Below, in pieces: positions 1-64,000 of a stretch of DNA of 64,000 bases. A program made the translations under genes and the position numbers. Origin of the DNA: Terebella lapidaria (taxonomy: Eukaryota; Annelida; Polychaeta; Terebellida; Terebellidae); the NCBI GenBank assembly GCA_949152475.1, contig OX424555.1, forward strand, positions 20,726,868 to 20,790,867. The letters run 5' to 3'. Position 1 is the stretch's first letter. Each line of letters starts with the position of its first letter. Below the pieces are notes generated by a model. The model did not search any database. It was given only the letters and a program-made list of their open reading frames with translations, and was not told where the DNA came from.

Positions 1-659
1 ACTTATGGCCACACTTTACAATTTTGATAACATAGCAGAATTTTTCCCATATTGTATTATCAAGAACTGGTTCGTTACTACAGAACAAAATTTCCAAATA
101 AATATATTAGTATTTTTGTCATTAAAAACATATTTTATTGAAAATGGCCACACTTATGCCACTTATGTGTTTAGTTGGGTGACACGTGATCCAACGCAAG
201 TCCTGTGTACCGATCTGTGTGATGGGAGGTCGAGTTGTAATTGTGTTTGTTGGTGGTACCTGAAGCTTTCTCTTCGCCACCATTTCTTCGTGGATTGCAT
301 AAGAACTAATCTACATTATCGCACCATAAAATGACACGTAATAGTAATTCGTGGAATAACTGGAATAACCAACGAGTATAGCTGGTTCCTCCTGGTGACG
401 ATTTTTTTATTGATACTGCGTGTGACAAACACGGAACTCACTTGAGTTGGATTCATAAGGTGCACCAACATACTCCATGATATTACATACTTCGTCGGAA
501 TATCTGCAGCACACACCTCATGGGTAATTGAAACCAACCAAAGTTGGTTGTTGAGACAAACAAAGTTGTTGAGGCAAACAAACCCATCAACATACTCAGG
601 TCCCGAAAATAAAGTCAAATCAAATTTGATGAAAATTGATTTGTGTAGAATATCAAGGG
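1..659. other. AT-rich sequence, nothing recognised
   Basis: No gene, RNA or mobile element can be supported here. The open frames (up to about 110 codons, both strands) have no recognisable domain and low-complexity composition, so I read them as chance. The sequence contains a short local duplication of the word 'aacaaagttgttgag' near 547-580. Confidence 0.5.
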
Positions 660-1345
660 AAAGGCAATTTGGTAAGTGTTCATAGTTTAATGAGGTTCTA
701 TCGGATCCACGAAATACAGTGCAGGGGATGTATTTTCGGTAAAATTACAATGATTCCTTTATGAACCTAATGTCATTGTGATACACCGGTGTTATAGAAC
801 ACATATTGGGGAGTTATTCATTGTGAGATATCTACTAGATATTATCTAGTAGTAATGAGTCTATTCTGGTACGTTGGAGATGCTCTCTACGAGGTCCTGG
901 ATCTGCACCATACTGACATCATACGAGACTGAAGAAAGAATATGACATTTAACACTACAGCGTTTCATCCAACATGGCGGGCGTGTTTGTTTGCACCGTC
1001 AATTACTGAGGTGTGCTTTGGCATATTATGCTTTGACAGAGGGTGAATAATTAGATTATTTAACATTTTGCCCACAACCATTCTGCAATTTTCACATTTA
1101 GTAATAGTTTCAGTTCTGATGTGTTAGAAAGTTCTGCAATGTTTTACTATGGTGTTTGATGCAACATGTCTATCTGAAACTCTTCAAATGAGTTCCACTC
1201 AAATAATAGTGATTATAGTAAAAAGAAATACAAATACCACGAAATGACAGTATCTCACTTATTTAGGTATAGTTAGTTTTGAGTTAGGTAGCGCAGTGGA
1301 TCAGGTGTTAGTAACATACAGGTTGGACAAAAGGTTCTTAAATAT
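660..1345 (+). repeat. Diverged duplicated block, copy 1
   Basis: This block resembles 6190-6850 over its length: both have a 'cagtgcaggggat'-like start, a body mentioning inserted hairpins, and a shared end 'gtggatcaggtgtt' near 1300 and 6810. The ends around 'taggtagcgcagtgg' match the tRNA A-box pattern (TRGCNNAGTGG), so a tRNA-derived SINE piece is possible, but I could not find a matching B-box. No coding potential seen. Confidence 0.5.
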
Positions 1346-1748
1346 GGAAGATCCAATTATTATCCATTTATGAAATGTTCCCTGTGTTGAACAAAGCGAC
1401 GGATTGCATACGGTTCCCGCACTCACTTGACAGCATGGTGGTGAATGTGAAAATTCGCGTCAGTTATGAAAATGAGTGGAAACAGGTTTCCATTATCTTG
1501 TTGTGATGTTGTGGAGGGAAATGAAACATGAGAACACCAGGAGTGTTCAATAGAGGGAAATTCCTGCAGTGTGATGAAGTCAAATGCAATTCCGATGCAG
1601 AAATGTTTTTGCAGTGAGGGCATTGTCCGTTGTCAACGTGAACTATATTTCAGGAAATTAGAGTTGCTACAGCAACGAGGTAGAGAAATGAGTTAATAAT
1701 ATTATCATAGTGTCATGTGATATTATACAAATATTGACGTTTGGTGAG
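1346..1748. other. Non-coding, nothing recognised
   Basis: No supported feature. A short open frame on the minus strand (1423-1623) has no recognisable domain. Confidence 0.5.
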
Positions 1749-1848
1749 GTGAATACGTGAAAATATGTACCTCTCGCAAAAGACATATTCACCGAGCTTG
1801 CGAGGTGAATATGTCTTCAGCGAGAGGTATATATTTTCACGTATTCAC
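1749..1848. repeat. 100-bp near-perfect hairpin
   Basis: The sequence starts 'gtgaatacgtgaaaatatg' and ends with its reverse complement 'tatattttcacgtattcac'. The arms continue through 'acctctcgc' / 'gcgagaggt' and 'agacatattcacc' / 'ggtgaatatgtct' around a short GC-rich centre near 1790-1800. Similar words ('gcgagaggtacatat', 'ggtgaatatgtac') recur near 2170-2250, so this is probably one end or the whole of a foldback-type or MITE-like element rather than a regulatory site. Confidence 0.75.
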
Positions 1849-4783
1849 TGAAACCAAAAGTTAATATTTGTTTTATTATATAATACATGTGATAAGTTCC
1901 TGCAAATACTGACGCAATGTTTATGTATGACGTGGATGTTATGATATAAACACAATACATTCAGAACTATAATGTGTTGATTCGAATAAGTACTGCGCCA
2001 GTCCAGCAGTCAGGCCTTTAAATTTCAGTTTGATGTCAATATTTCAGGAACACTATAAACAAACGAGGAATGATTTCTGAAACAAGCTCATTCAATTCAC
2101 CATATCACTGGATACGCGATACTTGTAACAGAAAAAAAACAAGCATGACAAAGCATTTGAGATGCTGTTTGGCGAGAGGTACATATATGTGATATGGACC
2201 GATCGGTGAATATCAAAAAAACTTCACCGGCTGGTCTGGTGAATATGTACTTTTATGCATAGACACATGACCAGCTTTTAACCAATGACAAGGTCGGGAT
2301 TCTTAGCAGTATTTAATAAAATGTTATATGTCTGTATAAATTGAAACTGATTACTAATAGTCGAACCTGTGGACACTATGACCGTTTGATTTGTTTTTTC
2401 CGTATTCGAATCTGGATATTAGATAGAGTGGTATACACCTTCCAGTCTTCTGTTCATATCCAAAAGTCAATCAGCAAATCGCGTGAACACACACTAACAA
2501 AACTTTCACAGGGCAATCGGTAAAATATATAGCGAACTGTGGCATCGAACATCTTTCTCAAAGTTTTAGTTTTCCACCAGTTAAAATGAGTGTAATCCCA
2601 TACTGTATTTTTCTCTCATTTTTTTTTTCCTTTCATAATTGTAATGCTATTTAGCTGACGCATCTGCAATATCATTATTTTGTGTTGAATACTCAACAGA
2701 GTATCAGATTGTCCAAACCTAGCTTCATTATCTCCGCGCATGTCTACAGGTGACAGGTTTCCGTCGACAATCAGACCACAGTTACATCAGCATGTCAGAA
2801 AGCGGTGGATGATGCGTGTAACGAATACAATGTCCAATCACGGGATCACCAGTCAGCAGGTGGGCGTACTGTCCTATCATTGTGTTCCTCATTTCCTCTT
2901 CTTGAAAGGCCATCTCTTATGCTCAAGAAAAAAAAAATTCGACAAAATATGAATATAGGAAAAGTTCCACAGGTGGAAAAAGGAAATGCTCACAGTTTGC
3001 TCCTCCCTGACATCCTTAATTGTTTTGAAATTTTCCCGAAATTATGCAGGGCGGGATAAACACTGGACCTAACAAAGACAGGTCCATTCGTGGATTTCAT
3101 TCATCTCCCAAAGTACCACATAAAAATAATATTACTTTCATGTGTCATGGATGGGTATTTGTTACCTTACCTATGCTACACAATAGATATATAAGTGATA
3201 GACAACGATGGTGTCTGAATATTCCCCAGTACTGTGAAGGGCCCACGGCTGTTATCAAATGGTCACGCGATGTTATCGCACAGCTGAACAAAGATATTTG
3301 TGAACATTTTTAACAATGTCACAGCAACTTCAGCCGTCAGCACATAAACATCATTGAAAGCGAACGACCGAATGGGTTTCAGATAATATTTAGGCATGTA
3401 AACCAATCAGCCATCATCAAGTACATGTACATTGACATCAAGTATTTTAAGGCTCTGATTTTTTTTATGTTGGTGAGCAGAATCCGCAGGTGTGTACATG
3501 TAATTATTTCATGTGACATGCATATATATTGGATTTCTGTTTAAATTGTCTGGACGTTTTGTCCTGGGCTGGCAATAATTGTTTGGTTTGGTGGTTAAAA
3601 TTTTTGTGCAACTGATTCTTGCTGTCTGGTGTATTTTCAGATGAACTGAAACGCATAAGTGTGCTGCCGCCCTCAACCATGTTGAACACTAATAACCCCC
3701 TGTTCCTTGTTATCGGGGTTTCTCGATTTCCTAAACCTGGTATGCAAGTTTAGTTACTAGTACATATGTATTTCAAGCTGATTTATGACAGTACGACTAT
3801 CACAAGGCTACAAGTTATTGATCTGAAGTGGACAACACAAACGTGTTTTCGTGTGGTAGACAGATAAATCGCCGGATTTAATTGGCGAGCAAAAGCATTG
3901 CATTGAAAAAAATTAAAGCGGCCTCTTGCCGCTGCTCTCAGTATCGATGGCTGCGTGCTTGGTTGTGAGATTCCGCAGGTTCTCTCGCCCTCTTCGCTAA
4001 AGATACAAGGACGAATCAAATCACAACTTCTGTTAGGAGTCAACATGATTTTCATCGATCGTATCATTGAAGGAGTCATGGTCTTCGACAAATTCACTTC
4101 AGTGAGAAATTCGTGGTTTTTGCTAACGGCTTACCCAGCCCTTTTCAACTCGCGCATTTGACATTTGAAATTCATATTGATTGCCCCCGCTGAACTGTGG
4201 CGACATGATCAGGCCAAAGTTCGTTTATGTTCCTCCAAGTGACGATTGAACCCATGTCTGAAAATGTATGCCACTTTTCTTCATCATTTGCTTTGAAACT
4301 CTTTTTCGGTTGCTCATCAACTACATTATCTCATTCTTCATCGTATTCGCCTAGATCAGCTTCTTCATTCTTTTCTTCTGTACTGATTCACCAAAATGCA
4401 ATTGCATACTATATAATAATGTGCATTGTGAATATTGTTTGTAGTCAAGTATGGGGCCATACTACTATTTGCAGTGATTACAAATTCCATAATTTGTAAG
4501 TTATGCTGACTTGTATTCATTTGTGTAGTTGCGTGACTTGAATGATTAATTGTGTTGTTTGATGGCAGTAGCATATTATTATTGTTTTTCCCATCGTGCC
4601 ATCATGGTATGCTTTGAACCAATCTACGTCACAGCACATATTGACATGTAATAGGGTTTCCTCATGAAAGAAGTAAAGTGTTTGGCTGGTTGCTCATGAT
4701 GACACAATTAGCTTAAATGAGCCTCATACAGACAGTCGGATACCTATGATAAGGAAAAAGGTGATATCAGAGCCATTCCAAGT
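1849..4783. other. Long non-coding stretch
   Basis: Apart from hairpin-related words at 2170-2250, I see no supported gene, RNA or element. Open frames here are at most about 105 codons, overlap each other on both strands and match no family I recognise (for example 3044-3313 plus strand and 3783-4097 minus strand). Confidence 0.45.
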
Positions 4784-4811
4784 CTGTGTGTGTGTGTGGG
4801 GGGGGGGGGGG
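4784..4811. repeat. (TG)n followed by poly-G
   Basis: A short TG dinucleotide run is followed by about 14 consecutive G. This is a simple repeat of the kind that is length-variable and hard to sequence. Confidence 0.9.
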
Positions 4812-5149
4812 ATACACTGCACGCGTCCCAAAAATATCCAACCAGACAATACTGCTTCGGTCAATTAGTATGTGAATCACCAGTATGAAAAGTGATTCTG
4901 GTTGACAACGTGCTCAGAATAATTGCTTGGATAACATACCCACATTACGACAATACAAACTAGACGCTTCCGGTCGCCTACGACCGTTTGGGTGTATCCC
5001 CCGTAGCCCTATCATCCCTGTTGCCCCAAATATATTAACGATAAGTGTGAAAAAATAGAGCAAGGGCTAACAAGTTTACCAGAGGAGTGTAAATTCTTAA
5101 ACCACAACTGTTTTTTTTCAACCAAAATTGCTGCATTGATCTTTATAGG
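4812..5149. other. Non-coding, nothing recognised
   Basis: No supported feature. A small inverted word pair 'ggtcgcctacgacc' occurs near 4971. Confidence 0.5.
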
Positions 5150-5950
5150 TTATTGAAGGTCGAATTCAACATCGCTCAAATCACTGCATATGAATTTCCA
5201 TTTCGAATTGTTCGATAAAATAACAAAATTACAGCCAGATCAAACTTATATTATTGAAGTTATATTTCAACTCATAATATGTGCCAAACTTGGTTTCAAG
5301 TTGAAATTCAAACTAAAAGTTGACCAAAACTGCATTTCAAGATGACGAAATTGGAGTCAGATCGAACTTTCCGCCATGAGTTATATTTCAACTCATAATA
5401 TGTGCCAAACTTGGTTTCAAGTTGAAATTCAATCAACAGTAGACCAAAACTGCATTTCAAGATGACGAAATTGGAGTCAGATCGAACTTTTTGCCATAAG
5501 TTATATTTTAACTCATAATATGTGCCAAACATGGTTTAAAGTTGGAACTCAAACTAAAAGTTGACCAAAACTGCATTTCAAGATGACAAATTTGGACCCA
5601 AATCGAACTTTTCACCATAACTTTCGATAAAATAACGAAGTTACAGCCAGATCAAACTTATATTATTAAAGTTATATTTTAACTCATAATATGTGCCAAA
5701 CTTGGTTTCAAGTTGAAATTCAAACTAAAAATTGACCAAAACGGCATTTCAAGATGACGAAATTGGGGCCAGATCGAGCTTTTCACCATAAGTTATATTT
5801 TTAACTCATGATATGTGCCAAACTTGGTTTCAAGTTGAAATTCAATGTAAAAGTTGACCAAAACTGCATTTCAGGATGACAAAATTGGAGCCAGATCAAT
5901 GTTTTCACAAAAAGGTCTATTTTCACCCCAAATATGTTCCAAATTAAATT
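5150..5950 (+). repeat. Minisatellite, about 120-bp unit
   Basis: The word 'actcataatatgtgcc' recurs at about 5270, 5391, 5511, 5682 and 5803, giving spacings of 121, 120, 171 and 121 bases. Each unit also carries 'ggtttcaagttgaaattc' and 'gcatttcaagatgac'. The 171-base spacing shows one unit with extra material. Open frames crossing it (5308-5532 minus) are a by-product of the period being near a multiple of three. Units are diverged, so the array is not very recent. Confidence 0.85.
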
Positions 5951-6189
5951 CGAATGTGAAATTCCAATTACCTGGTTCAGCTCAAAGATAAATGTTTCTC
6001 GTCTTGATTATTTTTATTGTGGCCAATAATAGACTTAACAAGTAAAAATAATGCTAAAGTTTTCGGTTACACCCAGGAATCTCTACTGGACAAAACCTTT
6101 ATCTTGTTGAGCTCAATAATAAGAAGAAAAAAATTCACAAGAAAATCTCTATGGCGGACGCGGCGGCGGCGCAACTGAGACAAATCCAT
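5951..6189. other. Non-coding spacer
   Basis: Contains a short GC-rich run 'gcggacgcggcggcggcgc' near 6154. No gene recognised. Confidence 0.4.
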
Positions 6190-6850
6190 AGTATCCGCCG
6201 AACTTCGTTCGGGGGATACAATTACAGTGCATGGCATATATTTTGTTTGAAATTGCAGTGATTCGTTTACGGACGAGCCTGACGCCATTGACATACATCA
6301 AGTATATATTTATACATGTACATACGTATATTGGGAAGTTATTTATAGTGAGAAGATATCTCATAGAAATGGGACTATATCTGAGTACGATGAAAATGCT
6401 CAATAGAAGGTCCTCTTTTATACACCTTAGTCACATTATCCGGGGCTAATTGAAAATAATGACACTCAACAGTGCAAAGTTTTATCAAACATTGCTGGCG
6501 TGTTAGTGGGAATCAACGTATCATCTTGCACCTCAATTACTGTGGAGTGCTTTGATAAATATTGCCTTTGAAGGTGGATGAATTTTAAGACCAGTCAACA
6601 TTTTGCAACCTGCTATAATAGAACATCTTTCACATCTATTAGGTCGACAGGTTTATAGAACAGTCAAGAATGTTGTTATTGAATGTGAATACAGCATGTC
6701 TGCCCAAGCTATATATCGAATCGCGGTCAAATAATGATACTTGTAATAAAAATAATCTTCACAACATGGCAGTATCACTTCAATTTAGAAACCTTTAGTT
6801 CTGTGTTAGGTAGCTCAGTGGATCAGGTGTTGTGTTTGACAGAATCCTTA
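6190..6850 (+). repeat. Diverged duplicated block, copy 2
   Basis: Paralogous to 660-1345. It begins with a hairpin (6191-6219) whose arms 'gtatccgccgaac' and 'gttcgggggatac' pair with one mismatch, and ends with 'tagctcagtggatcaggtg' near 6808. The differences between the copies are spread over the block, so the duplication is old. Confidence 0.5.
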
Positions 6851-8509
6851 GTTAGTAGCTGGAATAGTGACTATTACCTACGAAGGCTTCCAGTTTCAGT
6901 AACGTAGCCCCCTATAGAAAATGGAATATGTAATACAAATACGGTTACTACCGTGTTTCCATAAGGACATGCTACACCTGTATATCGGATGTACCTTTAT
7001 CTGGTGAAGTAGTATATTATATGGTGGTAGATAATTGTTATGTCGACGTATATTGTTTTTGCAGGGCACTCCATGATGCCTGTTGCTGGGAACTAAACGA
7101 AGGCAGTCATCTGATATGTGGCGACCTGACAGTGGTAAGAATTATTCTTACATATTTTGATTATATCATATTGATTATACTCGGAAGTCTGATTACAGCA
7201 CTGTAATTAGTATGTACGAAAAAAAGTTTCCTAATTTTATTGATGCACATATAACCAGTAACGATAAAATCCTTTCTGATTTAAAAGGACTCACATGTGT
7301 TCCATTGTTATTAATGGTTCAGTGGAAACTTTTATTGTCGTCAGTTCCTATGAACTGAAGTGATTGCGTGGTACATGCAATTAATTTTTGTGCATAATGC
7401 TCATCTGACGTGTATCTAGTTTTCCACGAGATGGGAAGTTGATAATGGATTGCTCGAAAATAAAGCAGTATGGATGTCATATTGGAATTGAATGTGACTC
7501 ACTCCGCTACTGTTCATGATAATCTCAGCTTAGATTTTTGTAGAAGGCTGTGGCTCAAATTTTCGTTTGTCAATTGTAATGTTGATAAGTATCAGCACAA
7601 GCGTACTGAACTCCTAACCAAACTAGGAAGACACGAATCAGAACTCATTTAGGATTGGATATGAATATGTGTTCACAACTCCCAATTTATCAAAATTGAC
7701 TTTTTTGTGAATGAATATGGATTGTCATTTTATTAAAATACATGTATAAGAAACCCTGGTGTCATGGTAACTACATTTCTGCTTTCAATATGTTTATTCA
7801 GGTAAGTCACATGATTCCGGCAAGTTTGTGGCCCAATGTCTGATGTTGTTTTGTCATTCAGTCTGCAGAGCGAAGGTCTGCAATCTCCGATTGTTTAGTT
7901 CTATTTTCTTTGCTGCACTCTTTGACAGTTTCTGGTTTGGAATTTTTTTTTCGTTTTAATTTCATTGTTACGCCACCGACCCTAATACCTACCCAACACA
8001 ATCATGATCGTTGATACAGTTGAAGCAAGATGACATCTCTGAATAGATGCTCTGCTCAGCTAGTATTTCACCGAAAATACCAAAAGGCAATGGAAGAATA
8101 TTCCTAATGTAAGCAGACCCTGTTTGTGTGGTGGATGCTCGCACATGATTCATTTATTTGCAAAATTTGCGGTCATAATGCAGGTGTCTAGTTAAATGCC
8201 ACTAAACGAAACACTGTATTCAATATCTATAGTCTAAGGCAAGAGGGCGTAGCCACAAAATAAGTAATTAGGAAAAAAATGGAATGAATAAAATTGAAAC
8301 ATAGAAAAACCTAGGCTCCATTTCGTAAATAAGTCTTGCAGCCTATATGACGGAAAATAGAAAATATTGGTAATGAGCCGCGTGCACAGCCGCAAGCCAC
8401 ACTTCATTTGTAAGTCCTGTTTGTAAAGCCTATTTGCGAGAAAATACGGTATTCACGACGCCAATCGATCTGATCGATGTGCTTCGTGCATAGCACGTGG
8501 GAAACGTCA
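6851..8509. other. Non-coding, nothing recognised
   Basis: Only short frames of about 60 codons. No repeat family shared with the rest of the window was noticed. Confidence 0.45.
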
Positions 8510-8960
8510 ACAATGATAAATGTTAAATCGACGTCACCCCTGAGCTGAAATGTGTAAATTGGCCTCAACAGACAAAATGCTTGTAGATAGAGTGCATGCT
8601 TATTTTAACATAGGAAGTTGTATATGGTTCAACTAATGGTGACCTTGAACTTCACCTGAGATGACATGGAGTGTGAATTCTCGATGTCACGCCTGACAAG
8701 AAATGTGTAAATTGGCCTCTGGGAATGAAACACTTGCACATACATCTTAGGATTGTATAATGAACATACAGGAAGTCATAATACAGCACATCTTTTGGTG
8801 ACCTTGAACTTGAATGTAGACGACCTCGAAGGCTAAACATCATGGTCACGGCTGACTGAGATATGTAAATTGTCCTGTACAGACAAAAATACTTGTCGCG
8901 GAGCATATGTTTGTATTATGTACATATAGAAAGTAATATGCATCACACCTTATGGTGACA
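8510..8960 (+). repeat. Three-unit tandem repeat, about 155-bp unit
   Basis: The word 'tgtgtaaattggcc' and its variants occur at about 8551, 8704 and 8862. Each unit also has a 'gtgaccttgaactt' word and a 'cagacaaaa..cttgt' word. It is related in vocabulary (TGACCTTGA) to the satellite at 14.4 kb but has a different period and sequence. Confidence 0.7.
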
Positions 8961-10525
8961 GTTAAGTTCAGATATTGGATTGGCAAATCTCAACGTCATT
9001 ATGTCACCTGCAATGCTAAAAGCCAAAATTGCCCGATAACCTATCTTAGTCTTTGGGCTAATATTTTCACTTGAATCAATCATGCACATTTCAACATCGC
9101 TGACAAATATATGGTTTTTGCAACCATATAACCGTGTGATTTCGCTGTTGTTGGAATAAAAATCGTCACAATAATACAAGGTATGGAACATCTGATAAAC
9201 AGCAGGCGGGTCTGGATGAAACCACCGTGATACCGTATTCATTCGTAGGACTTCAATGACAACTACACGGAATCACTCGCTCGCACATCACGACAATCCC
9301 TGCGTGAGCCTTCATGACTTCATCAAATGCAACTCACAAACATGTTCGTGTCCCCAATTTTATCAACAGTTTCATGGTGAGATATCTAGATTTGTTAGTT
9401 TCTCGGAGTGACAGAAAATTATCTATTCACAACGACCACTAATAACGAATCACGATCCGATAATATTTTATATTCCGTATTTATAGCCATCTACATTATT
9501 CATGATTAATGTGATACCGGTTCCAATTTCCTAGTAATGCAGAGTGGAATGTTCATGCGGGGAAGGAGTGGTTGAAAATATGGCTAAATAGTAAATCATG
9601 TTGAGCGAAATACTGCAACATTTCTTTTCGGTAGGTATCTGACATATTCAGATATCACTGTGATAAGTGAAATACTTCGCGTGCCTCAACTGTGACCACG
9701 AAACCAGAAGATATATCAACCGCAATCGCTATGTGCTGTTAATCATAGCTATTCAGCACTAGTACATACTTTATTGAGAGCCAGAGCCAACAAAAAGGCT
9801 CAACGCTTAATTTCTGCAAAAAAACACAACATTCCACTGGCGAATCTTATCCAAAGTCTCGCTTAGCGATACAGGCATTGGAACAACTAAAACGAATAAT
9901 CATTATAATAGAATCAGAGCACGACCTCAAAAAATCAATTGGATCAACTGTAATAGATTTGAATTGCATAGGACTTTGGAAAGAGGATATATATTAGAAT
10001 ACACTTCAATATATCTTCTAACTTAAACAGATCGTAATTGGTACATTGCTCATGGGCATAAACATCTTGGAATATCCTTGTAATCACTAATTTCACACGG
10101 AAATTTGGCATTGGGATAGTTTCTCAACTTTTCAGTTTTGAGGATAGAATTCTGAAATTTGGTCGGTATGTATTGATTAATGCCAAATGAAAAGACAATG
10201 AAAACTTAAAGATAATGAAAATGAAAAGTTTCAAATTGATCCGACGGGCCAAAACAATGTTGGCAAGAATCATTCGAGGTCTTGCGTTCAAATTGACTTT
10301 AGTGTAACTTTTATTGGTGAGCACTTCGGAATATCGATAACAGTTCGTTAGTATGGGTTCAAATGTCTACGACTTATCATTTTTTCAAAAATCACACTCA
10401 CAGCTGATAGTCAATCATATTCACAAATCCCCTTGATTTTATTGTAATATGAGGTATGATGTTGTCGAATAGTGTGACTTAGTTTCATTTCTCCCATGTT
10501 ACAAATAATCATGAAGTACCCATAG
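8961..10525. other. Non-coding, nothing recognised
   Basis: No supported feature. Short minus-strand frames (8943-9242, 10124-10324) match no family I recognise. Confidence 0.45.
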
Positions 10526-13500
10526 TTGGTGCCAAACTCGACTGCGACGCTGGTGTCATGAATTTATGTGTATTTTACACATGCATATGTTTCTCATAGC
10601 ATGACAGATTGCAGTACATTAGATGTACAATGTTCGTCCCTAGAGGACAGATCAGACACTGCAGCAAGAAGACCACACCGGCCGATTTATTATCATATTC
10701 TTCCGTCAAGGTATTGTCATTAATACACGTTGTCTTCTGTAGAGCTTTTGTTGGTTTTTATGAAGACATATCGCTTTCACCCAGTTTCTTCATTATCCCT
10801 ACAATGTCATACGCGATGGTTCATGGGTGTGATATTTTTTCCCCAGAAAAGGATGCATCTGACAAAAACACGACGTGGAACTCAAGTAACTAAAAACCAG
10901 TCGTAATTAATAGACCATCTGGCATCCGCTCGCATATAACTTGTGAATCACATTTGTTTTAGTACAGTGCTTCATGGAAAAAAAATGAATGAATGTCAAC
11001 GCTGCAGTAAAATTAAATTACTCAGTATAAGCTCGCTGGACTCCTTACCGGTTTAAAAATATTCGTTCGTACGTCGTTTTAACATAAACCGAGATGTGGT
11101 GTGGTTCAATCGCAATTTATAACACATATAGAAGGTACAATATATGAGTTTTGCCAGGAATATTTTGATCCGAGTTTTTCATCCAAATTAAAGTCAAGGT
11201 TCGTCGGTTGTGTGTATCATTTGTAAGCAATTATTATGAGATAATGATGATATTGAACTTAATCACGGAATTTTGTTCTCCTAATTTACTGATTACTGAT
11301 AATATTGAAGTTGGTCACTCAGGGAATGTATACCGCAAATATGCAGAGGTTTCCCCTGGCATGTTTGTATGTGCAATGTTCATGTCAATCACTTGATGCA
11401 TGTATGTATGTGTTCTATCATTTCTTTCAAGTCACCCATCGTATTTGCTTCGCCATGTACTTGAAACATTCAACGAGAGACAACTGTATTAATAGTTCCG
11501 ATGACATCGCAACAGGCCACGCCCCCTTGGCAACTGCAGAATATTCCTACAAAGTTCCCCATAAATCTATCCATGACTGTTGCAATTGCCCCACAGGCGG
11601 TTTGTTCGTAGGACATGAATGATTGTTGTTGAAGCAATGAAGCTCACTGTGCGGAACTTTAGGGGTGTTCAATGTTGCGACCGATCCTAGCGAGTGGGGT
11701 TTCAACCCCAATTAATTACAATTGGTGTTAGTTATTATAAAAAGTCACTCAGTCATCTTTCTCCACTTAAAGTATTCATTCGCATGAAAAAACTTCATTC
11801 TATTAATTTCATTGCTCAGTATATCATGACCAGGCGTTTGAGGAAATGGAGAATCACATCAGCTGCGATGTGTCTTGAAGATTGACATGTTGAATCATAC
11901 TGCTTCTCCGTTTATGCAACAGAAACTTTCACAACCACAGGGACACGGATCCAGGAATTTTGGTGAGTTGGGACGGAGAAACCCGAAATGACCAAAGCGG
12001 GCCCATTGCCGCCCAAGCCGGTCAAGGACCCGAGACGTCAGAGCCTTCTTCACGTTATGCGATACTCTTGGCCTCTCTCGAACATAAATTAAACACAAAT
12101 TCACTCTAATCACCATGCTTTCGAACACATTTAAATCCTTTTATCATTGGGGGAGGGGCAAGGCCCACCGCCTCCTCTCCTAAAGGCGTCTATGAAGCAT
12201 AGTGCATGAAATGATCATATTCCAAGTGCAAATGGTACACCAAGCATTTGCATTATCATATATTTCTATCATGGTGACATCAGTTATTGTCTTGTGTATA
12301 CTATCTACCCTTTTTTATGACAATGTATTACTGCCATTAAATTAGGTTTGTTCTTTGTGTTAGGAGAATGTCATTGGGGATGTCATTGTGACATGAATAC
12401 AGTGTTTGTTGACATGGCATGATGCAGGTGGTGGAGATCCACTATACATTACATATTAAACCACAGATCTATAATATACAAAGGGGATTTTGCAAAACAG
12501 GGTATCAATTCGTTATTGAACTCAGATATTGCCAGATTCTATTGCAATTTGGTATTGCTCCCAGACTCTTTATGCTGATATTTTTGCTGGTTATGAAGAT
12601 ATTTTCAGTGGAACTATTATTGGGTATTACAGACACGCATTGTAAAATGCAGTGTACGGGCATTGTAAACTCTCATTCTATGAATTAACAGGATATATTC
12701 TCATCAAATCAATTCAAAGCCATCTACATACATATATATGCGCATGTCATGACCTGTTTCCTTTATCATAATGTTAATCAACAATACATTAGTAACAAAC
12801 ATAATATTACACAAAATATCTATCGGATTAGTAACTTCTTCTCTGCTGGGTGAAAATCCTTGACAACTGAGCACGTTCACACTGGCTTGTTTATTTGCTC
12901 TCATCCCACAGGTGTCCTTGAGTGAAGGATGATGCTGTCATTTACTTGGGATCGCCCTCTACAAATTTTCGTAAATTATTCTGCTCAACTCTGATCATAG
13001 CGAAACTGGTTAGGACCGTCTCTCGTCATTCCTGCCAACTCTGATCTAGCTAATTAGATCAGATTATATAACAGATCCTCGTCCTTTGGGGGTTTATCAG
13101 ATTATGCTTGCCACGCAATTCATCACATGACATACATACATATATAGTGGTCGACTCGATGCCTTTCAGAATGTGACAATACTGTGTGGTGACCTTCTTT
13201 CAGAACTATGGCAAATATATTGTAAAACAAAATCATGCACAATGCAACATGTGCAATCGCACAATGTAACATGAGTTCAAAGTCATGAGTAAATGTCCAT
13301 ACTGGACTGTAGGGTCAATACTAATGCTGGTTATATTCATGGTTATATGTTTATATTTTATATATGTAAATTTACATTCAATTGTGTTGAACTACTCATC
13401 AATCATGAAGCAAAATGTCATTAATATGCATGTAATGTATGCAACCACGTGAATTCACTCCATTGACTTGTGCACTGAACTGCTCGTAACGTCGTTACGA

Positions 13501-14399
13501 AAAGAAATGCAAAAAGAGTAGTTTTAAGAAAATAAGGTGACAATTTCTAATCATCTGAACATGGTCAGTCATGTTCGGATGCCTCGTGATCAACCGGCGT
13601 GATCAAAGAGGTTCCCGACCGGAAGAAGAAAGTGAAAAACAGATAGGTAAACCCTACAAAATGAACATGATGCAGTCGCGAAAAATAGGGCCTATAAGAG
13701 TAAATGTTCATGTGAAATACATGGCACCACTTTGTGAGCGTAGTCTATGCAGCCGATAGCTATGCAGCATAGCTTCCAGATGTATAATGTAAACAAGAGC
13801 ATGCGTGTATTGTATGTGTACCAATATTATTCTACAATTGATTGATGATGAATAACAGAATAATAGACTTGAGTAGTCAAACCGGTACCTATCTGCCGAA
13901 GCGAAGAGGATTTCGTCCAAGGATAACATTCAATATATTCTGACTACGCCACATTTGCATTTTATTTGCAAGTGTTTGCACCCAAAGTGACTTACTGGCA
14001 ATATGAAAATAGACCACCCATAAGTCGATCGGTTGAATATCGTCAGAGTCTTTCAAAGGACGTAACTAGTTTTTATTGCCTGTGTAAACATGCAGAAAAT
14101 ATGTATTATGTAGCGAGAATACCTATTCTATTCAGCTGCTTCCATAGGATGTTAAATACATTCATCAACATGAAAGAAATCATCTGTCACTCGAACGCAG
14201 GTATGTTATTATAAAGTACGGATGATTATGTACATTCACCGAACTGTTGTGAAACAGTCATATTCAGCAAATATTTGAATATATTCAGTTATACTAGTGT
14301 TCGATGATTCCGAAAAAAATAAACACCAAATAACTAAAAAAATTAGCCCAATGGGCTAGAAAGGTTACCGGAGAAATATACAGAGTTAAGCCGAGAAAG

Positions 14400-15925
14400 T
14401 TGAAGGTCAAATTCAAGGTGACCACTGAAATCGCCATATCTCTAACCTTGAAAATGGGATCAAAGGTTAAATTCTAGATCACCAAACTATTCAGCATACA
14501 TCATTTCCTATATGTTCACTATGGACCCCTAAGCTGTAAATTTGATAATAAGCGAGATATAAGCAATTTGTAATCTGACTTTGAAAATAAAATGACTGAC
14601 CTTGAAATTTAGGTGAAAGGTCAAACTCAATATCATTAAAATATTCAGAATATCTCATTTCCTATATATTCACAATTGATTCCTAAGCTGTAAAGTCGAT
14701 AATAAGCAAGATATTAGCCATTTTGTCCTGTTGAGCTTGAAAATGAGGTCAAAAGTCAAACTCAAGGTCACTAGAATATTCAGCATATATCATTTCCTAT
14801 ATGTTCACAATTCATTCCTAAGCTGTAAAGTCGCTAAGAAGCAAGATATTGGCCATTTTGTCCTGTGACCTTGAAAATGAGGTCAAAGGTCAAATTCAAG
14901 GTCACGAGAATGTTCAGCATATATCATTTCCTATATGTTCACAATTGATTCCTAAGCTGTAAAGTCGATAATAAGCGAGATATTAGCAATTTTGTCCTGT
15001 GACCTTGGAAATGAGGTCAAAGGTCAAATTCAAGGTCACGAGAATATTCAGCATATATCATTTCCTATATGTTCACAATTGATTCCTAAGCTGTAAAGTC
15101 GATAATAAGCGAGATATTAGCAATTTTGTCCTGTGACCTTGAAAATGAGGTCAAAGGTCAAATTCAAGGTCATAAGAATTTTCAGCATATATCATTTCCT
15201 ATATGTTCAAAATTGATTCCTAAGCTGTAAAGTCGCTAATAAGCAAGATATTGGCCATTTTGTCCTGTGACCTTGAAAATGAGGTCAAAGGTCAAATTCA
15301 AGGTCACGAGAATATTCAGCATATATCATTTCCTATATGTTCACAATTGATTCCTAAGCTGTAAAGTCGATAATAAGCGAGATATTAGCAATTTTGTCCT
15401 GTGACCTTGGAAATGAGGTCAAAGGTCAAATTCAAGGTCACGAAAATATTCAGCATATATCCTTTCCTATATGTTCACAATTGATTCCTAAACTGTAAAG
15501 TCAATAATAAGCGAGATATTAGCCATTTTGTCCTGTGACCTTGAAAATGAGGTCAAAGGTCAAATTCAAGGTCACGAGAATATTCAGCATATATCATTTC
15601 CTATATGTTCATAACTGATTCCTAAGCTGTAAAGTCGATAACAAGCGAGATATTAGCCATTTTGTCCTATGACCTTGAAAATGGGGTCAAAGGTCAATTC
15701 AAGGTCATCAGAATATTCAGCATATATCATTTCCTATATGTCCACAATTGATTCCTAAGCTGTAGAGTCGATAATAAGCGAGATATCAGCCATTTTGTGC
15801 TCTGACCTTGAAATTGAGGTCAGAGCTCAAATTCAAGGTCACAAGAATATTCAGCGTATATCATTTCCTATATGTCCACAATTGATTCCTAGTCTCTAAT
15901 CTCAATATTAAGTGAGATATTAGGC
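14400..15925 (+). repeat. 134-bp satellite inside element copy 1
   Basis: The word 'gctgtaaag' (or close variants) recurs at about 14822, 14956, 15090, 15224, 15358, 15492, 15626 and 15759, a period of 134 (once 133), with more diverged units before and after: about 11 units in all. Each central unit holds 'tgaccttga', 'aggtcaaaggtca' and 'ttcaaggtcac'. Central units are nearly identical and the flanking ones diverged, as expected for unequal exchange. Confidence 0.95.
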
Positions 15926-16280
15926 ATAATGTGTCCCATTATAAAACATAGGAGAATTTAACATGGGAAAGTCCCATTTGGGCCGAGTTTGGGCCAAAAT
16001 GGTCCACTTCGAGCGATTCAAGCGCAACGAAATTTATAGACATCATAGGAGTACATATCAGGAGTGTTATGTATCAAAAAGAAAAAAAGTTACTGAACAG
16101 ATTTTGAGAAAATGGCCACCAAAGTCCAAAATCAGGCATTTTTCGTCGAAAACGGCCGCCATTTTGAAAAAAATGCGAAAATCAAAAAACTAAAAAATAC
16201 CTCCTTCTTGAATTATTTTTAAGTATTTTTGTGCAAAATTTCAGAAGAATTCGCCCGTAAACAAAAAAGATAAAAATGTG

Positions 16281-16330
16281 GACGACGACGACGACGACGG
16301 ACGACGACGGACGACGACGGACGACGGACG
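16281..16330. repeat. (GAC)n tract
   Basis: Tandem GAC/GGAC units within the right arm of the mobile element. The equivalent tracts in the other two copies (27905-27930, complementary strand; 60331-60371) are shorter and variable, so this is an intrinsic microsatellite of the family. Confidence 0.9.
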
Positions 16331-16458
16331 CAACGCCATGCCAATAGGTTATCGGACCATAGGTCCGGTAACCTAAAAACATGCATTTTCCCAATGTGAA
16401 TATAAACAACATCTACGGGAACAGCCAATGCCAATACTCGTGATATGCACATTGATAT

Positions 16459-16481
16459 AGGATCCTCTATAAGAGGATCCT
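16459..16481. repeat. Short perfect palindrome
   Basis: Ten-base arms 'aggatcctct' and 'agaggatcct' around a three-base loop 'ata'. No function inferred. Confidence 0.8.
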
Positions 16482-16886
16482 TGCATTGATGTTCAATTGA
16501 GCTGGCGCGAGAGACCAGAGCTTCGTTCGTTGTTTCGTTACGGCAACGTATCTGTGTTAATGATACACACTACCGTTATCCAGGTGTTGTGTCCAGGTAT
16601 TGCATCATTAATCCACACACGACCGAATGCACTTTACTTGTATCTTGCTCCAACTTTCTGCAGATCTGTGTGTCTTGGCATCTACATTTAGTTATATTAG
16701 ATCAACTACTAAATTGCATTGCATGCTAAATTTCACCAACAGAGATGCATAAATGGATATGTACAGGGTAATGTAGGATGGAATCAATGTATTGAAAAGA
16801 AAGTAGCTGCAATTTGAGAATACTTGTCAACTGTATTGTGCAGCAAATTGTTATCGATTATGAATTTGTCAATCAAGGTCATTGAA

Positions 16887-16927
16887 GGCTCTCGAATGGT
16901 ATGAATCATTCATACCATTCGAGAGCC
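16887..16927. repeat. 41-bp perfect palindrome
   Basis: Twenty-base arms starting 'ggctctcgaatgg' and ending 'ccattcgagagcc' around one central base. The paralogous place near 22887-22920 keeps a decayed form ('ggttctcgaatgg' ... 'ccattcgagagttc') whose centre no longer pairs. Perfect pairing in one copy and decay in the other suggests either recent formation here or loss there. Confidence 0.9.
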
Positions 16928-17240
16928 CACGCGATGGCTTTTATGCACCAAATAACATCACATATATATTTCTACTTCGGGTATGTTTCTAATATGTAGA
17001 TAATGATTTGTGAATTATTAATGTCATTAAGATTTGGTGAACATTGTGAACATTGAGAATAATCATTAGACATCATGAGGGACGGAACAGCTACGTTCAA
17101 TAAATTTCAACCAATCAACACCGTGTTTTTGCACTTCTGTAACCACACTGGGCTATTGTACCACAAGTCGTGCAACATCTATATAAAAGAGTCTATGATA
17201 TTGTGACTAACATTTTATCCTGTTATAAACAACCCTGAAA

Positions 17241-20200
17241 TACTCAGTTGGTGGCAAAACTCGACTACGACGCTGGTATCAGGAATTTATGTGTATTCTA
17301 AATATGTATCTGTTTCTCAAAGTATGACGGATTACAGTGCATTAGATGTACAATGATCGTCCCTAGAGGAAAGACTAGACACTGCAGCAAGAAGACCACA
17401 CCAAACGTGTTGTCATATATTCATATTCTCCCGTCAAGGTATTGTCATTAATATACGTTGTCTTCTGGGGAGCTTTTGTTGGTATTATGAAAATATATCG
17501 CTTTCACCCATTTTTTCCCCCATTATATCCCTACAATGTCATGCGCGATGGTTCATGGGTGCAATATTTTTTTCCCAGAAAATGATGCCTCTGACAAGAA
17601 CACGAAGTGGAACTCATGTGACAGTTGTGGGTGGGGCGAAATTAACCACACGTGGGTTCCTTTTTTCTAATTTATTTCGTCAGAATAAACCCTGCAATGT
17701 GTATAAACAACATATGTATAACCCGTGAATAAACCGTGACAATGCAGTACATGTAGATGTCAATTTCATAAAATTCCAACAACAGTAATTCAACATAGTA
17801 ACAAGTGATAGTACCAAGTAACATGTAACAGCTACCTACCCAGCGAATAGTGACAGTAACAGCAAATAATATGACCGTATGTTCAAGGAGAACATGAACG
17901 TTTGCCTGCAACCAAAACTATATAAATGAACGTTTGCACAATACCAACGGAATAATGAGTTCACGCAAATTCAAACCAACTGCAATGATTGAAAATCATT
18001 CCCTCCACAGTAAAGCGTTTTGAGAAACAAATGCATTCTGAATGACAGAAATGCAACGTATTAACAACCAAATATTATAAATGAACACTCACCTTGGAAT
18101 CTGTCGATTCACACAATAAATAAATGTCAGAGTTCCAATGTTCTCGATGTTCAAGATCCCATTAGCGTATGTCGAGATCCCATCAGCGGTCGGCTACATG
18201 TGAATACTGACCAGAATACTGCACCGGCTTTTATTAGACAGCAGGCGCGCCAGTTGTACAACTTCACTCGACGCCGCGTGCGCGTCTCGACTCGTGTCCA
18301 ACCGAGACAATACCTGCGGAGGGCAGCTACGACTCGCCGGGCCCAACCCCAAAACTGGCCGACCCGAGTACAAAAAGTACAAGGAGTCCAAGGTCCTTAA
18401 AATATGTCCCTGCTACACTAAATAGCAGTCGAAATTTATAAATCATTTGCCATCCACTCACACATAACTTTCGAAACACAATTGTGTTATTACTATGTGT
18501 CATTGAAAATCATTGAATGAACAGCGTCGCTGCAGTAAAACTAAATTACTCTGTATAAGCTCGCTACATTGCCTAGCGGTTAACAGTAAATAGAGGTATA
18601 TTTTACACGGCCGTCTTAGCATAAATCGGGATGTGGTGTGGTTCAATCATAATTGATATCACGTATAAGGTACAATATGTGAGTTATGCTAAGAATATTT
18701 TGACCCGAGTTTGTTATTGAAAGAATAAAGTCAAGTTTAGTCGGTTTTGTGTATCATTAATGCTTTTAATGTGAAATGATGATATTGTTATTCATGGAGT
18801 TTTGCAGCTAATTTACTGATAACTGATAATATTGGGGTTGGTCACTCATAGAATGTACACCTAAAAATAGATGTAGAGATTTTCCCTGGCATGTCCATGT
18901 GTGCATTCACACAAACAAATATATATTTCAGGTTCAGCATCATGTTCTACCAAAACCCAAAACCCTTTCTAAAATATTAACTGTTATTCGTCAGTTACTT
19001 TTGTTATTCAACCGAAAGGCAACTGTATTTACAGTTCCGACGATATCACAACAAGCCACGCCCCCTTGACAACTGCAGACGAAATAACACATCAATCTAT
19101 CCATGCATGTTGCCCCACAGCCTGTGACATGAATGACTGTTGTTGAAGCAATGAAGCTCACTGTGCGGAAAACGAGGGAATTCAGTGTCGGGACCGCCCT
19201 TAGCGAGTGATGTTTCAATCCTAGTGAATATCAATTGATGTTTATTATTATGAAAAATCCCATAGAATCCGGGAGTGATGTTTTTCCTCTGAAAATATTC
19301 AGTTACATAGAACTTTCATGCTATTAATTCTATTGTTCAGTATATATTAAGTAGGTATTTGGTGGAAGTGAGAATCACAACAGCCGCGTTGTGTGTTGAG
19401 GACTGATATGCTGGATTATACTGCTTTTCCGTTTACGCAACAGAAACTCTCGTACCTTTCAACCTGTCTGACAAATTGGCCACATTGTTCATTGGATAAA
19501 TTGTTCATCGTGTGGTACTTCCCGAGCGGTCTCTTAATATATCTCACTTTCACGCATATTACTGTAGAATGCTGATTTGTGCTAACCGGCAATGTGCTCT
19601 ACACTAAAATATTGTAATTCCTCAGGCAATTCCCTAGTGAAGAGGACAAATTATTTTATTGGAATGGAATAATCGACTCTATTTACTGATATCATATTCG
19701 TATCATTATACAGCTATAATATATTTCATAAAGTGTTCCCAGGACAGGAACGGATCCCAGCATTTTGGTGTGTTGGGGCAGAGAAACCCGAAGTGACGAA
19801 GGGCTCTAGAAATCAAAGCCTTCTTTATGCTTCTGTATACTTCCTTCTGATCTTATGACAATATATTGCTGCTATTAAACCTGGTTTGCTCTTTGTATTC
19901 GGGACATACATATTTGTATGTCATCGGGACATGAATATAGTGTGTGTTGACATTATATGATGCAGTTGGTGATCGACTTTACATACAGAGTAAAGCACAG
20001 GTCTATAATACCCAGCGGGAATACAGTCTCAGATACAAAACAAAAGTATCAATTCGTTAATGAACTCAGATGTTGCCAGATTATATTGCAATTCAATATT
20101 GCTCCCAGTCTGTTTATTCACATGTGTGCTGGTGGTATTTTAATGCATTTGTGTGCACCCAATATTGGATATTACAGATAATGCATTGTGAAGTCTCATT

Positions 20201-23200
20201 ATATAAACTATCAGAAAAAAATCTCATCAAATCAGACCAGAACAAATATAACAGAAGTATGTTTCAAACAAATACATATAAAATATAAATAAAATACGCC
20301 GTGTACAAGCCAGATACCAGCTCATCCATGGCTTAGTTATATGTATGCATGAGTATGTTGGATCTTGACACTGCATCCTAATAATAATCAACAAACATTG
20401 AATTACAGAGAATGCCCAACGGGTCTTCTAGAAGAACATCCAAGACGAACGAGTCTGTTCGCACCCAGCATATTTATTTGTTCTCACCACGGTAGATGTC
20501 CTGGAGTGAGTAATGACTGTTGTCATTTCCTTGGAACCGCCTCTACCGATGTCGTAACTGTTGCGCACAGCCCTGGTCACCGCGAAATTAGCTAGGACCG
20601 CCTCTCTTCATTCCTGCCAACTCTGATCTAGCTAATTAGATTAGATTATATAACAGACTGTCGTTCTTTAGGGGTTTATCAGATGTTTACCACGCAATTC
20701 ATCACATGACATGCATACATATATATGGTGGTCGACTTGATGACTTTAAGGATGTAAATGCACACTACATGGTGAGTTTATTCAAAATTGTGGTAGATAT
20801 ATCATACAACAAAAGCATATACAATGTTACACAATGCAACCTAGTTCAAATCATGAATAAATGTCCACACTGGACTGTAAAATCAACATTGATGCTAATT
20901 TTGTTCTACATGTATCGTTACATTAAATTGTGTTTGATTGGATTGCAATAACGAAAAAAGAACTGTAATAACGAAAAATATGGCATACAAGTGTTAATTT
21001 TCATTGTGAAAGTAGCCTATGCAGCTGATAGCATATCTTTTAGTGTGTTTTTTTTAACTCCATCTGCCGAAGTGAATTGGGTTTTGTACAGGGATACCAC
21101 ATTGCACATAGTCATCCATTGAAACTTAGACGAAGTGTATGTGTCTGACCTCTTAGTGAATTTACCGAGTGTTTGCAGGAGTCAGGAGCGTTTACTTGAT
21201 AAGTTTACGAACCAAACTGTTCCCATGCATAAACCATATACCAAGGTTCAAAACTATCGGATAAGGTGATTGTGCCTTTGATTTATAATACATTATCATG
21301 AAAAAGATTTCACGCCATGTTCAAGTATTACTGCAAGGTCATCAGGGTTTATTGGCCCCACATAATAAAATATGATCTGGCCTCTTGTTTTATAATTTAA
21401 TCAGCTTATGCCACTAATCTACATTCATAGAAATATTATTCCCACACATCAGCACGTATGGCACGAGAATTCTGGATATTTTTTTTTCTTTGCAGGTGTT
21501 TGCACCCATAGTGACTTATGAAAAATAAGAAAATAGACAACCAAAAGATCGATTGGTTGAATATCGCTAGAGAGTCTTGCAAATGACGTAATTATTGGTT
21601 AATGCCTGAGTAAACATGCAGAAAATATGTATTTATATAGCGAGAATATCGATATTGTTCAGCTGCTTGCATAACATGTTAAATACATTCATCAATATTA
21701 GAGAAATCAATTGTTCATAACCATTGAACTTGGCTCTTTGGTCTGCTGTGGTGGTTAAGCTCCAGTTACATGTGTATGGAGAGCAGTATCAGCAAACTAG
21801 GACACCAAGTGTCACCAGACTGGAGTTGAATAATGATATTGAATTGTGGTAAAGACCTTTCAACCTCGTCCAACATTGACCAGTCTAGACAATGATAATG
21901 TATAAGATTATGCTGATAAGGTTATTTTTCTATTCATATATTCCTGGGCTAATTTAACGGCAGACTACATCATATATTTCTTAGATGTACGCAATGTAAT
22001 TAATTACCATAGTAGACGAGTTACAAGTGGATGTTATTACATAAATTAGTATAATTCGTTCCACAGTATGCAGATTGCCAGCTATATCACAGATAGAAAC
22101 GAGAAAATGCATCTGCAAATCGGACGTACTCATATTATGGTACAGTAGGGATGTTTATGTACACTCACCAAACTAATTTGTTGTAAAACTCTTGTATTCA
22201 GCATATATGAATATCTTTTGTTTCAGTAGTATTCAAGGATTTCGAGAAATATAACACCACATAACTAACAAACATACATATTCCCAAATATGAAAAAAAT
22301 AACAGCTAAAGGCACAGTCAGTGCCAATACTCGTCCGATAACCCATTGATATTCAAATGATCTGGCGCAGAGATAACAGAGCTTCGATCATTGTTTCGGT
22401 TGAGGCAATGTATGTCTGTATCAATCTATTAACAGCAATACAGTCAGATTTTGATGATGCCAATAACAAACGTAAAATACAACATTTTGCAATAGAAACA
22501 AAATCAAAGATAGTGTCTATCTGTGATAGACACTACATTATGTGCACCATCAACAACATGGAGTTACCCAAGTATTGTGACCAGGTAATACAATATTTTA
22601 TTATTTTATTTCACACACTACCGAATGCACTTAGTTTGTATTTTACTCCCACATTGTGCAAATCTCTGTGTCTTGGCATCAACATTTACAAATGTACTTA
22701 TATTATATCATCCACTTCAGTGTATTGCATGAAAAAGTTTATCACCAGGGATGTATAAATGGACATGTGCAGGTACTGAATGTACTGAAATGAATCTAGG
22801 TGCAATTTGAGTATACTTGTCAACTGTATTGTGCAGCAAATGGTTATCGATTATGAATTTCTCAACCAAGGTCATTGAAGGTTCTCGAATGGAATGAATC
22901 AATAATACCATTCGAGAGTTCTTAAACACCAGATAGCACCGCAAACACATTTCTACTTCAGGTATGTTCCTAATATGTAGGTAATGATTTTGCTGTGAAC
23001 AATAATGCCATTAAAAACTTTGTGTTAGATAATGTGAAAATTTAGAATAATCATTAGACACTATGAGCGACGGATCATCTGCGTTCAATAAATTTCAACC
23101 AATCAATACAGTGTTTCTGCATTTATGTGACCTCACTGGGCTGATGTATCACAAACCATGCATTATCTATTCACAAAAGAGTCCTGTTTGTTTCTGCATT

Positions 23201-23240
23201 GTTCTGCTGTTATTGTAAAGGTATTGTTTATAATCCATGC
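17241..23240 (+). repeat. Segmental duplication, unit 2 (left array)
   Basis: Head-to-tail neighbour of unit 1, starting 'gttggtggcaaaactcgac'. It shares the order of landmarks with unit 1 but lacks the minisatellite element and carries an extra 801-bp segment at 17617-18417 (probable LTR). The open frame at 22357-22758 spans one piece of the dispersed 'gatgatgccaataacaaacg' sequence and is not a gene I recognise. Confidence 0.8.
17617..18417 (-). mobile_element. Probable solo LTR
   Basis: This 801-bp segment is absent from the paralogous site near 10880 in unit 1. It starts TGTGACAG and ends CTGCTACA, imperfect inverted TG...CA termini typical of retrotransposon LTRs. Read on the minus strand it has a GC-rich upstream part (18230-18400), a polyadenylation-type AATAAA just inside 'ctaataaaagccgg' (about 18225-18240), and an AT-rich downstream part. 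The flanks (actca / ctaaa) do not form a clean target duplication, so the LTR call stays tentative. No internal retroelement genes are present. Confidence 0.5.
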
Positions 23241-24030
23241 CCTTGCAGTGCTAGTCACCAACTCGGTTGTTGCAAATACTCGCGTGTATTGGAAATGGTC
23301 AAGTGAGTGATACATAAGTACGTATCCAGATGTTATCGTAAATTACACTCGGTTATCACAGTGGTGACACTCATTGTGCTCCCGATCGTTCCATAAGATC
23401 GATGCGTCGCCCGATTCTCGTACATTATCATTTTCGCAATAATTACGAGGCATATGAATGCATGCATGTACATGATGATTGGTATCGATGGTAGAGAATT
23501 CGTGCCCTGGAAATAATAGTGTTTCTATTTATATTTAACATTATATGCGTCTTCAAAATGTCGCGGTAACTAAGCATCGGTAACGATTACCTTCTGAAAC
23601 CTAGAGTGCGGGTAACGAATAGTTGCAGTTGAGGAAACGACGAATTAAGTTGAATCCCGACACCTGATGATTGTGATCTTTATTCGTTTTTGTTGTACAG
23701 GATGACAGTGTACTTTGTGTTAACAGCCACGTCTGCAGAGCCAAGGTTAGTGATGCATGGTATGACTCTGGCAAACGGGGCCCTTGCAACTCCCTTCACC
23801 ATTGGCGGTTGCTTAAGACAAAACATTCACATTGAAGTTCCAATGCAAAATATCCCCACATATGTTTTTCTTCGCATACAATTCTCAGGTGCAATTGTTA
23901 CATTTGTTTAGTGCTAACCGCAAAAATACGTGTGACAATGAGTGAGAGCTGGTTTCTGAATTAGGAAACTACGATTGGTAATTGGGATGAAATATATAAT
24001 TTCCTATCAACATATTCTTGGAATTTGTAG
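23241..24030. other. Sequence seen only once in the window
   Basis: This stretch separates the left and right duplication arrays. A segment at 23700-23745 is bounded by a pyrimidine-rich run ending in 'ttgtacag' and by 'aag' followed by 'gttagtg', and is open for 15 codons; it could be a small exon, but nothing identifies it. Confidence 0.3.
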
Positions 24031-24248
24031 GTTACAAACACTCTGCAGTCCACCTCTGGACTGGGAGACCACATTTTCAGCCTGAAGCACGCGGGTACAC
24101 TTGCCACGTGTGCGGCAAAGGGTTCATGTTCAAATCAATATGGCGGAGCCACCACTTAATATTTTTATGCCGTTGCCTCAACACTCTTGGAAATGAAAAG
24201 ACTCATTCCCCCAGCTTTACGAAATCATTACCCCATCACATCGCCAGG
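24031..24248 (+). CDS. Possible exon or relic with one C2H2-type zinc finger
   Basis: In one frame the translation contains GYTCHVCGKGFMFKSIWRSH, with the C-x2-C pair, the GKGF linker-proximal motif and a histidine 12 residues after the second cysteine, as in classical C2H2 fingers. The second histidine is not at the usual 3-5 residue spacing (the next residues are H, then a cysteine six further on), so the finger is damaged or of C2HC type. The segment is preceded by 'ttggaatttgtag' (acceptor-like) and followed by 'cgccag' plus 'gtagtg' (donor-like). A single finger with no partner exons in view fits either one exon of a larger gene or a decayed copy. Confidence 0.35.
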
Positions 24249-24800
24249 TAGTGTTCATTAAATACTCCCTCCCTCAATAGAAGAAAAAAATATTCTCTAA
24301 AATACGGGTTTCATGTTTTTATACATTAACCCTATATTTAGCACCTAACGCCAAAAAAAAATCTGACGTATGCACTTTCCGTCATCATGGCCAATCTGCG
24401 CATAAGGAACGATCCGGAGCTGTATGAATTTCAGTGGTTATAATAAATATTGAATATGCATTTACAATTTGCTAACTAATTGCATGATGAAATGGAGGTA
24501 TAATATGATGGATTTTTTGTCACAGTGTTTTGGTAATGGTATTACGACGCCAGATGGTAGCATTTTATAAGTTCGCATACTTCAACTTTGAGTCAAAAAT
24601 AACTATTGCAGATAGGAGTATCAAATTTGCTAGAAAATTGCCACTGTATTCCCCTATAACATGTGTAAAGTATGCCAAGTTAGAACGCGTAGACACATTT
24701 GCAATTGAGCTGTGTATCGATATTTTGGATCCTGCAACTGAACGGTGTATCAATATTTCAGATCTTCGAACAATGAGTACATGTCACTCCACATAAACCT
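24249..24800. other. Non-coding, nothing recognised
   Basis: AT-rich sequence with an 88-codon open frame (24530-24796) that matches no family I recognise and runs into the next repeat unit. Confidence 0.4.
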
Positions 24801-26790
24801 AGCCATCAAACTATCATGCTTCCAAACATGGAGGACAAAAGCTAATGGCACAACTAATAGCAATACTCGTCTGGTCACAATTTGATGTCCATCCATATCC
24901 AATTAATCTGGCGCAAAAGGAACAGAGCTTCCATCGTCTTTTCGCCTGAGGCAATATCGGTGGACCTCTGCCACAACATAGAATGTGTGTACCGTTTACA
25001 ACATAGGATCAATAGGTTTATACCTCGAAATGCCCGGGTAATGTAGCATAGATATAAATATATGTTGCCAGTATCACACGTCGCTGTATATCAAATCGAC
25101 TTTACCATTTATTTCCCCAGGCACCTGCATCTACGTGGGTATTGTGTTTACTAAAGAATGAATAACATGATAGCTTTTTTCACGCGAGATAAGTAAATGG
25201 ATCTCTTCTGTGCAATCAAGGATGAAATCAATGTTCTAAACTGAACATTCAAGCAGACAATTGACTGTAATTTGAGAATCGTTGTTCAATATCGTGTAGC
25301 AAACGGCTATTGGTTAATTGTTTATCGATCACGGACATTCTGCGTTTAAGAAATTCTATGGACGTCATCATGATATGGTTGATAAATACTCCAAATCCAT
25401 GTCTGCCATGCAACTAGATCTGTTTTCATGGTAATTTTGGGGAATTCATGACGGGTGCCACTGGTGGGGCAGGAAATGCTCACTCTTTCCGGAACACCTG
25501 ATTTCACCTCCTAATGGCCACTTTTGGGGGTTCATGAGTTTCCCTGTTATTTTTGTTTTCTCTCACTTCGTATTCCTGATATGACTTTCTGTCCCCGGAC
25601 TATGAGATTGGATAACGGACCCTGTTTTGTTTGCTCGGAATACTTAATACTGGGTATTGATTCCACGTCTATTCAGACCACATGATTGATGGCTGTTGTG
25701 AACAAGAAACAATTACAATTTTTATTCTACACATAGATACAATTCCTATGAACGGATGGTGACTCTGTTCTCAATGCAAAGTGTCATTATAACTTCGTCT
25801 ATGAACAATGCAGCACATAAAATATTACAAGGGACATATCGTCTAGGTTCCATATTTACTTTAACCAATCAAGGCAGTGTTCTGCACTTCTGTGACACCA
25901 CAGCGATTATGTAACACGAAATGAACATTATCGCTAAAAGAGTACATACGTATATGATGTCTTGTTTGTTTGTGCATTGCACTAGAAGGAACCCACGTTT
26001 TGGGGGTGTTGTAATGCAGAAGCATTTGCTCGTCGTTAACAATGTCCTGGTAATATTGAATTATGCACGGGTGGTCGGATGATATTACTTAAAATAAGTG
26101 AATAGCTGTGTTCCAAAGTGCCCATGAATATTTTTATAGTCAATAAGCATAGGAAAACACTACTAACGACACATATCAGTTTTGAGACACTGGACAGCGC
26201 ATAGGGCAGTACATCGTCTGTTCAAATACCATGACATATCCACTTAACAACATTGTACTCACGCACCGATTCATGATAGAGAATATTGCCTTCCAAAATA
26301 TCCCCAGACATTGCATCTGCTGGACAAGTTGGATTTGGTCTGATTCGTGTCATATGCTAATGTCGTCGTTCAACCGAAAGAGAGGCATTTATTGCCAATA
26401 TAGACCACTAAGTGTCACCAGGCATGTCACCAGGCGTGAGCTAAATAATGATAGTTAATATTTGCGAACAAACCCCGGAATCCTTTTTGCCAGATATAGA
26501 CGAGACTAGACAAAGACATATATTATATCTTTATATTATGTAAGTGTGGACTGTATACATAAGAAATGTTTTGGTGGCAAGACATCGATCTAGAAATGTA
26601 CTTATAATTCAATTCTCACTGCTGGTCACTAGCTACGTATACACTTAATGATGGTAAATATAGAGTATGCTAACTAATTGCATGCTAAAAATTTATGTAT
26701 GTAAATATCAATATATTACCTATTATATGCTACAAATCAGAGTATACACACATGCAATTGAGCTGTGTATGTAATCATGGTAATGTAATG
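24800..26790 (+). repeat. Right-array duplication unit 1, receptor gene deleted
   Basis: Starts with the 'gaggacaaaagctaatggc' marker (about 24832), then 'ttgatgtccatccatatcc' and the 'caattacaatttttattc' marker (about 25710). The receptor's downstream flank is present near 26180-26320 ('cactggacagcgcataggg'), but the sequence passes straight into the distal flank ('gacaagttggatttggtc', 26325), so the receptor gene is missing. The distal landmark 'aagtgtcaccagg' follows at about 26410. Confidence 0.75.
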
Positions 26791-27215
26791 TAATGTTTAT
26801 TCAGAACCAATCACCTACATATTCAAGCTATAATCACTTTTAGAATTGACAAAATTTATTCATCCTGCGGTAACTTCATTGTGTCCATAGAATGAGAAAT
26901 CATACAAATTTGGGTCTGGAATTGTGTATAAGGTGCCTAAATAAAGTTGCCAAATCAAGATTCAAATTCGGGACAGTAAATCTCGCATCAATTTTTTCCT
27001 CAAAGCGGCCCGCCTTGTGGGCGAGTTCTACACACAGTCTCATGACGTCATTGGAATTTATCTAGATAATGTGGCAACCGGATACTTAATGTGGCAATCT
27101 AAGTATCTGTTGTTAATCCGTGCATATTCCCTATATATTCCCGACTATCTCGATATGTACTTTCAAGTTTGCGTGACAAACGAGAATACTAAATTTGGCT
27201 GATTTTAAAATAGAT
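26790..27215 (+). repeat. Inverted repeat pair, left arm
   Basis: This segment is present in reverse orientation at about 30735-31200. Shared words include 'gttgccaaatcaagattc', 'gcatcaattttttcctcaa' and 'ggctgattttaaaat'. The pair encloses duplication unit 2 and mobile element copy 2. The differences between the arms are scattered, so this is not a recent foldback. Confidence 0.8.
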
Positions 27216-27856
27216 TTCAACTTTCATATATATACATACATTACATGTATCGGAATTTTGGATCGACAAACCGCAAGTACATGTTAACCCAGCCATCAAC
27301 CATACACGCTTTAAAACATGAAAGACAAAAGCTGATGGCACAACTAATAGCAATACTCGTCCGTTTGCACCCTGATGTTCATCCATATCCAATTGATCTA
27401 GTGCAAAGAGAACAAAGCTTCGATCGTCTTTTCGCTTGAGGCAACACTTGTGCTAGTGGTGCACACCCCACAACATATTGCGTGTAACTTTTTCAACATA
27501 GGATCAATCGGTATATACTTAGAAGTACCCAGCTATTGTGGCGTTATTATACCATTCACCGGCCATTATAAATTGCCTGTTTTTGACGTCCCTGTATTGC
27601 AAATAGACTTTATCATATATCTCCCCAGGCACCTACATCTACGGGGTGTTCACCATTTGAATGAATATCATGATATATTTATCAATCGAGATAAGTAAAA
27701 GAATCTATCCTGTACAATGTAGGATGAAATAGATGTTCCAAACTGAAATTAATTGTAATTTGAGTGTACTTGTTCAATATCGTGTAGCAAACGGCTATCG
27801 ATCATACCACGTGAAATTCAAATTGATGGCTTTTATAAACAAAAGGCAATTACAAT

Positions 27857-30449
27857 TTTTAGGTTACCGGACCTATGGTCCGATAACCTATTGGCATGGC
27901 GTTGCGTCCGTCGTTGTCGTCCGTCGTCGTCCACATATTTATCTTTTTGTTTACGATCCAATTTTTCTGAAATTTTGCACAAAAAAGGCTTAACAATAAT
28001 TCAAGGAGCTATTTTTTCAGTTTTTTTATTTTCGCATTTCTCACAAAATGGCGGCCGTTTTCGACGAAAATTGTCTGATTTTGGACTTCGGCGCCATTTT
28101 CTCAAAATCTGATCAGTAACTTTTTTCTTTTTGATACATAACTCTCCTCATATATACTTCTATGATGTGTATAAGTTTTGTTGCGCTTAAATCGCTCGAA
28201 GTGGGCCATTTTGGCCCAAACTCGGACCAAATGGGACTTGCCCATGTTAAATTCTCCTATGTTTTATAATTATCACTAATATCTCACTTAATATGGAGAT
28301 CAGAGACTAGGAATCAACTGTGGACATATAGGAAATGATATATCCTGAATATTCTCGTGACCTTGAATTTGACCTCTGACCTCAGTTTCAAGGTCAGAGC
28401 AAAAATGGCTTATATCCCGCCTATTATCGACTACAGCTTAGGAATCAATGGTGAACATACAGGAAATGATATATGCTGAATATTCTCATGATTCTGATGA
28501 CCTTGAATTTGACCTCTGACCTCATTTTCAAGGCACAGGACATAATGGCTAATATCTGGCTTGTTATCGACATTTCAGCTTAGGAATCAATTATGAACAA
28601 ATAGGATATGATATATGCAGATTATTGTCATGACCTTGAATTTGACCTTTGACTTCATTTTCAAGGTCACATGACAAAATGGCTAATATGTCACTTATTA
28701 TCGATTGTACAGCTTAGGAATCAATTGTGGACATGTAGGAAATGGTTCTTGTGACCTTGAATTTAACCTCTGACCTCATTTTCAAGGTCAAGAGCGCAAA
28801 ATGGCTAATGTCCCACTATTTATCGACTTTACAGCTCAGGAATGAATTTCGAACATGAACGAAATGTTATATTCTGAATATTGTCAAGACTTTGAGTTGG
28901 ACCTTTGACCTAATTTTCAAGGTCACAGGACAAAATGGCCATTATCTCGCTTATTATCGACTCTACAGCTTAGGAATCAATTATGAACATATGGGAATGT
29001 AAGTATCAATCTATTACCACCAATACAGTCATATTTTGATGATGCCAATAACAAACATAAAATACAACATTTTGCAATAGAAACAAAAGCCCGACCAAAT
29101 AGTATATCCAAAGACACACTGGCGTCATCAGGAGCAGACAGTGTGTACATGTAGTTGTTTCTACTGTACACCTTATGGAATTAGCATACAACTGCCCAAC
29201 AACCAATGAACATATTTTAGAAATCCGAAACAAACCCCATGGAACAGATGTATGACAAGCACATAAGTACCTAATCACAAGCCAGAAGGCTACTGAGTTG
29301 ATGGTGTCCTCGGGGACAGATTCAACATCCGCCAGCAGTGACGCCGACTCAGTGGTATGAATGTAAGTATCAATCTATACCACCAATAGTCAGATTCTGA
29401 TGATGCGAATAACAAACATAAAATACAACATTTTGCAATAGAAACCATACAGAAATTATATATACAGATTAATTATTATCTGTATAATATGTATATATAA
29501 ATTATATATACAGATTATTCTCATAACCTTGAATTTGACCTTTGACATAAATTTCAAGGTCACAGGACTAAATGACTAATATCTTGCTTATTATCAATTT
29601 TACAGGTTAGGAATCAATTGTGAGCATATAGAAAATGATATATGCTGAATATTGCCATGACCTTGAATTCGACCTTTGACCTGATTTTCAGGGTTAAAGG
29701 ACACTATTGACTTTATGGCTTGGGAATCAATTGTGTACATATAGAAATGATATACACTGAATATTTCGATGACCTTGAATTTGAACTTATATTCAAGGTC
29801 AGAGCACAAAATGACTAATATCCCGCTTATTATCGACTTTACAGCTTAGGATTCAATAGTGAACATATAGGGAATGATATGCTGAATATTTTGGTGACAA
29901 TGAAGTTGACCTTTAACTTTAGGAATCAACAGCGAACAGAAAATGATATATGGTGAATATTCTCATGACCTTGAACTTGATTTTTGACCTAATTTTCAAG
30001 GTCAGATCACGAATGGCTTATATCTCACTTATTATCAACTTTACGGCTTTGGAATCAATTGTGGTCAAACTCCAAATGATATACGCTGAATATTCTCGTG
30101 ACCTTGAATTTGACCTTTGACCTCGTTTTCAAGGCACAGGACAAAATTGCTAATATCTGGCTTGTTATCGACATTACAGCCTACGAATCAATTATGAACA
30201 ATGATATATGAAGATTATTGTCATGACCTTGAATTCGACCTTCATTTTCAAGGCCACAGGACAAAATTGCTAATATCTCTCTGTTTATTGAATTTACAGC
30301 TTAGCAATCGACTGTGGACACGATATATGCTTAATATTATATATGCTGAACATTCTCTTGAATTTGAATTTAACCAGTGGCCTGGCTAGCATCTAAAATA
30401 TTGAACATATATTGTCCAGTAACCTATCTTTGGGCTTGGCCTAATTTTA
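27857..30449 (-). mobile_element. Minisatellite-bearing mobile element, copy 2
   Basis: Inverted relative to copies 1 and 3. The element (27862-30444) is flanked by TTTTA on both sides, which is TAAAA on the element's own strand. The hairpin end is at 27861-27889, then the shortened trinucleotide tract, the 'aaaatggcggccgttttcg' arm, a degraded satellite (about 28260-30390) and the opposite end near 30420-30444. The site without the element survives in paralogs (for example near 57424 and 25712), where the two flanks are continuous. A foreign coding-like segment sits inside the satellite at 29005-29460. The satellite units are much more diverged than in copies 1 and 3, so this is the oldest copy. 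Confidence 0.85.
29005..29460 (+). repeat. Dispersed coding-like segment inside copy 2
   Basis: Starts 'gtaagtatcaatctattac' and, 357 bases later, a second partial copy starts with the same word (29364). The translated core resembles that at 58125 (SDFDDANNKRK, ASSGAD and STVH motifs), but this copy has a stop inside. Related pieces occur at 22405-22540, at 40700-40907 (minus, inside a LINE) and twice in mobile element copy 3. I do not recognise the protein. The repeated GTAAGT start resembles a splice donor. Confidence 0.6.
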
Positions 30450-30627
30450 TTCTACACATAGATTCAATTCTTATGGGTGGAAGGTGATTTTATTCTCAAT
30501 GCAAAGTGCCAATATAGTTTCGTCTAGGAACAGTGCGGTATATAAAATATTATGAGGGACATAGTGACCACGTTCCATACTTCTGTCACACCACTAGGCT
30601 GATGTATAGTGTAGCGCCGGATTGTGG

Positions 30628-30690
30628 CATTCTAGACTGGGGTAAAGTGTACAGTAGTCATTCTAGACTGGGGTAAAGTGTACAGCGCCC
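30628..30690. repeat. 31-bp direct tandem duplication
   Basis: The word 'cattctagactggggtaaag' occurs at 30628 and 30659 with a 31-base period. It sits at the breakpoint between duplication unit 2 and the right inverted arm. Confidence 0.85.
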
Positions 30691-30734
30691 TTGCTTAGAA
30701 CTACGTTCTATAAAGGAGCGCTTAAACTTGGAAT

Positions 30735-31200
30735 CAATTTTAAAATCAGCCAAATTTACCATTCTTGTTTGTCACGAAAACTCGAGATAATCGGGAATAT
30801 ATCACGAGTACATCTCGAGATAATCGGGAATATATAGGAAATATGCACAGTGCGACAATAAATACTTAGAAAATTGCCGTTAATCGTGCATGAAAACAGT
30901 GGATAGAGAATGATCGGCCTGCATTCATTGCCGGTTGCCACAGTATCTAGACAAATACCAACGACGTCATGAGACAGTGTGTAGAACTCGCCCTCAAGGC
31001 GAGCCGCTTTGAGGAAAAAATTGATGCGAGATTGACTGGCCCGAGTTTGAATCTTGATTTGGCAATTCAATTTAGGCACGTAATACACATTTTCAGATCC
31101 AAACTTTTACGATTTCTCATTCTGTAGACAAAACAAAGCTACTACAAAATAAATAGATTTTGACAATTCTAAAAGTGATTATAGCTTTAATAAATGTTAA
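30735..31200 (-). repeat. Inverted repeat pair, right arm
   Basis: Reverse-complement relative of 26790-27215. It contains an extra short tandem duplication of 'gagataatcgggaatatat' (about 30783-30840) not seen in the left arm. Its outer edge (about 31218) abuts the surviving N-terminal fragment of a receptor pseudogene, so this arm or its insertion marks where the rest of that gene was lost. Confidence 0.8.
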
Positions 31201-31220
31201 CTTTACTTAACTTTACTTTA

Positions 31221-31290
31221 AACCAACTGTCCAAGTCTCGTTCAACATGTAATTCTCCCCATCTGTCTCTATCACGGCAAGCTGCCGTTT
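31221..31290 (-). pseudogene. Receptor pseudogene, N-terminal fragment only
   Basis: Matches only the first codons of the intact receptor at 61835 (the glycosylation-type NET and the following W-T-V residues are readable) plus its upstream flank, which continues to about 32000. The start codon position reads ATA. Everything beyond codon 20 or so is replaced by the inverted-repeat arm. It is a dead relic and shows that unit 2 once carried the receptor. Confidence 0.7.
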
Positions 31291-33090
31291 TCAAGACATA
31301 CACCTGACTAGTAATAAAAAAAAACACAACGGTCTGTATTTCAGAACAATGCTGAATGATTTCTATTTTGCACAGAAATATCCATGAAATCCTGAGAACA
31401 GCGAAAAAAATTTGATGCAATAGATGTTCCTTAGCAATATGTTCGAAACCAAATCGAGACTTGAGTAGTTTGGTTCCGCTATAGAAGTATCATCAGGAAA
31501 TATGTTCCTGTCTCATTTCAATGGTGCACAATGGTTAAAATGGATATACCACCATCACGATTTTTTATGAACAGTCTATTTTATAAGACGACCAATTACA
31601 ATTTTAGATGCACGTCAATGCCTAAACGCAATATAGCAAAACTTCATATTTCTCATGTATATTGAAAACTTTGAGGTATTTCTCACTGCTACCATATACA
31701 TACTCCATTGGTGGGCGAACCATTGCTCATGAATGCCCCTTGTCCAAATACTAGGCACTCACCTGTTTCAGGTTATAAACCGTAGGAAAGGTTCCCGACA
31801 TTTCCAATTATGTGGCGAGACTGAACTTCGCTGGCCCTTATCACGGAATCAAAACTTACAACATTTACAACGCGGAAATAGGTCTGGGTGTCCATGGTGT
31901 CACAAGGGTTGAATTTGTCTTAAATCGTGTGCTATGCTAAAGCAGTAATTGGAATGAGAGAGGCATTTATTGGCAATATAGACCAATACAACACTAAGTG
32001 TCACCTGGCCTGAGCTAAATAATAAAGCGAATCGATGTCAATGAAACCCTTGTATGCCTTTGTCAAATATAGACCAGTCTAGACAATGACATTTGTTTAT
32101 ACTGACTAGTCCTGCCTTGATATTATATAAATGTGTTTCACGAAATATTTTGATCACAAAGACAATGATCAAGTAATGCACTTAGAATGTTTTTACAGAA
32201 AGTCATGTCAGTGTGCTGGTTGCTAGTTCAGTTGTTGAAAATACTCTTGGCGTTGGCAATTGCTGTGTCAAGTGAATGATACATAGGTCCGTATCGACTA
32301 TTCAGATGATTTCATATAATTATGCACTTTATGATGGTATATATATAATATGCATGTACATTCTGCTACCTAATTGCATGCTAAAATTGTAAGAATTGTA
32401 TGCTATGGTTTTTTCGACTTGTTTACGTCGTTTTTGGTTAATATTATTGTGATGCCAAACGGTATCGTATTATACTTAGGCATACATGTACTTCATCTGG
32501 GCATCAAATGGAAACTTGCCACCAAACTGCAAACTTTTTATCAAGTAGGAATGGAAGTGTTGTTTTACGAACATACTCATTTCAATAGATTGCACTGCTA
32601 CAAAGCAGCGAATGCAAAAACTCGGGTGCAGACGCAGAAATTATATGATGGGGATAAATTTACCATTGGCCATATAAGGGGGAGTGTAACCCAATGTTAG
32701 CTACTGGTCCCATTGTTCTCCAGAGGTCGATAACTAACTTATACACCCGCTAGCAGGTATATAACTAACAACAATAAAGCCAGTAGCTTTATCTGGCGCT
32801 TCGGTGAATTAGAATATTATGAAACCTCGCGGCTTCGCCGCTCGGTCCATAATATTCTAATTCACCTCGCGCTCAGTGTATATCTATTACTTAATTTTAG
32901 CCCTGTCATATAATTTCTGGGTCCGTATGGGATATTGTGCATTTGCGGTTTTTATAACGGCACAAAAATGGTGTAAACGAGTTTCAAAAATCCCGTAAAC
33001 CAAGCTGCAATTAAATAGTGTAGTGATTGTTTCATTAGTGGTAATTTTGGCTCTTCGAACAACAAATACAGTTGCTCCACATATAACTGA
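31291..33090 (+). repeat. Right-array duplication unit 2, distal flank
   Basis: Shares order and sequence with the regions upstream of the other receptor copies (39000-40000, 44000-45000, 61860-62510). Landmarks: 'aagtgtcacctggcctgag' (31997), 'gaccagtctagacaatgac' (32070), 'cctaattgcatgctaaaat' (32370). The 108-codon open frame at 32374-32700 lies in this repeat, is not open in its paralogs and is not a gene I can support. Confidence 0.7.
32813..32866. repeat. 54-bp hairpin
   Basis: Arms 'ggtgaattagaatattatg' and 'cataatattctaattcacc' pair perfectly over 19 bases. The GC-rich centre 'gcggcttcgccgc' can pair again. It resembles the hairpin at 1749-1848 in layout (AT-rich arms, GC-rich 'gcg..cttcgc' centre), which suggests the same foldback family. 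Confidence 0.85.
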
Positions 33091-33119
33091 CTATCAAACA
33101 TTGTGTACTTCGAAACATG

Positions 33120-33287
33120 TAGGACAAACGATGTCTTCTAAACGCTGGTACGCTGGTATACTGGTACAAGCATTGTGAATCTTATTGAGGCATACACGAA
33201 ATGAGCAGTATTGTTGAGTTCATGCACCTTGCAATGCTTGTACCAGCATACCAGTGTACCAGCGTTTAGAAGACATCGTAGGACAAA
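33120..33287. mobile_element. 150-bp foldback MITE with 9-bp target duplication
   Basis: The insertion at 33129-33278 starts 'cgatgtcttctaaacgctgg' and ends with its reverse complement. The arms run about 48 bases with two mismatches around a roughly 55-base loop. It is flanked by 'taggacaaa' on both sides (33120-33128 and 33279-33287). Paralogous units have a single 'aggacaaa' here, so this is a clean insertion. A 9-bp duplication with long inverted repeats fits the Mutator-like or Merlin-like groups; it has no coding capacity. Confidence 0.9.
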
Positions 33288-33791
33288 AGCTGATGGCACA
33301 ACAAATAGCAGTACTCGTCCAACATTGGTGGACTGGTGGTACTCACTCTACAACATACCTGTTACAGTATATGATCAATTGGTATATACTTGAAACTACC
33401 CAGGATTTGTGGCAACGATATACCATTCACGGGCAATTTGCCTTGAATCTCATGTCACTGTATTCGAATCTAAATTACCAATTACTTCCCCAGGCATTGA
33501 CTACATATGAAATGTTTTGTTGGCAAGAAATTGATCAAGTAATGTACTGTATTCTGACTGTGCTGGTAGCTAGCAAAGTAGGTATTTATTATTCAGACTC
33601 TGTCATATAATACACTTAATGATGGTATCTATAGAATATGCAAGCACATTCTGCTAACTAATTGCATGCTAAAAATGTAGGTATTATACTTTAAAAATCA
33701 GAGTATACACACCTGCAATTGAGCTGTGTATCGGCATTTTGGAGCTTCAAACAACAAGTACATGTCAACCCAGTGAAACAGGAAGGACAAA

Positions 33792-36105
33792 TTAAGGTTG
33801 TTCGATACACCGAACGCGTCATCAATGTGGCCCGTCTATGGTTGACCAAACGTGTTATAAACAGCGAATGTAACGGCGGGGTGAAATAGGGATCGGCGGG
33901 GTATGAATGTTGCCGTGCAATGGGAGTACTGGAAAATCCGGCGGTCTGTAATCAGTACGGCGGAGTCTCGACTTGAACACACAAAGTACTGGAAGCATCA
34001 CAGCATATGTCTAGTATCTTTCAGTGGGCCAGCCTCGGTTAAGAAGATAATACTACTAGAACATCCATTCGTTACATAGTTTTAATATGTATATGAGTAA
34101 ACGTTTGCACAACAAAACTAGTAGACCTAACAATTTCCAAATCTTCTGATTAACATAATCAAACAGATCGTAAAATTATTCAAAACACTGTTAAATAAAT
34201 TGACAACACTTCTGTGGATCATGGCATAATTTTCAATACAACTCTAGCTCAGCGATAATAATATTTTGAAAGACTATTCATGGTATTGCAGATCTCGTAG
34301 GGCTAATAAGCATGAATGTACTAGTATGGCATAACACATGGAATTTGTTGCTACTTGACTTGAGTGGACCAAGGACAAAAGATACAACGAATGCAAGAGC
34401 AAATTTGAGGGGTGGGGGGGGGGGGGAGTTGCTAGCGCAAGTGGCGCTCATTACTTTGTATATGATATCTGTGTAAGACCAATAAAACAAGTGTGAGGGT
34501 TTCTTCCGTTTCTTACCACATCCTCCAATCCGCCGAATCCTGAATTTTGTGCCCCTGTGGAGTGTTTTCTTCACAATTCCAATCTCTTAGAACTTCAAAG
34601 TTCACCACAAAATATCCAAAGGTCGTCACACACTCTTTTATAATAGTTTGTCCTATGCGCCCCTAAGTTTGTCCAAACACGCATATGCATTTCCAGTTCC
34701 ACTAAGCAACATTCCATTGACATACATCAATTCCTCTATAGCCTGTCCATTATATAGCCTGAATATACCAAATGTTCACTCTTTAAGAGGAATACATCAT
34801 AAGAAGAGCTCAGCTTCATTGGGCCGCAACAATTACAGCCCACCAGGCTCGATTTCGCGGGGCTTCGTTTTCGTTACAGTTGTCATTTTTGACACGTTTC
34901 GTCTACCATACCCGTTCCGCTATGTAAGCCGAATGGGGCTAACTTTTTTGTTTCCGCAGCTTATCTGCCCAGAAATTTACACTATGTTAGGCGATTTTCT
35001 GCCAAAATTCATCGAGATGCATGAAATAGACCTATAGACGAAATAATCTCCAAAATTCACCGCGCACAGATCAGCGCTACCCTCTCAGTCAAATCCGTTA
35101 TCAGCCATTTATATATAATAAGCTATATCCTCACGTTTTCCGCATGTATAGGCCTACAAGTTATCGCAAAATCCTGTGCCAAATGTGGCGGTCATCTTGC
35201 TCAAGCTAATTGGGTGAAATTTATTCCTAAAGTTCTACTGACTTGCCAAATTTGATGGGGATATTTCAACTATAAGGCCTACTGAGTTGGCGACCGGAGA
35301 GAATCTCATCTGAGCCAATTGACCAGTCAACATCTAGGGGTTCATTCTAGCAGCCTTACCTTATGCTAATGATCACATCTACCATGCCAGCCTTTTATAC
35401 ATTTCTGAGTCAAGTCAGAACATACAATATATGAAATATATGATTTTTTTTCAATTCATACTCACAAAAACTTGAATAATTTGACATAGTATGCACTCCA
35501 AATTCATGAAATTATTGATTTTTTGTTACCATAAAATGACACGTTTCATGTTTTAACGCTTATATCGCGAAAAGTAACCTGGATAGGTATATTTTTTACA
35601 TCATTTTTACAAACCCAAAATATCATTGAAGAAATATGTGTAAAAAAATTAGAAAAAAACACTGTATTACTGACCGAGCAGTGATACTCAACGTTGTATG
35701 GATTATCAGAAGTTACTCTTTTTCTGTAAAATTTCAGTGCTGAAATATATACACAAGTTCTTACTCTTGCCACGAAACATATCAAACTCAGTGCTAGCGA
35801 ATTTTGTTTCATCAGTTTAATGAACCGTTGCATATACAACAGTTCTGTACTGAAAAATCCTATAAATATATAGTTTTAGGCAAAAATATGCAGTTAGATT
35901 GCATGTCATGATGTAATGGATTGTGGCTATTGCTGAGGTACTTTCAAGACTGATAGGAGGTCAACAAAATGCATCATAGCAAAAAATATCATACGGTGAC
36001 CTACTATTTTTTTCTGCTTTTTGTAACCATCACATATCTAGCTATCAAGAAATATAACTTTTTACTCAATAAAAACACCTTTCCGGGTGTTTCGAACAAC
36101 CTTAA
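33792..36105. mobile_element. TTAA-flanked non-autonomous DNA transposon
   Basis: The body (33796-36101, 2306 bp) is bounded by TTAA on both sides. Its termini are inverted: left 'ggttgttcgatacacc', right 'gggtgtttcgaacaacc', with one mismatch over 16 bases. TTAA duplication is typical of piggyBac and Kolobok superfamilies. No transposase is visible: the longest frames are 129 codons (34648-35037, plus) and 98 codons (34278-34574, minus) and neither resembles one. The right flank continues into a sequence that in unit 7 reads 'gattaaggacactcatacc', so the target TTAA was there before. The left flank does not match that site, so a deletion accompanied or followed insertion. Confidence 0.8.
34409..34427. 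repeat. Poly-G run
   Basis: About 17 G in 19 bases on the plus strand, inside the TTAA-flanked element. Could form a G-quadruplex and is prone to length error. Confidence 0.85.
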
Positions 36106-37164
36106 GGACATTCATACCACGCAAAATTCAAACTGATGGCTTTTATAAACGAGAGTCAATTACAATTTTTGTTCTACACATAGATTTAATGTTTATGGGG
36201 GGAAGGTATTTTGTTCTTAATACAAGAACCATTATACTTTCGTCTAGGAACAATGCGACATATAAAATATTATAAGGGACAAAGCGCCAACAGTCCATAT
36301 TTATTCAGCCAATCAACGCAATATTTTTGCACTTCTGTGACACCACTAAGCTGATGTATTATGAAATAAACATTATCGGCATAAGACCACATACGTGAAC
36401 AAAGTGTTGTTTTGTTTTTGCATGGCATCTGAACGAACCCATATATTTGGGTGATGTAATGCAAAAGCAATTGTTTGTTGTTAAAGTGATATTGGCAGGA
36501 AAACTATTTTTTTCGAAATCAGTTACATATATGCCTGTGGTCTCAGAAAAATAGGTTGCAAAACAAACTATGCTTGATCAGATGGATAAATCAACCATTT
36601 GACAGTACTAGCAGCCGCTTTTCTTTTGTTTTGTGCGCCACTCAGATTTGCTAGAACGCTCGATTTGCTAGAACATACACGAGTAAGCTGAAATCGCACT
36701 GCATCACGGGATACAAAGCACCAAGAATGGCGGTAATGTAAACAAACTCAAAATATCTCCACCAGAAATTCACAACGAAATCAATTAGAAAGGGGCGTGT
36801 GACTGGGCAAGATATATAGCTGTTAAGTTTTCTTCGTTCGATCAGAAAGATATGGAAAAATCCATAACTTGCTGCCAATATTATGGATAAATATTGAATT
36901 ATAAAAATATGGTGGTCGGGTAATAGTACTTGAAATGAGTAATAAGAGAACACCACTAAACAGAATTATATCAGTGTTAAGACACTGGACACCGCATAGG
37001 ATAATACATTATCTGGTTAAATCGAATAAAATGACATATCCACTTCACAACATAATATTCAAGCACCAAACCAAGATGGAGAATATCGGCGCTCAAAAAA
37101 AAACCGACACGACAATGCAGACATAAAGGGTTGCTGCTCTCTAAGGCTGTTTGTCGGCATTTCT

Positions 37165-38898
37165 GTGGAGTAGCGTCACACGTTCTGACACGGAGTCTCT
37201 TCCACCGAGAGGTTCGAGGTCATTGGGTGACGCCGAATCCGTAATTGGGTGAAAAAGGACGTAAATCTTGGCACGACTCATTGCTCCACGATAAAGCGTG
37301 AAAGCAAGAAAAAGAACCATGATATTTCCAGCAAATTTGCTCGATTGATCATACTGTAAAAGGGTGTCGATGAGAAAGCCGTGTAATGATGGCGGAGGTG
37401 ACTGCTGTTTAGCCATAATCCCTACTATATGTACAAAACGATGACCGTCCAACGGTATGTAGCACACAGTGTGCAGAAGTAGGAAGTAGGAAAAAAAACG
37501 TTTGTTTTTGTTTGTGTTCCGTTTGTTTTCTGTTGGAGTTCAAGTCCGGGGTCACTTGTAGGGATTGTTAAATGTAACGGTTTATTTCCACGGACGCATC
37601 ATCATCCAATAGCCCGTCTCTGTGGCGAAAACACAGGCACTTGTATAGAAGCGAGCGAGAACAACAGACAACTGCAGCCAGAATGATAATGATGGGGATG
37701 AAGGCATTCACAAAGTCATCCCCTTCTGCCAATTTATGGTGAATGGATTTATAGTCATATAGCTCCATACACACCAGTCTTTTTTCCCAAAAGCGTATGC
37801 GCCATAAAAAAATACTAATATTCATATGCACACGGCAGTAATTGCTGCTGTTATCATTAAAACACGCGGTCCCCAGCAATGACAGAACTTCCGGCAGAAG
37901 CTCCCTGGTGTCATGCATTTGGCGCTGAGAAATACGATGCACCAGACGGCCAGGAACTTGGGAGATACAAGAGAGGAACGTCGAAAACTGGCACCAGCCT
38001 CCTACGTGAAACATGGACAGATTGACGCCCATGTCCTCGATCCACGTGTGGAACAAAGATCTGCCACGAATATATCCGTGAGATAGTAGGTACCATGCTG
38101 TGCGCAAGAGATTGGTTCCCTCAATGTGAGGTACTTAGCAGGTTTCCCAGAAATTCAAGAGGCTATATGCAAGGTAGATATTACATATGAAACTGACGTA
38201 CTATCTGCTGTAACTCCATTAACCCAGGCTCCAGGATCATCAACTGACAACTGCAGCCAGAATGATAATGATGGGGATGAAGGCATTCACAAAGTCATCC
38301 CCTTCTGCCAATTTATGGTGAATGGATTTATAGTCATATAGCTCCATACACACCAGTCTTTTTTCCCAAAAGCGTATGCGCCATAAAAAAATACTAATAT
38401 TCATATGCACACGGCAGTAATTGCTGCTGTTATCATTAAAACACGCGGTCCCCAGCAATGACAGAACTTCCGGCAGAAGCTCCCTGGTGTCATGCATTTG
38501 GCGCTGAGAAATACGATGCACCAGACGGCCAGGAACTTGGGAGATACAAGAGAGGAACGTCGAAAACTGGCACCAGCCTCCTACGTGAAACATGGACAGA
38601 TTGACGCCCATGTCCTCGATCCACGTGTGGAACAAAGATCTGCCACGAATATATCCGTGAGATAGTAGGTACCATGCTGTGCGCAAGAGATTGGTTCCCT
38701 CAATGTGAGGTACTTAGCAGGTTTCCCAGAAATTCAAGAGGCTATATGCAAGGTAGATATTACATATGAAACTGACGTACTATCTGCTGTAACTCCATTA
38801 ACCCAGGCTCCAGGATCATCAACTGATTCTGCCTGTCCATCTCTGCGCCCACTGTCCAAGTCTCATTCAACATTCTCGCCATCTGTCTCTATCATGGC
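37165..38898 (-). pseudogene. Class-A receptor pseudogene (unit 3)
   Basis: Clear relative of the intact receptor at 60687-61835. Breaks visible: a 5-base deletion near codon 8 that leads to an early stop (shared with the unit 4 copy), a deletion in the TM2 region, an extra G in the third transmembrane segment ('aacttgggagat' against 'aacttggagat' in the intact gene), further indels before TM4 and between TM5 and TM6, and an internal identical 579-bp duplication. Long fragments remain readable (179 codons at 37568-38107 and 108 codons at 37141-37467), including the Cys of TM3, the TM5 region and a TM6 segment with a CYxP-like motif. It cannot make a full receptor. Confidence 0.9.
37667..38824. 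repeat. Identical 579-bp tandem duplication
   Basis: Positions 37667-38245 and 38246-38824 are the same at every line I compared, in direct orientation and immediately adjacent. The duplicated piece covers the N-terminal region to about TM5 of the receptor pseudogene. Total identity, in a region where paralogs differ at many sites, means either a very recent event or an assembly duplicate. Confidence 0.95.
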
Positions 38899-38925
38899 AA
38901 CTTGCAGCTGTCTTCAAGACATACA

Positions 38926-38929
<4 letters not shown>

Positions 38930-38964
<35 letters not shown>
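38930..38964. repeat. (AAT)n microsatellite
   Basis: About 11-12 AAT units just upstream of the unit 3 receptor pseudogene. The intact locus has only 'cctgaataaaac' here, and unit 4 has 'cctgaattataatg', so the expansion is specific to this copy. Confidence 0.95.
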
Positions 38965-38965
<1 letters not shown>

Positions 38966-40025
38966 CAGAATTTGTTTGACGCAGCAGACATTGATATTCC
39001 TTGAAAAGTTTTTCCAATTGAGACTTTGGTAATTTGATTCCACTCTTGAAGTATCATCATGAAATATGTTCCTGTCTCATTTAAATGGACAGGTGCATAA
39101 TGGTTAAAAATGGATATAACACCATCAGGATTCTTAATGAACGGTCTATTTTGAAAGACGACCAATTACAGTTTTAGATGCACGTCAATGTCCAAATGCA
39201 ATATAGCGAAATTATTTATATTTCATGTATATTGAAAATTTTTAGGTAGGAAACTCTTGACTGTTAACATATATGTGTTCCATTCATAGGTGAATCATTG
39301 CTCATGAATGGCTCTTGTCCGAATACTAGGAACTCACCTGTTTAAGGTTACAAACGGTCGGAAAGATAATAGGTTCCAGACATTTCCAATTATGTGGCGA
39401 GTCTGAACTTTGCTGGCCCTTATCACGGAGTCGACATTCACAATGTGGAAATAGGCATTGGTGTCACAAGAGTTGGATTTGGCTTAAGTCGTGTGCTATG
39501 CTAATGTAGTAATTCAAACGAAAGATGCATTTATTGGCAGTATAGACCAATACAACACCTAAGTGTCGCCAGGCCTGAGTTAAATAATAAAGCAAATCCA
39601 TGTGAATGAAAGCCCTGAATCTTTTTGCCATATATACACCAGTCTAGACAATGACATATGTTTATATTGACTAGTTTAGCCTTAAGATTAATAAGTGTGG
39701 ATTACATCAGGAACTGTTTTGATGACAAAGACATTGGCCAAGTAATGCAATGTTCTTACAGAATGTAATGTCGTGCAATTATCACTGTGCTGGTTGCTAA
39801 TATAGTTGTCCATTTGTATTTGCAAATGCTGTGTCACGTGAATGATACATACGTCTATATCTACTATTCAGATAATGATGGTAAATATATAATATGCATG
39901 TACATTATGCTACCTAATTGCATGCTAAAATGTAAGTTTCGTATGCTATGGCTTCTTCAACCTGTTCACGTCTTTTTGTTCGATTAATATTACTGTTATG
40001 CCAAACCATACTGTGTTATAATTGG
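38965..40025 (+). repeat. Distal flank of unit 3
   Basis: Homologous to 31291-32450 and 43980-45010; it holds the 'ttatgtggcgagtctgaac', 'aagtgtcgccaggcctgag' and 'gcatgctaaaatgtaag' landmarks and no gene. Confidence 0.65.
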
Positions 40026-41123
40026 GCATGCATGTACTCTCTTTATTATGTATTGTAGGCCGTCGGCCCATATACATCACAAAATACATTCATACATACA
40101 GGCATACAAACAAGATAAAAACAAGTGTCGTCAGATATGGCCAAACAGAATGTGGGCATTTGTGTGAAGTTTAACAGAACAAAATGAAATCTTTTCGGAG
40201 CTTGAAACAGTGGTACAGAAAATGGCTGATTATAACGATACAATTCTTTTTTTTTTTCTTAAGTAAGTTGTACATGCTGTTATGGCTGATGCTCTCAATA
40301 TCTGTTTTGAACACAGGGCCTAATATAATATCTCGTAAATCTTTATATGCTGGACAGTCGGTAAAAAATGATGTTCATCTTCAACAACTTCAATATTTGA
40401 AGTGTGATTACAATATTTACATAGTCTTTCCTCTCTAGTTGTGAAATTTGGGCCATGTCTGCCAGTTTCTACTTCTAGTGAATGATTACTACATCTGAAT
40501 TTGGCTATTATCGAAATGAAATTCTTCTCTCTGAGTACATCAAGATAGAAGGCTCGTTCAAATATGTTTGCAATGTTGCTGTATAAAGTGCATTTTACTA
40601 CTTTCTGATATATTTGCAGACCACTCCTGTAAAAAACAATCCTGGACTCGTTGCTTAAATAAATTCAGAAAAAATCTCATTATTTTCAACTCCTTGTGAC
40701 ATAGGTTGTTGGGCAGTTGTATACTAATTCCATGAGGTGTACAGTAGAAACAACTACATTTAGCACACTGTCTGCCCTTAAGGACGCCAGTGTGTCTTTT
40801 GATAAACCGTTGGGTCGGGCTTTGTTTCTATTGCAAAATGTATTTTACGTTTGTTATTGGAATCATCAAAATTTGGCCATATTGGTGGTAATAGATTGAT
40901 ACTTACTCCCATACATGCAGAAATCCATATCTACTCAATAAGTTTTCCACTTTTCTGCAGCATGTTCTTCTGCCACTATCATGCAGAGACTTATTCAACA
41001 AGTAACATTTATATGTCAAACGGTTTTCTATCATTTCACCACTTTGAACCAGTACTTAATAAGTTTGCTGAAATATTCAGAGTACAAAGGAAATCTGCCA
41101 CATTCACCAAGCATACATGTACT
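40026..41123 (-). mobile_element. LINE fragment, 3' end, with inserted segment
   Basis: The insertion at 40039-41110 is flanked by a 13-base duplication with one mismatch ('gcatgcatgtact' 40026-40038, 'gcatacatgtact' 41111-41123) and is absent from the paralogous site near 45018. On the minus strand, pieces of the region downstream of a LINE reverse transcriptase are readable in shifting frames: GRFPLYSEYF (about 41080), YGFLHVW (about 40915), LFKQRVQDCFLQEWS (about 40650), KFRCSNHSLEVETGRH (about 40480), ERLCKYC (about 40420) and TDCPAYKDLRD (about 40345), the usual order in this group. AATAAA lies at the 3' end (40042-40047). Several frameshifts make it dead. A roughly 205-base foreign segment (40700-40907) interrupts the reading frame. 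Confidence 0.85.
40700..40907 (-). repeat. Dispersed segment inserted in the LINE frame
   Basis: On the minus strand it starts GTAAGTATC and stops near 'atgtcacaag', between the LINE motifs YGFLHVW and LFKQRVQD that normally lie close together. It is related to segments inside the minisatellite mobile elements (29005, 29364, 58125, 58497). The insert begins with GT and ends with AG relative to the LINE strand, and a GGAG word stands at both junctions. Confidence 0.6.
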
Positions 41124-41564
41124 TCACTTGTGCGTCAAACGGCAATTTGCCACCAAATTGCAAACATTTAGCATAAACAGTTTTTAAAAAGGTGACAATT
41201 CAATCCAATGATGAATTTTAGCCCAAGATGGCTTCTTGGAGAGCATGCATATTTCGGCACCTCGTTGTGTTTATATTCAGTAGGAATGGAAGTATTGTCA
41301 AACAAACATATTCATTTCAACAGATTGCACTGCTACAAAAGCAGTAAATGCACAAAATCGCGTGCGGACCCAGAAATTATATGACAGGGATACATTTACC
41401 ATTTGCATCAAAGTTGGCAGTGTAACCCAATGTTAATTTTAGCCGTGTCATATAAATTGCACAGGATAGTGTGCATTTGCGGTTGTTATAGCGGCACAAA
41501 AATGGTGTAACCAGTTAGAAAAATCCAGTCGATTGTTTCATTAGTGGCAATTTTGGCTCTTTTA

Positions 41565-44500
41565 ACGACAAATACTGTTGCTCCACATGGAGGACAAAAG
41601 CCGATGGCACAACTAATAGCAAAACTCGTCGATTACACATTGATGTCCATCCATATCCAATTGATCTGGCGCAAAGGGAACAGAGCTTCGATCCTCTTTT
41701 CGCTTGAGGCAACACTGGTGAACTTGTGATGGTGGTGCGCTCTCCACAACATAGAATGCGGGTTTATTTTACAACATAGGATCAATCGGTATATACGTGG
41801 AAGTACCCATGTATTGTGGCGTTGTTCACCGGCCATTATAATTCGCATGTGTCTTATGTGCGAGTATTGCAAATAGATTTTATCATATATCTCCCCAGGC
41901 ACCTACATCTACGGGGTGTTAAATTTACCATAAGAATGAAGATCATGATATATTTATCAGGCGAGATAAGTAAAAGAATGAAATAGATGTTCCAAACTGA
42001 AATTAACTGTAATTTGAGTATACTTGTGCAATATCATGTAGCAAACGGCTATCGACCAAGGACATTATACCACATGAAATCCAAATTGATGGCTGTTATA
42101 AACAAGAGGCAATTCAATTTTTATTCTACTTCAATTCTTATGTATGGAGGGTGATTTTGTTCTCAATGGAAAGTGTCATTAAAGTTTCGTCTAGGAACAA
42201 TGTGGCTTATGAAATATTATGAGGGACATAGTGCCTATATTCTATATTTATTTCAGCCAATCAACGCAATGTTTTTGCACTTCTGTGACACCACTAGGCT
42301 GATGTCACACGAAAATCTCATCGGTATAAGAGTACATACGAAAATACATACATAAATTTTGTTTTGTTTTAGCATTGGACCTGACGGAACCCATATATTT
42401 GGGTGATGTAATGCAAAAGTAATTGTTTGTTGTTAAAATCGTCCTGGTAATATTGAATTATGAGTGGGTGGTCGGGTAATATTACTTGAAATAAGAAATA
42501 GCTGTGTATGTGTGAAAATGAAGTTCACGAAGATGATTATATTCAATATGCATAAGAGAACACCACTAAAGACATGCATCAGTTTTAGGACACTGGACAC
42601 TGCATAGGACAGTACACTCTCTGGTTAAATCACATAACATGACATGTCCACTTCACAACATTATTCTCAGGCACCGAATCAAGATGGAGAATATCGCCTC
42701 TCAAAATATTCTCGACACGACGATGCAGACATAAAAAGGTTGCTGCTCTCTCAGGCAGTTTGTCGGCATGTCTGTGGAGTAGCGTCACACGTTCTGAAAT
42801 GGAGTCTCTTCAACCCAGAGGTTCGAGGTCACCGAGTAACGCCAAATCCGTAATTGGACGAAAAAGGAGTAAATCGCGGCACAACACACTCATTGCTCCA
42901 CGACAAAGCGGGAAAGCAAAAAAAAGAACAATGATATTTACCAGCAAATTTGCTCGATTTAACATACTGTAAAAGGGTGTCAATCAGAAAGCCGTGTAGT
43001 GATGGCAGAGGTGGCTGCTGTTGAGCCATATTCCCTACTATATGTACAAAACGATAGCCGTCCAACGGTAGGTAGCACACAGTGTGCAGAAGTAGGAAGT
43101 AGAAAAACGATTCTGTTTGTTTTCTGTTGGAGTTCAAGTCCAGAGTCACTTGTTGGGATTGTTGAGTGTTAAGGTTTATTTCCATGGACGTATCAACATC
43201 CAATAGGTCGTCTCTGTGGCGAAAACACAGGCAATTGTATGGAAGCGAACGAGAACATCAGACATTCGCAGCGAGACTGATAATGTTGGGGATGACGGCA
43301 TTCACAAAGGCACCCCCTTCTGCCAAATCATGGTGAATGGAGTAATAGAACTCCATACACACCAGTCTTGTCCCAAGAGTGTATGCGTCATACAAAATAC
43401 TAATATTCATATACACAATCACGGCAATAATTGCTGCTGTTATCATTAAAACACGTGGTCCCCAACTGTGACAGAACTTCCTAGGGAAGCTCCCTGGTGC
43501 CATGCATTTGATGCTGAGAAATACGGACGGTGTACCACACGGCCAGGAACTTGGAGATACAAGAGAGAAACGTCGAAAACTGGCACCAGCCTCCGATGTG
43601 GAACATGGACAGATTGACGCCCATGTACTGGATCCACAAGTGGAACAAAGTTAAGATCTGCCACGACTATCACAATGAAATAGTAGCTACCATGCTGTGC
43701 GCAAGTGATTGGGTCCCTCAACGTGAGGTACTTAGCAGGTTTCCCAGAAATCCCAGGAACTATATACAAAGTAGATAATACATATGAAGCTGATGTACTA
43801 TCTGCTGTAACTCCATTAACCCAGGCTCAGGGATCATCAACTGCCTGTCCATCTCTGTGCCCACTATCCAGGTCTCATTCAACATCCTCGCCATCTGTTT
43901 TTATCATGGCAACCTGCAGCTATCTTCAAGACATACACCTGAATTATAATGAAAACCAGTTTTTTTTTTTGACGTAGCAGACATTGATATTGAAAAGTTG
44001 GTCCAATTGAGACTTGGGTAATTTGATTCCACTATTGAATTATCATCAGGACATATGATCGTGTCCCATTTCAATGGTGCATAATGGTGAAGTAATGAAT
44101 ATACCACCATAACGATTTTTCATGAACAGTTTGGAAGACAATCAGTTATAGTTTTAGATGCACGTCAATGCCTAAACGCAATATAGCAAAACAATTTATG
44201 TTTCATATATATTGAAAATGTTCAGGTAGGTAACTCTTGACTGTTACCATTTATATACTTCATTCATAGGTGAACCGTTGCTCATGAATGGATCTTGTCC
44301 GAATACTAGGAACTCACCTGTGTCAGGTTATAAACCGCCAGAAAGATAAAAGATTCCGGACATTTCCAATTATGTAGCAAGTCCAATTATGTTTGCTGGC
44401 CCTTATCACGAAGTCGAAATTTACAGGGTGGAAATGGATATGGGTGTCACAAGAGTTGGATTTGGCTTAAATGGTGTGCTATGCTAATGTAGTAATTCAA

Positions 44501-45480
44501 ACGAAAGAGGAATTTATTGGCAGTATTGTTCAATAGAACACTAAGTGTCACCAGGCCTGAGCTAAATAATAAAGCAAATCCGTGTGAATGAAACCCCTGA
44601 ATCCTTTTGCCATATATAGACCGGTCTAGACAAAGATATGTGTTGATATTGACTAGTCCAGCCTTGAGAATATATAAATGTGGACTACATCAGGAACTGT
44701 TCTGATGACAAAGACACATTGACCAAGTACACTTAGAATGTCCTTACAGAATGTAATGTCTTGCAATTATCACTGTGCCGGTTGCTAATTTAGTTGTCCA
44801 TTTGTATTCGCAAATGCTGTCACGTGAATGATACATACGTCTATATCTACTATTCAGATAATGATGGTAAATATATAATATGCATGTACATTCTGCTACC
44901 TAATTGCATGCTAAAATGTAAGTATTGTATACTATGGCTTCTTCAACTTGTTTACGTCTTTTTTTTTTGGTTAATATTACTGTGATGCCAACCGGTATTG
45001 TGTTATAATTTGGCATACATGTACTTCACCTGTGCGTCAAACGGCAATTTGCCACCAAATTGCAAACATTTAGCGTAAGAAGTTTTTAAAGAGATGACAA
45101 TCCAATGATGAATTTTGGCCCAAGATGGCTTCTCTGAAATAGGAGCATGCATATTTCGGCACCTCGTTGTGTTTATATTCAGTAGGAATGGAAGTATTGT
45201 CAAACAAACATATTCAGTTCAACAGATTGCACTGCTACAAAAGCAGTAAATGCACAAAATCGCGTGCGGACCCAGAAATTATATGCCAGGGGTACATTTA
45301 CCATTTGCATTAAAGTTGGCAGTGAAACCCAATGTTAATTTTAGCCCTGTCATATAATTCGCACTAGATAGTGTGCATTTGCGGTTTTTATAGCGGCACA
45401 AAAATGGTGTAACCAGTTAGAAAAATCCAGTCGATTGTTTTATTAGTGGTAATTTTGGCTCTTTTAACAACAAATACTGA
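41565..45480 (+). repeat. Right-array duplication unit 4
   Basis: Complete order of landmarks: 'aagccgatggcacaactaa' (41588), 'gaggcaattcaatttttat' (42106), receptor downstream flank (42590), receptor pseudogene (42785-43912), distal flank (43980-45060). It has no large insertion, so it is the best guide to the ancestral unit of about 3.9 kb. Confidence 0.8.
42785..43912 (-). pseudogene. Class-A receptor pseudogene (unit 4)
   Basis: Relative of the intact receptor, broken by the same 5-base deletion near codon 8 as unit 3, by a four-base insertion at the end of TM3 ('atacggacggtgtacc' against 'atacggtgtacc'), and by further frameshifts. Readable pieces: TM1-TM3 with GNLL-like loss at 43446-43769, TM4-TM5 at 43258-43503 and TM6-TM7 at 42829-43203 (NRKQTESFF, LHGFLIDTLLQYVKSSKFAG). 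The shared 5-base deletion implies that units 3 and 4 descend from an already broken copy. Confidence 0.9.
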
Positions 45481-45704
45481 TGCTCCACATGGAGGGCAAA
45501 AGCTGATGGCCCAACTAATAGCAAAACTCGTCTGATCACACATTGATGTCCATCCATATCCAATTAATCTGGCGCAAAGGGAGCAGAGCTTCAATCGCCT
45601 TCTCGTTGAAGCAACATTGGTGGACCTATGCTGGTGGTACTCACCATACAACATACCTTTTACAGTATATGATCAATTGGAAATATCCAGGATTTGTAGC
45701 ATTG
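45480..45704 (+). repeat. Right-array duplication unit 5, truncated
   Basis: Only the first part of a unit is present (marker 'aagctgatggcccaactaa' at 45501, then 'atatgatcaattgg' near 45667). It stops where the inverted arm begins, so the rest of the unit was lost or displaced. Confidence 0.65.
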
Positions 45705-45993
45705 GTGGGTGATAATATGCAATGTGAGAAGATGCGTCGTATACGTGATCTGAAAGGCCCAATGGAATAGAATGAATACATAATTCGTTATAATATTTCT
45801 CATTAATTACATCTAATTTGAGATGATAAACGCACGTATTGGTACAAGGGTTGTGCAGAATAGTCAACAAACGTTTGTAAATGGCATTTCGCAAGGAAAG
45901 AGGACGTCATCCTTCACTCTGGGACATCTGCTCTGATGGAAGCAAATAAACAAGCCAGTTGCAAACAGGCTCGTTTGTCACAGATTCTTCATT
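45705..45993 (+). repeat. Inverted repeat pair around the 1.2-kb array, left arm
   Basis: Reverse-complement relative of about 54752-55060. Shared words: 'gatgcgtcgtatacgtgat', 'gttgtgcagaatagtcaac', 'gacatctgctctgatggaa', 'ttgcaaacaggctcgtttg'. More distant copies are in the left array near 12840-12960 and 20400-20560. It ends at 'gattcttc', directly before the first array unit. Confidence 0.85.
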
Positions 45994-48900
45994 ACTTGCC
46001 GGAATCTTCGATTTTGGCAAGTATGTTGGTCGGTTGGTTTGTACTGGTGTCTGTCTGTCTGTTTGTTTGTTCGCCCTCTAGTGTCTACATTTCTCACCTG
46101 ATTTTTTCCTGACTTAGTGAATATATTCTGTAGGTTCATGGCTCGCGACTGCACACTTTTGGTGATTTTAGGTGGAAGGTCACGGTCAAGGTCGTGCAAA
46201 ACAATGAAAACACATAAATGGCCATAGCTCCGGTTCTAATCGTCCTAGAGACTTCAAATTAAGTGCATATTGTAGATGAACTCGAGTTCCATCTTCTGTA
46301 ACCTTGACCTTGACATTTGACCTTGACCTTGAGAAGTTCGCCATGAGGTGAAAGTCAAGGTCAAGTACGAAGGTCAGCGAATCATATCGTGTAGTATATT
46401 GTTGGAAAGGTCTTACCCCCGCTGATTGGAGTGATACCTTATTTTCGGCGCTGCGACGTAAACTGACGTCACAATGACGTCATAAACGTCAAAAATCCGA
46501 AATTTCAAAGGGCCATAACATCGTCAATAGTGTATGGAATCCCTCGAAAGTTGATATGCATTTTGACAGCATTGACCTCTACGAACTGAAGTACAAAGGT
46601 CAAAGTTCAAGGTCAAGGTCATCGAAATCCCAGAAAAACACGTTTCTGGTAATAACAACTGTTTTAATCATGGTGGGCTCATAAAATTTGAACCATGTCA
46701 TTCAGAAGAGGTATATCAATCAGACAAATATGTCAATTCCATGATTGACCTCGAACTTTGTCTATAATCTGACAAAACTTAATCAGGACTCTATGAGGAT
46801 TTCGGATTTTACAGATATTTTTTATGTTTTCATGGCTCCAATTTTCACAAATTTACTGAACATTCAATTCTGAAGCATTTCATGCAGTCAGTTGAAGTGT
46901 TATTTCTAGTTTATGGTCCACTTTTCACATTTGGAATAAATTGAAAACTCGCCGAGATATCGAAGTAGAAAGAGCAGTGGGGTGAATCTGATTCTCAACC
47001 CGATAATTCACTTGCCAATAAGCTGTAGAAACGATTATCCCCTGTGGACATGTCCCCTTCTAAATATACACACTCGGTTGCATAGTATTACAGTTCATCA
47101 TATATGTTTCCAAGTGCACATCTCAAACAACATTTCTTTTGTTTTCTGATTCAGATGTGTCCAACTGATATAATAAACTCTAGAACTCATGTCTAAATAC
47201 ACTCTGGGTCAAGCGACAGGACACTTTATATCAGAACTTTATTACTTGCCGGAATCTTCGATTTTGGCAAGTATGTTGGTCGGTTAGTTTGTACTGGTGT
47301 CTGTCTGTCTGTTTGTTTGTTCGCCCTCTAGTGTCTACATTTCTCACCTGATTTTTTCCAGACTTAGTGAATATATTCTGTAGGTTCATGGCTCGCGACT
47401 GCACACTTTTGGTGATTTTAAGTGGAAGGTCAAGGTCATGCAAAACAATGAAAACACATAAATGGCCATAGCTCCGGTTCTAATCGTCCTAGAGACTTCA
47501 AATTAAGTGCATATTGTAGATGAACTCGAGTTCTATCTTCTGTAACCTTGACCTTGACATTTGACCTTGACCTTGAGAAGTTCGCCATGAGGTGAAAGTC
47601 AAGGTCAAGTACGAAGGTCAGCGAATCATATTGTGTAGTATATCGTTGGAAAGGTATTGGCCCCCTGATTGCAGTGATACCTTATTTTCGGCGCTGCGAC
47701 GTAAACTGACGTCACAATGACGTCATCAAAAATCCGAAATTTCAAAGGGCCATAACATCGTCAATAGTGTATGGAATCCCTCGAAATTTGATATGCATTT
47801 TGACAGCATTGACCTCTACAAACTGAAGTACAAAGGTCAAAGTTCAAGGTCAAGGTCATCGAAATCCCAGAAAAAACACGTTTCTGGTAATAACAACTGT
47901 TTTAATCATGGTGGGCTCATAAAATTTGAACCATGTCATTCAGAAGAGGTATATCAATCAGACAAATATGTCAATTCCATGATTGACCTCGAACTTTGTC
48001 TATAATCTGACAAAACTTAATCAGGACTCTATGAGGATTTCGGATTTTACAGATATTTTTTTATGTTTTCATCCACTTTTCACATTTGGAATAAATTGAA
48101 AACTCGCCGAGATATCGTAGTAGAAAGAGCAGTGGGGTGAATCTGATTCTCAACCCGATAATTCTCTTGCCAATAAGCTGTAGAAACGATTATCCCCTGT
48201 GGACATGTCCCCTTCTAAATATACACACTCGGTTGCATAGTATTACAGTTCATCATATATGTTTCCAAGTGCACATCTCAAACAACATTTCTTTTGTTTT
48301 CTGATTCAGATGTGTCCAACTGATATAATAAACTCTAGAACTCATGTCTAAATACACTCTGGGTCAAGCGACAGGACACTTTATATCAGAACTTTATTAC
48401 TTGCCGGAATCTTCGATTTTGGCAAGTATGTTGGTCGGTTGGTTTGTACTGGTGTCTGTCTGTCTGTTTGTTTGTTCACCCTCTAGTGTCTACACTTCTC
48501 ACCTGATTTTTTCCAGACTTAGTGAATATATTCTGTAGGTTCATGGCTCGCGACTGCACACTTTTGGTGATTTTAAGTGGAAGGTCAAGGTCATGCAAAA
48601 CAATGAAAACACATAAATGGCCATAGCTCCGGTTCTAATCGTCCTAGAGACTTCAAATTAAGTGCATATTGTAGATGAACTCGAGTTCTATCTTCTGTAA
48701 CCTTGACCTTGACATTTGACCTTGACCTTGAGAAGTTCGCCATGAGGTGAAAGTCAAGGTCAAGTACGAAGGTCAGCGAATCATATTGTGTAGTATATCG
48801 TTGGAAAGGTATTGGCCCCCTGATTGCAGTGATACCTTATTTTCGGCGCTGCGACGTAAACTGACGTCACAATGACGTCATCAAAAATCCGAAATTTCAA

Positions 48901-51440
48901 AGGGCCATAACATCGTCAATAGTGTATGGAATCCCTCGAAATTTGATATGCATTTTGACAGCATTGACCTCTACAAACTGAAGTACAAAGGTCAAAGTTC
49001 AAGGTCAAGGTCATCGAAATCCCAGAAAAACACGTTTCTGGTAATAACAACTGTTTTAATCATGGTGGGCTCATAAAATTTGAACCATGTCATTCAGAAG
49101 AGGTATATCAATCAGACAAATATGTCAATTCCATGATTGACCTCGAACTTTGTCTATAATCTGACAAAACTTAATCAGGACTCTATGAGGATTTCGGATT
49201 TTACAGATATTTTTTTATGTTTTCATCCACTTTTCACATTTGGAATAAATTGAAAACTCGCCGAGATATCGTAGTAGAAAGAGCAGTGGGGTGAATCTGA
49301 TTCTCAACCCGATAATTCACTTGCCAATAAGCTGTAGAAACGATTATCCCCTGTGGACATGTCCCCTTCTAAATATACACACTCGGTTGCATAGTATTAC
49401 AGTTCATCATATATGTTTCCAAGTGCACATCTCAAACAACATTTCTTTTGTTTTCTGATTCAGATGTGTCCAACTGATATAATAAACTCTAGAACTCATG
49501 TCTACACTCTGGGTCAAGCGACAGGCCACTTTATATCAGAACTTTATTACTTGCCGGAATCTTCGATTTTGGCAAGTATGTTGGTCGGTTGGTTTGTACT
49601 GGTGTCTGTCTGTCTGTTTGTTTGTTCGCCCTCTAGTGTCTACATTTCTCACCTGATTTTTTCCAGACTTAGTGAATATATTCTGTGGGTTCATGGCTCG
49701 CGACTGCACACTTTTGGTGATTTTAGGTGGAAGGTCAAGGTCAAGGTCATGCAAAACAATGAAAACACATAAATGGCCATACCTCCGGTTCTAATCGTCC
49801 TAGAGACTTCAAATTAAGAGCATATTGTAGATGAACTCGAGTTCTATCTTCTGTAACCTTGACCTTGACATTTGACCTTGAGTGTTCGCCATGAGGTGAA
49901 AGTCAAGGTCAAGTACGAAGATCAGCGAATCATATTGTGTAGTATATCGTTGGAAAGGTCTTGGCCCCCTGATTGCAGTGATACCTTATTTTCGGCGCTG
50001 CGACGTAAACTGACGTCACAATGATGTCATCAAAAATCCGAAATTTCAAAGGGCCATAACATCGTCAATAGTGTATGGAATCCCTCGAAATTTGATATGC
50101 ATTTTGACAGCATTGACCTCTACGAACTGAAGTACAAAGGTCAAAGCTCAAGGTCATCGAAATCCCAGAAAAACACGTTTCTGGTAATAACAACTGTTTT
50201 AATCATGGTGGGCTCATAAAATTTGAACCATTTCATTCAGAACAGGTATATCAATCAGACAAATATGTCAATTCCATGATTGACCTCGAACTTTGTCTAT
50301 AATCTGACAAAACTTAATCAGGACTCTATGAGGATTACGGATTTTACAGATATTTTTTATGTTTTCATGGCTCCAATTTTCACAAATTTACTGAACATTC
50401 AATTCTGAAGCATTTCATGCAGTCAGTTGCAGTGTTATTTATAGTTTATGGTCCACTTTTCACATTTGGAATAAATTGAAAACTCGCCGAGATATCGAAG
50501 TAGAAAGAGCAGTGGGGTGAATCTGATTCTCAACCCGATAATTCACTTGCCAATAAGCTGTAGAAACGATTATCCCCTGTGGACATGTCCCCTTCTAAAT
50601 ATACACACTCGGTTGCATAGTATTACAGTTCATCATATATGTTTCCAAGTGCACATCTCAAACAACATTTCTTTTGTTTCTGATTCAGATGTGTCCAACT
50701 GATATAATAAACTCTAGAACTCATGTCTAAATACACTCTGGGTCAAGCGACAGGCCACTTTATATCAGAACTTTATTACTTGCCGGAATCTTCGATTTTG
50801 GCAAGTATGTTGGTCGGTTGGTTTGTACTGGTGTCTGTCTGTCTGTTTGTTTTTTCGCCCTCTAGTGTCTACATTTCTCACCTGATTTTTTCCAGACTTA
50901 GTGAATATATTCTGTAGGTTCATGGCTCGCGACTGCACACTTTTGGTGATTTTAGGTGGAAGGTCAAGGTCAAGGTCATGCAAAACAATGAAAACACATA
51001 AATGGCCATAGTTCCGGTTCTAATCGTCCTAGAGACTTCAAATTAAGTGCATATTGTAGATGAACTCGAGTTCTATCTTCTGTGACCTTGATCTTGACAT
51101 TTGACCTTGACCTTGAGAAGTTCGCCATGAGGTGAAAGTCAAGGTCAAGTACGAAGGTCAGCGAATCATATCGTGTAGTATATCGTTGGAAAGGTCTTAG
51201 CCCCCTGATTGGAGTGATACCTTATTTTCGGCGCTGCGACGTAAACTGACGTCACAATGACGTCATAAACGTCAAAAATCCGAAATTTCAAAGGGCCATA
51301 ACATCGTCAATAGTGTATGGAATCCCTCGAAATTAGATATGCATTTTGACAGCATTGACCTCTACGAACTGAAGTACAAAGGTCAAAGTTCAAGGTCAAG
51401 GTCATCGAAATCCCAGAAAAACACGTTTCCGGTAATAACA
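45991..51440 (+). repeat. Tandem array of about 1.2-kb units
   Basis: The word 'attacttgccggaatcttcg' begins units at 45991, 47241, 48396, 49546 and 50775, giving lengths of 1250, 1155, 1150 and 1229 and a partial fifth unit. Units 2 and 3 share a deletion of about 90 bases (between 'tatgttttcat' and 'ccacttttcac'), so one was copied from the other. Every unit has clusters of AGGTCA words near its start and middle, two neighbouring CRE palindromes (one mutated in unit 4), and AGGTCAAAGTTCA (mutated in unit 4). A 64-codon frame starting MSKYTLGQATG is open in several units, and so is the opposite strand; because neighbouring units are nearly identical, conservation of the frame proves nothing. 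Confidence 0.95.
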
Positions 51441-52350
51441 TCCGTTTGAATTGTCATAGCTATCGGGCGTATATGTCAATTTTATGATTGACCTTGAACT
51501 TGGTCAGGAAAATAAGGTCATATGAGGAATACTTCAAGGTCAAATTTTAAAACTAACTGAAACCTATCAAGTAGTATATTAAATGAAAGGTCTTGACTCC
51601 CTGGTACATACTTCATCATCAGTTTTGAGATGTGACGTTTATTGACGTCTCGTTGACGTCATAAACGTTAATTTATCGAAATTTCAAACGGTTATAGTGT
51701 CCACAAATCTTGTTCGATTCTGATGAAATTGTACAGGTATATTATATATCTCCGTGCACAGGCAATGCACAATTTTCGTGACTCAAGGTCAAAGGTCAAG
51801 GTCAAGATCAAGGAAAAGTTCAAAATCACATAAATGGCCATAATTTTGGAACTAATCGCCATAAAGAGTTCAAACTAGGACCATACTGTAGCATATCAAA
51901 AGGTCTTTCTTATGTGTCTTTGAATGTGACCTTTGACCTTGACCTTGAGAAGTTCGCCATAGGTCAATGCCATGTACGAAGGTCAGTGCACCATATCAAG
52001 TAGCATACTATTAGAAAGGTCTTGGTCTCCTGATTCCAGTGATATCTTATTTCCGGCGCTATGACATTCAGTGACGTCACAAAGACGTCATAAACGTCAG
52101 ATTTTCAAAATTTGAAAATGCCAAATCCCAGAAAAAAACACCTTTTTGGTAATCACTTCTGCTTGAATCTTTGTATGCTCATGAAATTTGAATCATATCA
52201 TTCAGAACAGGCATGACACTCAGACTTATATGTTAAATGCATGATATGCCTTGAACTTGGTCAGAAAAATGAAGTCACATGAGCAAACTTTCAAGGTCAA
52301 GTTTTGAAAATCGTTGAAACGTGTCAAATATCCATTCCGGCAAGTGTGTG
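51441..52350 (+). repeat. Diverged tail of the 1.2-kb array
   Basis: Keeps the order of unit landmarks in diverged form: 'cacataaatggccataat' (51826), 'gaccttgagaagttcgcca' (51940), 'cagtgacgtcac' (52069), 'cgtcataaacgtca' (52086). The edge near 52337 reads 'attccggcaagt', the inverse of the 'acttgccggaat' with which the array starts, so the array as a whole may have short inverted ends. Confidence 0.75.
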
Positions 52351-53060
52351 ACCTATGGCCTCTCGTTTGTATGGTGCACCTTCTACCAGTAGGTGCAATG
52401 CCCGGAAAAGTAAATGAGTGTTAATCTACGGTAATGATCAATTCCTTGAGCGTACATATCCGTAAATTATCTATATCCCATCGTGTTCAATTATTACATT
52501 CGTCCATCACCTTTAGTCTGTTTCTGGCTTTTTTGTTGTATTTACTGAATTTCAGACCACCAGTCAAAAATACACGTTAACATTCATTAACAATTCTTTT
52601 GAATTGTGATTTTTCTGATATATCCAAACGTGAGCACAGGGCCATCATGGCTTGTTTTAAATACACATTCAAGGAAACCAATTGACCACCCATCAGCATA
52701 TGTATGGCACATATTGACAAGCTCAATGTTATTCAAAGAATAACTATTTCCGGCTGTGTTCACCTACAGTGCCCATATTACTGGAAATTGAAGACAGTTT
52801 AGAAATGGATACAAAGAAGTCGATTACAAGCTTTTACTTGGTTCTAATCACTGACAATCTGTGCTAAGTAATGAAAATGTGGGGAAGAAGGATGAATGTG
52901 TTTATTGTTCTTCATTGTTATGTACTATTATAGTGCTGATCACAAACTAGTATGTTGCTGATCACAAACATATCATTATGAATGTACATGTATGGATGGG
53001 TTTGACTTTATTCATTTCGTAGAATATGGGTCTTTGTTCTTTGCTATTGGACAAGTTGGA
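52351..53060. other. Non-coding, nothing recognised
   Basis: AT-rich; includes the local word repeat 'tgctgatcacaaac' near 52935 and 52954. No gene or known element. Confidence 0.4.
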
Positions 53061-54751
53061 TTTGGTGCCATGCTTAATTCGTGTGCCATGCTAATGTAGT
53101 CGTTCAACCGAGAGGGGCATTTATTGCCAATATAACACTGAGTGTCACCAGACGTGAGCTGAATAATGATAGTGAATCCTTTGCGAATAAAACCCCGGAA
53201 TCCTTTTCCTCAATTATAGACGAATCTAGACAATGACATATGTTTACATTGACTTCTTCAATCTTGATATTATATAAGGGTGGACTACATAGGAAATGTT
53301 TTGGTGACAAGACATTGATCAAGTAATGAACTCAGGATACTATTCTGACTGTGCTGCTCACTAGCTACGTATGTGTCTATTATTCAGACGCTGCCATATA
53401 ATTATGCACATCCTGCTAAATTGTTGCAAGTTAAAATGTATATATTATATGCTACAAATCAGAGTATACACACCTGCATGCAATTGAGCTGTGTATCGGT
53501 ATTTTGGAGCTTCGAACAGCAAGTACATGTCAACCCAGCTATCAAACATACAGTGGGGTCCAAAAATCTTAGACCACCTTGAGAGTGTAATTATGATTGG
53601 CGTACTATAGAAGACTGGGTTTATTACATGCTGGCTCTAAAGCTGAATCCTCTGCCTGTACTTTAAAGACATGTATCTCATAATGACACTAGAATGTTTT
53701 TCTCCTTAAAATTAATAAATTTTACCAAATTTTTTTTTGAAAATATAGAAATGTAACATATATATTCATTTGTCACCAAATCTTCTTAAAATTGTGAAAC
53801 ACATTAAGATAACTGGTTACAATGAAACTGATGTTGACCAACACACAATCACCAACCACACTGCAACTTGATCTTGTTATTATTCGCATTCCATCGTTTT
53901 CCCCAAACAAATTTAAAAACATTCAAATTCTGTGTTTTTTCCCCCAAAATTAATCCAATATTCTTATGTTGCACAATCAGACTTTCTGAATATCTGATGT
54001 TATTTGTGCTTACATACATGGAGGTGACTGAAAGAACAAATATCAGAAAACTTAGATGAAATAAATTATATTTTAATGATAGGTTTTAGAAAAGGTGATA
54101 TTTTCAGGGTGGTCTAAGACTAAAGGACCCCACTGTACATGCTTTGAAACATGAAGGACAAAAGGTGATGGCACAACTAATAGCAATTCTCGTCCAAGCC
54201 CACATTGATATCCATCCATATCCAATTGATCTGGCGCTCATTATCTTTTCGCTTGAGGCAACACTGGTGAACCTGTGATGGTTCACAATATAGAATGCGT
54301 GTACCTTTTACAACATAGGATCAATCGGTATATAACTGGAAGTGCCCAGGTATTGTGGCGTTGTTATACCATTCACCGGAATTCATAACTGGCCTATGTC
54401 TCACATCCCTGCATTCAAATCTACATGTCCATTTAGATGACATTGAGGTTCTGAACAGAAATTGACTGTAATTTGAGTGTACATGTATGTTCATTATCAT
54501 ATGGGAAATGGCTACCGTTCAAGTATTCATCAATTAGGGACATTCATACCACACGATATTTGAATCTGATAGCTTTCCTAAACAAGAGACAATTAAAATG
54601 TTCACTTTACACATACGTTGATTTTGATGGGCGTTATATTGATTTTGTTCTCAGATATAATTTAAAAGAAAAAACATTTCATGCTAATTAGTTTATGATG
54701 CATTTTCTTGCAAATAATTATACTGGTCATTATCATTAAACCAGGTAAGTA
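53061..54751 (+). repeat. Right-array duplication unit 6
   Basis: Distal-flank landmarks come first ('gtgtcaccagacgtgagct' 53143, 'gcaattgagctgtgtatcg' 53480), then the mariner-like MITE, then the 'aggtgatggcacaactaat' marker (54163) and a shortened 'agacaattaaaatgttcac' version of the second marker (54586). No receptor remnant is visible before the inverted arm at 54752. Confidence 0.7.
53549..54137. mobile_element. Mariner/Tc1-type MITE, 585 bp
   Basis: The element (53551-54135) is flanked by TA on both sides. The left end 'cagtggggtcc' continues to 'tcttagaccacc'; the right end is its inverse with four mismatches in 28 bases. This kind of terminus (CAGTGGNGTCC, then AGACCAC) is typical of Tc1/mariner-derived elements. 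Inside is AT-rich DNA without transposase. Other units read straight through here ('tatcaaatatatgctttg', 56397), confirming the insertion and the TA target. Confidence 0.95.
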
Positions 54752-55060
54752 AAACGTCTTCAGAAGAAGAATCTTTGACAAACGAGCCTGTTTGCAACTG
54801 GCTTGTTTATCTGCTTCCATCAGAGCAGATGTCCCAGAATGAAGGATGACGTCTTCTTTCATTAGGGAACGCAATGTACAAATGTTTGTTGACTATTCTG
54901 CACAACCCTTGGATCAACATGTGTTTTATCATATTAAATAATATATAATTAATGAGAGAGATTATATAACGAGTTATGTATTAATCCCATTCCATTGGGC
55001 TTTTCAGATCACGTATACGACGCATCTCCTCGCTTGGCATGCATATTGTCACCCAGCTGA
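54752..55060 (-). repeat. Inverted repeat pair around the 1.2-kb array, right arm
   Basis: Inverse of 45705-45993. Together the pair encloses about 8.8 kb comprising the array, its tail, unit 6 and the MITE. This arm lacks the array junction but continues for about 20 bases past it ('gattcttcttctgaag' on the minus strand). Confidence 0.85.
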
Positions 55061-55169
55061 TGACGACACTCCGCGAATAACATATAATATAAACATCAGC
55101 AGATGAATTATCACATGCTGATGATGTAAAGTCATGGTATTCCATTCGTATTCCAGGAGTGGTAATCTA
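55061..55169. other. Short non-coding spacer
   Basis: AT-rich; nothing recognised. Confidence 0.4.
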
Positions 55170-55850
55170 CTGTAATGTACAGGTAAGGTAAGGTAAGGTA
55201 ATGATGTATTTAAGTCACTTGTACATCAACATACAACATTCATACTACACAATACAAAAACTAAAGTACCCAGCCCAAAAGGCTTATAAGTGACACTCAT
55301 TATTATTACTATATCACAAGTAAGTACACATTTAAATATAATCTACGGGCACATTCTTTTTCGGTTATACATCTTTCTGATAATCCAAGCATTGAACACA
55401 AACTCCACACATGCCCTCCAATTATCATTCATACACGAGATAAGTTTTTCATCATTATTCAGTACTTCAAAATTAGAAATCAGTAAACTACTTTTCATAT
55501 CGTCATAAAACAAAGACCTCAGGTGTGCATATTTCGGACTGTTAAATAGAAAGTGTTGCTCGTCATTATTACAAATTTTACAAGTTCTTTCTTCGGCTGT
55601 TTGTTTTCTAAATTTTCTAGTAATACTGTCTTTCACATTCTTAAACCTACCAGTTTCTATTGCTAATGGCAGTACACCACATCGGAGTTGTGCAAATAGA
55701 GAGCGTTTATATTTCGATAAATATCTGAGTACATATAACTCTGGTTCAAATTTATTTTTAAATTTAACATAGGTACGTAATTTGGGTTTTGACATCACAC
55801 ATAACTGCCATTATTTACAATAAATTTCTTCATTGTAACGATCCGCCGTC
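55170..55850 (-). mobile_element. LINE 3'-end fragment with C-terminal ORF2 part
   Basis: The minus-strand frame 55343-55798 (151 codons) reads KPKLRTYVKFKNKFEPELYV, then RSLFAQLRCGVLPLAIETGR, then ERTCKICNNDEQHFLFNSP, ending after a stretch rich in N, W and R. These are the usual blocks after the reverse transcriptase domain of a LINE, with the C-x2-C...H zinc-type knuckle. Length is only the last part of an ORF2, so it is 5'-truncated. The 3' end has a pentamer tail near 55184-55203 (ggtaa repeated), as in LINEs with microsatellite tails. Open over its whole remaining length, so it is younger than the LINE at 40 kb. It encodes no complete enzyme. Confidence 0.85.
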
Positions 55851-57824
55851 CTTTTGTGCAGAAGATAAATGTTTTTTGCTCGATAAATTTCTTCGTTCTA
55901 ACGATAATTTTGCCCATCTTACTGAAAATTGATGACAATTTTGAAATGCCACACAAATGTTGATTACGATCACTTGATTGGTTTCACTCAATGACACTCT
56001 GTGCGTGAGCTTACTAATGATAGTGAATCCCTGCGAATAAAACCCTAGAATCCTTCTCACCAAATATAGACCAGACCAGACACTGACATACGTTTATATA
56101 GACTAGTCCAGCCTTGAGATAATATAAGTGTCAAGTAATGTACTTATAATACAATTTTCACCGTGCTGGTCGCTACCAAAGTAGGTATTTAATATTCAGA
56201 CCCTGTCATATAATAATACACTTAATGATGGTATCTATAGAATATGCAAGCACATTCTGCTAACTAATTGCATGCTAAAATGTAGGTATTATACGCTAAA
56301 AATCAGAGTATACACACCTGCAATTGAGCTGTGTATCGGTATTTTGGTGCTTCGAACAGCAGAAGTACATGTCAACTCAGCTACCAAATAACTCAGCTAT
56401 CAAATATATGCTTTGAAACATGAAGGACAAAAGCTGATGGCACAAATTATAGCATTACTCGTCCGATCACACATTGATGTCCATTAATATCCAGTTGATC
56501 TGGCGCAAGGAGAACAGTGCTACGATCGTCTTTTCACTGTAAGCAACACTGGTGAATTTGTGAATTTGTGCGCACTCTACAACAAAGAATACGTGTTCCT
56601 TTTACAACATGGATCAATCGGTATATACCTGGAAATACCTATGTATTGTGGCGTTGGTACACCATTCACCTGCAATTATAAGTTGCCTGTGTTTTTAATT
56701 TTTTTTTTATCAACATCATCACAATCTCGTTGAATTGCTGGTAATAAGTCGATACTTACACTAGTAGCCTGGCCCATGGACGTCTTCAAGGACTAGGAGT
56801 CCTTCCCGGCAGCATTCTTTTCTTCTTGTTTCTTGTCCTCCTCCGAATCGTCCCTCCTGCAGGCTGCTCTCTTCACCACATCTGCATAGCTCATCTTGTG
56901 AGTTTCAAAAGTAGTGTGTCCAAAAAAATTCTTTGAAAGATTTTAGCATTGGTTTGTAAATCTGGTTTTATAAAAATGGGTAAGTTAATATTGGTGGTGT
57001 CACAACCGGGGTGACAAAAGTGTGTATACCGACGTTATACGGAGAGCAATATGGTCAAAATCATTGAATTCCTTCATCGTACCTAGTGCAATGGATTCTA
57101 TGTATGCATTAGTATATTCCCAATAAACTCAAAGAGTTTTGAAACTTTTATTTCATATTGGTGAGAGTTTGTTGCCTTATTTAAAGCACGCATAATTTTT
57201 GTTTTAACAAATCATGTGTATTGTAAATCGACTTTATCATATATTATTTTGCCAGGTATCTACATCTATTGGGTGTTAAGTTACTATAAGAATGTTTCAA
57301 ACTCAAATTGACTGTAATTCGAGTATACTTGGATGTCGTGGCAAACGGCTATCGATTAGGTGTTTATCGATTAAGGACACTCATACCACGCGCAATCCAA
57401 ACTGATTGCTTTTATAAACGAGAGGCAATTACAATTTTTATTCTACACATAGATTCAATGTTTATGAGCAGAAGGTGATTTTGTTCTCAATGCGAAGTGT
57501 CATCATAGTTTCGTCTAGGAACAATGCAGCATATAAAATATTGAAGGGACATAGCGCCAACAGTCCATATTTATTTCAGCCAATCAACGCAATGTATTTG
57601 CACTTCTCTGACACCACCAGGCTGATGTAACACGAAATTAACATTCTCGGTATAAGATTACATACGTAAAGTCTTATTTTGTTTTTGCATTGTACCTGAT
57701 CGAGCCTACATTTTGGGTGATGTAATGCAGAAACATGTGTTTGTTGTTAAAACCGTCTTGGTAATATTGAATTATGAGCGGGTGGTCGGGTAATATTACT
57801 TAAATAAGTATAGATGTGTATGTG
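55851..57824 (+). repeat. Right-array duplication unit 7, proximal part
   Basis: Distal-type landmarks ('gaccagaccagacactgac' 56075, 'gcatgctaaaatgtaggta' 56272), then the 'aagctgatggcacaaatta' marker (56430), an inserted stretch at about 56700-57220 without match elsewhere in the window, the 'ggcaattacaatttttatt' marker (57424) and the 'gcacttctctgacaccacc' landmark (57600). The insert at 56700-57220 contains a pyrimidine-rich stretch near 56815-56870 but no gene I can support. Confidence 0.65.
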
Positions 57825-58122
57825 TAAAAAATTAGCCCAAGGGCTAAGAAAGGTTACCGGACAATATACATTTTAGATATTAGCCTTTTGTCCAGTGACC
57901 TTGAAAATAAAGTCACTGATCAATTCAAGGCCATGAAATTTTCAACAAATATATCACTTCTAGTATGTCCACAATAAATTCCTAAGCTGTAAAGTCGATA
58001 ATAAGTGAGACATTAGCCATTCTGTGATGTGACCTTGAAAATGAGGTCAAAGTTCAAGTTCAAGGTTATGAAAATATTCAGTATATATCATTCCTCTATA
58101 TTCGCAATTGATTCCTATGCTG

Positions 58123-58640
58123 TAAATGTAAGTACCAATCTATTACCACCAATACAATCAGATTTTGATGATGTCAATAAGAAACGTAAAATACTACATT
58201 TTGCAATAGAAACAAACAAAGCCCGACCAAATAGTTTATCCAAAGACACACTGGCGTCTTCAGGGGCAGACAATGTGTTAAATGTAGTTGTTTCTACTGT
58301 ACACCAGATGGAATTTGTATACAACTGCCCAACAACCTATGAAAATAATTTAGAAATCCGAATCTAACCCCATGGAATAGATACATGACAAGTACAAAAG
58401 TACCCAATCACAAGCCCGAAGGCTACTGAGTTGATGGTATCCTCGGGGACAGATTTAACGTCCGCCAGCAGTGACACCGACTCAGTGGTATAAATGTAAG
58501 TATCAATCTATTACCACCAATACAATCAAATTTTGATGATGCCAATAAGAAAGGTAAAATACAACATTTTGCAATAGAAACAAAGCCCGACCAAATAGTT
58601 TATCCAAAGACACACTGGCGTCATCAGGGGCAGATGTAAA
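58123..58640 (+). repeat. Coding-like segment carried by element copy 3
   Basis: The first copy (58125 onward) is open for about 80 codons in the frame 58029-58367, with motifs IQSDFDDVNKKRK, ARPNSLSKDTLASSGAD and VVVSTVHQMEFVYNCPTT. Further on, an in-frame-looking serine-rich piece ATELMVSSGTDLTSASSDTD is followed by a stop just before the second, shorter copy (58497). Both copies start 'gtaagta.caatctattac'. I do not recognise the protein. It could be a captured exon or the remnant of another transposon's ORF. Confidence 0.55.
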
Positions 58641-59570
58641 GATGATAATAAGCGACATATTAGCCATTTTGTTCTCTGACCTTGAAAATGAGATCAAAGG
58701 TCAAATTCTAGATCACCAAAATATTCAGCATACATCATTTCCTATATGTTCACTATGTACCCTTAAGCTGTAAATTTGATAATGAGCGAGATATAAGCCA
58801 TTTTGTATTCTGACCTTGAAAATGAAATGACTAACCTTGAAATTTAGGTCAAGGTCAAATTCAAGGTCACTAGAATATTCAGCATATATCATTTCCTATA
58901 TGTTCACAATTGATTCCTAAGCTGCAAAGTCTCTAATAAGCAAGATATTGGCCATTTTGTCCTGTGACCTTGAAAATGAGGTCAAAGGTCAAATTCAAGG
59001 TAACGAGAATATTCCGCATATATCATTTCCTATATGTTCACAATTGATTCCTAAGCCGTAAAGTCGATAATAAGCGAGATATTAGCAATTTTGTCCTGTG
59101 GCCTTGGAAATGAGGTCAAAGGTCAAATTCAAGGTCACGAGAATATTCAGCATATATCATTTCCTATATGTTCACAATTGATTCCTAAGCTGTAAAGTCG
59201 ATAATAAGCGAGATATTAGCCAATTTGTCTTGTGACCTTGAAAATGAGGCCAAAGGTCAAATTCAAGGTCACGAGAATATTCAGCATATATCATTTCCTA
59301 TATGTTCACAATGGATTCCTAAGCTGTAAAGTCGATAATAAGCGAGATATTAGCCATTTTGTCCTGTGACCTTGAAAATGAGGTCAAAGGTCAAATTCAA
59401 GGTAACGAGAATATTCAGCATATATCATTTCCTATATGTTCACAATTGATTTCTAAGCTGTAAAGTCGATAATAAGCGAGATATTAGCCATTTTGTCCTG
59501 TGACCTTGAAAATGAGGTCAAAGGTCAAATTCAAGGTCACGAGAATATTCAGCATATATCATTTCCTATA
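58640..59570 (+). repeat. 134-bp satellite inside element copy 3
   Basis: Same family as the satellite at 14.4 kb: 'tgtaaagtcgataataagcg' and 'catatatcatttcctatatg' recur with a 134-base spacing. Four units keep a perfect AGGTCAAAGGTCA; one has AGGCCAAAGGTCA. Confidence 0.95.
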
Positions 59571-60330
59571 TGTCCACAATTGATTCCTAGTCTCTAATCT
59601 CAATATTAAGTGAGATATTAGGCTTAATGTGTCCCATTATAAAGCATGGGAAAATTTAACATGGGAAAGTCACATCTGGGCCGAGTTTGGGCCCAAAATT
59701 CGAGTGATTCAAGCGCAACGAAATTTATACATGTCACAGAAGTACATATGAGGAGTGTCATGCATCAATAAGCAAAAAAAGTTACTGAACAGATTTTGAT
59801 AAAACGACCATCAAAAATCCAAAATTAGCCATTTTCGACGAGAACGGCCGCTATGACCTTGAAACCAAGGTCAGAGGTCAAATTCAAGGTCACGAGAATA
59901 TTCAGCATATATCATTTCCTATATGTCCACAATTGATTCCTAGTCTCTAATCTCAATATTAAGTGACATATTAGGCTTAATGTGTCCCATTATAAAGCAT
60001 AGGAAATTTTAACATGGGAAAGTCACATTTGGGCCGAGTTTGGGCCAAAATGGCCCACTTCGAGCGATTCAATCGCGACGAAATTTATAGACATCATAGG
60101 AGTACATATGAGGAGTGTTATGTATCAAAAAAAAAAAAAGTTACTGAACAGATTTTGAGAAAATGGCCGGCAAAGTCCAAAATTGGCCGATTTTCGACAA
60201 AAACGGCCGCCATTTTGAAAAAATTGCGAAAATCCAAAAACTAAAAAATACCTCCTTCTTGAATTATTTTTGTGCATTTTTGTGCAAAATTTCAGAAAGA
60301 TTGCTCCGTAAACAAAAGAAGATAAAAATG

Positions 60331-60371
60331 TGGACGACGCCGACACCGACGCCGACGCCGGACGCCGGACG
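60331..60371. repeat. GAC/GCC trinucleotide tract
   Basis: Counterpart of the (GAC)n tract in element copy 1, here as 'gacgccgacaccgacgccga'. Confidence 0.85.
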
Positions 60372-60686
60372 CAACGCCATGCCAATAGGTTAGCGGACCA
60401 AAGGTCCGGTAACCTAAAAATTGAGCTCACGAGGATGTTCATATTCAATATGCATAAGAGAACACTACTAAAGACATGTACCAGTTTTAAGACACTGGGC
60501 ACCGCATAGGACAGTACACGGTCTATTCAAATCAAATAACATGACATATCTACTTCAGAACATTATACTCAGGCACCGAATCAAGTTGGAGAATATCGCT
60601 TCTTAAAATATCCCCAACACGACAATGCAGATATAAAAGGGTTGCTGCCCTCTAAGGCTGTTTGTCGGCATTTCTGTGGAGTAGCG

Positions 60687-61835
60687 TCACACGTTCTGAC
60701 ACGGAGTCTCTTCCACCGAGAGGTTCGAGGTCACCGAGTGACGCCGAATCCGTAATTGGGCGAAAAAGGACGTAAATCGCGGCACGACACGACTCATTGC
60801 TCCGCGATAAGGCGGGAAAGCGAGAAACAGAACCATGATATTACCAGCAAATTTGCTCGATTTAACATACTGTAAAAGGGTGTCAATGAGAAAGCCGTGT
60901 AGTGATGGCCGAGGTGGCTGCTGTGCAGCCATATTCCCTACTATATGTACAAAACGATAGCCGTCCAACGGTAGGTAGCACACAATGTGCAGGAGTAGGA
61001 AGTAGAAAAACGATTCCGTTTGTTTTCTGTTGAAGTTCAAGTCCGGAGTCACTTGTTGGGATTGATGCTGAGTGTTAATGTTTATTTCCACGGACGTATC
61101 AGCATCCAATAGCCCGTCTCTGTGGCGAAAACACAGGCACTTGTATAGAAGCGAGCGAGAACAACAGACAACTGCAGCCAGAATGATAATGTTGGGGATG
61201 AAGGCATTCACAAAGGCACCCCCTTCTGCCAATTTATGGTGAATGGATTTATAGTCATATAGCTCCATACATACCAATCTTGTCCCAACAGCGTACGCGC
61301 CATACAAAATACTGATATTCATATACACAACCACGGCAATAATCGCTGCTGTTATCATTAAAACACGTGGTCCCCAGCAATGACAAAACTTTCGGCGGAA
61401 GCTCCCTGGTGTCATGCATTCAACGCTGAGAAATACGGTGTACCACACGGCCAGGAACTTGGAGATACAAGAGAGGAACGTCGAAAACTGGCACCAGCCT
61501 CCGACGTGAAACATGGACAGATTGACGCCCATGTCCTCGATCCACGTGTGGAACAAGGTTAAGATCTGCAAGATTTCCACAACGAGTATCCCTGTCAGAT
61601 AGTAGCTGCCATGCTGGGCGCGAGAGATTGGGTCCGTCAACGCGACGACAGTGAGCAGGTTTCCCAACAATCCAAGCGAGTATATACAAGGTAGATAATA
61701 CATGTGAAGCTGACGTACTATCTGCTGTAACTCCATCACCCCTGGCTCCGGGATCATCAACTGATTCTGTCTGTCCATGTCTCCACCAACAGTCCAAGTT
61801 TCATTCAAAATGTAATTCTCGCCGTCTGTCTCCAT
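60687..61835 (-). CDS. Intact orphan class-A (rhodopsin-like) G-protein-coupled receptor
   Basis: 382 codons in one exon. Hydrophobic segments fit seven transmembrane helices: about residues 44-66 (with GNLL, the TM1 Asn), 77-97, 113-138, 156-182, 205-227, 274-297 and 311-341. N-terminus has a glycosylation site (NET, residue 11). Cys115 at the start of TM3 and Cys189 in the second extracellular loop would form the family disulfide. TM5 has Pro214; TM6 has CYLP (286-289) for the usual CWxP. Oddities: the DRY box reads ECM (139-141), the TM2 Asp is missing (a Glu is at 87), and the NPxxY region reads NIMVL (332-336). The layout suggests a peptide-type receptor of invertebrates, ligand unknown; coupling may be non-standard. 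The start has a good context (G at -3 and +4). Three relatives in the window are broken, so this is the only intact copy here. Confidence 0.92.
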   Translation of the reverse strand: METDGENYILNETWTVGGDMDRQNQLMIPEPGVMELQQIVRQLHMYYLPCIYSLGLLGNLLTVVALTDPISRAQHGSYYLTGILVVEILQILTLFHTWIEDMGVNLSMFHVGGWCQFSTFLSCISKFLAVWYTVFLSVECMTPGSFRRKFCHCWGPRVLMITAAIIAVVVYMNISILYGAYAVGTRLVCMELYDYKSIHHKLAEGGAFVNAFIPNIIILAAVVCCSRSLLYKCLCFRHRDGLLDADTSVEININTQHQSQQVTPDLNFNRKQTESFFYFLLLHIVCYLPLDGYRFVHIVGNMAAQQPPRPSLHGFLIDTLLQYVKSSKFAGNIMVLFLAFPPYRGAMSRVVPRFTSFFAQLRIRRHSVTSNLSVEETPCQNV

Positions 61836-61880
61836 CGCCGCGATCTGCTCACTTCAAGATATACACCTGAATAAAACAAG
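61836..61880 (-). promoter_or_regulatory. Receptor leader with possible 3' splice site
   Basis: On the minus strand the pyrimidine-rich 'ttgttttattcag' ends between 61867 and 61866, 31 bases upstream of the receptor ATG. It is a plausible acceptor, so the coding exon may be joined to an upstream non-coding exon. The same word is changed in the pseudogene copies. No promoter box is recognisable. Confidence 0.35.
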
Positions 61881-62510
61881 AGATTCGTCGGAGTAAAAAG
61901 AAACTGAAGAAAAAAGGGGTTGTTTTGCAGAACATTACTGAATGATTTCTATTCTGAGCAGAAGGTTCCATGAAATCTTGACGACAGCGACAAAACTTTG
62001 ATACAGCAGACATTGATATCCCCTAGACATTTGCTCCCCTATCACGACTTGGATAATTTGAGTCTGCTATTTAAGTATCATTAGTAAATCTGTTCCTGTC
62101 TCAATTCAATAGCGCTGGCGAAATAATGGACATATCACCGTCACGATTTTTTTGTGAATGACTTGTTTTCGAAAACAACAATCCATAGCTATAGTTTTAA
62201 AGGCACGTCATGACTAAACGCCACACCACAAAACAATTTATAATTGACGTGGATCTACATTGAAAACTATGAGGTATGTAACTGTTTTGACTGTTGCCGC
62301 ACAATCCCCATTCGGTAGCTATGGTTCATAAATGACCCTTGTCCAAATACTAGGCACTCACCTGTTTCAGGTTATATACCGTCGGAAAGATAATAGGTTC
62401 CCGACATTTCCAATTATGTGGCGAGACTGAACTTCGATGGTCCTTGTGGAATCGAAACTTACAACATTTACAAAGTGAAAATAGGTACGCGTGTCACAAG
62501 AACATCCCAT
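61881..62510 (+). repeat. Upstream flank of the intact receptor (unit 7)
   Basis: Homologous to the flanks at 31291-31920, 38970-39480 and 43980-44470 (landmarks 'actgaatgatttctattct', 'tactaggcactcacctgtt', 'ttatgtggcgagactgaac'). The homology stops near 62500, the right limit of the duplication array in this window. Confidence 0.7.
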
Positions 62511-63480
62511 CTATTATATTGCATCCACACAAATAGGGTGTAATCCACCTTTCCAGTTTCTCGGAAATTATCCCACAAGGAAAATGCGAGTTACAAAATC
62601 CGTTTTGTTGTTTAGAATTCCATTATTATATTACGCGGAAGTCCACTTCTGATAGCAACACCCGAGAGATCATCTGTTTCATTAAGCAAAGTTGCAGGTT
62701 TCCACTCTGTGTGGATCGGGATGCTTGTCTCACTGCTTAAATCCCCGAGCCCGTCTGACAGCTGACTGACCAGAATAGCTACTCGTGGCGGGACCAAATC
62801 GATATTTATGTGCTGCGTCGTGGCGTGGTGAGGAGTAGAAGGGGAGCGCAAGCATCAGCTCCCAGGGCCTTCAGGTCTGGGGGCACATGCCTACTTCCCG
62901 CAGTGTATCATACACCCGGGACCCTCCATAAAAGTCCTCGACTGCCTACGCCCAGCTTATCTACTGGTGTGAAATTGCGCTGTTGTTAAACGTTACTAAA
63001 TTATACGTGTGGGTGTTCGTGTGGCCACTAGCTATTATGTTTAATTAATGGCTTTGAAAGACCAACACACGGTTATGGCGAAATTATGTACTAGAGAGAA
63101 AGCATAGCATTACTGGACATTATCTTGAGTAGATCAACACACGGACACATGTCGTCAATTGTAATTCCGTGGCCAAAAATGTTCTAAACACAGGTAAACC
63201 CTTTTGGGGCCTTACTTCATTTGCAAAGCCTCTGAGGTGAATTCCAATTTGGTGAGGACAAAGGCTTCGTCCCCTTTCATTCAACCCACAGTGATGGTTT
63301 GTGTACATAGTACAGACGAAATGACAGTATCTAAATTAGACCAGTTGTTAGGCAATATATGTTTCCCAGATTATCAGGTTTCTCTGAAATCAATTTACCA
63401 ATCTGCGTGTCAGATGCACTGCCAGATTTGCAGTAGTTGCCTCAACGCTTTACGACAGTTGAAGGTCAGTTGGATATAGA
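62511..63480. other. Right flank outside the array, no gene recognised
   Basis: More GC-rich than the array. A 79-codon minus-strand frame (62612-62851) and a 91-codon plus-strand frame (63204-63479) are open, but I recognise neither. The first has a composition closer to coding DNA than most of the window and could be a piece of an unknown transposon or exon. Confidence 0.3.
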
Positions 63481-63660
63481 GAGGTTGAATTCGCTTTGAA
63501 CTTATTGCTGGGCTATTCGTATTCATTCTGGATTATGGAGACGTTAATGCCCTTTGAACTTATTGATGGGCTATTCGTATCCATTCTGGATTATGGAGAC
63601 GTTAAATTCCCTTTGAACATATTGCTGGGCGATACATGTTCAAGAAGAAATATAGATTGG
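63481..63660 (+). mobile_element. Small LINE reverse-transcriptase relic with a 58-bp repeat
   Basis: The word 'ttgaacttattgctgggcta' or close variants recurs at 63496, 63554 and 63613 (58 and 59 bases). The second unit reads LIDGLFVSILDYGDV, close to the LDYGD block found just after the palm of LINE reverse transcriptases. The repeat period is not a multiple of three, so units stand in different frames and cannot be one protein. Only a relic. Confidence 0.4.
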
Positions 63661-63731
63661 TATGAAAACCTGGCACGAGCAAATATGTTGCATGGGTGGG
63701 CTTTCATGGATATATTGGGCGTATTTTATTT

Positions 63732-63782
63732 GTACGGATCGGAAACCTGATCCCGGATCGGGATCAGGTTTCTGATCCGTAC
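63732..63782. repeat. 51-bp inverted repeat
   Basis: Arms of 24 bases start 'gtacggatcggaaacctga' and end 'tcaggtttctgatccgtac', with one mismatch and a three-base loop. Further words 'gatccgtacggaaaaatgtc' and 'ctgatcccgattcctgatc' follow to 63870, so the element may be a nest of GGATC/GATCC inverted repeats about 140 bases long. Confidence 0.9.
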
Positions 63783-64000
63783 AAAAAAAAACATGTTTTC
63801 TTGATTCAAGATCAGACTTCTGATCCGTACGGAAAAATGTCTGATCCCGATTCCTGATCAGTGATCAATAATAGTTGCTAGGTAACCAGAACATATTTGA
63901 ACACAAACAAAAATACAACGATGACAATGGGGCGTGGGCAAAGCTCATTCGATAGGTGGCAGCATTGTAATAGTGGTAAATTTGACGCCAAATCACTAGG
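63783..64000. other. Window end, nothing recognised
   Basis: After the inverted-repeat cluster no gene or element can be supported before the window ends. Confidence 0.4.

Follow-up and report, generated by a model that had tools for sequence, protein, structure and literature searches.

Why should a tandem array in an annelid genome repeat nuclear-receptor words in unit after unit, and which of these words, if any, has been kept? The question is raised by a 134-bp satellite in the window, that is, in the whole stretch of 64,000 nucleotides analysed here (Terebella lapidaria, assembly GCA_949152475.1, contig OX424555.1, positions 20,726,868 to 20,790,867 of the forward strand). A preliminary description had read it as a transposon-borne satellite in which every central unit is a cluster of perfect receptor sites, with emphasis on the DR1 word of HNF4/RXR-type receptors.

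Receptor words in the 134-bp array

On TRF the array (Table 1) comprises 9.9 copies with 92% matches. The six perfect AGGTCAAAGGTCA words (DR1) that had been described are found with exact starts at 14880, 15014, 15148, 15282, 15416 and 15550, and the three motifs said to lie close together all fall inside 39 bp of the unit, this core typically reading TGACCTTGA, AGGTCAAAGGTCA, TTCAAGGTCA. The wording "every central unit" was too broad, as perfection holds for the six middle units but not for the four outer ones, which have one or two changes in the DR1 word; in the diverged first unit the DR1 word is unmatched within two mismatches. The word TCAAGGTCA is present twice per 134-bp unit as an inverted outer pair (word 1 and word 3) and matches exactly the NR5A/ERR-type monomer word TCAAGG(T/C)CA, the ERR motif being a word of this type. 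Allowing up to two mismatches, the DR1 word occurs 61 times in the window, a number that none of 100 dinucleotide shuffles attained (mean 1.62), while exact TCAAGGTCA occurs 91 times against a mean of 0.53 in 100 such shuffles. Set against the shuffles, neither count is due to chance.

The array is the central repeat of a HINE-like element

The array is indeed transposon-borne, as had been claimed: its flanks are transposon ends, paralogous empty sites exist for two copies, and the whole has the anatomy of a HINE (non-autonomous Helentron), of which the 134-bp array is the central repeat. Three copies of the element (A, B and C) and an older relative, D, are contained in the window. In element orientation, copy A begins with a T-run, the subterminal inverted repeat (subTIR) AGGTTACCGGACC, a complementary inner repeat and a GTC/GTCC microsatellite, continues through further sequence into the array, and finishes with the subTIR TCCGGTAACCT, a palindrome and a T-run. 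The layout of the 5' end is AGGTTACCGGACC, 3 bases, the complementary GGTCCGATAACC and then the GTC/GTCC repeats. The subTIRs AGGTTACCGGA/TCCGGTAACCT are found on both ends of copies A and C, with one mismatch in B, as well as in many of 20 sampled loci, in many of which the same ends adjoin 134-bp arrays, with nested insertions and other central repeats. The 3' palindrome TTAGCCC..GGGCTA(A) is present in copies A and C and is imperfect in B and D. Relative D carries TCAAGGTCA at 8640 and 8799, and DR1 is absent from it within two mismatches.

According to the text of PMC7492417, Cg_HINE of the Pacific oyster has a subTIR, a complementary inner repeat and a GTC/GTCC-type microsatellite at one end, and a subTIR and a palindrome at the other. 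The likeness of our element to HINE and Cg_HINE covers both ends, the central tandem repeats and the T/A-rich targets (PMC7492417; PMC4067079), the traits that these texts give for HINEs being subTIRs of 11-15 bp, insertion into T(A) runs without target-site duplication, and central repeats that are frequent and not obligatory. The empty sites lie in paralogous sequence at 21.7-22.6 kb for copy A and near 42515 for copy C; both are A-rich stretches, where a short AAAA duplication is indistinguishable from a variable number of A/T. The longest stop-to-stop frame overlapping copies A-C has 133 aa, and a Pfam search at E 0.01 with the five frames of this kind gave no family.

The arrays of copies B and C are interrupted by a segment of ~450-500 bp (28998-29492 and 58127-58631), which is 90% alike in the two and lies in opposite relative orientations. 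By eye it contains donor sites of the GTAAGT type, and a partial copy of it is seen at 40700-40913; it is possibly a captured host gene fragment. Elsewhere in the window, a candidate seven-helix receptor gene, so called from its appearance, is duplicated (36942-43843 and 60454-61853), one of the copies having a 388-aa open frame on the minus strand (60687-61853) that gave one 48% match and no Pfam family.

Table 1. Positions in the window of the HINE-like elements and of their parts.
Feature	Position	Strand	Remarks
Copy A, whole element	about 14343-16376	-	read from 16376 towards 14343
Copy A, 3' palindrome (TTAGCCC..GGGCTA)	14343-14359	-	beside A/T run
Copy A, 3' subTIR	14362-14372	-	complementary to 16363-16374
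Copy A, diverged first unit	14440-14569	+	85-86% to consensus
Copy A, array of 134-bp units	14597-15927	+	core TGACCTTGA, AGGTCAAAGGTCA, TTCAAGGTCA
Copy A, GAC/GGAC microsatellite	16281-16326	-	GTC/GTCC in element orientation
Copy A, 5' subTIR with complementary inner repeat	16346-16374	-	subTIR 16363-16374, inner repeat 16346-16357
Copy B	27859-30444	+	older, opposite orientation; ends about 27859-27889 and 30414-30444
Copy B, degenerate arrays	28276-28997 and 29493-30383
Copy C	57832-60416	-	ends 57832-57862 and 60387-60416
Copy C, arrays	57875-58126, 58632-59630 and 59854-59983
Relative D	8610-9061	+	same 3'-end type, strongly diverged units; subTIR 9031-9042
Different HINE-like element	45995-52345	+	inverted ends CTTGCCGGA/TCCGGCAAG, tandem unit of 1.15-1.25 kb

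Unit families and genome-wide abundance of the words

Twenty cluster loci (162 kb), picked for holding a perfect DR1, were examined for unit types with TRF. Besides the 134-bp family they contain one of 147 bp (TTTAAGGTCAAGGTCAAAGGTCATCC), word-free arrays, and a 454-bp type that in L017 is bounded by the ends known from the 134-bp element. DR1 is carried by two of the unit families, the 134-bp and the 147-bp one, and the 134-bp-type arrays listed for the sampled loci have 3 to 18 units. Taking loci and window together, AGGTCA is in the consensus of 44 of 65 non-redundant arrays, a share biased by the choice of loci, and is absent from that of the other 21. An array with such a consensus at L018:3111-5493, which has 16 copies and is a sister of the 147-bp family, would serve as a natural control for receptor tests. 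A further array without AGGTCA in its consensus, of 121-bp units at 5257-5943 in the window, is followed by a GC-rich trinucleotide run and a hairpin, a HINE-like layout by eye, and has related arrays at L012:7511-8183 and in L040. By eye, the AGGTCA words have a companion on their strand, CGAGATAT (CCGAGATCTG in L036), in four unit families that differ otherwise, namely the 134-bp unit, the 147-bp unit (L012), the units at 46953 and 48108 of the window, and L036; a common origin or a second required motif are both possible.

In the assembly of 761,603,190 bases, perfect DR1 occurs 59,461 times (29,352 + 30,109), about 78 per Mb, against 49 occurrences (19 + 30) of the reversed pattern, and TCAAGGTCA occurs 364,916 times (182,701 + 182,215), one per 2.1 kb, against 5,590 (2,838 + 2,752) for its reversed form. 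For comparison, the looser DR1 motif RGKTCAnRGKTCA is given in Table 1 of PMC1785376 as occurring 11,230 times in the human and 16,250 times in the mouse genome. A sample independent of the words was taken as 28 evenly placed 3-kb blocks (84 kb). It holds TCAAGGTCA 30 times, in 9 of the 28 blocks, and its reversed form 0 times; perfect DR1 was found 0 times whereas the genome mean predicts about 6.6, hence DR1 is clustered in the genome. TCAAGGTCA, two of which lie in each unit, occurs 25 times over the first 20 blocks, more often than any other 9-mer of the unit (median 1). The 8 added blocks differ, with 5 occurrences against 25 of GTGACCTTG, the cause being a 50-bp satellite in L050 that contains ACAAGGTCA. 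This satellite (L050:1-1763, 35 copies) carries ACAAGGTCACG, a near but inexact form of TCAAGGTCA. As to relatives elsewhere, three exact patterns searched in viral_contigs and one in genome_contigs gave 0 matches.

Divergence of the words and of the rest of the unit

Divergence was measured on units covered to at least 60%, which retained 212 of 247 rows of the 134-bp family and 120 of 144 of the 147-bp family; the several constraint tests in this and the following section overlap in their data, and their P values are nominal. Among the 39 unit rows of the window, 53 of 985 word positions are changed, compared with 301 of 3,161 outside the core. The preliminary description had proposed comparing rates inside and outside the AGGTCA words, and in the 134-bp family the words are indeed slower, at 5.3% versus 9.8% base-matched. 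With all words taken together (212 units, 38 arrays), 0 of 10,000 random base-matched sets were as low, and the true placement ranked 1 of 134 shifts. In these units word 1 diverges by 4.1%, the two DR1 halves by 5.3% and 7.1% and word 3 by 5.2%, the rest of the unit being at 9.8% and its non-CpG part at 8.6%. Singly, the base-matched tests give P=0.007 for word 1, P=0.039 for word 3, and P=0.06 and 0.21 for the DR1 halves. Relative to the non-CpG rest, the ratios of the outer words are 0.48 (CI 0.35-0.62) and 0.61 (CI 0.50-0.74); for the DR1 halves the raw ratios to the rest are 0.62 (CI 0.47-0.79) and 0.83 (CI 0.67-0.98), in loci that were picked for perfect DR1. Moreover, in four related terminal-type units 1 of 120 word positions is changed versus 50 of 361 outside the core, and none of their 11 fixed differences from the consensus is in a word (P=0.05).

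The 51 young units, more than 95% identical to the consensus, show 2.9% in word 1, 1.4% and 2.7% in the DR1 halves and 1.1% in word 3, the non-CpG rest being at 2.7%. Given this little difference, most words are under weak constraint, or none, once a copy has inserted. Nor do the words lag behind other positions in the 147-bp family (P=0.50; 120 units in 18 arrays).

The second HINE-like element of the window also contains AAGGTCA words. When one of its units is compared with the diverged last copy, the alignable part shows differences at 5 of 48 positions in words and at 75 of 304 elsewhere (P=0.027), and a longer, partly unalignable comparison at 18 of 72 and 183 of 475; its five near-identical copies display no clear difference (4/344 in words, 39/2,388 elsewhere). 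The same element holds 10 of the 12 CRE-like TGACGTCA of the window, starting at 46464-46482 and repeated up to 52072, some of which survive in the diverged last unit.

Parsimony and distant relatives

In order to lessen the effect of shared ancestry, parsimony changes were counted on a tree of the 192 distinct units among 202 that were covered to at least 75%. On internal branches the outer TCAAGGTCA pair has 1.28 changes per site versus 2.71 at base-matched positions (P=0.005), and DR1 2.58 versus 2.90 (P=0.40). Terminal branches give 4.89 versus 6.28 for the outer pair (P=0.018) and 5.50 versus 6.57 for DR1 (P=0.11). In total, the outer pair stands at P=0.001, DR1 at P=0.18, and all words together at 6.93 versus 9.16 changes per site (P=0.002). 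A separate, smaller parsimony analysis, in which 33 of 39 rows were kept, did not set DR1 apart either (P=0.51). Hence, by parsimony on the 192 units, the constraint sits on the outer TCAAGGTCA pair and not detectably on DR1. Two details weigh against a receptor reading of the pair. Word 3 alone reaches P=0.12 in total and P=0.04 on internal branches, and its changes fall most often on positions 20 and 27, the two Gs that a bound receptor would be expected to shield. In addition, TATATCATT (positions 54-62), a block that contains no receptor word, evolves at almost the pace of word 1, with 5.78 versus 5.22 changes per site.

Relatives were also collected with an anchor profile built from positions 44-98 only, the words being excluded, which gave 220 matches, of which 218 were used. 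Within 60 bases upstream of the 204 strong matches, TCAAGGTCA is found in 142 and perfect DR1 in 83. Of the 14 weak matches, 12 have TCAAGGTCA and none has DR1 in either tested form, while the median 9-mer of the same unit region is kept in 1 of 14. Four of the 14 are by eye degenerate 134-bp units, and TCAAGGTCA is present in 8 of the other 10; as 4 of these 10 are sister copies, the independent weak relatives are few. Furthermore, older units in L044, one of the evenly placed blocks, resemble TTCAAGGTCATCTGAGGTCAACCTCAAGGTCACC, in which the spacing is of 4 bases at the place taken by DR1 in the 134-bp family. TCAAGGTCA is thus among the best-preserved features of the element's lineage, and we infer from the relatives that it is the old and persistent word and DR1 a derived one.

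What could keep the words

The emphasis on DR1 stood as far as the raw divergence of both halves, which is below that of the rest, and gave way in the base-matched and parsimony tests, which are not significant for it. As a selected feature it is moreover less well supported, since 0 of the 14 weak relatives carry it and the words of the 147-bp family are unconstrained. The DR1 reading needs to be replaced by one centred on the extended half-site: the persistent feature looks like a candidate monomer NR5A/ERR-type site kept along amplifying lineages, and DR1 is probably a by-product.

The reading we favour, plausible while falling somewhat short of an even chance, is that TCAAGGTCA has been kept through binding by host NR5A/ERR receptors, which would aid amplification, with DR1 hitch-hiking. 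A host NR5A (FTZ-F1/LRH-1) or ERR receptor would bind TCAAGGTCA as a monomer site; set in a row, these sites would make the element's chromatin accessible or its transcription stronger in the germ line or early embryo, so that lineages keeping the sites would amplify better. NR5A receptors are expressed in the invertebrate germ line. A single copy, once inserted, would hardly be maintained and would decay near-neutrally. DR1 (AGGTCAAAGGTCA) would have come about in the 134-bp and 147-bp families through the distance at which adjacent half-sites lie, and its roughly 59,000 copies would be owed to hitch-hiking; this reading allows for an influence on nearby genes or on the receptor pool but does not require one. 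In its favour are the HINE anatomy with two empty sites, the excess of TCAAGGTCA in the genome and in the evenly placed blocks, the low divergence of the outer words, the internal-branch parsimony, the weak relatives, the terminal-type units, the diverged last unit of the second element and the precedent of NR5A2 in SINE B1. Against it count the non-receptor block that is nearly as slow, the behaviour of word 3, the young units, the unconstrained 147-bp family, the 21 of 65 arrays lacking AGGTCA, the five near-identical copies of the second element and the choice of the 20 loci for perfect DR1.

The alternative that survives best, rather unlikely in our estimate, is that the words have no function and are passengers of copy number and tandem expansion, their low divergence reflecting homogenisation and family history. 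It would account for word 1 in young units (2.9% versus 2.7%), for the unconstrained 147-bp family and for the non-receptor block that is nearly as conserved, but it sits badly with the base-matched tests and the internal-branch parsimony, with the retention of TCAAGGTCA in relatives found without using the words, and with the DR1 halves, which are similar words and yet not clearly protected.

Less probable again is recognition of the words by the element's own mobilisation machinery (a Helentron Rep/helicase/endonuclease or a partner), the array then being a row of binding or nick sites. Selection for transposition would lead one to expect what is observed, more constraint on internal branches than on terminal ones and none on word 1 in young units, and several central-repeat types of the element group keep the word. 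Against this, the word equals a receptor site exactly, the central repeats of oyster HINEs as given in the text of PMC7492417 are unrelated, and the word is not obligatory for the element because word-free arrays exist here. The overall pattern, with constraint on internal branches, relaxation after insertion and the outer pair ahead of DR1, is in keeping with selection on the amplifying element itself, whether it would act through a receptor or through the element's own machinery.

That the DR1 clusters themselves were selected as HNF4/RXR-type enhancers or receptor sinks is very improbable: the 59,461 perfect copies as against 11,230 of the looser motif in the human genome (PMC1785376, Table 1), the presence of DR1 in two unit families and the low raw divergence of both halves speak for it, but base-matched tests (P=0.06 and 0.21) and parsimony (P=0.51, 0.40 and 0.18) are not significant for DR1, it is absent from the 14 weak relatives, and the words of the 147-bp family lack constraint. 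Least credible of all is a hairpin (TGACCTTGAA/TTCAAGGTCA) kept for rolling-circle replication, since the outer pair does fold as a 10-bp stem in single-stranded DNA but with a z-score of -1.55, 16 of 200 shuffles folding as well, 0 of 25 changed pairs in the window units have a compensating change on both sides (18 lose their pairing and 7 turn into G-T), and some relatives have the word without an inverted partner.

Relation to known systems and significance

The HINE element type is already known, as is the spread of host-factor sites by transposons, Helentrons included. DINE-1-like elements, as cited in PMC4067079, supply sites for the male-specific-lethal complex in Drosophila miranda; they resemble the present case as Helentron-type elements spreading sites for a host DNA-binding complex and differ from it in factor and species, and in that binding is known there, the words described here being candidate sites. 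Likewise, Caenorhabditis Helitrons are rolling-circle transposons spreading sites of a host factor, in that case heat-shock elements, for which occupancy and induction of nearby genes are described (PMC6927752); the factor is another one, and the Terebella counterpart is a matter of sequence. Alu has multiplied DR2 and HNF4 sites, with a sink role discussed (PMC1785376; PMC3252374), but there the DR2 sites come largely from CpG deamination in a retrotransposon, in contrast to tandem arrays in a DNA transposon. A further parallel is SINE B1 of the mouse: according to the text of PMC11102866, NR5A2 is a monomeric binder of TCAAGG(C/T)CA, on nucleosomes as well as elsewhere, and this word in SINE B1 is among its targets when the zygotic genome is activated. 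The likeness lies in a TCAAGG(C/T)CA monomer word within a mobile element, while that element is a SINE, ours a Helentron with arrays, and the binding was established in the mouse.

Receptor words in long arrays at such a scale look like a new variant. The running text of PMC7492417 contains neither AGGTCA, GGTCA, TGACC nor "transcription factor", and that of PMC4067079 neither GGTCA nor "nuclear receptor"; among the matches listed, none reports receptor words from the tandem repeats of bivalves or of Helitrons, which is not proof of absence.

Since TCAAGGTCA is kept better than most of the unit, these elements may be spreading ready-made candidate receptor sites. A more specific version, that Helentron central repeats evolved, and kept along their amplifying lineages, dense arrays of NR5A/ERR-type pioneer sites opening chromatin in the germ line or early embryo, is tentative and somewhat less likely than the receptor reading favoured above; if true, it would parallel, in a DNA transposon, the case of SINE B1 and NR5A2 in the mouse, with up to about 365,000 words involved. 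At one TCAAGGTCA per 2.1 kb, competition for receptors by such words would become measurable. No role is assigned to the satellite-like central repeats of Helentrons in the texts of PMC7492417 and PMC4067079, and if their best-kept word is a pioneer-receptor site, the repeats would gain an explanation open to test, and the spread of receptor sites by a DNA transposon would have an example.
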